From: Cymbomonas tetramitiformis
Lineage: Eukaryota; Chlorophyta; Pyramimonadophyceae; Pyramimonadales; Pyramimonadaceae
Length of the DNA: 64,000 nt
Assembly (NCBI GenBank): GCA_001247695.2
Contig: LGRX02035200.1
Span: 1-64,000 of the forward strand
Direction of reading: 5' to 3'
Part shown: piece by piece, positions 1 through 64,000 of the stretch
Layout: every line of letters starts with the position of its first letter
Numbering within the stretch: position 1 is the stretch's first letter
Notes under the pieces: model-generated
What the model was told of the DNA's origin: nothing
The model's database searches: none
The model's input: the letters and a program-made list of their open reading frames with translations, nothing else
Position numbers and translations under genes: made by a program

Positions 1-1
1 T

Positions 2-2268
2 CAAGGGCTTCGTTCGACCCTTTTCGAAAAGCATGGGGTCGTGTACAAGGTTTACCGAGAAGCGTTGATCTCCGAGTTCGTCGCCAGCGTCCCCGAGGAC
101 ACCGAAGGGGGTACCCCTTATCAACCTGGGTATTACGAGGTCGGAGGGCTGGTGCAAAAAATGGCGGAGTTCGAATCAGAGCATGGATTTTCAGTCCCGG
201 ATCCCGAGAAATATCCCAAGGGATTCCAGTACATGGAGAATGTGCAGACGTTTGAGCGCGAGGGAGACCCTGAGCTCCTCCCCGAGGTAGAGGTGACGAT
301 GAAGACGCTGAACGATGACATCAACGCTCACCTCGATCGGGTCACAAGTTGGTACCCCGTAATGTCTCACTTGAACCAAGCTATGAGGACGCATGTGAAG
401 CAAGTAGCGATGTCCAAGCATTCGGTGTTCGGCGAAACTCAAATCAACCACTACTTCATGCACTGGACAATTGCCAATTTCCGGCCGCAGACGTGGGACC
501 TCTGCGTTAGCATCATGGAGGCTTACAGAAGGTTTGAGCTGAAGACCATGAAAAACCCTTTGGCTTCGAAGACCAAAAAGCGCAAGGCCTCATCTTCGCC
601 CGCTAAGGGACCCGCCAAGAAAGCTGGCAAAAAGGGCACCTCCAACCGACAGGTAAATTACTTTTTACTTCTGCTTCAAACAGTGTTTACCCCCCCCAAG
701 CATCCTTTTCTATATTTTAAGACATGCTAAAATGTTTTTTTTACTTGCAGATGGAAGACGAGGTGCAACGAGGAGGGTAGGCGGGGACCACGGAGCGGGC
801 TCGTCTAAAGGGGCAGGCATTTTGGTGGAAGAAGCTCAGTTTCTCCACAATGCCAAATCCATGGGTATGACGTTCTGGATTAACTTGGGCGGCTTGGCGG
901 GGGAGGCGGAGTTCGACAAGGTGGACACGTATATGCGCCAGATTATCAACAAGGAGTTGTCAGTAAAAGAGGGGGGCCTGATGATAAGCCAGTTCAAGAA
1001 GGAACGCATGGTGCAGAAGCACTTGGTGTCCGCGGCGGGATTGCAAACCTGGGACGAATTCAAGAACGAGTTCACCCCCTACTGGAGCTCCCAAGAGAAA
1101 ATCGAGTCGTTGATCGGCTGCTTACCTTCAACTCAGGGGGGAGCGCGCCGGGGGGGATCTGGGGAAGTTCCGCACGCGATCTTCAATTACGTACGTCGAG
1201 AACGCGCGGGCGAATCTCAAAGAAGCGCAGGCGCCAAGCGCGGGGCAAATCCAAGGCTTGCAACAGGTCGAGGTGAAAGTCGACATCAAACTCTATCGGG
1301 AGGCGCGGACCGAGGGGCCGGAGCTTAAGGTTCCAGGAGAGGCAGGCCTTGAGGACGACGAGCCCACACATGAGACGAACGTGCCGATGTTCCCTCGTTG
1401 GAAGATCGTCAAGGGCAGCATGAGCGATATGAAGGACGTCCCGAGGCTGCCCTTCACGGGGACGATCATCGACTGCAATTACGCCCTTGACAAGGAGAAG
1501 ACTCCCGACGCGATGACCAAGGAGGAGGTGCAACCGTTCCTGGAGTCTTTCAACGCCAAGACCACCGCCCCGGCATGGACAGTCGCTATCTTTTGCGGTT
1601 TCGTCCAACAAAGCGATTTCCTGGAGGTGATTGACAATTACTGCTCCGGCCGCGCGGAGCGGTTCTTCTGGCACAAGCAGAACGTGAACATGAACCCCAA
1701 CAGGACCGTGCGCTACAATGACGTTGAATGTGGCGTCCTGGGGTACCATGTAAAGAGCGATGCCCAGGGGGAGTCTACTAAAAAGCCGGAGTGGATGTTC
1801 AACTTTGATACTGGAGAAGGTGAACGTGTGAGCCGCGCGTCACTTTTGCGCGGCTTCCCGGTTGTGCACCAGATGTTCAAACGCGACAACAAAGCCGTGA
1901 ATAACCATCAGAAACCCCAAGCTCTGTTGATGGAGCTGATCCAGTGCCACATGCTCGGTGACAATCCGGGCAAGATGGATGAGAACGGCCATCCACTCAA
2001 CTGGATTCTCGACGCTTGCTGCGGCGTCGGCTCGACGTCCATGGCCGCCATGAGGTGTGGTATGAACGCGATCGGCTTCGACCACGACCAGTTCATGGTC
2101 AGCTCTGCGCAACAACGGCTGACCAATTTCGACAACGAGCCCGATCAGGACGCCGAGACGAAGCCAAAACAGAAGAGCGAACCGACGGCGAAGGGCAAGG
2201 AAGCGGCCACTGCCGAATCTGAGGATGAAGACGGAGATGAAGATGACGCAGATGATAATGATGATTAA
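2..2268 (+). pseudogene. DNA N6-adenine/N4-cytosine methyltransferase-like gene, frame-broken, 5' partial
   Basis: The reading frame is open to the left window edge, so the 5' end is missing. The N-terminal 200 residues are not recognised and end in a Lys/Ala-rich tail. A likely intron is 653-750 (CAG/GTAAAT to TTGCAG). Coding then continues in another frame (about 780-1115), and again in a third (about 1115-2268), so two one-base shifts are needed, near 775-780 and 1110-1125. The last part resembles a beta-class amino-methyltransferase: a motif IV position reading DCNY (1471-1482) where DPPY is usual, an FFWHKQN segment, a motif X-like NHQKPQALL (about 1900) and a motif I DACCGVGS (2011 on) with the AdoMet-site acid in GFDHD. 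An acidic Asp/Glu tail ends at TAA. Loss of the Pro-Pro pair and the frame breaks suggest a dead or non-catalytic copy; assembly indels are the alternative. Confidence 0.6.
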
Positions 2269-2292
2269 AATAGTAGGATTTGTCGACCGCCC

Positions 2293-2311
2293 TGACTGAT
2301 AGTATCAGTCA
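2293..2311. other. Perfect 9-bp hairpin after the methyltransferase stop
   Basis: TGACTGATA and TATCAGTCA are separated by one G, about 25 bp after the stop codon. It may be an mRNA 3'-end structure. The rest of 2312-2680 is AT-rich and holds no gene I can support. Confidence 0.4.
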
Positions 2312-2726
2312 TGCCTCGACGGTATAGGGTGAAAAGAACTCTACTCGTAAACATTTGAATAAAGAATGATACATGTATGCATATTTCGGTGTTTTCATTG
2401 TACGCATACTGCACTTGTCTACCGTGTTGCCTTTATGTATCCCTATTTCGCGCATAAATATCACTAAACCCTGATTTTTTTGAAATATATATAAATCCAA
2501 AAATGACATATGATAATGTCATTTTCATCGAATAGTGTGTTTCCACGCCATCGCCACTAACTGCTAACTTTGTTGTTTTTGCATCACAGGCTTTCTTCCC
2601 TCCTCTCTTTTTGGCACCCTCTTGGTGCTCCCGTTGTGAATTTTGATTGCTTGATTGCTTGTTATTCCCTGCTAGGGACTGCTAGTGTGTACCTTGCTTA
2701 TAGTTTTATCTTCTTTATTATTTAGC

Positions 2727-5700
2727 ATGTCTTCCACGCCGTACGCCACACCGCCGGTACTGCCGAGACGTTTGCTGACACACCCCCCAGGGGCGAGAAA
2801 ACGTCAGCTGAGATTTGGTGCTTTAAATGGCACGCCCACGCCAGCAAATGCTCCGGACACATCAGAATTAAACGTCTGCAACAATCTAGCGTGGGAGCTT
2901 TTGCGCAAGCCGGCGGAGTTCGATGCATTGCTCAGTGTCGTCAAGGGGAAATGTGTTGAGCCTGGAGAGTCTGCGAAAACCTGGAAGTTCACTAGCAACG
3001 AGAAAAATGCTCGTATGCTCTTGGACATCCTGGTTGAGCAACTCGATTCCAGGCTCAAACTCGTTCACCCCAAGATGGCATTGATGTTTGACTTGCAGAA
3101 CCACAGTCTGGAGGTTCCGCAGAAAGCGAATCTCCTGCTGTTGGAACTGCTTCAGTCGCTCTGCGCAGGAGACGCCTTGCGTATCCTGCGCAAAGCTGAC
3201 AGACTCTTCCCAGGGGATGGGAAGATCGCACTCGTTCATCTCGTGAGGCATGTTGTGCCCGATCACGAGGAGTTCAGCGCTGCGGACTTCCTATTCGCTG
3301 GCGACAGAGTGGACTTGAGGGCTGGCCAGGATCCAGCAGACTACATTGACGTGTTCCAGACATCTCTGGACACCATTGAGTCTGACTTGGGTCCTGGGTG
3401 CACCGTTGCTATCTCCGAGAAAGCACGGATTGCACTGTTTCTCCGTAGGATCTGTCCCGTCTTTTATAAGGCGGTGCATGATGCCTACACAGAGGAGAAG
3501 CTCGATGCCGACTCCTCGCTTTCCTTGCTGACCTGTTTCCGTGAGACACGGGCAGTGCACAGGAACGCGGGGACGAAACTCAAGTCACCACTAACGGCTG
3601 CTTTCTATAATGATGCAGGTTCGCATCACGGCGGAAGCCGTGGTGCACATGGCCGCAGGGGAGTCCCTGACCGCTCCTCATCCCGTCAGTACATTCCGCC
3701 TCGTCGCTCTAATCCTTTTAAGGGGATTGGCTCTGGTTATTACCGTGCAGGAGTCTTTCCCCGCAAGAGTGGTAAGACAGGCGGTAAAGGAAAGCAGAAG
3801 ACCGGCAAAGGCAAGGGCAAGGGGAAGTCCCGTGTCGTCTTTGATCGGCAGACCCAGCAGTTCCGAGGGGAATGCTGGACCTGTGGGTCAAAGGGGCACA
3901 GGGCTGCCGACTGCCCGAAGCTGATGTCGGCTCATGCTTTCCATCTAGACCCGAAGCTGCTTGCGGAGCATGCTCGGACGGAGATTCTAGCTGCCCAGTA
4001 TCAGACTGCCTACGAGGAGTCTGAACAGGCGCTAGAGTCCTTCTGTCTGTTGCACGGCACCCCAGCAGTTGTCGGGTACCAGGAGGACTCGTGCTCTGAC
4101 AGTGAGGGTGAGGAGAGTTCTCACTCCGCCAGTCAGGAGCACGGGGACTCCGATGAGTCTGACGACGATGGGGACTGGGACGGCCTCTCCGAGGCTCAAC
4201 AGCAGGAGTGGGACCGCTTACAACAACATGCGGAAGCCAAATTCCAAAAGTTCTGTGCACAGTCCGAGAATGTCTCGTTGTCACTCGGAAGAGTGCACTT
4301 CGGGATGTTCCGGACCGGCACAGAACAGAAGGCTTGTGACCCCTTTCCCACTCCCCCCTACTTGCTGCCTGACATCCCTGCTTCTGCACCTGCCTCTGCA
4401 CAGCACGATGCATCCGTCGATGTGTCACAGCACTCTGCGCAGTCCACGGCTACGGTGGTGCTTGCCTGCTGCAGGCAGTACCACTCCAGCCGGACACAGC
4501 AGGCACCGCACGGGTCGGCTCTTGTGGATCATGCTCCGCAGGACCGAGCAGACTCGTCGGTGGTGTCTGCTGGACTGTTTGCAGCACAGTGTGACTCACT
4601 GTCCCCACCCGTCCACCACACGCACACCGTCCCTGCACTCACAGAGACTTGCTCTCTGTTTGCAGGAATGACGGTGGTGCAGGGTGACGGTGAGGACAGT
4701 GACATGTGCACGGCACCGGCACCCACCGAGCACTCTTCCCCACACCACACTCACAGTGCATCTTTGTTGAGGGAGGGGTCACGGAGCAGTGCGGTGCCCC
4801 CGCCTGCTTCCCCCCTGTCTGCTCCAGGGAAATCCCTGGAGCAGGTTCACTGGGAGCGGGTGTGGGAGGAGGACTACAGGTCCCCTACCGTTTGCCACGG
4901 TAACCTTTTGCCATCAAAGAGTTCACTAGGAGCTAGGGGTGTAGCCCCTCTGGTGACGCCCCCGCCACCTGGCCCTCCTGACTTGTTGCTGTCTGATGCA
5001 GGCTCTGCCGTGTCAGTGTCCCCACCAGCCAGTGAGCACCGGGTGCACACTGGGGGCACTGACACGGCCACAAACTTTAACTCAATCAATCTCGGAGGTC
5101 GCCCTACAGAAGGGAGTCTCTCCCGCTCTTTCCTTCAGCAGTGTCCTCCTGTCCCCGCTCCGGTCCATGAGTCGCCTGACCTGGCTAGTGACACGCACAT
5201 GTCTGACACACAGGCACCACCTCCACCGCCACGGCGTGTCGGTAGAGGTGGTATCTCTATCTTCCGGTGTGCATTCATGTCCTTCGCCTTGTTCACTTGC
5301 TTCCTGGCAAGTGCCTCGGCGGAGGCCCTCTCAGCCGCAGCACCTGTTCAGGGAGTGTGGGACGGATTGACATTGTGTCAACCGGGGGGGGAGATGGGAG
5401 GTGGGCAAAGCAGTACTGCAGTCAGTCAGTACAGTCAATCAGTCCAGTCAGTCCAGTCAGTCCAGTCAGTTTGGTCTGGTGATGATGGATTGGTGGTTTA
5501 TCCGATGGTGGCTTACCTGATGGTGGCACTGGTGTCACTTCTGACTGGTCTGCCACCCGGCAGTGTTCCTCTGGTGCTGGTCCTGAGTATTCCTCTGGTT
5601 CCGACTGGTATTGGCAGTACGACTCTGGTCAGCACCGCCACTATGGTTATACTCGTGGCTCCGACGGTTCCCCACCAGACAGCTCCGCCCAGATCTGTCT

Positions 5701-6004
5701 CCTTCAGGCGCTTGAGAAGCGGCGCCAGAGGTACAGAGCAGTGTCAGCTCTGCTCCTGACAGCCTTCCTTGGCATGGTCCTGACATGTCTCTACCAGAGT
5801 GTCTATGAGGAGTTTCTCGTCGAGGCTCACTTTGAGGCTGGTCACCACCTGGCACCGATCTCCGCTGACTGCAGCCCTGTGACTCAGACTCCGCTCTACG
5901 GCGCCATGCAGTATGTAGGCGACACAGCTCTGGAGATGTGTACTGTACCTGGTTTGGGCTATTCTGTGCACCCCCTTCAGTCATCTTCTCCCAGGACCCT
6001 ATGA
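2727..6004 (+). pseudogene. gag: Copia-type Gag polyprotein with CCHC zinc knuckle and long Pro/Ser-rich tail
   Basis: The start is the ATG at 2727 (MSSTPYATPP); the longer frame upstream begins at a non-ATG codon. Order: helical capsid-like region (residues about 50-270), a Gly/Lys-rich basic stretch, one CCHC knuckle CWTCGSKGHRAADC (3873-3914), an acidic Asp/Ser segment, then a long Pro/Ser/His-rich region. A hydrophobic stretch (about 5262-5320) is followed by small residues resembling a signal-peptidase site. The frame closes at 5757, but coding clearly moves to the +2 frame by about 5515 and runs to TGA 6002 through a second hydrophobic helix (LLLTAFLGMVLTCLY). A G8 run at about 5385 and a CAGTC tandem array (about 5421-5470) are likely slip sites. 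Pol continues in yet another frame, so a further -1 step is needed before 6000, possibly at the C5 run near 5971. Confidence 0.7.
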
Positions 6005-6014
6005 TACATCTGTA

Positions 6015-6165
6015 CCCTACGTTTCTGGACGCGTGCAATACATCGTATTGAACACATATTGCAGGCATATTGCACGCGTATTGACAATAAATGTTCAATA
6101 CAATAAAAAATGTTACAATATGTGTGCGATATGCCTGCAAGCGCTCCAACATGTGTGCAACATAG
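6015..6165. repeat. Left terminal inverted repeat and first subterminal repeats of the CACTA element
   Basis: TIR similarity to the right end extends from 6015 to about 6080. Beyond it are CAATAT/ATATTG-type motifs spaced 10-25 bp, the pattern bound by transposase accessory proteins in known CACTA elements. Cut off by the LTR element at 6166. Confidence 0.8.
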
Positions 6166-6419
6166 TGCTGAAATCTGTATAGGCAGCCCTGACTGGGAGT
6201 CCCGGTCAGGCCCCTATGACAGATCCCTAGGACCAACACTGGACTGCTGACTGATCTGTAGGTTCGTACTGTGACACACGCTATGTCACAGGTAGGCTAG
6301 AGTCCGAGACCGTCCGAGACCGTTCCGGGTATATCTAGCTTAGGGTTTATTTATCTGACACGGTTTATCCACACGAGTACGGGACTTTCTGATATCTAGT
6401 GTACTTGGATATTCCGGTA
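6166..6419 (+). repeat. 5' LTR of the gag-only element
   Basis: Begins TGCTGAAATC and ends ATTCCGGTA; matches 9475-9728 with about four substitutions. Confidence 0.9.
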
Positions 6420-6817
6420 GGTCGTGGCCCCATCCACGTTTTCATTCCACTTGCTATCTTGGCCATGATTGGCTAAGCAGCCGCTTGAAGAGGTGGTGCG
6501 CACTTGCGCGTTTGGGTGCGACTAGGATTTGGACATGATTTTACGGTAGACGTCTTTTGCGGCTGCGAGTCATGGGCACCGCGCGTTGCTATTGCTCAGT
6601 TGTGGCAATGTTCATTTGCGTTGTTTTACCTGCCCTGATCCCGCTGGTTTACGTATTTTGGGCTGGTGATCCGGACACCTTCGACCACTCCGACTTTTGC
6701 AAGTGCCCCACGCTCTTTTCGCCGCTCCGCGCGTTCTGCCGTTACGTCATCTCTCCATTTCCGCCACAACACCCAAACGTGCTACCGCGCATCATCTTTT
6801 CTCTGGCTTTCAGAGGT

Positions 6818-9145
6818 ATGGCTACATCTACACGAGCTCGCAAACGCCTATTGAAGGACTCCGACTTGGACGCCTCTATACGGCTTTTGGATGCGGTTCG
6901 GGACACTCCGACCGCTAGCACTCCACCTGTGGTGCCCCCTGCTGTTTCCAGCAACTCCGACACCGCTGTCGCGTTGCGGAAACATCTTGTTGACCAACAC
7001 GCCGCTGTTGACGTGGTCTACAAGGGGAGGTTGCATCGGGCTTGGGCCAAGGGTATCCGCGAGGATATCCTTGGTTCCAAGAAACATCATTATCGTGGCA
7101 CTGACGACACCGACCGTCTCTCCGAGTTGGTGGTGCAGCTTCGGACCGAGTTTGAGTCCGCTGGGCTGGACTTGACCCCCTTTGACCTCGACGACCCCAC
7201 CTCTCTGGTTATCGAGAAGGTGAATGGGCTTCTCTATGACGTCTTGGCCCTCGTCGTGGAGAGGAACTCTGTGGCCGACACCTGGCTTCGGGGTACGGAC
7301 TCTTCAGCTGACCGAGATGGACGTCGGGCTCTCATCGACATCATCAAGGGGAGCGTGCCGGCGTTCTTACGCGAGAGCCACCAGCAGGAGCACGCAGCGC
7401 TTCGTTATCCCGCAGGCGTTGACCCGCAGCCGATCTTGGCTCGTGAGCAACGTCTGGTGCGGGATAACCGCGCTCCTGACTGGCGGCCCACCGACGAGAC
7501 CCGCAAGCTCTCGTTGTACAACCGCCTCGACCCGGTCTTCTACGCGGCGGTGAAGGTGCGTTATCCGCTTGCGGGTGACCTCGGCGGAGTTACTCTCCGC
7601 TCGCTACAGGCTCTCGTCGTGGCCATCTTCCAGGCATGGGCACAGTCGGACGAGGGGGCGTCGGCACGTGAGAAGCAGGTGCTGGGGATGGACGGTAAGC
7701 CCTCCGCGCTGGTCACGTCGTCGGAGTACGCGGTGCTCCTCGAGGAGATCGCGGCCTTAAAGGCCTTGGTGCGAGGTGGCCGTGCGGGCGGGGGACAGCA
7801 GCCGCAGCCGCAGCATCGGGGGAAGCAGCATCCGAGGGGGTTTCGCGTGGGTGCAGGCAGCCCCCCCGCGGTCGGCTTTGACCGCGACAGCATGAGAGCG
7901 AAGCCGCTGTGCCACCGCTGCCGCAAGGCCGGTAAAGGTGAAGTATATCGCCCGTATCGCGACTGCCCGCTTGGCGGTCGCCAACACTCACCAGCCACGG
8001 CCGCGGCTTTCTGCATTCCCATTGAGCAGGAGGACGCGGAGGGCCTGCACGCATTGGCGCTCGTGCAGGTCTTCCAGGACGCGGCGGACAGTGGGCCGGA
8101 GGCCTTCTCGCATGCGGCATTGGCGTATGGTCCGCCCGCGGTGCTCTCCGCGGACGGCGTCGGTGGGATCGACGTGGCGGCCTACGGATTCAGCGTGCCG
8201 CCTCCGCCTTCTGGCGGGACCGACGACGAGGACATCTTGCGGCGGCTTGATGCCCTCACCTCTGAGGTTCAGGCCGCCCAAGAAAAGGTACATTACACTC
8301 ACGCATCCTTTGTTCCTGGGAGTGCGGTTGAGGAGCATGCGTCGGCTTTGGTGTGTGGCCCTGCCGCTGCGGCGGGGATCACACCGAAGGGGCAGGTTCC
8401 GGCAGGTGGTGCGGCGGTATCGGCGTCCGCCGTGCCGGCCCCTGCTATGCCTGTTTCGCAGGCGAAGGATGTACGGCCCGCGCCAGTTCAATCGGCGCGG
8501 GTAACCACCACAGAGGCGACATGCGGTGAGTTCGGAGGCTTCGTGCAGACGGTGAATCACGCCGCCGTCCACCCCTCTGACCTGACAGGCTATGACACGG
8601 ACGACTACGAGGATTATGCCGACGGTACTTTCGCGATTAAGCCGCGGGCTCCGTCCGGTGCTGTCGGATGCGGTGTGCCGCCTTTCGGCTTCGGCACTCC
8701 GGCGATCGGCGCTCTCGCGGTGCTCTCTCTGTTGTGCATTTCTTTTGCAGGTGTATCTGCTTCGGCGTCCACAGCTTCTGCTGTGTCGGCATGTGCACCG
8801 GCTACGGAGGTGCCTTCGCCTGGTGGTGATCTCGATTGGGTGGCTCCGTCATTTTACTCTACGAGTGATTTTGTTGACTCCGTGATGCCGGCTCGGGATC
8901 TCTTGTTAGCTGGCGGTTTACCACAGCTTCAGCCGCCCGAGCCTCCTGACACTTTGAGCCTGCTAGCATTTCAGGATTTAGCTCAAGCGGACTTGGGCTT
9001 TGACATGGCATTCTACTACGGCATGGCCTTACATGAGAGCGGTCCTCTTGATGCGGGGCACTACTACGGTGCTGGTTTCTTTACCTCCTATTATGGGATG
9101 GACTTCCGTGAGGCCACCGCTGACTACTTTGACACTGTCGATTGA
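6818..9145 (+). CDS. gag: Gag-like protein of the gag-only LTR element
   Basis: About 775 residues from ATG 6818 (MATSTRARKRLL); an in-frame ATG at 6572 would add a hydrophobic leader (MFICVVLPALIPLVYVFW), so the true start is unsure. Order: helical capsid-like region (to about residue 320), a Gly/Gln-rich basic linker, a Cys-rich CHRCRKAG...RDC segment (about 7912-7970) that looks like a degenerate zinc knuckle, then a long Ala/Pro-rich tail. Near the C-terminus a hydrophobic helix (IGALAVLSLLCISFAGV, about 8707-8757) is followed by small residues, mirroring the same feature in the outer element's Gag. The frame is uninterrupted, unlike the rest of the nest, so it may still be expressed. Structural-protein identity is inferred from layout, not from a sequence match. 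Confidence 0.7.
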   Translation: MATSTRARKRLLKDSDLDASIRLLDAVRDTPTASTPPVVPPAVSSNSDTAVALRKHLVDQHAAVDVVYKGRLHRAWAKGIREDILGSKKHHYRGTDDTDRLSELVVQLRTEFESAGLDLTPFDLDDPTSLVIEKVNGLLYDVLALVVERNSVADTWLRGTDSSADRDGRRALIDIIKGSVPAFLRESHQQEHAALRYPAGVDPQPILAREQRLVRDNRAPDWRPTDETRKLSLYNRLDPVFYAAVKVRYPLAGDLGGVTLRSLQALVVAIFQAWAQSDEGASAREKQVLGMDGKPSALVTSSEYAVLLEEIAALKALVRGGRAGGGQQPQPQHRGKQHPRGFRVGAGSPPAVGFDRDSMRAKPLCHRCRKAGKGEVYRPYRDCPLGGRQHSPATAAAFCIPIEQEDAEGLHALALVQVFQDAADSGPEAFSHAALAYGPPAVLSADGVGGIDVAAYGFSVPPPPSGGTDDEDILRRLDALTSEVQAAQEKVHYTHASFVPGSAVEEHASALVCGPAAAAGITPKGQVPAGGAAVSASAVPAPAMPVSQAKDVRPAPVQSARVTTTEATCGEFGGFVQTVNHAAVHPSDLTGYDTDDYEDYADGTFAIKPRAPSGAVGCGVPPFGFGTPAIGALAVLSLLCISFAGVSASASTASAVSACAPATEVPSPGGDLDWVAPSFYSTSDFVDSVMPARDLLLAGGLPQLQPPEPPDTLSLLAFQDLAQADLGFDMAFYYGMALHESGPLDAGHYYGAGFFTSYYGMDFREATADYFDTVD

Positions 9146-9474
9146 CTTCTTGCTCACTCTGGAGGCACACCAACATGGTGGTGTGCAGAACTCCTGTGAC
9201 CTCAAAGACTTCTTCAATCTGGTTTATGGTTTTGCTTTGACACCTTTGAAATCTTCAATTTGACTTGCTGGCACAGAGCCTTTCAGTAGTTTAGCAGGAC
9301 CTTAATTGCCTGTGAGTTTCTGCTCTTGTGCTAGCTAGAGGGTTCTAATTTGTGTATCAGAATTGCACAGTTAGATTAGCAGTTGGACTTGTCACCTAGC
9401 TCCTGCCCTAACACTTACAGCCTTACATTTTCTGACTCTCCTAGCCAGTCACCACCCACAGTGCTGGGGTGGTG

Positions 9475-9728
9475 TGCTGAAATCTGTATAGGCAGCCCTG
9501 ACTGGGAGTCCCGGTCAGGCCCCTATGACAGATCCCTAGGACCAACACTGGACTGCTGACTGATCTGTAGGTTCGTACTGTGACACACGCTGTGTCACAG
9601 GTAGGCTAGACACCGAGACCGTCCGAGACCGTTCCGGGTATATCTAGCTTAGGGTTTATTTATCTGACACAGTTTATCCACACGAGTACGGGACTTTCTG
9701 ATATCTAGTGTACTTGGATATTCCGGTA
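9475..9728 (+). repeat. 3' LTR of the gag-only element
   Basis: Second copy of the 254-bp LTR. Preceded by the G-rich GGGGTGGTG tract and followed by the target duplicate CATAG. The 330 bp between the gag stop and this LTR hold no gene. Confidence 0.9.
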
Positions 9729-9733
9729 CATAG

Positions 9734-10420
9734 TATTAGAATGAGCCCTCACGTATTGGAGACATATTGAAGTTCTGATGCAGAGAGTTATTTCAATATG
9801 CCTTCAACATATGTGTAGTATAGGGTTGGAGACATGCACCATGCATGTCGCAAACACTATGAAGGCATGTTGCAGACATATTGCCCACATATTGTATACA
9901 TATTGTATACATATTGTAAGTCAACATTCAATATGTTGGATACACACTGCGGACCTACTGCATACGTATTGAACATGTAAATTCAATATGTTGTATATAT
10001 ATTGTGGACCTATTGAATATGTATTGAAACGGAACATTCAGTATGTTGGATACATACTGCGGACATATTGCATACGTATTGAACATGTAAATTCAATATG
10101 TTGTATATATATTGTGGACCTATTGAATATGTATTGAAACGGTACATTTAGTATATTGGATACATACTGCGGACCTATTGCATACATATTGAACATGAAA
10201 ATTCAATATGTTGTATATATATTGCGGACATATTGCATATATATTGAAACGGAACATTCAGTATGTTGGATACATACTGCGGACCTATTGTATACGTATT
10301 GAACATGCAAATTCAATATGTTGTATATATACTGTGGACATATTGCATATGTATTGAAATAAAAGTTGCCTATGTTGGATATATATTATAGACCTATAGC
10401 ATACATATTGCACATTTGCA
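9734..10420. repeat. Subterminal array of the CACTA element with 110-bp tandem repeats
   Basis: From about 9916 a 110-bp unit repeats roughly 4.5 times (GAACATG at 9971, 10081, 10191, 10301). Each unit is two diverged 55-bp halves, one with TTCAATATGTTGTATATA, the other with AGTATGTTGGATACATA. It continues the motif family of the transposon ends interrupted at 6166. No coding. Confidence 0.85.
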
Positions 10421-10691
10421 ACATGCAGTGTCGTGTTCACTATGTTTCCACTATGCGTATGCTATGCGAGATAAACAAAATAAGAATAGTAGGGAACACT
10501 CGAGCATCTTTACTACGATTAACATGTATCTAGCTAGGCAGAAAGGAATACGAATGGGACTATCAAATTTTATCATACCAACGAATACACAAAATAATGT
10601 TCTACTCGTGCACTTTCTATTTACAATACGCAAAATGATGTTCTACTCGTGCACTTTCTATTTACAAGATGCCAACCTAAAATCAATGTAT

Positions 10692-11122
10692 TCATCTAGA
10701 ACGCTTGACGGGATGCTTGAAGTTGACGTTGTACTCGAGGCGGTCGATTTTCTCCATCTCGCTTCGCTCCAAAACAACCGATCTAAAATGGAAAGTAAAG
10801 AGCCAACACTTAGTAAAAAAGCGGAAACGCACAAAAGAATATTCTATTGAAAACATAAAGGACTTATCAACCTAGAATGTTTGAAGGGATGCTTGAAGTT
10901 GACGTTGTACTCGAGGCGGTCGATTTCCTCCATTTCGCCCTCCTCGAAAACAGCCAATCTGAAAAGGAAAGTAAAGAGCCAACACTTAGTAAAAAGCGGA
11001 AAAGCACAAAATAAACCTTTATTGAAAACATAATTAACAACCGAGCAACCTCAAATAAATGCGAATATGAACGCGAGATGAAAACCTAATATGACTTCGC
11101 CACGCGAACGTTTTCAGCGGAT
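10692..11122 (-). CDS. 3' exons of an unidentified minus-strand gene in the CACTA element, with a duplicated exon
   Basis: Three exons can be read on the minus strand: 11122-11086, 10958-10872 and 10782-10692 (TGA at 10694-10692). Each follows a pyrimidine-rich TTTCAG or TTTTAG; donors are AG/GTTTTC and AG/GTTGAT. All junctions are phase 2 and the joined frame is open. The last two exons are a tandem duplication (unit about 176 bp, intron included) encoding two versions of EIDRLEYNVNFKHP followed by a basic end. By position it could be the second, TNPA-type gene of a CACTA element, but I recognise no domain. Upstream exons were not found; the small exon size makes them easy to miss. Confidence 0.5.
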
Positions 11123-11215
11123 CTGAAAAACGAAACCAACCAACTAACGTTTAGTAAAGAAGAAAGAAATTAGCAGTCGTCAACGAAAGAAGCAAAGGAA
11201 AGTAAAAGGGGGATG

Positions 11216-11283
11216 TGGAGTGAGTTGGATTTGAACCAACTATATCGAGTGCAAAGGACTCGCGGGAATTTCCCGTTCACTCC
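11216..11283 (-). tRNA. tRNA-like cloverleaf, anticodon UUU (Lys) if real
   Basis: On the minus strand all four stems pair perfectly: acceptor GGAGTGA/TCACTCC (7 bp), D stem CGGG/CCCG, anticodon stem CGAGT/ACTCG (5 bp) and T stem GTTGG/CCAAC with loop TTCAAAT. GGTTCAAATCC is a good B box, and the discriminator would be A. Oddities: only one base joins acceptor and D stem, none joins D and anticodon stems, the D loop is 5 nt without GG, and anticodon-loop position 33 is C in CCTTTGC. No CCA is encoded. It may be an organellar-type or viral-type tRNA, or a tRNA-derived sequence captured by the transposon. Confidence 0.45.
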
Positions 11284-11634
11284 TAGTCAAAGTTTCACGC
11301 ATGCCAAGTATGAGCGCGCGAAGCACACACAAAATAATACACACGCATAACCAAAACATGCACTGCAAACCAGTGCCATATTGCAACCTGTGAGAATTAA
11401 AAATATCACAGCACGCAACTCACTGGTGAGGCTGCTGCAACACTGCTGACGGCGAACTGTGAAGAGTGCAATAACGTGAGTTTGAACTTGACCGTTCAGA
11501 AAATTCGAAGTGCTCAAAAACTTTCCCTGCCGTTCAGAAGTCACATCGGATCGACTCGTCATCGTCATGCGAGCACGATCGACGATGACGACGATGATGA
11601 CGATGCGATGCGATGCGATGTCTCAGACTCTCAG

Positions 11635-11835
11635 GCCCGTCCTTAAATCTGGTTTGGAGATTACGGCCGTCGCGTCGCGTCGCGTCGCGTCGCGTAATAA
11701 CATCTCCGCGACGCGACGCTCTTGCGTAACTTTTGCGTAGCGCTTTACAGTTTTCCAACCAATCAAATCGCTGTGATCAAAAGTTACGCGACGCGACGAA
11801 TTTTCATTTTACCCAAACCAGATTTAAGGACGGGA
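11635..11835. mobile_element. MITE, 201 bp, with 22-bp TIR and probable TSD CTCAG
   Basis: The ends CCCGTCCTTAAATCTGG (from 11636) and its reverse complement (to 11834) form a perfect 22-bp inverted repeat; CTCAG flanks both sides (11630-11634, 11836-11840). The core is rich in GCGTC repeats. No coding capacity. Confidence 0.8.
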
Positions 11836-11896
11836 CTCAGTGACATTGCATAGGAAATAATCAGTAAAGACTACGATCATCGAAATCAATCCATTA

Positions 11897-12436
11897 GAGA
11901 GGTTCCGCAAAGTGGACAGAGAGTTAAGCGCGGAGAGTTAAGGGCATATCGTGTCATAGATTCCGTCGAACGCGATGGTCATGCGTCATAACTCGTTCAT
12001 ACTTCTTAACTCTTAACTCTCCGCGATTTCTTAACTCTCTGTCCCCACTGTTAAGCTTCTCTTAACTCTCCGCCCGATGAACGACGAAGAGCTAAGGTAG
12101 ACGTCCTAATCGGAAACTGGCTGGATGTAATCGATCTGGAATATTCTAGAATTCCGTTTGATCCTGCGTTCCCGCGTGGCCCGACGAACTGTTTCTCCAA
12201 GAAAACAAGGAAGCGTCAATTAAAAATTGACGTTCATGGTTCAACGAGCACCGAAATCGAGAATCACAAATTCGTCGTTCGTCGTTTGTCGTTTGTCGTT
12301 CATCGTTCATGACTGCGGAAGCGATTTTGCCAAATCGTGAAATGAGCAGAGAGTTAAGCGCGGAGAGCTACGCGCGATGACTGTCATCATCGATAACTCT
12401 CCGCGCTTAACTCTCCACAGCCTTGCGGAACCTCTC
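11897..12436. mobile_element. TIR element of about 540 bp, TA or ATT target duplication
   Basis: GAGAGGTTCCGCAA at the left and its reverse complement at the right, followed inward on both sides by GAGAGTTAAGCGCGGAGAGTTA-like sequence, give an imperfect TIR of about 45 bp. TA dinucleotides flank it (11895-11896, 12437-12438), and ATT could also be the duplication. Internal GAGAGTTAAG motifs recur in both orientations. It may be mariner/Stowaway-like or a small CACTA derivative. No coding. Confidence 0.65.
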
Positions 12437-12447
12437 TATTGTAATGG

Positions 12448-12500
12448 TGTAGTGGTTGAGCGATGCTCTCCCACCCTTGAGGTGATGGGTTTGAGTCCCA
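12448..12500 (+). other. tRNA-derived (pol III A/B box) sequence
   Basis: TGGTGTAGTGGTTGAGC fits an A box and GGTTTGAGTCC a B box, spaced as in a tRNA. No acceptor stem pairs, so it is more likely a SINE head or tRNA relic than a working tRNA. Confidence 0.35.
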
Positions 12501-12667
12501 GTGAAGGGTTTTTCCAGACCATATTTTGGGCCATTTCGGGGGGACTTCTTGAGTATTTTGGGGGTACTTCTTGAGTTACGAATTCGGCCGTTCGATTCAC
12601 GAACGAGGGGTGCAGATTCTCCTAAAAATTAAAATTCCAAAATTGTTTCCCCGAAAATCGTTCAATC

Positions 12668-12911
12668 TGTTCAATACTACTGCAATACGTGAGGGCTCAC
12701 TGCAATACGTTACCGCTTGCAGGCGTATTGAAATGGCGTATTGGAGATGGGTCGAAAAAGTGCCAAGTCAGTTTTGCGAAGATCCGTCTGACGTGGCACT
12801 GGCAAAGCTGACATCAGCAGTTTTCAATACATCTCCAATACGCCATTTCAATACGCCTGCAAGCGGTAACGTATTGCAGTGAGCCCTCACGTATTGAAGT
12901 AGTATTGAACA
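12668..12911. mobile_element. Foldback MITE with 82-bp inverted repeats
   Basis: 12668-12749 and 12831-12911 are near-perfect inverted copies (outer end TGTTCAATACTACTG) around an 80-bp centre. The arms contain the ACGTGAGGGCTCA motif also found in the transposon's subterminal arrays. The flanks share AGATTCTCCT. No coding. Confidence 0.8.
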
Positions 12912-13000
12912 GATTCTCCTCTAAAAAGTTTTTTAAATTTTTGTAAAGGTCAATATGCGTGCAACCGCGTGCAACCGCCTGCAGAGCTCAAGGCAGGGAT

Positions 13001-13080
13001 CACTTCAATACGTGAGGGCTCACTTCAATACGTGAGGGCTCACTTCAATACGTGAGGGCTCACTTCAATACGTGAGGGCT
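13001..13080. repeat. Four tandem copies of a 20-bp subterminal-type motif
   Basis: CACTTCAATACGTGAGGGCT repeats four times without change. It is bracketed by the short inverted pair AAGGCAGGG/CCCTGCCTT. The same motif in either orientation also occurs near 9744, 12686, 12880 and 13137. Confidence 0.9.
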
Positions 13081-13400
13081 CAAGACCTTGAGCCCTGCCT
13101 TTAGCCCCCCCTTTCAGTATGCTGCGGAAGTGTTGAAGTGAGCCCTAAAAAAGTTGAAAAAACATGTTCTTCAATTCTGGTGAGACTTGTTATATGGACT
13201 CAGGAGCTATATTTTGCGACATAGCTTGTGTGCGTTTTTTGTGGGGGGGGTCCGAAAACCTACTTTTGGGTTATTGCTTTACTTGAAAGTTCCTTCAGCA
13301 TATCGTCAATATGTCCGCAATATATGTCCAACATATTACAGCATAGTTGCAGTACATTTTCGAAGGGTGATGGGCGTGGTAAAGGGGACTTCAATGCAGT

Positions 13401-16400
13401 ATGGTCCGAGGAGATCAAATTGTTCATGGTGAAAAGCGACCTCGCCATGAACGATCCCCTCAATCATCATCACCAAGTGATGCGGAGCGACATCGAACCG
13501 GCTTGCCTTCGGCTAGAGCCGCCGCCCTCGTCCAAGGGAAGGCGGCCCCCCCCGTACAACAATCTTCGTTAGCCAAGCGCGCGATGAGAAATCCCGCGCA
13601 AGGCGGGTGCTTAGCCGATCGAGAGCCGATCAAACCTTCCAATGCTCAGGAGGGTACATCGCTCAAACCCCCTCCCAATATCAAGCTCATATTCCCGGAA
13701 GATTGGAGTACCGCGGAAGGCTTCCGCGACCCGGAGTATGAAACGATTACGAAGAAGGAACGCCTTTCGGCGTGGATTGCGCCTCCACATCTTCCAATAT
13801 CTACGAGGGAACTGGAGTTGTCCGCGAGGTAGCACCCTTTCACTTTCTTCTCGACGTCGAGGTTGTGTCTTTCTTGCTTCACAGGACTCTTTGCTACATG
13901 TATGCAACATGGTTACCATATGTTGCATACATATTGAGATTATATTGTAGGGATCCTGGAACACATTGCAGGAAAGTCGATGCGCACTATGTGGAAGTGG
14001 ACACGGTATGGCATCATAAGTGGCTGCCAACGCGACTGCTGCTCCCGCACGATTTCTCCAGATTGGCGCACGATTTATCTCCAGACAATACCGCGTGGCC
14101 GACTTGGTTACCACCTTCCGACATCTTGGAGCTAGAACCGGCAACGGTAACCTTTAAGGGGAAATCGTTTCGACTTGTTCCACCGGTGCCTAATTGCTTG
14201 CAACGGATTGTCGAAAGGATTCGTGGCATGCAAGAGGCAAGGTAAGGGACTCTCGTGGGGCATGATTTCCCTCCCACCATTCATCACGTGGCTCGCTGCA
14301 ATAGTGCTGCAGTACGCTATCGTGATGGTTGCAGCATGTTGATGGGATGTTGAAAACATGTTGGGAGGATATTGTGCAGAGATGCGGGCGAGGCGCCCCC
14401 CGAGGCGCACGAGGCCCAAAGCAAGGAGTCCCCCCCGCCGCCCAATGCTGAGGCACCCACGAGCCCTCCACTAGCCGGCGGGAGTGCAAGGTAAGGGACT
14501 CTCGTGGGGCATGGTTTCCCTCCCACCATTCCTCACGTGGCTCGCTGCAATAGTGCTGCAGCACGCTATCGTGATGGTTGCAGCATGTTGATGGGATGTT
14601 CAACACATGTTGGGACGATATTGTGCAGAGATGCGGGCGAGGCGCCCCCCGAGGCGCACGAGGCCCAAAGCAAGGAGTCCCCCCCGCCGCCCAATGCTGA
14701 GGCACCCACGAGCCCTCCACTAGCCGGCGGGAGTGCAAGGTAAGGGATTGTTTGCAGCATGTTTGCAACATGCATCAACATGCCTGCAACATACCACATA
14801 TATGTTGTATTACTTGTGCACGTGCCATGCAGGGCCGCCGGAGAACTACACGCATGAGTTTGTCAAGCGAATGGGCGAAATACACGAGGCACTTTCCAAA
14901 TCAGGTTGGTCGAAAGCGGACATGGCGGAACGTTTCTCGGCCACCGGATTCAAGTTGCCCGCCGCATTCGCAAGGTTGTCGTACTTTAACTTGGCGTTGG
15001 ATTGGCTCTATGATCCTATGCACGAAATCATGAACTTGGGAAACAGGCTTGCAACAACGCTGCTTGGGCTGGATTTCAACGAGGCCGCGCGCAAATTTGC
15101 CGAGGAGGAGGGCCTGCACCCAGAATGGGGGCAAACGGAGTGGGTGCAGAATTCGAAAGGTGAGTTTTGTATTAGTGCAACATTTCTGTAATTGTGTTCA
15201 ATATGTCATACATGTGTTGACGGTATACGGCAACACGGACAGGGGAACCGCATGAGGTGTACAAAATGACAAACGGTCCATGGGGGATCCCGCCGCGTCC
15301 GAAGGCTTCGACCACCTTACGTTCTCGGGAAACAACACTCGCCTTCTTGAAGGAGTTGCGGGGAGTCACCCGGTGGGGCGATGGGCATACGCATTTGTTG
15401 CGCACCTCAACCGCCTCCAACGGCGCAAAATACGCAAAGCACCTCAAGGCGCATGCGGCTTTGAAGGCTTTCGAGTCCAAGTTGTTGGCGGTATTGTCCT
15501 CTTGGCCTCGCGATGATGGTGAAGTCGACAATGCGCTGCAGGACATTGTGTCCAAACTGACTATCATCATACGGGAATGCACTGCGCATTCCATAGAACC
15601 TCGGGTACGTATTCAATGTTGGTGTGATATGAGTTCCACATGTCACAGGTATGTTGAATATATGTTACAAACGTATTGATTCGTACGTGCAGGATATGGA
15701 GTATTTGAGAGAGCAGACCAGACTTTTCTTTGAGGACTTGGAAGCGAATGGTCCTCCACAGTGGCTTGCAATCAACACCCATAAAATCTGGCACTGGGCC
15801 GATCTGCTCCTGCGATTCGGACCTGTGCGTGAATGGTGGATGTATGCCTTCGAGTCCATGAATGGCAAGCTAGCTAGGTGGGTGAAGAACAATGCGTTCC
15901 CCGTGGCAAGCATCATGAACGGCTATCTAAGGTTGAAAACCTTGCGCTCCCTACGAGGCATCCTGACCATGCTTTTGAACCGAGAAAGAGCTACTGCCGG
16001 CCGTGTCCCGCGGGCTTTGATGGCGGGCCCCGCTCCCGGCATCGTGGTCACTACCTTCGGTGAGAAGGGCAAGCCATTGGAGCTAACGTCCTTGGAGATT
16101 GACCAACTGACCCGCTGGATGCGAGCGAGTATTCCCGCTTACCGAAATAAAGCTTTTTCAACAACATGCTGAGTACGACCTGTTCCGGCGGAGGTGCAAC
16201 CTGCAAGCTCGCACGCATGTACTATCTGTAGTATACCTGCAACATATTGTCAACTTGTTTCTGTATGTTTATCATATATTGTAAGTATACTAAGAATATG
16301 TTGTCATCACAGGGAGAATGCCGCGCGCTCTAAACAAGCACTGCGGTACCGACAAGAGGTGGGTGTTGTGCCCGCGATCGCGTTCGGTCCATTGGAGGAC

Positions 16401-17245
16401 CCTGAAGGATGGCTTGGTCGTCAATACACGGCTTACGAGAAGTCGCTCATGATGGGTCCCGAACCCATGTGTTCCAAGTACAACAAGGTGAACATCGGCG
16501 GTGTCTTCTATCGCACTAGAGACGGGGACAAAGGGAAAGTGACAACCCAGTGTTTCGTCCGCGCATCCTTCCCCAAGAATGATGCCGATGCCGATGACGA
16601 GTGGGAGGACAGGTACGACCTCAACCACCAGTTTGCATGCTTCTTTGCCTTTTCGTATATCTCTGCAACATATATGCAATACGTCCCCAACATATTGAGG
16701 GTATGTTGTACGTATATTACAAAAACATTGAACATTTCGTGCGCAGGTATGGTATCATCAACGCCATTCTGCGGGTTAGCATTGGCGGTGTGCTCTACAC
16801 TTTTTTAAAGTGTGATTGGCTACCCGTGCCCACGGAAGCTCAGATCGCAAGCTTCAAGCTGAAGAACTCCATCCTCGGCGTGGACAAGGTGTCCAAGGCT
16901 TACTACACCTTCAACCCATGGGACACCTCCAAGTACACTATGGACAACCGAGAGCCCTACCTACTGGCCAATCAAGTCCAAGCGCAAGTAGTGATAGTCA
17001 AACACCCCTGCATGGATTCAGCGGTGATACTTGATACGAGCGACCGCAATATGGAGAAACTTGCACTCGTTGATAGGCCCGTAGGTAGTGATGGTCACTT
17101 TGACACATGCGGGAAGTGTAGAGTCGGTGGCGAGCTCCTTCTGTGTGAGAGGGCAGGCTGCAAAGAGGCTATGCACGTGCGATGCGCAGGGCTCACCGAC
17201 ATCCCCACTGGAATGTGGTACTGCAGAAAGTGTGATGACGCATAG
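13401..17245 (+). CDS. EnSpm/CACTA transposase (TNPD-like) with C-terminal PHD finger, nine exons
   Basis: Start ATG 13401. Exons by GT-AG borders: to 13828; 13972 (or 13951)-14241; 14380-14490; 14629-14739; 14833-15159; 15243-15604; 15693 to about 16190; 16313-16612; 16747-17245. Most junctions keep frame. Exon 5 carries LDWLYDPMHEIMNLGN, like the TNP2 Asp-x-Met-His block. Exon 7 carries the DUF4218-like region (THKIWHWADLLLRFGPVREW, then WMYAFES). Exon 9 carries a DUF4216-like region (FLKCDW, REPYLLANQ) and then a complete C4HC3 PHD finger (17108 to about 17236). Two faults: the exon 4 to 5 junction is out of phase, and exon 7 needs a one-base shift near 16142. The N-terminal half of Transposase_21 is not seen; instead there is a Pro-rich region encoded by duplicated exons. 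Probably defective, or with missed exons. Confidence 0.7.
14242..14739 (+). repeat. Tandem duplication of an intron plus a 111-bp exon in the transposase gene
   Basis: Units 14242-14490 and 14491-14739 (249 bp each) contain a 138-bp intron and a 111-bp exon. The exons are identical; the introns differ at about six positions. The exon is 37 codons, phase 2 at both ends, encoding DAGEAPPEAHEAQSKE then a Pro-rich stretch, so the copy number can change without shifting frame. Confidence 0.9.
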
Positions 17246-17949
17246 TAGTGCCTCTGTACACATTTGATATACCTGTAATATACCAGATACGTATTGCGGA
17301 CATATTGTAAGTATTATGCAATATGTGAGCAGCAGGGGGGTCTTACCCCTTTACCCCATGCAGTCATGTGTTGCATAATTCACTCTGATTGTAGACATAT
17401 TGCACATGTACTAAAGATATTCTGCATGAGGGAATGTTTCAATATGTGTTCAACACATATATTGCAAACGTGTTGAATGATTCATCTGATTGTAGACATA
17501 TTGCACATGTATTGAACGATTCCTTATGCGTGAATGTTTCAACATGTGTTCAACACATGTTCAATACGTGTGTTGCAGGCGGTTGCAGACATATTGAACA
17601 CCCCTCCAATCGTTTTGCCTTATTTCAATACATCGGGGCCCCAATTCAAAAAGCCCCCCAGAACCGACTTCTGCGATACGCGTCCAAATGCCGTGAAAAC
17701 TTGTCCCCATAACGCTAGACCCTTCCTTAGATGATACCAAGTGCTAGTGGGTGAGTCTGGCACCATTTGGGTGCCCATGCTAGCATACTCATTTTCGCTG
17801 TGTCCAGGCTGATCGCGGTTCAATAGTTTGGCCAATATGTTACACGTGTATTGGAATATCCAGATATTAGCATACCGTCTTCAATATGCCTCCAATATGC
17901 CTCCAATACGTGTTCAACACGTGTATTGAACCCGTCTAGAAACGTAGGG
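17246..17949. repeat. Right subterminal region and TIR of the CACTA element
   Basis: Rich in CATATTGCACATGTA and TTCAACATGTGTTC motifs, some in tandem (about 17395-17530), ending in the inverted terminal repeat from about 17885. No coding except for short chance frames. Confidence 0.8.
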
Positions 17950-17952
17950 GTA

Positions 17953-20900
17953 CTCTATCACCAGTTCTGGCACTGATGGCATTGTCTGTGACTCCGGTGC
18001 AACCGGCAACATCACCGGGTCCAGACACAGGATCACTGACCTTGATACCAGCAGGACCATATCCTTCAGTACAGTCATGACTGGACCCGCCTCACGGACT
18101 GATGGCACGGGCACACTGAGATTGATCGGCAGAGACATACTGACTGGTGACATTGATGAGTACTGCATTCCTGGCTGCCATTTCAAACACGGCGCCAAAA
18201 CTCTCCTGTCAACCCGAGTTATGCTCCGGGAGGGTTTCTCATCACCTGACTTCATCAGTATGACATATACCCATCTTGACTCTGGTCGGACATACTCTAT
18301 CATTGATGATGGCACAGACTACCTTTGGGCAGAGCCAGAGTCAGCAGATGTCAGCTTTCAGGCCTTTCAGGGCAATAAGAAGAAACACAAATCAGGGGAC
18401 CCATCCGACTGGATGTGGGCCAACAGTCAGTACAGTGCCTGGGCTACTACTCATGGGTCTCCTACGGCTACGGCCGAGCTGGGGGAACCAGCCTTTGATG
18501 TCTCCATGTTCGGCGACTCTCTCCCAGTCGGAGAGGGTAATAACCACCCTGCTCTGCAGCACTATCACAGTCAGAACAGTATATTCTCCGTCCAGTTGAC
18601 TGGTTATTACTTCTATGCTAATCCGCCATTCTCTATATCTATTCTGGACCGCATTTTCACTAAAGGCAATGCTGATTTTCCTCTGGACCCTCATAATACT
18701 GTATATTTCTGGATAGTTCCCTATATGCCATCCCACCGGATCTGGCATAAGACCTGTACTATGGAGGTATTACATATCTGGCCCACTGGTACTACAGGGT
18801 TATTCAGCTATCTTGGGAAACACACATACACCTCTACACACCCTCTCACCCCAGCTGGTTCTGACGGTGGACCTGGTCGGGTCTTCATCGATGGCACACC
18901 CTTTCCCATCTGCATCCTCTACCGAGACCGCCACACCCCGATCAGGGTCAGTCCTCCTGTTGAGCTGCATGATGCTCTCGGGCATGCTTCGATGACCCGT
19001 ATCCTCCGTCTCTACGATATGCCAGGGGTAGACTTGGGCAGACCACAGTGTTCCAGAGCAGCTCTTGCTTCACTTACCACTTGCTCTCAGTGGTGTGCAG
19101 TCTGTGCTACGACGGGCCTCAAACAGAAACCAGCCCCGAGCAGAGACCGACTCCGTACCAGTCAGCAACAGCCAGCCCGGAAATGGGCCTCAGACATGAC
19201 AGGCCCCATCTCACCCATTGGCTACAATGGGCACAGATACCGTATCCACTTCATTGACATCTCCACCAGATACCTATTTGTGTTCACCGTTGCCTCTAAG
19301 GCAGACTACTACGTATGTCTCCTGAGATTCATTGGCTATACCAGATCCCTCTCCTACGGCATTGATGAGCTATTCTTGTCCACCTCTACAGTCTCAGACT
19401 CCGAGATGGTGCTGAGGACTGATTGTGCACCTGAGATGGCAGATGCCAAATGCCGGGCAGCCTATCAGCAGCATGGCATTATCCACCAGACCTCTTCTCC
19501 CACAGTCCATACGGACAATCCCTATGCGGAGAATGTCACTGGCATCCTGTCCCGTATGATCCGGTCCATCCTTACAGCTTCTGGACTCGACCTCAGCTAC
19601 TGGCCGCTTGCGGCTAAGCACGGTGCCTTGTTGTGGTCCATTACACCACACAAGGAAGTGGTGACTACTCCTATCCACACTATGACAGGTCATCACTTTC
19701 AGTACCGTCGTCTCCGTGCATTTGGTGCACACTGCTATGTGGTTATGGACAGTCAGCAGAGGAACAGCAGACAGCCAGGCATCTCATCAAAACTTCAGAA
19801 CGGATCATGGGCAGGCCGTATGGTTGGTATCTCTATGGGCTCTAATGCCTACAAAATCCTAGATGCCACCGACGGCACAGTACACCTTGTGGGCAAGCCA
19901 CACTGGATACCTACTTATGAGCACCTGGGCAGATCTATGTCAGCATTTCCAGACACTATGGCAGCTGACATACAGGTTGATGCTACCTTTGTCAGGCCAT
20001 CTCCCTTCTCAGAGACACTCGACTGTACCTATGCCAGCATCATCGGGATCAGCTCATACTACTGCACTTCCGACCGACAGTCTTACGGCTGTGTGCTTCT
20101 CTCTGTTCCGTCGAGGGACAATACCTGGACTGACGTGGTACATTATGTCAAGTCCACACCCGACGGTACACACTACAGACACCTGCTGGTGTATGTCGCA
20201 CACTATAGGAAGACCGTCTCGGTCAATGAGCACTATCCGATCTGGACAGTTGTCAGAGCCCGAGAGAGCCGCAGGCGCCCATCATATGGCGCTATCATTA
20301 TCTCCACCGATAGAGGCAGCAGCACACCTTATGGTGTAATATTTGAGCCTACTCCCGAGTCTACCTATGGTTGGCATATGGACCTTCCTGCTACCCTCGT
20401 CAGCTTTCCGTCCACCCATGCCGCCGCCTTCCTTCCCTTCTCCGATGATCCAGCAGAGATGTCCGCCCCGAGTACATTCCACAGCAGTACACCTCAGCTG
20501 ACAGCTTCATCAGATCAGGACCCAGAGAGTTGGTGGTGCACATGTTCAATATTTCTGCACCCCAGCTCAAACCAGTCCATGGTGTCAAGCAGGCACTTTC
20601 CACCCCAGAAGCAGTTCAGTGGCAGGAGGCTATGGATGCCGAAGTGGCTGGTCTGGCCGCCGACAATAAAATGGTCCCGGGGCACCTTCCCTCGGGTACC
20701 AAAGGCCTGACCACTCTCTTTGTGTTTTCCAGACCCTTCAAACCAGACCCCTCAGCACCATCCGGCACACGGCAGATCTTCAAAACCAGACTGTGTGCTA
20801 ATGGTAAGCAGACATACGGCTACCTTCCGTGGGAGACCACCTGTACCACAACTCAGCTTTATGCCTTCAGACTGGCCTTCATCTTCGGCAGCATCTTCAG

Positions 20901-23071
20901 TCTGAAGATGAGCCACTTCGATGTCTCCCAGGCCTTTATGAATGCTAAGCTGGATGTTCCAGTATGGGTATCATTCCCAGGTGGTTACACCTATCAGGGG
21001 TTCGGTGGTGCTTTACTGTACTATGCACTGTATGGCCTTAAGGTGGCCGGTGCTTCCTGGCAGAGACTGGTTAAGATATTCATGCTCAGCTTTATGTTCG
21101 GCGATGTGACATTCAGACAGTCCTCTCATGATGACTGTATATACAGTAATCACTCAGTTATAAGGAACTCCTATGCTAAGGAACCCAGCCAGCCTTTCGG
21201 GGAAGGAGTACAGGTTGATAAGGAAAAGCTGGCTGGACTTTTTTTGTTATGGAATCACCCTGAAATAAGAAATATGGTGTTGGCTGCCTATCTTAAGGGG
21301 CATTTCATACATTTCATATATATTAAGAAATCTAGGCTGGAAATTTTACCAAAATGGTGTGGACAAATGCTATTTTTATCAGATTTTTTAATAAAACTCT
21401 GCAAAAATCAAGGCACAGTGCAATATGATGCTTAGGTTCATACGACACTACAACATTATACATTCACCCAGAAAGGCTAAGTCCTGCTTTAATTCTTTCA
21501 ATTGTGCACGACTCTCAGGGTCCATTTTCTAGGTTTTGAAAATTTTAAGAAATGTGGCTGGCTATGTACGGATGGCACGTGGATGGCTATGGAATATGCT
21601 GGCTGGCTTAAAAGATCGCGGTCACTATTCTTAGCAGATTCCATAGGACGCTGGCGCTGGCCAGGGGGGCGGGGGGTACCCAAGTTGATGAGAAAAGCTG
21701 GCTGACCTGGAATTTACGGTTTTCTTATAGGTGGGTGATGCGTATTTCATCTACACTGATTTGGTCAAGGCCATGTGTGTTGTCTATGTGGATGACTTCA
21801 TTCTGGTCGCCAGTACAGAGCTTGAGGATGCCTTTTGGGCAGCATTCAGAGCCAGGTTTCTGGCTAAGCATCTCGGAGAGGTCACCTCGGTTCTCCAGAT
21901 GCGAGTCAGGCAGGATCAGCTTGGTATCTACCTTTGCCAGTCCAGACAGATCAAGGACTTGATTGCCAACAACAACATCACAGCTCATTCCTACAGGACC
22001 CCTATGGACCCGAAGCTCATCATCAAGAAACCAGCAGATCCAGACCTGTCCCTTGTCCCCAGCTACAGATCTATCCTCGGCTCACTGCTATGGCTGGCCC
22101 GTGGCTCACGACCTGATTGCTACTATCCTGTAATCTATCTGGCTCAGTTTGTATCATGCCCTTCTGAGGAGTCCATGAAGGCTCTTATCAGAATTGCGCA
22201 GTATATGGACAGCACGGCTCAGTATTCTCTGGCATTCTACTATCCCGAGACTCCGGTCAAGGTCATCACCATGTTCTGTTATTCAGATGCTGACCTGGCC
22301 AGGGACTTAGAGAATGATGCCCGGTCCTATTTTGGCTCCGTGATATTCCTGGCTGGTATGATCTTGCAGTGGCACTCAGGGAGGCAGACCATTACTGAGG
22401 TCTCCTCCACAGGGTCAGAGTATGTTGCAGCCAGTACGGCAGCTCAGCGGTTGGTGTCACTGATGTTTATGCTCACTGAGATATTTGGTTCTATTACTCA
22501 CCGTATTGATACCCAGCAGCCCCTTGATTCCGATCTTGACCACGCCATTCAGTACCTTGACAGAGCAGCTACAGACATTCACTTTGACATGCCTTCCCTC
22601 CAGACATCCTCAGTGCTCAGGCGTCTGCTTGAAAAACAAAACAAGCCAGCAGACGGCCTGACCTCAGTTCGCCCAAACTCTCCTACAATTCCTGATGAGC
22701 TCAGTACAGATGAAATCAATCCCCTCAGATTCCAGAACAACCGAAACAGAGAGTATATCAGTACAGCTTCAGCTCAGCCCCGCCTGGAGTTACCTATTCC
22801 CCTACTACTGGATAATGATGCATGCAGATCTATTGTTGAGCATCACCTCCTCTCCGAGAAGGTGAAGCATGTGATTATCAGATTTCATGTTCTCCGAGAC
22901 TTTGTCAGATTGAACTGGATTCGGTGTGCCAGAGTCCCATCACCTCGGAACCTGGCAGACCCTTACACCAAACCAGTTCCTCCAGTCAAGGACATGCAGC
23001 CCTACTTTATCCAGATGTTCCAGCAGTATATGGCCATGGGCAAGGCTCAGGCTGCAGTTATTCAGAAATGA
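17953..23071 (+). pseudogene. pol: Copia-type Pol: protease, integrase, reverse transcriptase, RNase H
   Basis: Protease: CDSGATGNIT with the DSGA motif at 17990-18001. Pre-integrase: HDALGHAS, then C-x2-C. Integrase: Asp in KWASDMTG, Asp in RTDCAPEM and Glu in NPYAENVTG form a likely DDE set. RT: FDVSQAFMNAKLDVPVW, then YVDD at 21785-21796. RNase H: YSDADLARD, WHSGRQ, SSTGSEYVA; the copia C-terminal ADPYTKPV follows. Breaks: a frame change at about 20520-20540, and a 574-bp insertion or intron (21157-21730) between DDCIYSN and YVDD. The frame entering from Gag also differs. Motif residues are intact, so this was a functional element, now disabled by the CACTA insertion and indels. Confidence 0.85.
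21157..21730 (+). other. 574-bp intron or spliceable insertion inside the RT domain
   Basis: Copia RTs have only a short loop between the two blocks it separates. Reading TCA/GTTATA to TTATAG/GTG removes 574 bp, restores frame and gives a normal loop length. Other phase-0 donors are 21208 (GTACAG) and 21214. TTATA stands at both edges, as a 5-bp target duplication would, but simple excision on that basis leaves the frame broken. GTTGAT...AAAAGCTGGCTG occurs near both ends (21214, 21684). Not recognised as a known element. Confidence 0.55.
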
Positions 23072-23772
23072 TTTACTGGTACTCAGAAAGCAGCAGCATG
23101 ACCTGACTGTGAGTACCTTGTTTTCCTGTTTTCCTGTTTTGGGTTGTTTGTGTAGCTGACTGTGCTTTGCAGGTACTGGCTTATATTCAAACTTACTTGT
23201 GGCTGGTTACTTTATGTTAGTTACTGTTTCCTTAGAATCTGAATCACTGTACTAGTTAGAAAATGATATGGCACTCATTAATGCATTTGTGTATATGGAT
23301 ACATTGATATTCCGAGCTCACTCTATGATATTAGCTGCACTGCATAGTCACCGTATCACTACAGTGTCTGTTCCGACCGTAAGAGCCACCGCTACTGTCA
23401 GTCATGATCTCTTCCTTCATTCTCCCTCTGCAGTAAGTCTTACCGGTGACGGGCGGATCTGGACCTGCTTCGGCACTTCTTATCCTACCCCTGACGAAGC
23501 ACCCCGGATAGCTTGCAGCCACGGTGTGTGGACCTCCAGAGACATGACACATCACTATTCCCCCGACAGCAGGGTGGCACCAGGAACAGATTACTGACCG
23601 TGTCAGGACGTTAGGTCTACGGACCAGCTTTTCGGGGTTTTCAGCCCTGACACGGTGTGACTGCAGTTCCACCATTTCCATCATCTTTCTGGATTTTGGT
23701 TCTGGCACTGGATTAGTGGCATGTATCTTGGTTTGATTGGTTATTGGTCTGACCACCTCACTCGAGGTGGTG

Positions 23773-24110
23773 TGCTGGAGTTGACATTCAGTCCGAGCTC
23801 AGTCATCAGAGTTGTCATCACCGACCCGTCATGACCGCAGTCATCACCGACTCGACCTGACCGCTGTCATCACCGATACGGCTCGACACCTCTGACTACT
23901 TCACTGACCCGATTGTCATCTCCTCTGATCGAGTTCGGTTGTCACATGAGACAGAGCACACTAGCTCATTTCGCATCACACTCAGCATACTAGAACTATA
24001 TATATCATATCTTCTGTATGTTGAGAGAGAGATTCTGAGGGCGAAACCCTGAGCGTTGCAGTGCTTCCTGTTTGACCTGTCTGTTTTCTGACTGGGTCTT
24101 CTCGCACTCA
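23773..24110 (+). repeat. Putative 3' LTR of the outer copia element
   Basis: Starts TGCTGGAGTTGAC directly after the purine tract GAGGTGGTG. Contains four GTCATCACCGA-like repeats (23812-23880). The right end (CACTCA) is unproven because no partner LTR is in the window. The region 23072-23772 before it holds no convincing gene. Confidence 0.5.
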
Positions 24111-24703
24111 GTTCGGCCCGGGGCCGGCCAATTGGGGTAAGATATCTTCCCTGGTCGCTTCCCTCTAAATTGTACTAGGTCTACGTGACAAGGTGTGCTG
24201 AGGCTCAGCGGGAGGACATTCTCATATCTACATTCCGAGTAGATCCTCAGTGTGCTGCCCGTCAAGTATCCCCAGTGACAATTGTATTCTTCGCACAGTT
24301 GGCGTTGTTGCTCGCGCCGGATGCCGGTCTGCGTATGACCCCAGGCAATGCGAGCCGCTATCACCGCCACGGCTCCACGAGTCACATCCCGAGTGCCGTA
24401 GACAGCCATCGCCAAGGCCCAGATGAAACATTTTCCGTCCTTCGGCACCGGCACCACCAACCATTGTCGTAACGAGCGACACACCGGGTACTGCACACTA
24501 CTGCGTGTGGTCCATGGCTCCCTCTGGTACATACACACATCACAGGCATACGTAAGCAACCCCAGGCCGTACATGTTCTGCCGGGCTACAACGACATGTT
24601 GTGCTGCCGGGCAACACGAACACGGTGTGACTTCCTGGCGAACGATATGCCACCGGGAAGCGCGCAACATGTAGTCGCATGCAAGCAACATGAGTCTAAA
24701 CAA
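24100..24703 (-). pseudogene. OTU-like cysteine protease fragment
   Basis: The minus-strand frame from 24703 has a Cys-rich start (CSCCPAAQHV, CDVCMYQ) and then VPVPKDGKCFIWALAMAVYG, which fits the OTU catalytic block (Asp-Gly-x-Cys-Phe), with the candidate nucleophile at residue 92. NCHWGYLTGSTL may correspond to the later Trp-Gly block. The catalytic His region is not seen: from about 24115 onward the frame runs into what appears to be the copia LTR, so the 3' end looks truncated. OTU domains occur both in host deubiquitinases and in several eukaryotic transposons, and the sequence does not say which this is. The match is by motif only. Confidence 0.4.
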
Positions 24704-24860
24704 GGTGCGGACGGTAAACCTCCAACAAGGCGAGCACGGAACAATATGTCCCCCATAGGAAACCCTCCGTGCACCTGTGTGTTAACCAGCGCGACTCGTA
24801 ACATTACCAGGTAAATAATCTCTACACGAGCTCGCACATACCAAAGCAACCCCAATACCC

Positions 24861-25313
24861 CTAGAGACAATTCGAAAACAACACCTCACGACGGTGTGTA
24901 CACGGGTATCTACCTGGAACTGGAATTGCCTCGATCCGCTCGTAGTGTCCAAGAAACTTATGAAATTGAACGTAATGGGCGACTCGTACCGGTTCACGGC
25001 TAGCCAAGCCCAGTGACGGATGTGGGCAAATATATTTCATGCTGAAAGGCGGCAAGTATTGTGCCAGAGCATCGGTATCGGTGGGAACATTGCACCCCAC
25101 CCCTGGCACGTCAACCATCGGCCACAGAGTGTACACCTGAATAACTCGCCGAAGCATGTTCGCAATGATATGGAGGAACTGCGGTTCGTTGAACGCTTTG
25201 GGAGTAAGCAGGATTTTGCGCATTGGCGGCTCTCTTTCATCAGGAATAACGTCCAGTCGCCACGAATCAAATGCCATTCGACCGGGTATCGTTAGGGTCA
25301 AGTGTGCCATCAC
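24861..25313 (-). pseudogene. Unidentified minus-strand coding remnant upstream of the OTU-like fragment
   Basis: 150 codons with protein-like composition (LTIPGRMAFDSWRLDVIPDE, then FHKFLGHYERIEAIPVPG). Same strand as the OTU-like fragment and about 160 bp upstream, so it could be an earlier exon of the same gene; a GTGAGG donor-like site lies near its end. No domain recognised. Nothing further can be supported in 25320-26050. Confidence 0.3.
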
Positions 25314-26064
25314 GCATCGGGATCAATTTGTATGGAATCGTCTTGTATCGCACCGTATTGCACAATATCGCGAGCAACCGCTATCAGTGTACGCATCATA
25401 ATGATGCTCACGACAAAATCTGAGACAACTGTCTCTTGCTCAAATCATTTTGACATATCAAGTTTAAACGTCGCATACGTTTATATTTCCGTATCCTAAA
25501 TATGTGTTGTTGGGTTACTCTGTTTCCCGTGGTGCAAGGCACGTCGACATGTTTTAGAACACATAATATAGACGTACTTTTGCCATTCCCGTTAGTATCG
25601 TGTTGGTATGTGCACAGGGGAATGTCATAATGAGGAACATAGAGGAGTGTCGGATGATCATGCTCATCTAACCCATCACAGCAAAGCACGGTCTATGAGA
25701 AATTGTATCTACAAGAAAGCACCCGTCGGATTTCTTCGGATCCCAAAATTTAAGCAACACATAAGAAACTATGCTACCCAACCTAATATAAGAAATCGCT
25801 ACGCTACGTCTGATCCACAACGCATCACAGTGCGAAGCTTACACAATAAATCGCAAACGCTACGTCAAATCGGGGAATGGGACAATGCGCGACTAAAGAA
25901 TATGTCACACTAGCTAGGTGAAGATTCTCGCACGTGCACCAATAAGAAATCGGCATCGCCAAGCCCAAAGGCTTGGTCCTTCAAATTAAGCCGCTAGCGC
26001 TCTCGAAAATTTGCCGGCTTCTTATAGACCGCGATTTACCGTAGGCGAAAATATTATATTTTTT

Positions 26065-26840
26065 AACTAGGCATGACACACACGATGCGACGAAGCGACC
26101 GCGTCCCGCGACACTGTGACACAAATTTCACATTCAGATGCGCATTTTTCGGTTTTGAGATCCGACCGCAAAATGAAAATCGAACATGAAAATTAATCGC
26201 GGTCCGGAACTCTCGTCTGGCTGACGCGAAACCGATTGAGACAGAACCTGCAAGTAGCTTGAGCCCCGGGCTCAGAAAACTTGGTCTGGACTGAGAAAAA
26301 ACCTACATGTAGCTTGAGCCCCGGGCTCAGAATACTTCGATATAATTTTAAAATAGTCATGACACACACGAAGCGACCGCGTGCCGCGACACTGTGACAC
26401 AAATTTCACATTCAGATGTGCATTTTCCGGTTTTGAGATCCGACCGCAAAATGAAAATCGAACATGAAAATTATACGCGGTCCGGAGCTCTCGTCTGGAC
26501 TGACGCGACACCGACTGAGACAGAACCTGCAAGTACCTTGAGCCCCGGGCTCAGAATACTTTGTCTGGACTGAGACAAAACCTACATGTAGCTTGAGCCC
26601 CGGGCTCAGAATACTTCGATATAATTTTTAAATAGGCATGACACACACGATGCGACGAAGCGACCGCGTCCCGCGACACTGTGACACAGATTTCACCGAA
26701 AAATGAAAAATCGAAAATGAAAATAAATCGCGGTCCAGACTGACGCGACTCGGACTGCGACGAGAACGCAGGCAGTTTCATCAGCCCCGGACTCAAAATT
26801 ATTTTCCCGGACGAAGACAGCACATAATCTTGAGCCCCCA
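26065..26840. repeat. Tandem satellite, unit about 280 bp, nearly three copies
   Basis: GCATGACACACACGA starts units at about 26071, 26357 (variant) and 26636. Each carries one or two copies of the palindrome-like CTTGAGCCCCGGGCTCAG. The third unit is shorter and more diverged. Frames across it are repeat translations, not genes. Confidence 0.85.
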
Positions 26841-27102
26841 CCTCGAAAAAATAAAAATAGAAAATATAGATACGCGTGAAACACGGGCAAAGTATTTTGA
26901 TCCCCGACCCCCCTCAAAAGTAAGTTGAGTCACGGCCGGCTAACGTAGTCTTCTCGTCCTGGCCATCTGACAGAGGGTAAGCCGTTGATTGGAGGGAGGG
27001 AGGTTTCGAATGACCGATGCATCGTTGGGGGACATGTGCATGCGATGATTATTTTGCACGGGACAAATAACCTTTAGACCGTCGACGAGGGACTTTGTGA
27101 GC

Positions 27103-28100
27103 ATGTCTCCCTATGTCCCAACGACTGTTACGGGCTTCACGCGTAGAGCAGGCAAGTGATCGAGTTCTCGATTTCGGAAGGTGGCGTATTGTTGCTAAAA
27201 TGTTTTTTTCGCGTAGAATACGAATCTGATATGTAAATTAGCAGGGGCGTAGTGTATCACACCGTATCGATAGTGGGGCGTGGCATGTCTCCCTATGTCC
27301 CAGCGACCGTTAACACCTTAAAGAGGAAGTCCCTTTTGCAGTATGGAATATCAGCTTTTATGCGGTATCGGGCATACGTTGGTCATACGACCTCGAATGA
27401 TGGCATATGAAGTTTTTATGTTAAATATACTCAAATGGCGACCCGATGGGATGCCACACATGCCCCTTACATCCCTAGTTTGCCCACACCGTCTGCTCAA
27501 AGTGCAGAGATTTCTCTGCACACTGTTAAATGTACACGTATCCATACTTAATTATGTGCATCGCACGTCATGATGTAGCTTTTATAAAGCCAAAATAGTA
27601 GGAGATTAGATGATGCTTTCCAATTTACGCAAACTATGAGGTCAATCGCACAACTATAGCGCAAGATACGCATGTTTTAGCATCATCTTTGAGCTCGAGT
27701 TTGAATATCAGCTTTGCAGTACGGGGACTTCGTGTTTAAGGTGTTAAGGGCTTCACGCGCGGAGCAGGCAAGGGATCAAGTTCTCGATTTCGGAAGGTGG
27801 AGTATTGATGGGAAAGTGTTTTTTCGCGTAGAAAACGAATCTGGTGTGTAAATTAGCAGAGGCGTAGTGTATCACACCGTATCGCGGTAGCGTGGGGTGG
27901 CATGTCTCCCTATGCCCCAGCGACTCATATGGGACGGTTACAGGCTTCACGCGCGGCGCAGGCAAGTGACCGAGTTATCGATTTCGAAAATTGGAGTATT
28001 GTTGTGAAAGTGTTTTTTCGCGTAGATTACGAATCTGATGCGTAAATTAGTAAATGCGTAGTGCATTACACCGTATCGATAGCGTGGGGTGGCATGTAAC
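27103..28100. repeat. Satellite of about 180-bp units, split by a MITE
   Basis: Three units begin near GGGCTTCACGCG (27132, 27749) and AGGCTTCACGCG (27942). Each contains TTTTTTCGCGTAGA and ends GGCATGTCTCCCTATG or similar. Units 1 and 2 are separated by the element at 27314-27743. Confidence 0.85.
27314..27743. mobile_element. piggyBac-type MITE, 430 bp, TTAA target site
   Basis: TTAA flanks both ends (27310-27313, 27744-27747). The imperfect TIR starts CACCTTAAA, with GAAGTCCC and TGCAGTA in both arms. Removing it and one TTAA restores a continuous satellite, so the target is known. No transposase. piggyBac assignment rests on TTAA and the TIR only. Confidence 0.75.
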
Positions 28101-29535
28101 ATTTCGCAGTCAACATGTCAGCGGAATCGGGATACATTTCTATGGATTCAGGTTCGAGCGTGACCCAATAATGCATTTTGGGTTTATATCGAAATATTTG
28201 GCGCATGACTCGCGTTAGAACCGACCAATAAGCCGGGGGTTGTGGCATAGTGAAGCCCATTTACCCCTTATCACATTTAAGCCTAAATTATTAGTGTAAC
28301 GCCCTTATTGTGTAACACCCTATATATTTTTCGCGAGAATTCTCATAAAAGGTTCACCCTACACGCGAGGAATTGCAAAACAACATCCCTAGCACGTCAT
28401 AATGTCGCCTTGAACCAATACGGATATCGCCGGGTTAAAAAAAAAACCGGAGCTGCATATGGATACATTATGTCCACGGGTCGCTTTGTCAAGTCTGTAT
28501 TGTAACAATGCATTATCAGCGTGGGCAACACATCAATACAATCAGACAACAAGTGCGCGTCTCTTCCGCCATGGACGGCTCACAAGCAAACTGTACAACC
28601 ATACCAATAAATCTTTGAACCATAGGGTATATAAACTTTGGAACATACCCTACACACACAGTCACTTGCGTAATAAGATACTCTGCGGCGACGTTCCGCA
28701 GATCGGAATATCACTCTTCGCTATATATGTACCATCGGTGCACATGCACAAGCCATACAGGTAGACGCGAACAACTGTCGCTTCAATAATAATCCCTCAG
28801 CAGTGACCCTAAACATCATACAACTTTTTCATACCTACAGACTGCTTTCTTTATGGTTGAAAATTGTCCCAAAATTTTCAAAAATAACGAAACAATTTCC
28901 AAAAATAGCGAAACAATGGGACAAATCGTGTAAGCGATTCCCACCGGTTTTGCACGCGATGCAAAAGCGGCAAGATTGCGGCAAGTGAAATGCGCGATGG
29001 CGGCGACGAGTGTTTGCCCGGCGGTCACCCCATCGCTTTATATTTTGAATCTCACTGGTATATTTCCCACACAACGAAAATTCAGATCCAGTTTTCGAAA
29101 ATCCCATTGGATTGCATAAGGTACTTAAATAAATCATACCAAGGGGGGGGGGGGTTGCCATGCATCGACACGAATTCGTAGCTTCCCCCCCAAACTAGCC
29201 GCTCTTCACATATCGTGGAATGCGATGATTTTGCGGATATATGATGGCCGATCGATGCCGATACGCTCTCAAAGTATATGGTTACGTTGTGTCGGCCCCG
29301 AGCGGTACCCGCCGAAGGCGGCTATATCTGGCTTATTGAAAAAGGACAGCTTTGCATCAATCATCGCTTCACTGATGTCCAGGGAATCCCCAAGTCCCGC
29401 CAATCTCACAAAATATGGTGTTCGGCATAGGCACCTTGTCAAATTACGAGCATACATGGCACATATTACATGATGTATGCGACATGCAACTTTGTATGCA
29501 ACTATGCATCACCCAAGATCTCAAATGATACCTTT
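28101..29535. other. No gene recognised
   Basis: AT-rich single-copy-looking sequence. Short frames only; a G12 run at about 29143. Nothing else supportable. Confidence 0.4.
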
Positions 29536-32500
29536 CTATGTTATCGTGTCGCCGGATGAGGGGATTGGTGTTCTCTTCATCGGATGTTGCGAGTACCAAT
29601 AATTGACGGTGATATTTCTTCCTACCCCGGAGACAAAATGATACCTGGACCCGTTCCATCCCCACACCCATTGTCGGCTATCTCTCCCCCCTCTACTGCT
29701 CCCTTATGCCCACTCTTCATCATGCATGTGCATGGTTGTCGCTTCTTCTCATGAGACAATCCACTTCAGCCAGTAGGTTTGACGATGTAGACGCAAACGC
29801 ACATCTCATTGTGCGCTAAACCATACTTTGCACGGGCACTATGTGGTGATCGTACTTGATTATCAATATACTATGAACACACTCATTGATCGCATCACAA
29901 TAATATCGATGATTTGAGTTATCATCGGGCAATGCCACCCTCTTGGGTGTCTAAGCCCCCCTCGCGCGGTATAACATCCGTCGTCAGTTTGAGAGGAAGG
30001 CCCGGAATGCGGAATGGACTCTGTCGAGTGGAGTTGGATAAGTATCGGGGAGACACCCCCGACTGCATGTGGTCATAGAGTGGCGTGTGCTAGTTCGCTA
30101 TGGAAGTTGAGTGACCATGCATTTTGTTGACTTGTTGCGCGGAGCGAACATGGTTAGAGATTGCACTGATGCTATCCAAAATCGGTTTCGGAAAACTTAG
30201 CCGAAAGAACACAACTCCAACTTTCTTCTTTTCTTTTCTCTATCCACCTTCCGCTTAACATGCTTGTTTCGTGTTTGGGACTTTGGCGAGTGGTGGCAAA
30301 TGAAGTCCTATTCATCTTGTTATCACACTTATCTGCCTTAGCAACCATCTCAAATGCCCCATCGAATACAAGGCGAATTCAGGTGAAGGTGAAATTGCTA
30401 GAGGTTTTGCCTCATGGAATACTAGCTACGCATGAAGTTTCTATTTGCTAAAAGTAAAAGGAACAAGGCCGAATGGCCGTGCTGGTTCGTAGCGATTTGC
30501 GCCACTGTGCATTGACGCGCGACGGCATGTGAAATTCTATCCCGACTAAATCGGAAGTCGCGGATTCCGAATAAACTACTAAAATCACTGAAGCTCCGTT
30601 AACATAAACATGGTTAAATTGGAGCCTGCGGAATTTTAGAGGTTTCTGTGCCGGTAGATCGATCTGAGTGTCCTGAGCCGTTAGATCAAATCAGCAGCTG
30701 AGTTAGATCTAAAGGCTTTACACACGACAGTATTTAGGAGTTCCGCCCGTGGGAATCCGCAGCTCTGTTCTTTTGCCTTCGAGGATGGTGACAAGGAGGA
30801 CCTGGACATGAGCAAGGAGAGGTATGAGGTGCTCCCGGCAGCGGTGCAGGAGGTGACTAGCTGGGATGCGGCGCTTCAGGAGCGCTGGAGAGGGGAGCTG
30901 GGGGACAGCTCACTCACTGAGCTGGCAGTGCAGATGCAGGGGGCAGCATTGGGCGGCAAGACGGTGGGCAACTACCGGCCGAAGGCTCGGGCCTTCATGG
31001 CGTTCTGTGAGGCGGAGGGCAGACAGTGGCTTCCGGCAACGGGGGCCACGGTGAGGCTGTACATTGCTCACATGCTGGACAAGGGCACGGTGCAGGCGTC
31101 CAACATGCAGCCCTACCTGTCCGCCATCAACAACTACCACGAGGACATGGGGTTCCCCGGGCCTGCCAAGGGCCGGGCGATCTCCAGAGCAGTGAAGGGC
31201 ATGGCCCGCCTCCAGGTGCAGACGGCTGAAGCCGCGGGTGAGGAGCAGACGGTGCGGACCTGGCTGCCTGCCAAGCATGTCTCGGCGGTGCATGCGCACG
31301 GGCTGGGGCTGGAGCCGGTGGGCCGGGCAGCTACGGAGCTGCTCAGGGCGTGCACCTACGTGGTGTTTGCCTTTGTCACCTTCGGCCGGCCAGAGACGGG
31401 CGTCTCCATGCGCAGGGGGCACATCAGCATCACAGGTGATGACATCTCCGTGGTTCTCCACAAGGAGAAGGGCAGGGGGCACGTGCGCCTCAGGAGGAGG
31501 CTCACCATCCCCGCAGCGGGGGTGGCGGGGCTTGTGCAGCTCCTGCAGCACTGGCAGCAGGTGCGGGATGCCTGTTGGGGGCATCGCCCGGTGACGGGCT
31601 CGGAAGTGCAGGGCAGCTACTGGAGGCTGCCGTGGGAGCAAGGAGCTCCAGCCGGCGCAAGCTAATGGCTGGGTGCAGTTGGCATTGGGGAGGCTGGGGT
31701 GTGTCCCTCCGGAAGGGGGACACTTCTCTGGCCACAGCACCCGCAAGGGGGCTTGTACCTGTGCCAGGGTTGTGGGCGCGGCGCTTGAGAAGTGCTGCTT
31801 CCTGGGCGGCTGGTCTCAGCTGTCCTCTGCCATCCACTCCTACATTGACCCGGCAGCTGTTCCCGACGAGCACATGGAGAAGTACTTCGGGTGGACCACT
31901 CCGAGATGGCGACAACAGCAGCAGCGGCAGCCTGGCACAGAGCAGTGTGCCTAATGATCTCTGTTACATGGCAATGAGATGTGAAGAGCAAAAGAAATGG
32001 TTAAATTGGAGCCTGCGGAATTTTAGAGGTTTCTGTGCCGGTAGATCGATCAGAGTGTCCTGAGCCGTTAGATCAAATCAGCAGCTGAGTTAGATCTAAA
32101 GGCTTTACACACGACAATATTTAGGAGTTCCGCCCGTGGGAATCCGCGGCTCTGTTCTTTTGCCTTCCCTACCCACCCAACCCAGAAGACTTTAAACATT
32201 TTGCCTTAGAAGCTGTGCATCAGCCTAAAAAGCATGTGAAGCTGTGAATCAGCCTAGAGAAGACATACCAAAAAGAGATTTTCTCTCACACACTTAAAAG
32301 CATGTAAGAAGAAAGCTATTTTTAATGAAATGCTATGCAGTGTGCCTGTTGGCAATGAGATGTGAAGAGCAAAAGAAATAATTAAAACTAGTATCGTGTG
32401 TTGCGCACAATCGTAATTATTATATACCACACACCGCCACATGCACAAATTGCACGCCTTAAGACAATATGAACGTCACAACGTATATACAAAACGACAT

Positions 32501-35500
32501 GGAAGCTAACCAACTTATTCTATCAAGGAAGCAAGTGATTCTTATAGTATGGACTGAGCAAGGCAGCACCGAGGTCCAATTTTTGGGATCGGAGGGACTC
32601 AGGTTGTGGCAAGTTTAGAAGGCACATACCAGAAGCACGGAAGGTAGAACACATCTCCTTTGTGTAACGTAACATCTACATGACAGGCATGCCTGGCCGA
32701 TACCCAATGGTTCCAAACTTCACCACATAGAATTTCATATCCACATGGTGAGCGGCACGCGCGTAAAACGGCAATACTCCAACGAAACGCCTTTCGCAAA
32801 CTCCGACGACTCAGTAAGAAGCACACCTTATAAGTGGAAACTGCTCCTTCACATCGTAAGCCGCAAAATCGACCGCAGAATATTTGAACAGGCTTCCATC
32901 CTGCGGCTCACTCACATCCATTCAGCTCTAGGTACTCTGGAGTTTAGAGGCTAAACGTGAATGCCATGCGCGTCATGGCATCGACTCGAGGTTGGGGCAT
33001 CGGCATACAACGAAGTTTGCTACTCTCATGCATGGGATGCACTTGATGGTAAGGGTAAGGTGGTAAGGGTAAACAAGCTTGGCCGGCTAGGTGGATTTTC
33101 ACACATACAAGGGTACTTCTACCTAGTTGGGATAAAAATATATTCATTGGATAGTAGGAGAAAGGCATCATTCAGCTTGGCCGGCTAGGTGGATTTTCAC
33201 ACATACAAGGGTACTTCTACCTAGTTGGGATAAAAAATATATTCATTGGATAGTAGGAGAAAGGCACCATGAATGATCACCCAACCTGTCATAATCATTT
33301 CACCCGACCTGTCATAGTCATTTCACATTAGACCCGAGGCTATTTAGCACCACCAGGTACACGCATCACCTTGGGGTAGAGAAGATCATCGCACGATGGA
33401 TGATACAATCTGAGCTTCTTGGTACCATCGATCACGCAAATGAAGTTCTCATGGCTGCGCGGGAACACCACCCATCGGAGAGACCATGAGCAAGGTATAT
33501 GGCCAGCACAGCGCACCTCGCGGAGTCTGCAGTGCTTGCTGGGAGCCGCTTGTGAGAAACCGTGCGATTTGCCAGCTTGTCTTTGTAGATGTAGGCATAC
33601 ACGTGGACTACCAATTTGAACTTGAATCAAGTATTGGGAGCGACGTGTGTGACAAAGTCGAGACTTGAAGATGCATATACAGAGGGGCTTAATGCCCAAT
33701 TGGGAATCACTGCCGGTTTGTGAGGGGTCGGTGAGGGGCTTGAGAATTGAAGTTAGGCTAAGTTTGTCTCGTCGAGCACACGCCAGACCAACCAAGTTCA
33801 CACCAAAGACACATGCGAGTCCATGGCAGATCGGGTAAATGAGCCTAAACTCAGGTTATTTGGATTATTTGTGTTGGTCACGATTCCGTCGGCTCAGAGT
33901 TGGTACCTCATATTGGGGAGGCTCAAATACTTCCATGACAGCTTCCACAGGGTTTCTTATACAAATCACTGTAAAACTCACCAAGGTTTCAACCAGAATT
34001 AAATTATGGTATGCAGTACATTCACCACAGAGCTAAAACAAGACCGGAGAGCATGAAGACATCGGACCCTTATAAATCATTTGATGCAAGCCGTAGGCGC
34101 AAAAAGAAGAATGCTGATCACGGCCATGTAAAGTGCCAAGCTGTCCCATGTTCTACGTATTTCCGCGTAGCAAATTGTCAGCACAGCGAGTACGTATACC
34201 GCGGAGCGAATACGCGATAAACCAAAAGTGGAGCTCGAATAAAGGTCCGCCAAGCACAATTGCAAATAGCTTGAGCGGCCGCTGCTCATACTCACCCATA
34301 CGCGCGTTGACACACAGCTTGAAAACCTACGAGTCGGTCCAGCGATCCCTTTTTGCTGGACCTCTCATGGTATGCCGGTAGTGACAACCGACGATACAAA
34401 TTTCCTAGGCATCTCGAGGCATAGTGGCAACGAATGTGAGTTAGTTCGGATTTGCTTGATCTCTCGAGACGAAGCCGTGCTCAGCTGTATTATGGATGAG
34501 AAATGGTTCGTGCACTGATCACTGCAAGCACCCCACTCATGGAGCACTGTTGCCGGAATCTCTCCCAGAGTTTATGCTTTGATTTGAGATCGGTTCAAGC
34601 ATAAAAAAGCTTACAGGTGTGAGTCAAAGCAAGGGAGGCTCAAGTATCGTGCGTGAACATACGGGTCGTAGTGTAAGGGAGTGCTGTCGCCATCCCCTCC
34701 CCAATACATAATGGCACCTCCAGCTACTGCAACACCTACAACCGCCTGCGGGACGCGTGCCATGCTCACCCATTGCACACACCCACCCGGCCCCATCAAG
34801 CGGGATGATGCCTCGTGTCTGCACCGCTCTCTTACAAGCTCCGCCCCTCGCTCCCTCAACCGGACGCCTGCAAAGAGGCCCGCAAGGGGTTGCGAGGAAG
34901 CTTGTCTCTAAAGTCTAAACTCAGGTTACATCAGCAAACCCGATTCGAGAAGTACTTGGGAATCTCTCGGGTGGATTATCCTGCCGCTTTCTACATCGCT
35001 TCATACTATGGGCGGCCCCTCTCATTCCTCATCTCTGAGCGAGGTTCAGAGCCGGAAAACGAGAGCACCATTCATCAACCACAGCGCAGTTCACAGAGAG
35101 ATGAATCGTGTTTTCACTACCACGTGATAGGTGGGACCCCATACCGCATATTCCAAGTAGTCTGGAGGAGGCACCTCGGTCCCAATATACTCCAAGTCTG
35201 CTTGTGCCTGCAGCGATCACGGTCTCACAAACGCAGCCACCCTGTAGCATATGGAAAGTCCAGTTGTAGCAAAAGCAGCAGAAAGGAGTGCGGCTTATGC
35301 CGGGAGTATTGATGCTGCAAACCTGAATTGGGATGCGAGCGGCGTAGCAACTACCCGGCTCTTCGGCAGCTCGGCGTACATATTCTACCACAGACATCTC
35401 CTCGGTCTGCCGTTCCCGAGGGAAAACATAAGCGAAAGCCAGAGAAAAATACAAGATGATTAAGCATCCTATGCGCGCAGCCGTGCATTTTCAACACCAT

Positions 35501-36084
35501 TCAGCTAAGAGCACACCTGATGAAACGTATCCGGTGTTTCCGCGCGGACATCTCCAAAACTCTTCGCAACGGGGTGTCGTCGGACCTGAAAAACACTTCC
35601 GCAAATGCAACGTCCAGCTTGCCGGATGCCAAGGCATGCATACACCCTTACTGCCTTTCACTCAACCGGCCAGACACTGCGACCTTCATACCACCACACC
35701 GCCATGCACTCACCCTCCTCGACTCAAGGAGGTTTCTTTACTGAGGTGCCACACGGCTCCGTCCAAGTAGCTCTTGAGTTTGATCCAAGCCAAATCGTTT
35801 CACTGCCCATTCTGAGCGAAAAACATAACCGTGTTGCACCTGGATACGGCTTTGACCTACTCCGGCACAGATATATTCGTCACTCCATCGCTGCACGCAA
35901 GGCCAAGACGCCACTGCACCCCTGATACCACACGGCAGCACCCCAACGCCGATGAGATCCTGCGTCCGCAAGCTGGGACCATGTCGTCTCTGCGCTGCAA
36001 TCTCTGCAGCCACATGGTAGTGAGCGTATTCGACCAAGGAACTTTACGGACCTGATAACAACGGGCAGGTTATGGCGCACGAAA
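29536..36084 (-). CDS. JmjC/cupin_8 2-oxoglutarate- and Fe(II)-dependent oxygenase, multi-exon
   Basis: Exons found on the minus strand: 36084-36052 (FVRHNLPVVI), from 36003 (DCSAETTWSQLADA), 35406-35323 (EEMSVVEYVRRA), perhaps 34980-34940, an exon ending 34659 (GGDGDSTPLHYDPY), 33447-33370 (NFICVIDGTKKLRLYHP), 32900-32827 (AVDFAAYDVKEQFPLI), 32692-32630 (DVTLHKGDVFYLPCFW) and 29644-29536 (YHFVSGVGRNITVNYWY, stop). The last four junctions are GT-AG and phase-consistent. The blocks follow JmjC/cupin_8 order, with HYD as the HxD iron motif and the His of WYHFV as the third ligand. Such proteins hydroxylate proteins or RNA; the substrate is unknown. The true start and some exons (35750-36000, 34700-34790) are unresolved. 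The final intron (about 3 kb) contains the tyrosine-recombinase element. Likely an expressed host gene. Confidence 0.75.
30610..30780 (+). repeat. A1 direct repeat of the recombinase element
   Basis: Begins ATGGTTAAATTGG, ends TTTTGCCTTC. Matches 31997-32167 except for three substitutions. Confidence 0.9.
30808..31954 (+). pseudogene. Tyrosine recombinase, one frameshift
   Basis: ATG 30808 opens 285 codons: an N-terminal core-binding region (residues about 40-130, VRLYIAHMLDKGTVQASNMQ) then the catalytic start with Arg in FVTFGRPETG and Lys in LHKEKGRG. Coding then moves to the +2 frame at about 31620-31640 and ends TAA 31952-31954, carrying the HxxR box GHSTRKGA, a GGW and the nucleophile block AIHSYIDP. 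All catalytic positions are thus present but in two frames. The shift is either a mutation or a sequence error. The family matches the recombinases of DIRS-like and Crypton-like elements; the repeats favour the former. Confidence 0.8.
31997..32167 (+). repeat. A2 direct repeat of the recombinase element
   Basis: Second copy of the 171-bp repeat, directly abutting B1 (GAAAT/GGTTAAATT), as in the internal junction of split-repeat elements. Confidence 0.9.
33076..33272. repeat. Two tandem copies of a 98-99 bp unit in an intron of the JmjC gene
   Basis: GCTTGGCCGGCTAGGTGG to GAGAAAGGCA, nearly identical copies, one extra A in the second. Confidence 0.9.
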
Positions 36085-37802
36085 CTGCACACACGACCCC
36101 GCAGCTTCCCAACCTTCAGTTAGCGTCGTTACTCAACTGAGGCTGAAAGACTCTGCAACCCTCAGGCACCGGTCATGTGCAAGACGCTGCCAACAGCATA
36201 CGACCTCAGAGGTGTTGACTGGCGAACTGCTCGGGTTACCTCACCGCGAGAAGACGTCCCGCAAGTGAGCCCTGGTGGCGTCGCTATGCCCTTCACACGG
36301 GGCCACAAGTTCCGCGACCTGCGAGTGGTCGTGAGTCGCTTACTCGCAGTAAGGGGCTGTGAACGTCAAGGTCGAGGGGCGAACACGGTTTTAGAGAACA
36401 AGAAATAGTGTAAGAAAGTGAAACAAGTGCTTCAGCTCCGCATCACTTTAAGGTCGCTCAAGGACCGCTTCCGTCCTTGGATGGAAATCATCAGGAGGTC
36501 ACGGCTGGATGTGGGTGCCAATAGCCAGCGTGTTTCTGCCTGTGGCTGACGCCCACGAGGGCAGAGCGGCCTCAATTTGGGATTTGCTCTCGAGGCACGA
36601 GAGCTAGTGGATACGAGATGAAAGCTACGCTGCATCGTGGCGAATCGTGGCGATCGCGAGGTGTACTTTCTCTTAGTGGAAGGTCACCTCGCACGACCCT
36701 CCTAGATCCTGCGGACTGGAGAAACGCTTTGCTAAGCCGGCGGCCAACTTCTGCTCGCGAACAAACTGCAGGCCCTGCGACCGCCGGCTGCGGTTTGTAA
36801 GAGTCCGAGTTACGGCGAAAGCATCCCCACGTTGGCGTTCTGGGAAGCACAGCGGTAGAGGATAACGTGAGAGAGGCGATCGAGACGCATACCGGACACT
36901 CTTTCGGCGACAGTCTCTCAAACTGATGTTGGTGAGATTCTTCAGATGTAGACATCCTGAAAACCGATCTAAGCACTGATTCGTAGCACGCGTGGAGAAT
37001 TTATGTCATACCGGCACTTGTTGAGCTTTACCATCGCATGGAAAGCGTGCATTGTACACCAGGCGTGGGATGGGGGCGTCCCGCATGTGGAAAATGAGTC
37101 GAGTGCTGATGCTGGCTATCGCTATCCTTCGCTTGATCCTATGGTTTTCTGCTATGAACTTTTATTAAAAAAAAAGTTACTAACTTTTATGACATGACTG
37201 ATGACACGCGACCGCGATCGCGACCTTCCTTCGCTTGACCGATCGGATGACCCGACGCCGAGACGAGCTCGAGGCGAGGCGAGGCGCAGGCGCAGGCGTC
37301 TCAGCAGGGCGTCTCAGTGTCAAGCGTCACACGACAGGCGCGAGGCGAGGCGAGGGGTCGGCCGGGCGTTACCGTGTCACGCCGAGCCCTGTCACGCCCT
37401 TAAGTTAACCTATCCCAACCAGCGCAGCGCACCGCATCCGCATCGCACCGGCAGGCACGCTCAGTGTCAGACCAGACGAAGTGACGAGACCCAAACGAAA
37501 CCGAAACGAAAGGGAAAAGGAAAGGGAAGCCCTCTCGTCGTCGACGCGACGTGTGTGTCAATGTTAGTGTGTCACTGTACGTGTTTACGTGTTCTCTTGT
37601 GCACCTTTGCTTTAAACTTGGATTTTATCCTTCCACTTGCCACGCCATCTTAGCACCACTATTATCCCCGTCAAGCCTGCACACACTTCGACAAGCTACT
37701 CCATGTCCCAACGAGAGCTTGCTGCGCTTCAAGCTCGCGCGGTCGCCGCCCCTTTGTGAAGCGAAGAGATTCCTTCCCCGAATTGAGTGACACCGACCCG
37801 GC
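36085..37802. other. Intergenic region between the JmjC and MFS genes
   Basis: The two genes are divergent, so promoters for both are expected here, and early JmjC exons may also lie within it. 37200-37540 is GC- and CpG-rich with GAGGCGAGGCG repeats and could be the MFS promoter or 5' UTR. No frame looks coding. Confidence 0.4.
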
Positions 37803-40324
37803 ATGTCGGCCACACAAGTTGTGACGCACCTCAGAGATGTCCTTTCCGAGCAGTATAAACTCGCGCATCGCTTCTGGACAGACCCAAAGTTCCACGGACC
37901 GATGATGACTATTTGGGTCGCCACCCTCGGGGGATCCTTGCACTCTTCCGTAACCACCTTTTTCTACCTTGAAGTCGGCGCCACGGCCACGGATATCGGA
38001 ACGCTCGGGGTTATTTCAACATCACAGTCACTAATTCTGTCTCCTCTTTATGGCTGGCTCCTCGACAAGCACAGCGCATACTCGGCCATGGTGCTCTCTT
38101 GCCTAGTCTGCGCCACGGGATGTCTCGTACGAGGTTTGGCAGCTGACGTCCACACGTTAAAAATAGGGGCCTTCATCCTCGGACTCGGCGGCGCCAACTT
38201 GTGGACCACTGTTCTTGCATATTGCTCCAAGTACACGGAGCGCGAGAACCGCTCCCTTATCGTCAGCGGCTTCATCTTCCAGGTGAGGAGCGGCGAGGCT
38301 CGCACCTCTAGTGGCACCGTCACGGTCCCTTGATTATTTTCCTGTACGTAACTTTTTTATAAAAACTGTTGTCAAACATCGGCTGACTCGGGTACCCTCT
38401 GTGTGTGTGAAGGTGACAGCGTTAAAGCTAGTAGGGAAGAGTATGTATCCCCCTTTTAGCTTCCTTCTACAGGCTCTGTGGCCTAACCAGACTACCGTTC
38501 GTTACTACCGTGCGACGATGGGTAAGTGATCCCTCGCTATTCTAACTCCACCTTACGATGATGTTGATTTCGCGAACGCATGCGAGCCGATGTTGGGAAG
38601 CATACTCACTCCTTCCTCCACTTGCTACCCGGAGTTGCCAGGCGTTCACAGCTTGTAAATACCTGCTCACTGGCTTTGGCAGACAACCCCACATTTTCTT
38701 GCGAGTTGCTCGAGCACTCGCAGTGTACGGTCCGGCTTGCCGTACGAGACCAAAACAGGCACTTTGGAGAAGTGCTTTCCCACCCAAGTGACCCCTCGTG
38801 CAATCTATTATCGGCCTGTGTCTCCACGAAAAGTGTCGTGCACTCGTACGAGCTGCTTTCGAAAAGTGGCGGAACGGTACTAGCTGATTTCGTCGCGCTC
38901 GCTCCTTCCACTCACTCGCCGTCATTCTTTGCCTCGCTTTCGTCCAATGCCAGTTTAGCAGCCTGACCAGGCATCCTGCATGGGGACGCTTCTCCTCGTT
39001 GTGGAGAATGGCGCTCGCTCGCTGTGATCTCTGAATTCCATTGTGTGTGCTGCCCTCGTCCACAGCGATCTGCACCGTCTTTTGCTTCGTCGGCTTCCTG
39101 GAGCTGCTCCGGACAGGCAAGGCCGTGCGCGAAGCCACCCTCGTCCTGCCGAGCGACCGGGCCTCGGAGGATCCAGATTCTGCTAAGTCTACAAAATCCG
39201 CACCCAAAGAGAAGCAGAGCGTTGCCGGCTTCGTGCTCATGGCAATGATCCTCGTGCTGCAGGCGTTCTGTGTCACCGTGGGGGACGTGCTGTGGCCTCT
39301 TTTTCTGCATGACCGTTACTCGTGGGGCCCAACCTACTACTCGTATATGCTTTTCTTAAGTGGAGTGCTCTCCGCCTTAGGCATCGCCTCCGTTTCTAGC
39401 TTTGAAAGAAGATTAGGAGGTAGCCGCTTTCTTATCTGGACATGCTCGTTCGCTGCGGTCACTTGTTTAATCGCCTTCAGCATTCCCAACGTCGTCGTTC
39501 ACATCGTGTTCTCTATCGGCTTCGTTTCGGCCATGGCATGCGCTGACCCAGCTATCAAGACACTGGCGACGTTGTTTCTCCCGGCGACGCTGCAGGTGCC
39601 TCCTCTCAGTCGTCACTTTCTCGTGTTGCGCGTGTCTGCTTGCAGGGGTCCATCTTCTTGTCGTGTGGGAGGTGGCTACTCTTGGTCGCTATGTCAAGGC
39701 GCTGCGGGACATCCCTGCGGTGGTTTGGGAGGTGGCTCCTCTTGCGTTTTCTGTCGGTGGCGCTGCGGATGGCTACTCCCGATATCCTTGCGGTGGTTTG
39801 GGGTATGGTTTCTCTTGGTCTCTCTGTCGGTGGCGCTGCGGGAAGCTGTTCCATTTCACCCAGTTACCCTGAGTCCACTGCTGAGTTGCCCTTCAAGGTT
39901 TAAGCTTGCTATCTGTCGACTGTTTAACACCTGTGTTTCCATGACTTTCGTGAGCAGGCTGCGACTGCTACTCTGTTCGTATGGCAGTGTGTTGAGGTAT
40001 TTGTGTGCACCGCCCGCATTCCTGCAGGGGCGGTCCTTTGGGGTCTTAGCTACGATATCTGGTCTTGGAAGCATTCTTGGTCACTGGGCTGGCACCAGGC
40101 TCTACCGCATGCCTGCCTATCAAGGATCTGCAGTATGGGCTTTCTCCTATTCGGAGGGAGGGCTTCCATATTTAGCTGTCACCCTAGCACTGACCTTGGC
40201 AGTCATGATCCTACTGTGGGTCAGTGCGCACTATGATAATGAGAAGGATAAGCAGACACCGCCATCCTCGCCCCCAAGCTCTCCATGCATAAAGCAAAAT
40301 CCTAACTTCAGAAGGATGTTGTAG
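37803..40324 (+). CDS. Major facilitator superfamily (MFS) transporter, four exons
   Basis: Exons 37803-38282, 38413-38521 (or from 38473), 39066-39595 and 40028-40324; all borders are GT-AG and phases agree (0, 1, 0), giving about 470 residues. Exon 1 has the first helices with GWLLDKHSAYSAMV, like the MFS loop 2-3 signature, and GAFILGLGGANLW. A hydrophilic Lys/Ser-rich central loop (SAKSTKSAPKEKQS) separates the two halves. Exons 3 and 4 supply the later helices, and a Pro/Ser-rich cytoplasmic tail ends at TAG. Start ATG 37803 is the first in frame. The substrate cannot be told. Intron 3 contains about three diverged repeats of roughly 65 bp around GCGCTGCGG. Confidence 0.8.
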
Positions 40325-43080
40325 AAGCGGCGTCCCTATGTGGAAGATGCCAATGATACTACTACTTTCTTGGAAGAAGCTTTGCTTATGAAACATTTGC
40401 AAAACCGCAGGAAATAGGACACCTGCGATTTTTATGCTGAAACGATTCCATACCTTATGGCATAGCATTGGCAGTCCGATATGAGAATCGATAGCTCGCT
40501 CGTATAACTGCAGTTAGCATATGATAACTGAAAGGGAACCTGGTGATACTTGTACGTGTATACGTAGTCATGTCAGGATTACCTTGCCATGCCCCTCCCT
40601 TGCCCGTTCATGATTTTTCTATCCATTGAGCTGTTCAGAGCACTTTTGACCGGCATTGAGCTGTTCAGAGCACTTTTGGACGCGGGTATATGTTGCCGTT
40701 TCTATCCTTTCGATAATTCTTGAATGATCGAAAGTTCTCGTTCTCGTTGACGGCGAAACTGTCGGAGGAGGATTTTTGGTGCCGGTTTAATGAGCACCAC
40801 CAGGTTGCAACCAGTGATGTAAATTGTTGTCGTCGAAATAAATCCAGTGCAGAGTTCATCGCGGCCATGCGCACACGCTGACGCAGTGAAGCCATGATAA
40901 CTGCGGCTGTAAAATCTGTTGGTGAAGGGGTAGTTTGGGTGGGAGGTGATAACGTCATTTCCCGTAAAATCAACTAAGTTACGCGGCGTAAGGGTCAATT
41001 TGGAGTAAAATCTGACGAGGAAAACGGCGGTGACGTCAAAACCTCGTCCGGTAAGCCATTTCTGCTGCAAAAGGGGTGCTGCCGGGCAGAGTTCCAAGGA
41101 GTAAAGCGGTCGCCGCAAATTCGACGAGGAAAGCGGAAAAGCAGTTCACAAATCGTGAACTAGAAAGCGGATAAAGCGACTACACTCGAGCGGTGTAGTA
41201 AGCGTTGAAAGCGGCGTAAAAAGCGGATGTCCAGATGTAGTTCAACTTAAAGCGGACAGTAAAGCGGTTTAAAAGCGGAATTCCAAAGCGGGTAAAATCG
41301 CAGGGCGCGAAGTGATCTTGCCTACAAATCTAGTGGCGGTCAAGCGGGAGAAAGGTACATAACCTGATGGCAGACGTAATATATATCGTACATATATATA
41401 TTAGTCAAGCTAAACAGCGGGAACCGGTCAGACGAAACAGAAACGAAGGCTAAGATGCGATAATAAAACAATTTAGGGCCTTTATTATCGGGGCGGAAAC
41501 TGCAGAATGGCGGATGCTGATGTGGCACCTCAGGGCGAGGGGTGAAACAGGAGGAGATGCTCAACCCCACCTTATAGGGGGAAGGGGGGGGGGGAGTCAG
41601 TCTCCCCATGAGCGTAACGGGTTAAAGAGCGGTGGAAAAAGTTCGCAAAGCATGTCGTGTCACGGTAATTCTAGTCGTGGTCGTTGATGAGGAACGTGTT
41701 GGTACGAGAAACGACATTGCAAAAGAGAGCTCTCGATTTACCTTTTTGAAAATCTTCGGAAAGGGACGAGGAACACCGGCGAGAAACAAAAGCACCGACG
41801 CGAAGCCTGTTCATACACAAAATAAACTTGTTCAAGAGCGGGGGGAACAAGTGGTCCTAAAACTGAACTAAACCTACTCAACCACGCAAGCACGCAACAC
41901 GCAGTGCACGCAATGTGCATGCACAGGGTGGGAAGGTGGGGAAGCACCGTTTGAAAATAAATCTCATAGTGGCTTGAGGTACTTTGACGTCAAAGTTCCA
42001 GGCACCAGCACCAAATGGAGTTTCAAACTGCGTGGTGTCGTGAAATCGATCGTACGCGCGATTCTAAATGAAATAGTAGATACGACAGAACTGTATCTAT
42101 AAAAACTTTCAAACCAATAAGCGACCTGAAAACCAAATCCGGTACGAAAAACTTGTTTTTTTAACCTATCAAATATGCTCTCGTTTCGCTTTTACCCCAT
42201 CCGATCCCATCCGATTTCATCGGACGACGATAACGTGATTTTAGGTTGGAATCCAAAATATAATTGCATCGAAAACTTTCACCCAATGAAGGATCCGAAG
42301 AGGAAATCATGTATGAAACCCTTACGAACATAATGAAGTACTGATGCTGCGATTGAGAGTCGGGGTCGGCGTCGCATTCCAACACCATACAACGGGAAAA
42401 TTACGAATGCAAAGGCGGGAAAACGAATCTGACGTGTACATTGTCCAAAATAAATAGGTACCTGTGTAGAGTTCACTGGAACACTGCCTGTGTCTCAGCA
42501 ATTAGTCGCGTTTTTCCTGTGAACGTAGTCGTGGCCGCCCTCGCGCCTGGCAAGCCTCACGGAAACACGTGACCGGAGCGAGGGGGGCTATAACTACTCA
42601 AACGAGAACCCTAAAGCAGGGTTTGGATCAGAACGGTAACTCAAACTCTCTTGATAATAAACGGATCGATACCCCGATAAATATTGTAGGTTTCGACCCT
42701 ACGGGTGACGGTCACCCAGACTACTGCAGGAAGTGACCGGTGACTACACAATTACCAGGATTTCTTTTCAAATCACCTATATTCTTTTCTCGGATTTCAC
42801 AACGTTACCCCTATATTTCGCACAAATTTCTCACGAAATTCGCACTAAATAATTATTCCGATATACCCTTATAAGCCTAAACTTTCGCAAGCTTCGTGAG
42901 CCTTAATTTCCAAATTCTAGAAGGTGAGAGAGTACTCTATGTTGGGGACGATATGAGAAGGAGCTTCCGAGGATTGATAGCGGGGGGGGGGGAGCAGGGG
43001 TTCTGGAAATACCCTCCCCCTAGAACTTCAATTTTGCCCTTGGGGGTTAGCATCCCTTCCCTAGAACTTGCACTCGCGCA
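40325..43080. other. Non-coding region with small repeats
   Basis: Contains a 30-bp tandem pair (CATTGAGCTGTTCAGAGCAC at 40624 and 40654) and a cluster of about nine AAAGCGG motifs (41130-41300). No gene recognised; frames are short and lack coding character. Confidence 0.45.
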
Positions 43081-43084
43081 CACT

Positions 43085-43480
43085 GCGGGGCGGGCGGGAG
43101 TGCCCCACGGTACCACCATAACGCGCGCGGGGCGAGCGGGAGTGCCCCACGATACCACCATAACGCGCGCGGGTCGGGTGGGAGTGCCCCGCGATACGTG
43201 CCCTGTGATACCACCATCACGCTCGCGGGGGACGGGAGTGCCCTACGATACCCCCATCACGCTCGCGGGGCGGGCAGGAGTGCCCCACGAGACCACCATC
43301 GCGCGCGTGGGGCGGGCAGGAGTGTCCCACGAGACCACCATCGCGCGCGTGGGGCGGGCGGGAGTGTCCCACGATACCACCATCGCGCGCGTGGGGCGGG
43401 CGGGATTGTCCCACGATACCACCATCGCGCACGTGGGGCGGGCGGGAGTGTCCCACGATACCACCATCACGGGCGCGGAC
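43085..43480. repeat. GC-rich minisatellite, unit about 42-45 bp, about nine copies
   Basis: Units of the form GGGCGGGCGGGAGTGTCCC followed by ACGATACCACCATCGCGCG. Because the unit is near a multiple of 3, several frames stay open on both strands; these are not genes. Flanked by CCCTAGAACTT/CCCTAGGACTT repeats. Confidence 0.9.
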
Positions 43481-44974
43481 TAGTCACGCAAGGATGGTGG
43501 GGGTGGGAGTGCCCCGCGCTATCGCCTCACATGTTATATTATTATGCGCCGCAGGCGCGAATTTTTGAACATCGTTCCCGACTTTTTCGTTGAACACTAG
43601 AGTTATTCTGAGGCAAGGGGCTGTGCTCAGAACCCGCCCCTAGGACTTGCATTCTACCCTTGGGGGGTGAGCGCCCCCCCCCTAGGACTTGGATTTTGGC
43701 GCTGGGGGGTCAGCATCCCCCCCAAGGAAGTCACAGAACCCCGCTGCCCCCCACGCTATCAATCCTCGGAAGCTCAAGTCGGCAAGTCGCGGTCATATGG
43801 TATGTCGCAGTGATATGAGAAGTCGCGGTCATATCTTATATGGCATATGGGATGTCATGGTGACGATGAGATGGAGCGGAGAAACAACACTGCATGGCGA
43901 TAACTGATAAGTTACTAGGCCCATAAGTTATTACGACAAGCCGTTACCCCGCTGAAATGTTTTGACAGTCAGCGATTCTGACCAATGATCTCCGCGAATT
44001 TCTCCACGCGGTATTTTGGACATCTGAATCGGCAATCCGAATTGTGGACGAGAATTGATTCAGGACTGACGTAAGCACACGATGCAATGCTTTGTGACGA
44101 AAGGCATTATTGTAATCGTGATGAAATCAACAATTCGATTCGATTCAGAGACGACTGCATGTACGTCTAAATTAGACAATTATAAAATTTGATCTTATAA
44201 AAACAGGTCAATCGCATCCACGTGTAAAATATATCTTGATATATAAACAGCACTCGTAAAATTCTCCTTCTGTACTTTCATTTATACGAAAGATAGCTTA
44301 AAATGTTCCCGAAGGCGACCGAGTGATGGTGGCGATCATCTCAAGAAACCCACCTTCAACTCGGAAGGTTGGGGAGCCGTGGTCATTTTTCGGCGGGGTC
44401 GGTAGTCATGTTCAAAAGAAATTATAAAGGCCTTTTGGATCCTACGTGGGCAAAGGGCTTCCTATAAAAGTAATTATATAGAATGACTACATTTCCCTAA
44501 CTTTTATATGAAACCCATTTCCAGATTCTGCTCCACTTTCAATCCGATACGTTCTATACTGTCTCAAATTTGCTTGCAATCGATCGGGGAAAAGTAGTCA
44601 TTTGATTTTGTAATATTTGTATTTCGTACCAGGACTGTGACGCAGTGACTATGACTGTACCAGGCAATGAACGTTTTAAACTCGTCTGTAATTTGACAAT
44701 TCGCTCTGCGTACAAGATGCGCACAATTGAAAATTGAATATGTCAAATGCCGATGTCGATTTCGCCAGTTCGTCACGCGATGTCGATGATTTCATCGCCG
44801 TGGAGACTCTCACTAGAGCAGTATGGCGTTTGCTATTTTTGCACATTTACACCTGCAGGCAGTCGCTTGTAGTATTCATTTTCTTACTTGTGCATGTCTG
44901 CGATACTGACTAACTTGCAGGGTGTGCAGTGCGGCTCTGACTGAGGTGTTATTTGCGCGCAGGCCTTCTTATGT
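43481..44974. other. No gene recognised
   Basis: Includes CCTAGGACTTG repeats near 43640-43690 and a poly-C run. A TGACTACATTTCCC motif at 44482 faces a GGGGAAAAGTAGTCA at 44585, possibly the arms of a small element. Confidence 0.35.
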
Positions 44975-45640
44975 CCATTACCCGGCCTTAGGTACATCCC
45001 GGTGTACCTAATTTCGCTTTTACGTTTGACGCCGTGGGGAGCCAAATTATTATCCAGAGGTCGTATGGCGCATAGATATTGTTAATTGCCTGTCCCGTAT
45101 GGTCTTTGATCACTTAGTTGGTGGTAGTTGGATCATTACGATGGTGTTGGCGAGTGGTTTATCTTGGCGATTTTCAGAAATTCCGAAATTGTGAAATTGA
45201 AAAACTTTTAGGAACATCCCTCTATTTGTATAATTACGCCATCGTTGACATACGTAATCGTATAAACTAAGTTGCCATGGGTTTTTACCCCTCTTAATAC
45301 ATTTATGACTGGAAGGATGTACACTCAATCGAAAAATTATAGCTTCACTAGACCAGTCACCAATTTAGCATACATTAATCGGGAAACAGTTTGTTTTCAA
45401 ATGTTTTTTTTTCAAAAAGCGGATTGATGCAACTTCTCTCCAACAATTTGATACATACATCGCATCGTATGAGGGTGTGCGATAGTTTCCTATGTCCCTG
45501 ACCAAGTTGGTAATCGGGTGGTCGATATAGTGCTTGAAACTGACCGATGTCGACGTCAAAATAGACGATATGCTTATGTTCGTACATCGGGATGTATCAT
45601 GGAGCTCGTAGGTACATCCCAATGTACCTCCGGGTAATGG
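44975..45640. mobile_element. TIR element of about 666 bp
   Basis: Left end CCATTACCCGG then AGGTACATCCCGGTGTACCT; the right end is its inverted counterpart (AGGTACATCCCAATGTACCT, CCGGGTAATGG) with a 4-bp indel. The inner block is itself a palindrome. No transposase and no clear target duplication. Confidence 0.7.
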
Positions 45641-45811
45641 GCACTTACATTTCACTGTGTTTTCGCAAGAAGAAACTGCTCAGATTCGCCCGTCCACGAT
45701 TTTGCCGAGCCCCCTGTACATACGACCTCTTACATTTTGTCAGTAGATTGTATGGGTTATAGCGAAGTGTAAATGGACTGATAGGCGTTTCGTTTCGTTT
45801 GAATCTTTGTT

Positions 45812-45892
45812 TCGGGCGTGCTTGATAGTCTGGAAGGCGCAACGTACCTCTCAGATTGGGTCCGAGTCCCAACACCCCGGCTGACTAGCGTA
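45812..45892 (+). other. tRNA-derived SINE-like head, copy 1
   Basis: GTGCTTGATAGTCTGG (A-box-like) and GGTCCGAGTCCCAACA (B-box-like) are spaced as in a tRNA. A diverged copy lies at 50262-50345. No target duplication found. The region 45893-46329 after it has no gene. Confidence 0.4.
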
Positions 45893-46329
45893 TTGCTTTT
45901 TTCAGGTATGAAGTTTCAACACCTTGTATGCGTCTTTGATGTTTATTTTCAGCTGTCCAAACTTTGCAGAAATTGCTCATTATTATGTTATTGGCTACTG
46001 CCCCGTGGTACTCTGTCACAATACTGTTTTCGAAAGCAGTACTATGACAAGTACTGACGCGGTGGAATTTTTTTCGATGCCCTCTTGTTCAATACTGATG
46101 ATATCCTTCAAATAATATCATCTTTGGGACCCAAACTGAGTTACCTTGTGCCCCATTGGTCGACAGACCACGTGCAGTGCTCTCGCTGGTAGCATGTTGT
46201 CACTCGGGTAGTACTTTATGTGATATAGTGGTTACGGCCTTGTGTGAAAAGTGGTGTCACCTCTTTCGATTTCTTTCTGAGAGATTTTGGCATCAAGTAT
46301 GCCCCGCAATCATGCAAATTGAAGATATG

Positions 46330-46506
46330 TGCTGGAAACAGCAGCTCAGGCAGTGGGGACCCGCTGCCGACGGTGAAACAACGGATCACTAAACTCGGAT
46401 ATACGAACGATATATACCCGAGATGAGTGACACAGGCTGACCACCGAAGATGACATACAGGAATGACACTAGACTGTACGAACTAGTCGTAGCGTCAATT
46501 CCAGCA
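46330..46506 (-). repeat. 3' LTR of the small LTR element
   Basis: 177 bp, nearly identical to 48102-48278. Confidence 0.9.
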
Positions 46507-46956
46507 CACCACCTCATCTGAGGTGGACCAGCTAGTGACACTCACCACCCTAGCTACTAGAGTTGACAGAGAATGTAAAGAAATGTCAACTCTAGGAAGC
46601 TAGCCAAAGTCACAGGTGGCAAGATGAATGTACAGGCTAGCAAAATAATACTGCTAAGCCTAGGAAACTGCTAGTACCAATTCGGTCTGCTAAGATCAAC
46701 TCTCTGCCAGCTAGTGGTGGGTGAACCCACAATCCTCGCCTGTCTGCATGTGATGGAGAATGCTAAAAGAATTCCGCCTGTCGGTTTAGCTTTGATATCT
46801 CTGCGAACTGTAAGGTCTCTTGCCATAAAAAAAAATGTTCGTCTCAATCGGTAAAGCTGCCCGCTAGTGGTGGGAATTTCAACAACATCCTCTGCCCAAA
46901 ACTACAGCAAGTGGTGGAGAAATGCCAAAAGGAACACCGCCTGTCTGTTTAAAGAA

Positions 46957-47895
46957 CTAATAGTAGTCATCATCAGAATCGTAACTAGCATCATCCTCAC
47001 AATAAGAATCCTCATCATAAAAACCAGCACCACCAATTCCATCGGAATCGTGGGCTCCTGCCTCCCAGGCAGCCCATTCTTCTGCGGTGTACTCACTCTC
47101 GTCGTTAATAGTAGACTCATTCTCAAAAGAAATTGCGCCAACATTAAACTCGTTGTGCGGTAAAAACTCTTCCCCAAGTGGGGCATCGAAACTTCCGCCA
47201 TAAGAATTCTGCTGAAAACCTGTGTCCAGCTCGAAATCCCGTTCCAATCGATCGGACGAAAAATGCGGAGCGGCCAAGTGGCCATTGTGCTCTTCCTCTT
47301 CCTCACAACTGCCATCGGAATCGTCGAAATACCCAAGTGGGTACTCCGATTCATCCTCATCCTCACTAGGCAAATACTCCTCATAACTGTGAACAACCCC
47401 AGAGCCCATATAGGGAGGTACAATGGGAGGCCCTTAGACATAGTGAACTTCGGTTACCACAGGAGGGGCCTGTGGCACCATCTCGCTTGCCCTAGTGGCA
47501 CTAGGCAAGGGTCTAGTGGCGGAAATCTGAGTCGAAACTGATTTTGTCGCCAAAAGAGCCGGCGATTCCCCCACTCCAACATCGCAAAACTTTCCGTTCG
47601 AAATTCCAGAAACAGCGGTCTCGGCCGAAACACCACCAACTTGTGGCTCACTAGCCACCAAGATGTTCAAAACTATCGGAGAATTCTCGGTCGAAACTGC
47701 CGAAATCTGAGCCGCCTCACGGAAATGCGAAATAGCTAAATGCATGGAAGAGCATAAAGAGGTGAGTTGTGATCTCTTGAGAGTTGAGACTCTCGCAAAA
47801 CCAGTGTCGATAGATGCCAAAAGAGCTAGGAGCTCTTCACTCTCCAAAATCTGCGATGAAGTCATAATCGAATAAAGAAGCGAATACAAATCCAA
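46957..47895 (-). pseudogene. Acidic protein of the small LTR element, one in-frame stop
   Basis: One frame runs from ATG 47895 to 46957 (about 312 codons), broken only by TAA at 47436-47434. The first half is Ser/Ala/Val-rich with a Leu-rich helix (LESEELLALLASIDTGFARV). The second half is very acidic (EDEDESEYPLGYFDDSDG) and ends in an Asp/Tyr run. It resembles no known Gag to me. The overlapping 179-codon frame at 46902-47441 is a shadow. The stop may be a TAT/TAC to TAA mutation, or a read-through or gag/pol-like boundary; the former is simpler. Confidence 0.5.
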
Positions 47896-48101
47896 ATAAA
47901 GATCGCAAACGAAAAATCGTCGGAGAGCACCACCTCGTCGAAATCACCCAAAGCCGTAAGCAGCCGCCTCCAGAAAATACGTAGAATCTGTTCTAAAGCG
48001 TCCCACAAGGCGTGGAGACGCTTAACCGAAAGATAGGGCGGAAATAAAATAAAATTCTACGCTAAAATTCAGTTCACGCAAGCGTGAGAAGGACCATAAC
48101 C

Positions 48102-48278
48102 TGCTGGAAACAGCAGCTCAGGCAGTGGGGACCCGCTGCCGACGGTGAAACAACGGATCACTAAACTCGGATATACGAACGATATATACCCGAGATGAGT
48201 GACACAGGCTGACCACCGAAGATGACATACAGGAATGACACTAGACTGTACGAACTAGTCGTAGCGTCAATTCCAGCA
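48102..48278 (-). repeat. 5' LTR of the small LTR element
   Basis: Starts TGCTGGAATTGACGC on the minus strand; followed inward by the putative primer-binding site. Confidence 0.9.
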
Positions 48279-48409
48279 ATGTGTAGTATGCCCAATGATG
48301 TGTGATTTCGTGGGCCCGCTGGCATACCGTGATTTGATGCAATTGGCATGATAACATCCACCCTGCTACATGTGAAAACCCTAATATATTCCAAGCGATC
48401 CAACGTGGT

Positions 48410-49240
48410 ACAAGTAGCATGCTAAAATTCATTCCAACAGGTGCCCAAACGCCGTACATCGCCCAAATATGATTCAAAATAATATTTTGGACTATAACCA
48501 GCATCGAACGGGGCCTATACCTTGTCGGGGATGCATAGTTGAGTGTCGGATATGCGCTACTGTATGACCCCACAGTCAGCACAAGTGTACGCGTACGCAA
48601 GTAGCATGCTAGGAATCACCCCAACGGGCGCCCTAGCGCCATATATCGCACGGACATGACTCAATATGATAATCCGGACCATGAGACGTACTGATTTGGG
48701 CATGGTTGGTATTGGAGGTGCATGATTGAGTGCCGGGGACGAGGTGCTAGGGCCTGGCAGACAGAGTACCAGTACGCATACACAAGTAGCATGCTCGCAA
48801 TTATTGCAACGGGTACCCTAGCGCCGTACATCGCCCAAATATGATTCAAAATAATATTTTGGACTATAACTAGCATCGAACGGGGCCTATACCTTGTCGG
48901 GGATGCATAGTTGCGTGTCGGATATGCGCTAAGACCTCACAGTCAACACAAGTGTACGCGTACGCAAGTAGCATGCTAGGAATCACCCCAACGGGCGCCC
49001 TAGCGCCATATATCGCACGGGCATGACTCAATATGATAATCCGGACTACGAGACGTACTGATTTGGGCATGGTTGATATTGGAGGAGCATGATTGAGTGT
49101 TGGGGACGAGGTGCTAGGGCCCGGCAGACAGAGTACCAATACGCATACACAAGTAGCATGCTCGCAATTATTGCAACGGGTACCCTAGCGCCGTACATCG
49201 CCCAAATATGATTCAAAATGATATTTTGGACTACGAGAAA
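48410..49240. repeat. Dimeric satellite, monomers about 185 bp, dimer period about 370 bp
   Basis: AAGTAGCATGCT marks monomer starts near 48411, 48600, 48784, 48966 and 49151. Alternating monomers are more alike (48.41 with 48.78 and 49.15; 48.60 with 48.97) than neighbours, a higher-order arrangement. Confidence 0.85.
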
Positions 49241-51221
49241 CTAATTTTGTAGCCTTATGTGAGGGGAAATACTTTTTGGGAATTTAACGTGTGAGTGGGT
49301 CTAGCAACTGAGTTGTAGTTGATCCTGGCTGGATATTTGGGTGGTTGCCGCCATTAAGATGTCGTATATTCATATCAGGATGCCATGTGAGGTACATGGA
49401 TGTGATATTACACTTTATAGGTCACATGGTTCCATGTATCAAGGAAGTTATGACCGATTTGGCTTAGGGTGTGGGTGCGGGGGAAATGGTATAATTGGGC
49501 GTTGAGCGGCCACCACACCTTTCGATATGAATGACACGCTTAATGCATCGTATGCACATGGATAGGCCATGAGCACTTAAACTGACCAACTATACATACA
49601 TATTGAATTTTAGAAGCCTTCACGACCGGCATACCATGACTTATGTGCTTATGCCACACGTTCGCGCGGAGCCAATTCAAAAAAACAAATCCTCGAAAAA
49701 AACGAATTTCAGATTTCTGGCGGGTGTGGCTCATATGCCATCGCCGTGCGGGGCCTAATCCGTATCAATCACGCAAGTGAATTGCGAAATACCTTACATA
49801 CCTTCCAATTTCGAAACATGGTGGTTGGTTTGACCTCCAAGGCCTCGGAAGAGGGTCTCCCAAGGGTTCTAGTGTTCAGTACTTGTCACAGTACTGTGCG
49901 AATCAATTAATTTTCAGGCTTTGCACCCCTTGAAAGCATGCCGTATAGAAACGTGTCTAAATACATTTCTACTCTATAGTATCGTCGAAAACAAATCAAC
50001 AGGGTCCTAAATGATTTTCCTAAGCTGTCAACTGACCGATCTAGCCTTATAAGATGGCCGCTAGAGTGATTCAACCTTAGTACTTGTGACAGTACTGTTC
50101 CACGGGGCAGTAGCCATTATTCGAGCTGCATACACAGTTTGGCGACTTATCCCTGCCGTTTGCGTCCATTGACATTTTAGTCCCGCTAAACCAGCCGTGG
50201 GAAGCCGGTTGTTTTCCCAGTAACCTAGCATTGAGCGGCCGTCGGTTTTTTGGATATTTACGATTCGGGTGTGCTTGGTAGTCTGGGAGGCGCACCGCGC
50301 CTCTAAAATTTGATTCGAGTCCCAACACGCACCCCGGCTCCAGATTGACTACATCTCCCTTGAAAAATATACACCGATGACTACATTTCCCCCATTAATT
50401 ATATATTCGTTTATAAATATTATGACTACATTCCCCCATTGTGTCATCAATTAGATATTTTGACTACCGACCCCGAAAAAATGACTACACCTCCCCATAC
50501 AACCTTCAACTCCGCCTCCATCGATCGCAAGCCCGCTTCCGCCATCAAGCTTGTGGGTGAGTGTCGGGTGGAGCCGCCTGGTGCTGCGGTGCTGCGGTGA
50601 AAAGGTGTCGGCATCCCTGCATCCTCTGCTTTCGGCTGTGGGGCCTCACTGACTCCCATCCCGCCACCAAGGGCATTTGCCCGTTCACATGTAAGGAGGC
50701 CTTCAGCCCTAGCCGTGTCCCTGACTCCGCTCTTCCGGCGGGCACTCGATCGCAGCCGCGGGAATTTACTGCCGCGCTTGCTTCCCTTTGGGGGGCTAAT
50801 GGTGCCACCGCCCAATCTCTGGTGGTGCCAGATGAGCGAAGTCTCAATCAAACGGAAATCATGTGGACATCCAAAAAATCACGCACATAGGGTATACGCT
50901 GCAGCGATAAATAAACAAAATTACTCCGCAACGACGCGTGCACTTGACCGCGGGTCCTCATGCCGAAACCATCAAATTGGCCCCCCAACGCCCCCCAACG
51001 CCCCACCAAGTGGAGGCGTTTAGCCAATCATTTTACCACCAAAAGTAGTGGAAGGTGCCTGGCGCACCATAACCTGTTAGATATATATATTTATATAGTT
51101 GAGACTATATATTGTGATACAGTCAGAATGCTTTCAATTTCGGTAAACCAACTAAGTGTCAGTATAACATAACGAAAGCTCGGCTTAAGCCGGAAACCCT
51201 AAACCTGTGACACCCGTATTG
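49241..51221. other. No gene recognised; SINE-like head and small repeats
   Basis: 50262-50345 repeats the tRNA-like head of 45812-45892 (TGATTCGAGTCCCAACAC). GACTACATTTCCCC-like motifs recur at about 50348, 50382, 50424 and 50485. AGTACTTGTCACAGTACTG (49879) has near copies at 50090 and, inverted, near 46000. Frames at 50447-51023 look non-coding. Confidence 0.4.
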
Positions 51222-51226
51222 TACGG

Positions 51227-51892
51227 TGATACGGCGGGATAAACAGGCGCCGTGAATATATTATCAATATACAAATAAACACTGCAAAGTTGGACAGCAA
51301 TGCGAGTGTACGTAATAGCGGGTTGTGAGTGCAGTCTCTGTAAGAAGATCTGCTGAAGCACAACGCTTCCTCACTTTTGTACCATACGTCTCCCATCATC
51401 TTAGATGGTACCGCCATTGGGTTGTGAACCCGAGACGTAGGTTGAACGACCAGTATTGTAATAACGACTAGTTCGTTCATACTGTGCATGCGTGTTCCGC
51501 ACATGCTTAAAAGCCAAGATGGTTCTTGTTTGTATTCAAGATGTATCTTTGCTTTGCCATCTTCGAGTTCGACGTACGAACTCTCGATGACAAGGATGCC
51601 TGATGATGTGACATTATCATCTGGCGACATGTACAGTCATCGTCGACCGTACTGACGACTGTCATAATAATATATGACGCGACTCGACATGTACAGTCAT
51701 GGTCGACCATACTGTCGACTGTCATAATAATATATGACGCGACCGACTGTCATAATAATATATGACGCGACCGACTGTCATAATAATATATGACATGACC
51801 GACATGACATGACATGACATGGTATGACATGTCTGACAGGTATGACACGTATGACATGTATGACACATATGTCATCGGTCATGACCCTGACA
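51227..51892 (-). repeat. 3' LTR of the large element
   Basis: 666 bp; contains a tandem array of CGACTGTCATAATAATATAT (three to four units) and TATGACATG repeats. One array unit more than the other LTR. Confidence 0.9.
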
Positions 51893-54800
51893 GATCTCCC
51901 CTCTTAAAAGAGTTGTGACCTCACAACGGGCATACCTTTGTATATGTCTATGATGTCTTTGTTGTTGTCGCTTCTTGCTGGTACCAGTCTTCTTACACCG
52001 ATTTGAGGCGTCCCTCATGGTGTTTTTAGGTTATTGGGGGGAACTGAGTCCACTTTAGTCCCTCACCTTAGGCATTTTAGCCCTACAGTTCTTAGGATGT
52101 AGCCCCCATGCATGAATTGCGTATCGTATTTCAGAGTGACGTTTCAAGGTATCTTCCGAGTTTTACGTTACGGATAGATATTTGCGCTTGCCGTCGACAC
52201 TCGATGATCGACGATTTAACGAACGATTCTCGGCTATAATGCATCCACCTCTTCCTCCCTTCAGAGAGCTTACTCCCCCGAAGTTCACAGGAATACTATG
52301 GAGAGCCCCTTCCGAATATTTCGAAATAGCTTCTTTTTAATGCAGCGGAGGAGGCCCTGCTTACGAGATATCGGAGGGTCTTTATAAGTCCACTTTAAAT
52401 CCTCACCCGCCTGCCAAACTCCTTTTTTTCGGTCCGGTACGCGCGCTTTGACGAACATCTATCGCGATGAGTGAGAATGGATTCGCCACGTACTAATGTG
52501 AAATTTGTTTAGTTATGTTTGTCAAGCACAACTCAGGATCACAACTCCGTCTACCTCAATCTCCGGTAGCTGCGGATGATTGGCCAAAAGTCCGATGACA
52601 AACCACGGCTGGCAAAGGTAGCATTAGCAGTTTTTCACAGATATTGGTACCCGCATATGCGTATCTGTGTAAGGGTATGATTTATACAAGGCTCACTACA
52701 CCTTAGCAAGGAAGGATCAATTCCTGCTCCTGTCATATCAATTTGATGCAGGGTAAAAAAATGTTAGGGATATAACCCTGCAGTTCTCGGGTTGCAGCCC
52801 ATTGCACCGAAGGTGCATCGCAGTCTTTGGGATGCAGCCCTGCAGTTCTTGGGATGCAGCCCTGCAGTTCTTGGGATGCAGCCCTGATATATATATATGT
52901 GTGACCGATGGACGAAAACCTCTTGGGTACATGTTTCCACGGCCTGATTATAATATGGTCGGCAATTTTTGGCAAAAAGTCATTGGCTATCAGCTTTTGA
53001 CTCAGAAGCCATAATGTTATAGAAGCTGCGACCAATTGTGATCATATGCGGCAGTTATGCCTTCAGCATACGTAGACAATATGATTATGTGGAACTTATA
53101 ATCCCACTTAAGTTGCATCATGATAAATTTATCCAGGTGTTAACAAATGTTCAGGATTTGATAAGGGGTTGACGCCCCACAAGCCAAAGGTCACTGTCTC
53201 ATAAGGCTCGCCTCAAGTGTGCGGCTTTGAGGTTTAGCGTCTTGGCGAGGCACAGTCATGATGCTTCCTAGTCCATAATGGAGCTGGAAATGAGAATGCT
53301 CAAGATATCCGAAGACAGGAAGGCTTTTGGTTGGCCAGAGTTACTGTCAAGATGCTTAACCTTGATGGAATGGCATTCGGATACAAACTGTGCAACCATG
53401 CATGCGACTTATGCATTGGTGTATGACTTTGATGAATTGTCTCTTGTCATGAACCTGGAAGGAATGACGGGCAAATAGCTAGAGTGGCGGGTTTACTCAC
53501 TCAGCTTTGCTGTTTATGGAATTCGATGCCTGATGGCACAACTGGCAATCCTTTGCTCAGATGCTTTCCTTAAGACATTGGCAACAATTTGTGTGCCAGC
53601 TTCTTTAGATTTGGGGAGAAACTATGGATCAACAATTTATGAATCAAAACACATGTATCAAGGTTGATTCAACGAATCCTTCAACTCTTGAATTTCAACA
53701 ATCAGCATCTCAGGCTGTTGACGTCAAAGTGATGGTCGTAAGCTTACAATATAGCTTATTTACATTTGAAAAACCATCGTTCTCCTATGTCAGTGCCCCT
53801 ATAATATGATAGAGCCGGAGAAATATGCATCTATGAACTTTATGTGTCAATAAGTCAAATAAGACTTCATTTGATGTTTCAATCGGCATGATGTACCGTG
53901 TCATCAACTTTATGGCTGCTATACACAGATGCTGGAACTTTTGATAAGATGTTTAATCTTCCAAGCAAGATCACAATGATGTAAATCAATTTGTGGCAGC
54001 TGTATGAAAAATGAATGAATCTATACTCTTCCTCCCCCTCGTAAAAAGAGATGTATCAAACCAATCAGATGGTGATGTAGGATGTTATTCAATCATTATG
54101 TTATGTGAAAAATGGTTTGATAGAGAATCAGACTGAGATTACTCATCGAATGCTTTAGAGGTAACAATGTCAATCTGAACATTGATTCTCTCTACGTCAT
54201 ATTGGCAATTTGCCTGACGATTTTGAATGTGGCAAATGCCAGATGATGTCAAATGCAGTTGTTGGGTTGCAGCCCACATATTCTGTCAACTCAGGGTCAC
54301 TATGGTGTGCCCATTTTAGACAATGATTCTGGATAATGATTGTCATAATGAACAATGAAATCAGTGATGGTACCGAAGTTAACTTTGGTATCGAAGCTAA
54401 TAGAGAGTCAATCAAGAAGTGTCCGTAATGACAACAACTTACTACGAGTTGTATTTTCGTAGTTGATGGATGGCTGACATGTCATTTTATTATGAATAGA
54501 ACATGGCATTGTCTAGTGATATGTGTATATTCTTCAGCACATGATCACTTATCTCAATGGTGCCCATTTTATTTTTGGGCAAACACTATTCAGAGACTTG
54601 TTATGATAAAGAAGTATGAATGATGAATGTGTCATTTCAATCCGATAGAATTGTGACTTGTTTTATGACTATAAAATTTCTGTCACTTTCCAGAATGAGG
54701 ATGAACTGCGCTTGGAAACCAGCTGCAGATTGCGGGTTCGAGTTCCGCCATGGCTTTTCCCAAGACTTCGTGGCCTAATGGTAGAGGCAACAAATTTCTA

Positions 54801-57800
54801 AACATTCCCGAATGAGCTTTCAAAGAGTCTTTATTCCTCAATGAAGCATGCTTGTCTTATGTGCCAAAATGTTATGAAATTACAAATATGGTGTCAATCT
54901 ATATGTGGATGGTTTATACCATTGTATGCTATTCCACAAATAAATAGTGATGTCAGAATAAAACTTTGGACAATTTGCAACTTAGTACAAACCTGAGTGC
55001 ATTCAAGTCCATTTGTATGCTCAGAATCTGAATCTAATGTGCTTTCTATATGCACAGGATAGAACATTTTTTCTATGCGATTCTGGATTCAGGAACTAGA
55101 GTCAATGTAAAAGTCTTTTCCTATTTCAGACGATGAAACCCTTATTCCCTTAGGTGCAATACCTTATTGTAAGGAATAGTCATTTTCAATACAAGTTTCA
55201 ATCGATTTTCTTAAATCTGTCACTTTTATGATGATCAGATTGGTCAACTTTACAGCATAACCACTTCCCCTCGCTGAAGGAGATGACTCCCAGCATAGGA
55301 CGGTATTTAGCTGTTTTCATATGACACATGAAAAACATGAATAACTCTTGGAGAATTTCGGGATAAACATCCTGGATTGGCTGTGCTTGATTGCTCTATG
55401 CCCAAGAATGACCGAAGAGATTGCTTGCCATTTTTCAGCCATATAGCGTGGAGGCTGCTTAACAACGGTTGGGTCATAAGCTAAATAGCTATGTCAGCTA
55501 TGTAGGAGGCTGAATAGCCATGATTGCACAGACTCTGTCTTTCATGAAGAATAGACCTCTAAGAAATGGTGTATGAAAAATCAATTGACAACAACTCAAC
55601 CTTTTGGTATAATGAAGAGCTGATGATCTTTGTTGCACTACAATTGTTTAATGTGCACTAATGAAATGCCTCGTGATATATAATCTCACAGAATAGGCAT
55701 TGCTCAATGGCGATATGATCAGATATATAATGATCAATGAAGACAAGATGGTTGGTATGGCTCATTCAGTAGGCATAATTACCTCAAAGAGATGCCAATA
55801 CACGGATACATATCAAGACATAAGGGCAATAGGCTTATTGTATAGCCTTCAAGGCAGCTAGCATTTATGCTGCATTGGTCAGCTCAGTGGCTTTGATCTT
55901 TCTAGGTGTTGTACTCAGGCCGTGGCCTGCATATTGCATTGAGTAATCTTGACACCTTTAATGATCCAATCAGATGATATGTATGAAGTATCAAGAATGG
56001 TTGCCCTTTCAATGATCATCGGTGGCAGAGGCTATAGTGCTTGCACCGTGTCAGTATACAATTCTAGTCTGAATACATGCTAGACCAGATGTATACAATG
56101 TCTAGGTCTTCAAAATCAAGCTCATATGTATGTCATGGCTGATGACCTTAGAAATGTTTGATACATATATGTGTCAACTTCATGGAGTTCTGCATGGTTT
56201 GACTGTATATAGTCAGGTTTACCAAAACAAAAACAATGATGCAACTTAATTGTTTTATTTTATTATTTGTTTTTATTATTTATTTGGTTTTCAGTTGTAT
56301 TTCTAGCTTACTATCTTCCCCCCTCAAGGAAGTGTATTGCTAGGCGGTTGTCAAGCGCCGTTTAAATACAACAGAGGTCCGACCTCTATATGATGACGTG
56401 GAAGCTTTCTATGAAGCTGAATAGCAGTTCTCGGGTTGCAGCCCATTGCACCAAGGGTGCATCGCAGTCTTTGGGATGCAGCCCGAATTCACGTCATTAG
56501 CGTGGGTCATATAGTGCCCATGCATGTGCTGTATATATACAACACTACCCTCCAGCGGCGAAGTGGCTTGTTATTACCATCATCGTATGCCGTGGGATAT
56601 CAATATATGATCAGAGAGCATGGGTATATATATATATATGTACCATGTTTGTCAATATCGGAGAGACTATGTCTTCCTTAAAATCCTCATGGCTATATGT
56701 ATAATGGTGCTATACTGATGTCAACACCTTCTCTCTGAGTGATTTATTGATTTCAGATGTGATGTCGTGGCAAAAATATGTCCACGTCATTGGCACGAGT
56801 CATGTTGTGTCCATGCATACACGATCTTAGCGCAAGTCACAATACAGTGCCCGAGCATACGCGATTTTAGCGTAGGTCACATTGTGCCTCTAATTATTAT
56901 ATCTGAGAATATATGTTACTCATCTTTGTGAGTCTAGACAGCATTGTGCTGATTGCAATGCTTTCTCTGGTGACTCATATATCACAGATTATACCAATGT
57001 GGTGATCAGTCCAGTGCAATATTTTGTCACCGGAATGTACAGGGATTGTGAATGATTGCAATCCAGCCGGAGGAATAATCTCAACAGCTTATTCTGTACT
57101 AATGAATTCATCGGAGTTATACTTATTTCGATGATTCAAAAACCCATGTCATTGTAGTGATGACAGCTCATATGGATATATAGGGTTTTTATCAGAATGC
57201 TTTTATGTGATGTCAACATAGTATGAACAATTCACTTGCATCTTCATACCATGACAAAGGAGTTACGCTTGGAAGGTCTTGCATGGTGGTCACCAACAGT
57301 TATCAGCTGTTATTCGGGTGCCAAATTCTGCCTTCAGCACTGGGACTATATCAACCAGTCTTACAGCGATGCACTTGTCCTTCCCACTCTTATGTACGGC
57401 TATAGTGCCAAAGTGTATCAGGTGGGATATATATATACATTATATAACTATCATCTTCTGATCCAGGATATGCAATTAAGCATGGTATCAGGTTATATGT
57501 TATGTATATAGTTCAGCATTCCAAACTTACTCGAGAATGTAAATGCTGAGCAAGAGTCAACTTATAGTCATTGGGATATAATTTCCCATCCGAGTTTACA
57601 CTTTGTTAGTGATGGTGGATTTTAACGTTGTACAGATTTCAACGTTACTTGTGGATGCAGTGATTTTATCAAAAGCAATCCATCAGAAATCACCAGATCG
57701 GAATATAAAATGGATATGTGTGTAATCCTATCCACCTTCTTCCCCCTTTGAGGAAGTGTGTACATATAGGCAGTCAGTTATTTATATACCTTATAGCTTA

Positions 57801-60735
57801 TAGCTTGCAATCCTTGTAGGAAGCAGCGCATACAGTTCTAGGGTTGTTGCCCAATATATAATCATGTTTGTGTCGAAAACAGCATGATATGTTAATGCTA
57901 AATACGAAGTTTATCGAAATTATAGTAGCATTTTAGGGCATGTAATGTTACAGTGGCCCATACACCCAATAGTATGATTAGGGTGTTACATGGTATCAGT
58001 AACCCTAAAATAAGTAAAAACTAAGCAGTATAATTTTTTTGCAAAGGTTTTTAAGCAAAACTGCATTTAATACCTATATGAATGTAATGTGGTTTCCAGA
58101 GGGTACGTTACACCCCTTAGACACACATTTAATTTTAGGGATGTTACAGGGTGTTACAAGTGCTGTATAAATCAGGGAATATTCAGATATAGCTGAATAA
58201 TCAGATCAGCAAAAAAAATCCACACACATTTTTCATTTTGTAATCATGCGTGGAGCATTTTTACGTATTTTGTTACAGCCAACATGTATACCCCTATATA
58301 TTACACACCTAATATCTAGGGTGTTACACGAGATATGACCATGGTCATTATGTTTTTCTGATACCTGAATAGGTATAGAATCATAATTTAAAATAAAATG
58401 GGCACACATTTTTCATTTTGAAATCATGCGTGGAGCATTTTTACCCATTTTACAGCTTTTTCAGCTATCTGATATATTGCCTTGGTGACATATCTCAGTG
58501 TATATGTGGAATGTAAAATACAGAATCACTGCAATAAACTTCACTTTGGCACATGATAAATTTCATGGCAAATAAGTGAATTGTGCTGTATATCAACATC
58601 TATGGTTGATAGCATTTCTGGGTTTTACTGATTTAAACCCATAGCAGTAAATGTACATTCTGGTGATATATAAGTTATCAACTTAAGTGGGAACATCCAA
58701 TTAGGAACATCCACTTTAGTGATATTTGTCAAACTATGATCTGTTCTGAGCATAGGTCTGTGCTCTAAGATTTATCAAAATGATATTTCTTATTTAGAAC
58801 ATATCTGGACATTGCTTGATACAATCACAGCAATTTAACACAACACATTTGTATGTGTGTTTTGTCCTTAACAACTATATCAGATGTCATATAGATACCG
58901 ATCTGAGAGTTGCATGCATTTGAACTGATCAGATCTGAATCAACTGTCAATGTGCAACGTAGTTGTTGATATTGCTCCAGCGATGATATGTGGAATGACG
59001 AGTGGACTGCACCCAACAGTTACCAGCTGTTTAATGGGTGCAGTATCTTGCCTTCGGGTCTGGAGATAACTCCATCCAGCCCTACAGCATCTTGTCTTAT
59101 CCTGCTCCCTTATCTATCGCAATCACTGACATTTTCCACGCACATGTGTTTGGAAAATGGTATGTACATTATCATACACATAGTAGATATTTAAATTAAT
59201 CAATTCACTTTGAATCAGTGAATGTTAATACATACAATGCAGTGTGTGTGTATGCATGCAGTGCTTACTGATTAGCACTTTTGTCAGTGTGTGTGTGTTA
59301 ACTTTTACACACTTTACAGTAGGATATGTTCTGGATATTACAATATCCTAGACAATTCATCATGTAAGATAGTCAGCATACCATGCACTGAATACATCTA
59401 ACATGATATATCAAGTTTAGGGATTATTGTAATTCCATAATAATCTCATTACAAAATGAGTTGCTGGATATATTTCACATGAAGCTCAAGTGAGCATTCC
59501 ATCCAGTAATCCACCATAGAATGTACATGTGATCTGAAGAGCATCTCGGCTCCACCAGGACATGACAAGCTAATTATGGTGTTAAGACTACTTTCAGGCA
59601 CCTTATACTATCATGGGTTCTAATATAATTTAGCATGCACTGCAATATGCTTATGCAACGTTCATGTATTACAGCATGATGCTAGTATACCAGTTGCTAA
59701 CGTGATCAAACTGATATATATATGCTACAGCTGTTATCGTGGTCAAGCTGCATTGATAAATCATGCACAATTCACAGTATTGCAGTCACTCAGCATATAA
59801 TGTACATGTGGTAAATGTTGAATGCACTCTTTATGTACTGCATGTTGGTGAACCGCAAGTGAGTATGTGTGCATATGTGTGTGTGCATGCTGTAACCATT
59901 GAAATCTCCGCACACACATTACTATGCTTCTGATAAGCATGAACGCTGATGATTATTCATGATCTGTCACGTTGAGTATGTATCCACAGCAGTATAACGA
60001 TCATGTATCCACAACAGCATAACGATCATATGTCCATAGCATCCCTGCAAGTATACAATCATTATGCAGATGGTTTTGACGCGCGTACACATATGTATGT
60101 CTCACTGCATGTAGACACATCAGGAATCGTACGCGCTAAAATCGAGCGTTCATCGCATCTGATGAAATCATGGAAAATGCATATCGTGCTGACAGGCTAA
60201 AAATCATTGTACGCGCTGGTTATTGTAAACAGTGCGAAGGGATCATTTGCAAAAATCGCTGATGTACGTCGCATACTGCTGATTGCTGATGTACGTCGCA
60301 TACGAATGCGAGCGCGCTGTTATATGAAATTATGTACGTCCAGTCGCACTTGATGAAATCATATGTGCTGACGATCATTTTATGTGCGCGCATCTGCATC
60401 TCGTATACTGTGACATTCCTGCAATTTTTGACATCACTGCATGCGTTCGTACGCTGTGCGCACACCTTGTCGCGTATAAAATCAAGACGACTTCTTTGCT
60501 GACGCTATTTGCTGCGATTATGTTTGCGATGAAAAATCTCCTCGCGCAATCTCTGCGCTGTCGATATGCAAGCGTATATTATTCAAGTTGCAGATATTCA
60601 ATATCACTGCGAGCGCTGTCGCTTATGCGCCCACCTGCAAACCTGCGAACAATATGAAAATATACTATGTCTGTCGCTGCACCCACTTGAGTTCTCGAGT
60701 ATCGTGCCTTGACGAGTTTCTTTTAGAATACCATC
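51893..60735. other. Interior of the large LTR element: non-coding, with recurrent motifs
   Basis: AT-rich. Two motif families recur. (1) Pyrimidine-rich CCCCCTC followed within 4-8 bp by GAG/GGA and TG at about 51896, 54036, 55262, 56318 and 57743, the reverse complement of the polypurine tract. (2) CAGTTCTNGGGNTGCAGCCC at 52085, 52781, 52828-52870 (three units), 54257, 56427, 56466 and 57832. A 55-bp block ending GCGTGGAGCATTTTTAC is repeated at 58222 and 58400. 54726-54800 has a B-box-like GGTTCGAGTTCC and then an A-box-like TGGCCTAATGG. No gene. Confidence 0.7.
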
Positions 60736-61377
60736 TGATACGGCGGGATAAACAGGCGCCGTGAATATATTATCAATATACAAATAAACACTGCAAAGTT
60801 GGACAGCAATGCGAGTGTACGTAATAGCGGGTTGTGAGTGCAGTCTCTGTAAGAAGATCTGCTGAAGCACAACGCTTCCTCACTTTTGTACCATACGTCT
60901 CCCATCATCTTAGATGGTACCGCCATTGGGTTGTGAACCCGAGACGTAGGTTGAACGACCAGTATTGTAATAACGACTAGTTCGTTCATATTGTGCATGC
61001 GTGTTCCGCACATGCTTAAAAGCCAAGATGGTTCTTGTTTGTATTCAAGATGTATCTTTGCTTTGCCATCTTCGAGTTCGACGTACGAACTCTCGATGAC
61101 AGGGATGCCTGATGATGTGACATTATCATCTGGCGACATGTACAGTCATCGTCGACCGTACTGACGACTGTCATAATAATATATGACGCGACTCGACATG
61201 TACAGTCATGGTCGACCATACTGTCGACTGTCATAATAATATATGACGCGACCGACTGTCATAATAATATATGACATACATGACCGACATGACATGACAT
61301 GACATGGTATGACATGTCTGACAGGTATGCCACGTATGACATGTATGACACATATGTCATCGGTCATGACCCTGACA
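60736..61377 (-). repeat. 5' LTR of the large element
   Basis: 642 bp; differs from the other LTR by loss of one about 26-bp array unit and a few substitutions, so insertion was recent. Confidence 0.9.
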
Positions 61378-61382
61378 TACGG

Positions 61383-61989
61383 AGTATTAGTACAGCTATA
61401 TGCCAGTGACTCACGGAGTGTCACATCCAGCATATTTTGTCTGCGGTTGGCTATTACCCGGCAGTTGAGTACTCTCTTGAGTACCGCAGGAAAATAAGTT
61501 GAATGGCCATTAGACTCGACTGTAACACCCTTTTCTGAGCCACGGTCAAAAAACGTACATGGTAATGGCATGCGGAACTTTGGCGAAATTTGAAATGGCA
61601 AGACGGACTGTGCGACTTTTAGATCTGCGTAAGATTGACGGCAGATGCAGGGGCGGAACTTTGGCGAAATTCAGGGCGAGGAGGATAGGAACGTCGGATC
61701 TTGCCTAGTCACGATGCCGAGTTAATCGTGGTGTCGAGGGACTTCGTCATGGTTTCACAAACACGAGTTCCCTGAATTTCTGCAATGGTTCGGAACAGGT
61801 CACTTTGTCATTTTTGGGACGAAAGATTTGCTTCGCGTTTCAAAGATTCACCTCTCGCAGTCGCAAACGCTGAACGCCATAGTCAGCAGTGCCGTTCGTA
61901 AGTTATTAAGTATGGAAATCTAGGTTATTGGCTGCCCGCCCCCACTTTGTTGCGCTACTGCAGGCACACCCGCTTGTGATTTTAATCAC
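61383..61989. other. No gene recognised
   Basis: Flanking sequence of the large LTR element. GCGGAACTTTGGCGAAATT occurs twice (61573, 61653). No coding evidence. Confidence 0.4.
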
Positions 61990-63321
61990 ATTACATGAAG
62001 TGCAAATTTTTTCAACGTTCGTAAGGACTATACATGTATTCACAAGGCGAATACCTTTCTTTTGAGCTCTTGATCGACCCCATCCGCAACCGCATCAGCT
62101 TCGTTTGCAGTCGCCACTGCAAGCTAAGCCCATGCGGTTCGACTAATTCACGGCAGCCGAGGGGTTTTCGTGCGTTCTAGCGCAAGAAACTTGCGGGATA
62201 CATGATTCGTATCAATATTTTGAATATATTCCGTAATTTTCAGGTCATACCTTGAAGCATGCTTCAAACAGTCGCATATTGGCATGAGGCGTTTTGGGTT
62301 CGGGTTTTGATTTACACAAAACTGCCTTGTAGAATTGGAGTTGTCGTGCACCCCAACTCACGAAACCTGGCAGATATGTTCATAACAATATTATGAACAT
62401 ATCCCGTCAGTTTCAGGCCATACGTTGGAGCATACTTCAAACAGTCGCATATGGGCATGCGGCGTTTTGGGTTTGGGTTTTGATTTGTAACCCAAACCCA
62501 AAACTGCCTTGCAGAATTGGAGTTGTCGTGCACTCCAACTCACGAAACCTGGCAGATATATTCATAACAATATTATGAATATATCCTGGAAGTTTCAGGT
62601 CATACGTTGGAGCATCATACTTCACACAGTCGCATATTGGCATGAGGCGTTTTGGGTTTTGATTTACCCAAACCCAAAACTGCCTTGCAGAATTGGAGTT
62701 GTCGTGCACTCCAACTCACGAAACCTGGCAGATATATTCATAACAATATTATGAATATATCCTGGAAGTTTCAGGTCATACGTTGGAGCATACTTCACAC
62801 AGTCGCATATTGGCATGAGGCGTTTTGGGTTTTGATTTACCCAAACCCAAAACTGCCTTGCAGAATTGGAGTTGTCGTGCCCTCCAACTCACGAAACCTG
62901 GCAGATATATTCATAACAATATTATGAATATATCCTGGAAGTTTCAGGGCCTGCCGTCAAGTATGCTTCAAACAGTTGCATCTTGACAAGAGGCGTTTTG
63001 GGTTTAGATTTACCCTCTTTTCAAGATGTGACCGTTTCGAGCGTACTCGACGGCATGCCCTGAAACTTACGGGATATATTCACAATATTGATACGAGTAT
63101 ATCCCGTAAGTTTCTTGCGCTAAACCGCACGAAAACCTCTCAGCTGCAATGAATTAGTCGACCCTATCTTGAACCGCATCGACTTAGCTTGCAGTCGCGA
63201 CTGCAGACGAAGCTGATGCGGTTGCGGATGGGGTCGATCAAGAGCTCAAAAGAAAGGTATTCGCCTTGCGAGTACATTTATATTCGTTACGAACGTTGAA
63301 AACAATTGCACTTCATGTAAT
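61990..63321. mobile_element. Foldback element with TIRs of about 260 bp and internal tandem repeats
   Basis: 61990-62246 and 63063-63321 are inverted copies, from ATTACATGAAGTGCAA at the tips through AAGGCGAATACCTTTC and GATCGACCCCATCCGCAAC to the CCCGTAAGTTTC side. Between them about four tandem units of 174-180 bp (GAATTGGAGTTGTCGTGC at about 62333, 62514, 62692, 62866) each hold the palindrome TTCATAACAATATTATGAA. No transposase. Resembles Foldback or MULE-type non-autonomous elements. Confidence 0.85.
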
Positions 63322-64000
63322 GAACAGACTATTGGGAATAAATGAATCTCGATCGTCGTCTAAAAACCTTCATTTTGACACAATTTTCGTCGTCTAAAAG
63401 TTATTGCCACGTCATCTGAAATGTGCCACGTAAGCGACACGTAAGCGACACGTAAGTCGTCCCGCATTTTTTATTACAAAATATTACTCGAATTATTTGT
63501 TTGTGCATGATGCTTTCGTACTCGGCGAGTCCCGGTAGATCTTTTTGTTGCATTTTTGTTCATATGCGTGCATATCATGTACAAGTATGCAAATATGGGT
63601 ACATCCATGTGCAATTTAGGCCAGCATGCACGGTACACGTTTATGAATGTGCGTATTCAGGTGCTTCAATTCCCGTAAAATAAGTTGCAACTGAGATGGG
63701 TACTAGCATATGATACACAAATCTATATCATCATACAAATTTATTCAAAATACACCAAATATTTGTCTATGATGTCTTCTAGGCAAGAGATTTCGATCAT
63801 TTCACAGTGCTAAGGCTATTATATTGCTGATACATTGGAATCTATATCTTCAATCCACAATTATTTGCGGGACTTGTAGGTTTTAATTCCCTCGATAGCG
63901 AGGTAACGTTGACGGCAATGTTGAAGCTCTATCGGAGAACATAAATGGCAGAGTTTTATTGGTCAAGGCAATTGCATCGCACGCAATATAGGTCGATTTC
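63322..64000. other. No gene recognised
   Basis: AT-rich. A short GCGACACGTAA repeat (63433-63453). Nothing else supportable to the window edge. Confidence 0.4.

What the first reader, a model, noticed from the sequence alone, without database searches (positions are those of the whole stretch)
30610..32379. Tyrosine-recombinase element with split direct repeats but no reverse transcriptase
Seen: A1-ORF-B1-A2-B2 with 171-bp A repeats and about 45-55 bp B repeats. Known: this plan belongs to Ngaro/PAT/DIRS retroelements, which encode RT. A recombinase-only element with it is either a deletion derivative or a DNA transposon moving through a circular intermediate.
Basis: partly seen in the sequence, partly recalled or inferred. 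Interest (0 to 1): 0.75.

Follow-up and report, generated by a model that had tools for sequence, protein, structure and literature searches.

The report
Internally deleted PAT-like algal retrotransposon
This is a shortened copy of a common jumping element in a green alga: it kept its end repeats and a broken copy of its recombinase gene but lost its reverse transcriptase, so it is an ordinary relic and not a new kind of transposon.

Summary
In detail: the plan A1-recombinase-B1-A2-B2 is present at 30610-32379 with no reverse transcriptase (RT). The explanation is ordinary. In the window's own genome (851.7 Mb; by inference the prasinophyte Cymbomonas tetramitiformis), 39 of 39 other scored places match only from window position 30773 rightwards. 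Two longer copies fetched (L031, L032) carry A1, 3.1-3.2 kb more sequence and the same B1-A2-B2 end; in L031 an open frame encodes RT, RNase H and a Dam-like methyltransferase. The window copy is such a PAT-like (DIRS order) retroelement with 3,118 bp missing relative to L031, between A1 and the recombinase. The deletion junction occurs once in the assembly, so nothing shows that this short form multiplies. Its recombinase is also frame-broken. A second, different internal deletion (L035) was found. The right end is shared by relatives and no clear target duplication is seen, as expected for recombinase-mediated insertion of a circle. In passing: the parental recombinase carries an N-terminal Tudor-like domain; a 2025 paper calls another element the first reported Tudor-bearing transposon, so this family-level feature deserves more attention than the deleted copy.

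The parts
30610..30780 (+). A1, left terminal repeat (171 nt)
   Evidence: 98% identical to A2; same left terminal repeat in the longer copies L031 and L032
30771..30784 (+). Deletion junction: A1 joined to the 3' part of the Tudor-recombinase gene; 3118 bp missing relative to L031, with 2 bp shared (within an 8-of-9 match)
   Evidence: side-by-side sequences (the match was read by eye); 44-nt junction pattern found once in 851.7 Mb at up to 3 mismatches
30808..31665 (+). Tyrosine recombinase, first part: core-binding domain and start of the catalytic domain (285 aa; frame open from 30685)
   Evidence: PF02899 E 4.5e-4, just under its cut-off; Cre N-terminal domain, best E 5e-7 to 6e-6; 97% identity to P0001 over 98% of the query; open frame
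31643..31954 (+). Tyrosine recombinase, C-terminal catalytic part (H-x-x-R, W, Y motifs) in another frame; broken relative to P0001
   Evidence: tblastn of P0001: frame +2, 95% identity at 31643-31951
31942..31998 (+). B1, internal repeat (last 30 nt identical to B2)
   Evidence: internal B1-A2 junction present in all loci compared
31997..32167 (+). A2, internal copy of A
   Evidence: the AT at 31997-31998 is shared by B and A at the B1-A2 junction
32168..32336 (+). Sequence between A2 and B2, shared by relatives
   Evidence: 32168-32379 matches 29 of 29 relatives L002-L030 at 96.7-99.1%
32337..32379 (+). B2, right terminal repeat; right end of the element
   Evidence: 34 of 39 other scored places end their match at window 32378-32389, 32 of these at 32378-32381, and 5 stop earlier; the sequence beyond differs between copies, except that L019 and L022 share one flank

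Best explanation
A single, non-autonomous copy of a PAT-like (DIRS-order) tyrosine-recombinase retrotransposon that has lost 3.1 kb between A1 and the recombinase gene (gag-position region, RT, RNase H, Dam-like methyltransferase and most of a Tudor-like domain). The family most likely moves by transcription, reverse transcription using the internal B1-A2 stretch to join the ends into a circle, and recombinase-mediated insertion of that circle (mechanism inferred from the published DIRS/PAT model, not shown here). The deletion arose either by template switching during reverse transcription, before insertion, or by repair of a break after insertion; these cannot be told apart here. The copy kept the end repeats but encodes no whole protein, and has left no detectable descendants.
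For: 39 of 39 other scored places match only from window 30773 and so never show A1 joined to the recombinase (40 places scored of 2416 candidates). In 29 of 29 fetched relatives (L002-L030) the sequence left of the junction continues into the parental coding region: 27 over the whole 1400 bp tested, L020 over the last 0.9 kb and L022 over the last 0.75 kb. L031: A1 4092-4262, A2 8598-8768, B2 end 8980, 4889 bp in all; its frame 5210-7207 hits RVT_1 7.3e-15, Dam 7.2e-5, RT_RNaseH 6.8e-4 (only RVT_1 above its cut-off). L032: A1 4593-4761 and end 9604, 5.0 kb. Junction unique genome-wide, control 0. 847 matches to an A pattern genome-wide; of the first 100, the only ones listed, 31 same-strand neighbour pairs lie within 5 kb, 24 of them 4,625-4,872 bp apart (12 at 4,638-4,639) and 7 at 1,668-4,383 bp; the window pair is 1,387 bp apart. 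L035 (1,668 bp) is a different internal deletion with A1 and B1-A2-B2 kept. The window copy differs by substitutions from the 29 others by 1.1-1.9% and has private changes including the frame break. No clear target duplication.
Against: The Dam and RNase H matches are below Pfam's curated cut-offs. No RT or recombinase tree was made, so 'PAT-like' rests on structure and domains. Only 3 longer regions were fetched of 20 first asked for; one of them (L033) shows no A1, and L031 itself is about 130 bp shorter between A1 and A2 than the commonest spacing, so 3,118 bp is a figure relative to L031 (about 3,250 bp relative to the commonest spacing). L031's recombinase frame is itself broken. An assembly error at the junction cannot be excluded without reads. 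No empty site was found.
Confidence: 0.95

Rival explanations
1. A recombinase-only DNA transposon that excises and reinserts as a circle (Crypton-like) and acquired split repeats on its own.
For: Recombinase present, no RT, ends compatible with circle insertion.
Against: The junction is unique in the genome, the recombinase is frame-broken, and longer copies share the same ends and body at 97-99%, one with an RT frame shown. Cryptons lack long direct repeats (PMC3212892, passages).
Confidence: 0.01
2. A version of the best explanation: a trans-mobilised short derivative. The deleted form was itself copied by proteins of full-length relatives and inserted here already short.
For: It keeps A1, B1-A2 and B2; the family is numerous (847 A-pattern matches) and similar among the 30 copies compared (mean pairwise difference 1.3%); SIRE is a known short derivative of VIPER (PMC6681497, passage).
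Against: Single copy, so no sign of multiplication. Not distinguishable here from deletion after insertion.
Confidence: 0.3
3. Ordinary LTR retrotransposon with degenerate LTRs.
For: Two long direct repeats flank a coding region.
Against: A2 is internal and followed by 212 bp ending in B2, conserved in all 29 fetched relatives; a tyrosine recombinase instead of a DDE integrase; no clear target duplication in three complete copies.
Confidence: 0.01
4. Assembly artefact: A1 of one copy joined to the recombinase of another by mis-assembly or gap closing.
For: High-copy repeat in a fragmented assembly (25,745 contigs); junction seen once. L019 and L022 share one flank at 99% yet differ at the 5' side, so the assembly holds duplicated or allelic versions of a site.
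Against: A1 and A2 share a minority base, found otherwise only in L006 and L010 (= L032), as expected of one element; the flanks match nowhere else; a second internal deletion exists elsewhere (L035).
Confidence: 0.04

Closest known systems
PAT-like DIRS retrotransposons (Pat1 and unclassified PAT elements, chlorophyte families)
   Same: Split direct repeats A1...B1-A2-B2, RT-RNase H, methyltransferase-like domain and tyrosine recombinase in the parent; no clear target duplication. PAT-like families are reported in Chlamydomonas and Volvox (PMC3266345 passages; PMC8226300 passage).
   Different: The window copy lacks RT, RNase H and methyltransferase; the parent has a Tudor-like domain ahead of the recombinase, and no gag zinc finger was detected in the one frame scanned.
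Kangaroo of Volvox carteri
   Same: PAT group, green alga.
   Different: Kangaroo has an inverted recombinase and internal repeats between methyltransferase and recombinase (PMC4157794 passages); here the recombinase is in the forward orientation with the internal repeats after it.
Ngaro and VIPER
   Same: A1 at the 5' end and B1, A2, B2 at the 3' end (PMC6681497 passage).
   Different: They lack the methyltransferase domain (PMC4157794, PMC3266345 passages); the parent here has a Dam-like match, below cut-off.
SIRE, non-autonomous derivative of VIPER
   Same: A short derivative of a split-repeat recombinase retroelement lacking coding parts (PMC6681497 passage).
   Different: SIRE is described as a repetitive element; this junction is found once.
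Cryptons
   Same: Encode a tyrosine recombinase and no RT.
   Different: They have neither long direct repeats nor an RT-bearing parent (PMC3212892 passages; the second point is recalled).

Membership tests
PAT-like DIRS retrotransposon | Split direct repeats A1...B1-A2-B2 | tested here: met
   Window and longer copy L031
PAT-like DIRS retrotransposon | Reverse transcriptase and RNase H | tested here: not met
   Absent from the window copy; present in relative L031, RVT_1 7.3e-15 and, below cut-off, RT_RNaseH 6.8e-4. The window copy is therefore filed only as a deletion derivative.
PAT-like DIRS retrotransposon | Methyltransferase-like domain (separates DIRS/PAT from Ngaro/VIPER) | tested here: inconclusive
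   Absent from the window copy, whose deletion spans that place; L031 matches PF05869 Dam at 7.2e-5, 23 bits against a cut-off of 28.1
PAT-like DIRS retrotransposon | Tyrosine recombinase with R...K...H-x-x-R...W...Y residues | tested here: met
   These residues are invariant in 8 aligned relatives (assignment to the catalytic set is recalled); in the window copy they are spread over two frames
PAT-like DIRS retrotransposon | No target-site duplication | tested here: met
   Three complete copies with both flanks (window, L031, L032): none in window or L032; in L031 a 4-nt word recurs in both flanks but not flush with the ends
PAT-like DIRS retrotransposon | Groups with PAT elements in RT or recombinase trees | not tested
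   No reference PAT sequences were fetched
Pat1 subgroup | Zinc finger in Gag | tested here: inconclusive
   No Pfam match in the 172-aa frame scanned (L031:4668-5183); the gag-position region was not otherwise searched
Ngaro | No methyltransferase domain | tested here: inconclusive
   Sub-cutoff Dam match in L031 speaks against Ngaro
Crypton | Recombinase-only element without long terminal repeats | tested here: not met
   171-nt A repeats and an RT-bearing close relative
LTR retrotransposon | Terminal LTRs flanked by target duplications | tested here: not met
   The right end is B2, not A; no clear duplication

The most novel reading that the evidence does not exclude
The deleted copy belongs to a PAT-like retroelement family whose tyrosine recombinase carries an N-terminal Tudor-like chromatin-reader domain that steers integration to marked chromatin, as chromodomains are thought to do for some Gypsy integrases (recalled); the window copy is a natural deletion of most of that domain. 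This would be an independent capture of a Tudor domain by a transposable element and the first known to me in a tyrosine-recombinase element (held library searched only).
Probability: 0.4. Interest if true: 0.5.

Novelty: new member of a known kind. Interest (0 to 1): 0.2.

Why it matters
It documents an abundant PAT-like family (847 A-pattern matches) in what is most likely a prasinophyte. The broader interest lies in the parent: a Tudor-like domain fused to a retroelement's tyrosine recombinase would make chromatin-directed integration by such a recombinase testable.

Tried and rejected
Rejected: Crypton-like DNA transposon, LTR element, chance B repeats (see rivals). Viral contigs gave no relative of the recombinase: 3 stretches matched a pattern, none was confirmed (that tool may leave out the window's own genome). 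An empty site was sought with 102 nt joined from the two flanks: only the two halves at the window itself matched, 2 of 2 candidates. A count of copies with the undeleted Tudor-recombinase and A1-gag joints was not obtained. Structure prediction of the Tudor-recombinase protein was not available, so the Tudor fold rests on sequence profiles alone. One translation on the wrong strand was uninformative. Literature searches. The 4 papers listed for Cymbomonas plus transposable elements are not about its retrotransposons by title and start of abstract; their bodies were not read. Of six papers I saw passages only.

Full report
Observation. The plan A1-recombinase-B1-A2-B2 is real. A1 (30610-30780) and A2 (31997-32167) are 171 nt and 98% identical. 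B1 and B2 share an identical 30-nt end (31969-31998; 32350-32379), with a shorter out-of-register match upstream (read). No other copy of the element lies in the window, and no RT of this family does either. The coding part is a tyrosine recombinase: its N-terminal half matches the core-binding domain of phage integrases (PF02899, 4.5e-4, slightly under cut-off) and Cre-type recombinases (5e-7 to 6e-6). Against its closest relative P0001 it is split into two frames near 31645, so the copy does not encode a whole recombinase.

Host. The closest protein, 97% identical over 98% of the query, is CYMTET_7731 of Cymbomonas tetramitiformis, and every one of the 96 hits that is shown with an organism name bears that name; hits from EukProt, ENA and JGI show none. 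The window lies on contig C25018 of an unnamed 851.7-Mb assembly. That the two are the same species is my inference.

Relatives show the missing part. Searching the whole element in its own genome gave 43 match rows from 40 scored places of 2416 candidates. Apart from the window, 39 rows start at query position 174 (window 30773), that is, at the last bases of A1; 34 of them run to the right end and 5 stop earlier; the remaining 3 rows are fragments. In 29 of 29 other fetched loci (L002-L030) the sequence left of the junction continues into the parental coding region instead of A1: in 27 over the whole 1400 bp tested, in L020 over the last 0.9 kb and in L022 over the last 0.75 kb (a first, forward-strand-only look read 12 of the 29). 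I then fetched three longer regions of 20 first asked for. L031 (the same place as L003) holds A1 at 4092-4262, A2 at 8598-8768 and the end of B2 at 8980. L032 (the same place as L010) has A1 at 4593-4761 and its end at 9604, including about 115 nt that L031 lacks. L033 (the same place as L022) shows no A1 and shares only its last 2.35 kb with L031. In L031 the frame 5210-7207 encodes RVT_1 (7.3e-15), an RNase H domain (6.8e-4) and a Dam-like methyltransferase (7.2e-5), the last two below Pfam's cut-offs. The recombinase follows in the same orientation, with a Tudor-like stretch before it; L031's own recombinase frame departs from P0001 near its end, so I do not claim that L031 is active.

The junction. 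Side by side, L031 continues from A1 into its gag-position region, while the window goes from A1 straight into the 3' part of the Tudor-recombinase gene. The loss is 3118 bp relative to L031; by the commonest A1-A2 spacing (4,639 against 1,387 bp) it would be about 3,250 bp. The two breakpoints share 2 bp exactly, within an 8-of-9 match (read by eye); such short matches fit template switching during reverse transcription or end-joining repair (inference). A 44-nt pattern across the junction, with up to 3 mismatches, occurs once in the assembly: here (control 0). So there is no detectable family of this short form.

Shortened spacing elsewhere. A 28-nt A pattern (up to 2 mismatches) has 847 matches (control 0), of which the first 100 were listed. 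Among these 100, 31 same-strand neighbour pairs lie within 5 kb: 24 at 4,625-4,872 bp (12 of them at 4,638-4,639) and 7 at 1,668-4,383 bp. Two of the 7 were fetched. L035 (1,668 bp) is a different internal deletion: parent positions about 1-1302 joined to 4228-4888, ends kept. L036 (2,874 bp) is not a simple deletion: it holds the right end of one copy and, next to it, a second copy without its 5' part. The other 5 were not examined for cause.

Ends and insertion. In L001-L030 the last base of B2 is C in 15, T in 14 and A in 1 of 30, while the same position at the internal B1-A2 junction is T in 29 of 30 and A in 1. The right flanks differ between copies except L019 and L022, which share one flank at 99% over 199 nt and so are versions of one site; two other pairs share shorter, offset stretches. 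The left end has T before GG in all three copies with a known left flank. I read the variable base as lying at or next to the crossover, one side contributed by the circle and the other by the target (inference). No clear target duplication is seen in the three complete copies (a 4-nt word recurs near both ends of L031, not flush). The published model has DIRS elements insert as circles without target duplication (PMC3266345, passage). The joined flanks of the window copy match nowhere else, so no empty allele was found.

Age and lineage. The window copy differs by substitutions from the 29 others (L002-L030; L031-L033 left out as repeats of L003, L010 and L022) by 1.1-1.9% over the 3' 1.6 kb and has 9 private differences, 7 substitutions and 2 single-base gaps. 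A1 and A2 differ at 3 of 171 positions and share a minority base found otherwise only in L006 and L010 (= L032), consistent with A1 and A2 belonging to one element.

Classification. Split direct repeats plus a methyltransferase-like domain define PAT elements within DIRS, while Ngaro and VIPER lack the methyltransferase (PMC4157794 passages). The recombinase is forward, unlike Kangaroo. I file the parent as PAT-like on structure, untested by trees, and the window copy as its deletion derivative. Cryptons lack long direct repeats (PMC3212892 passages).

Side observation. P0001 (433 aa) and unnamed relatives from ENA/JGI contigs at 50-73% identity begin with about 50 residues that look like a Tudor domain. 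Against Pfam all such matches are below cut-off: P0001 matches PF21743 at 5.3e-4; of 8 further proteins scanned, 5 match PF21743 with E below 0.01 and a sixth at 0.046; P0016 matches only the related Agenet and Tudor_5 models, and P0024 matches none of them. A profile of 8 relatives matches the solved chain 7de9 at 2.5e-10 over positions 8-58. A 2025 paper on Ectocarpus states of a Gypsy element that it is, to the authors' knowledge, the first reported transposable element with a Tudor domain (PMC12477816, passage). The deletion in the window copy removes most of this domain. What the domain does here was not tested.

Noticed in passing
P0001 residues about 8-58; L031 5020-8661 frame; mostly deleted in the window at 30771-30784: Tudor-like domain fused ahead of the tyrosine recombinase in the parent family and in unnamed ENA/JGI relatives; a 2025 paper calls another element the first reported Tudor-bearing transposable element.
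   Followed up: partly
L035 160-2210 (C741): A second, different internal deletion derivative of the same family, about 2.05 kb, keeping A1 and B1-A2-B2.
   Followed up: partly
L001-L030 right ends: The last base of B2 is C (15), T (14) or A (1) of 30, while the internal B1-A2 junction is T in 29 of 30, suggesting that the crossover lies at or next to this base.
   Followed up: partly
L019 and L022: Two copies share one right flank at 99% over 199 nt, but L022 matches the parent only over the last 0.75 kb left of the junction site: versions of one site, one of them altered on its 5' side.
   Followed up: no
window 17948-23071: Remains of a Ty1/copia-type retrotransposon: integrase core (below cut-off), retroviral SH3-like and RVT_2 matches in successive frames.
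   Followed up: no
window 1114-9728: Large open frames (384, 1027 and 868 aa) with a sub-cutoff DNA-methylase match and a zinc knuckle, and a 255-nt direct repeat at 6165-6419 and 9474-9728 (98%); possibly another retroelement.
   Followed up: no
window 51227-51526 and 60736-61035: 300-nt direct repeat, identical, 9.5 kb apart, with a second repeat pair at 51793 and 61278; could be ends of a further element.
   Followed up: no
window 61989-62140 and 63171-63322: 152-nt inverted repeat, 93% complementary, around a tandem array of about 173-nt units.
   Followed up: no
window 33076-33270: Tandem duplication of about 98 bp to the right of the element, copies nearly identical.
   Followed up: no
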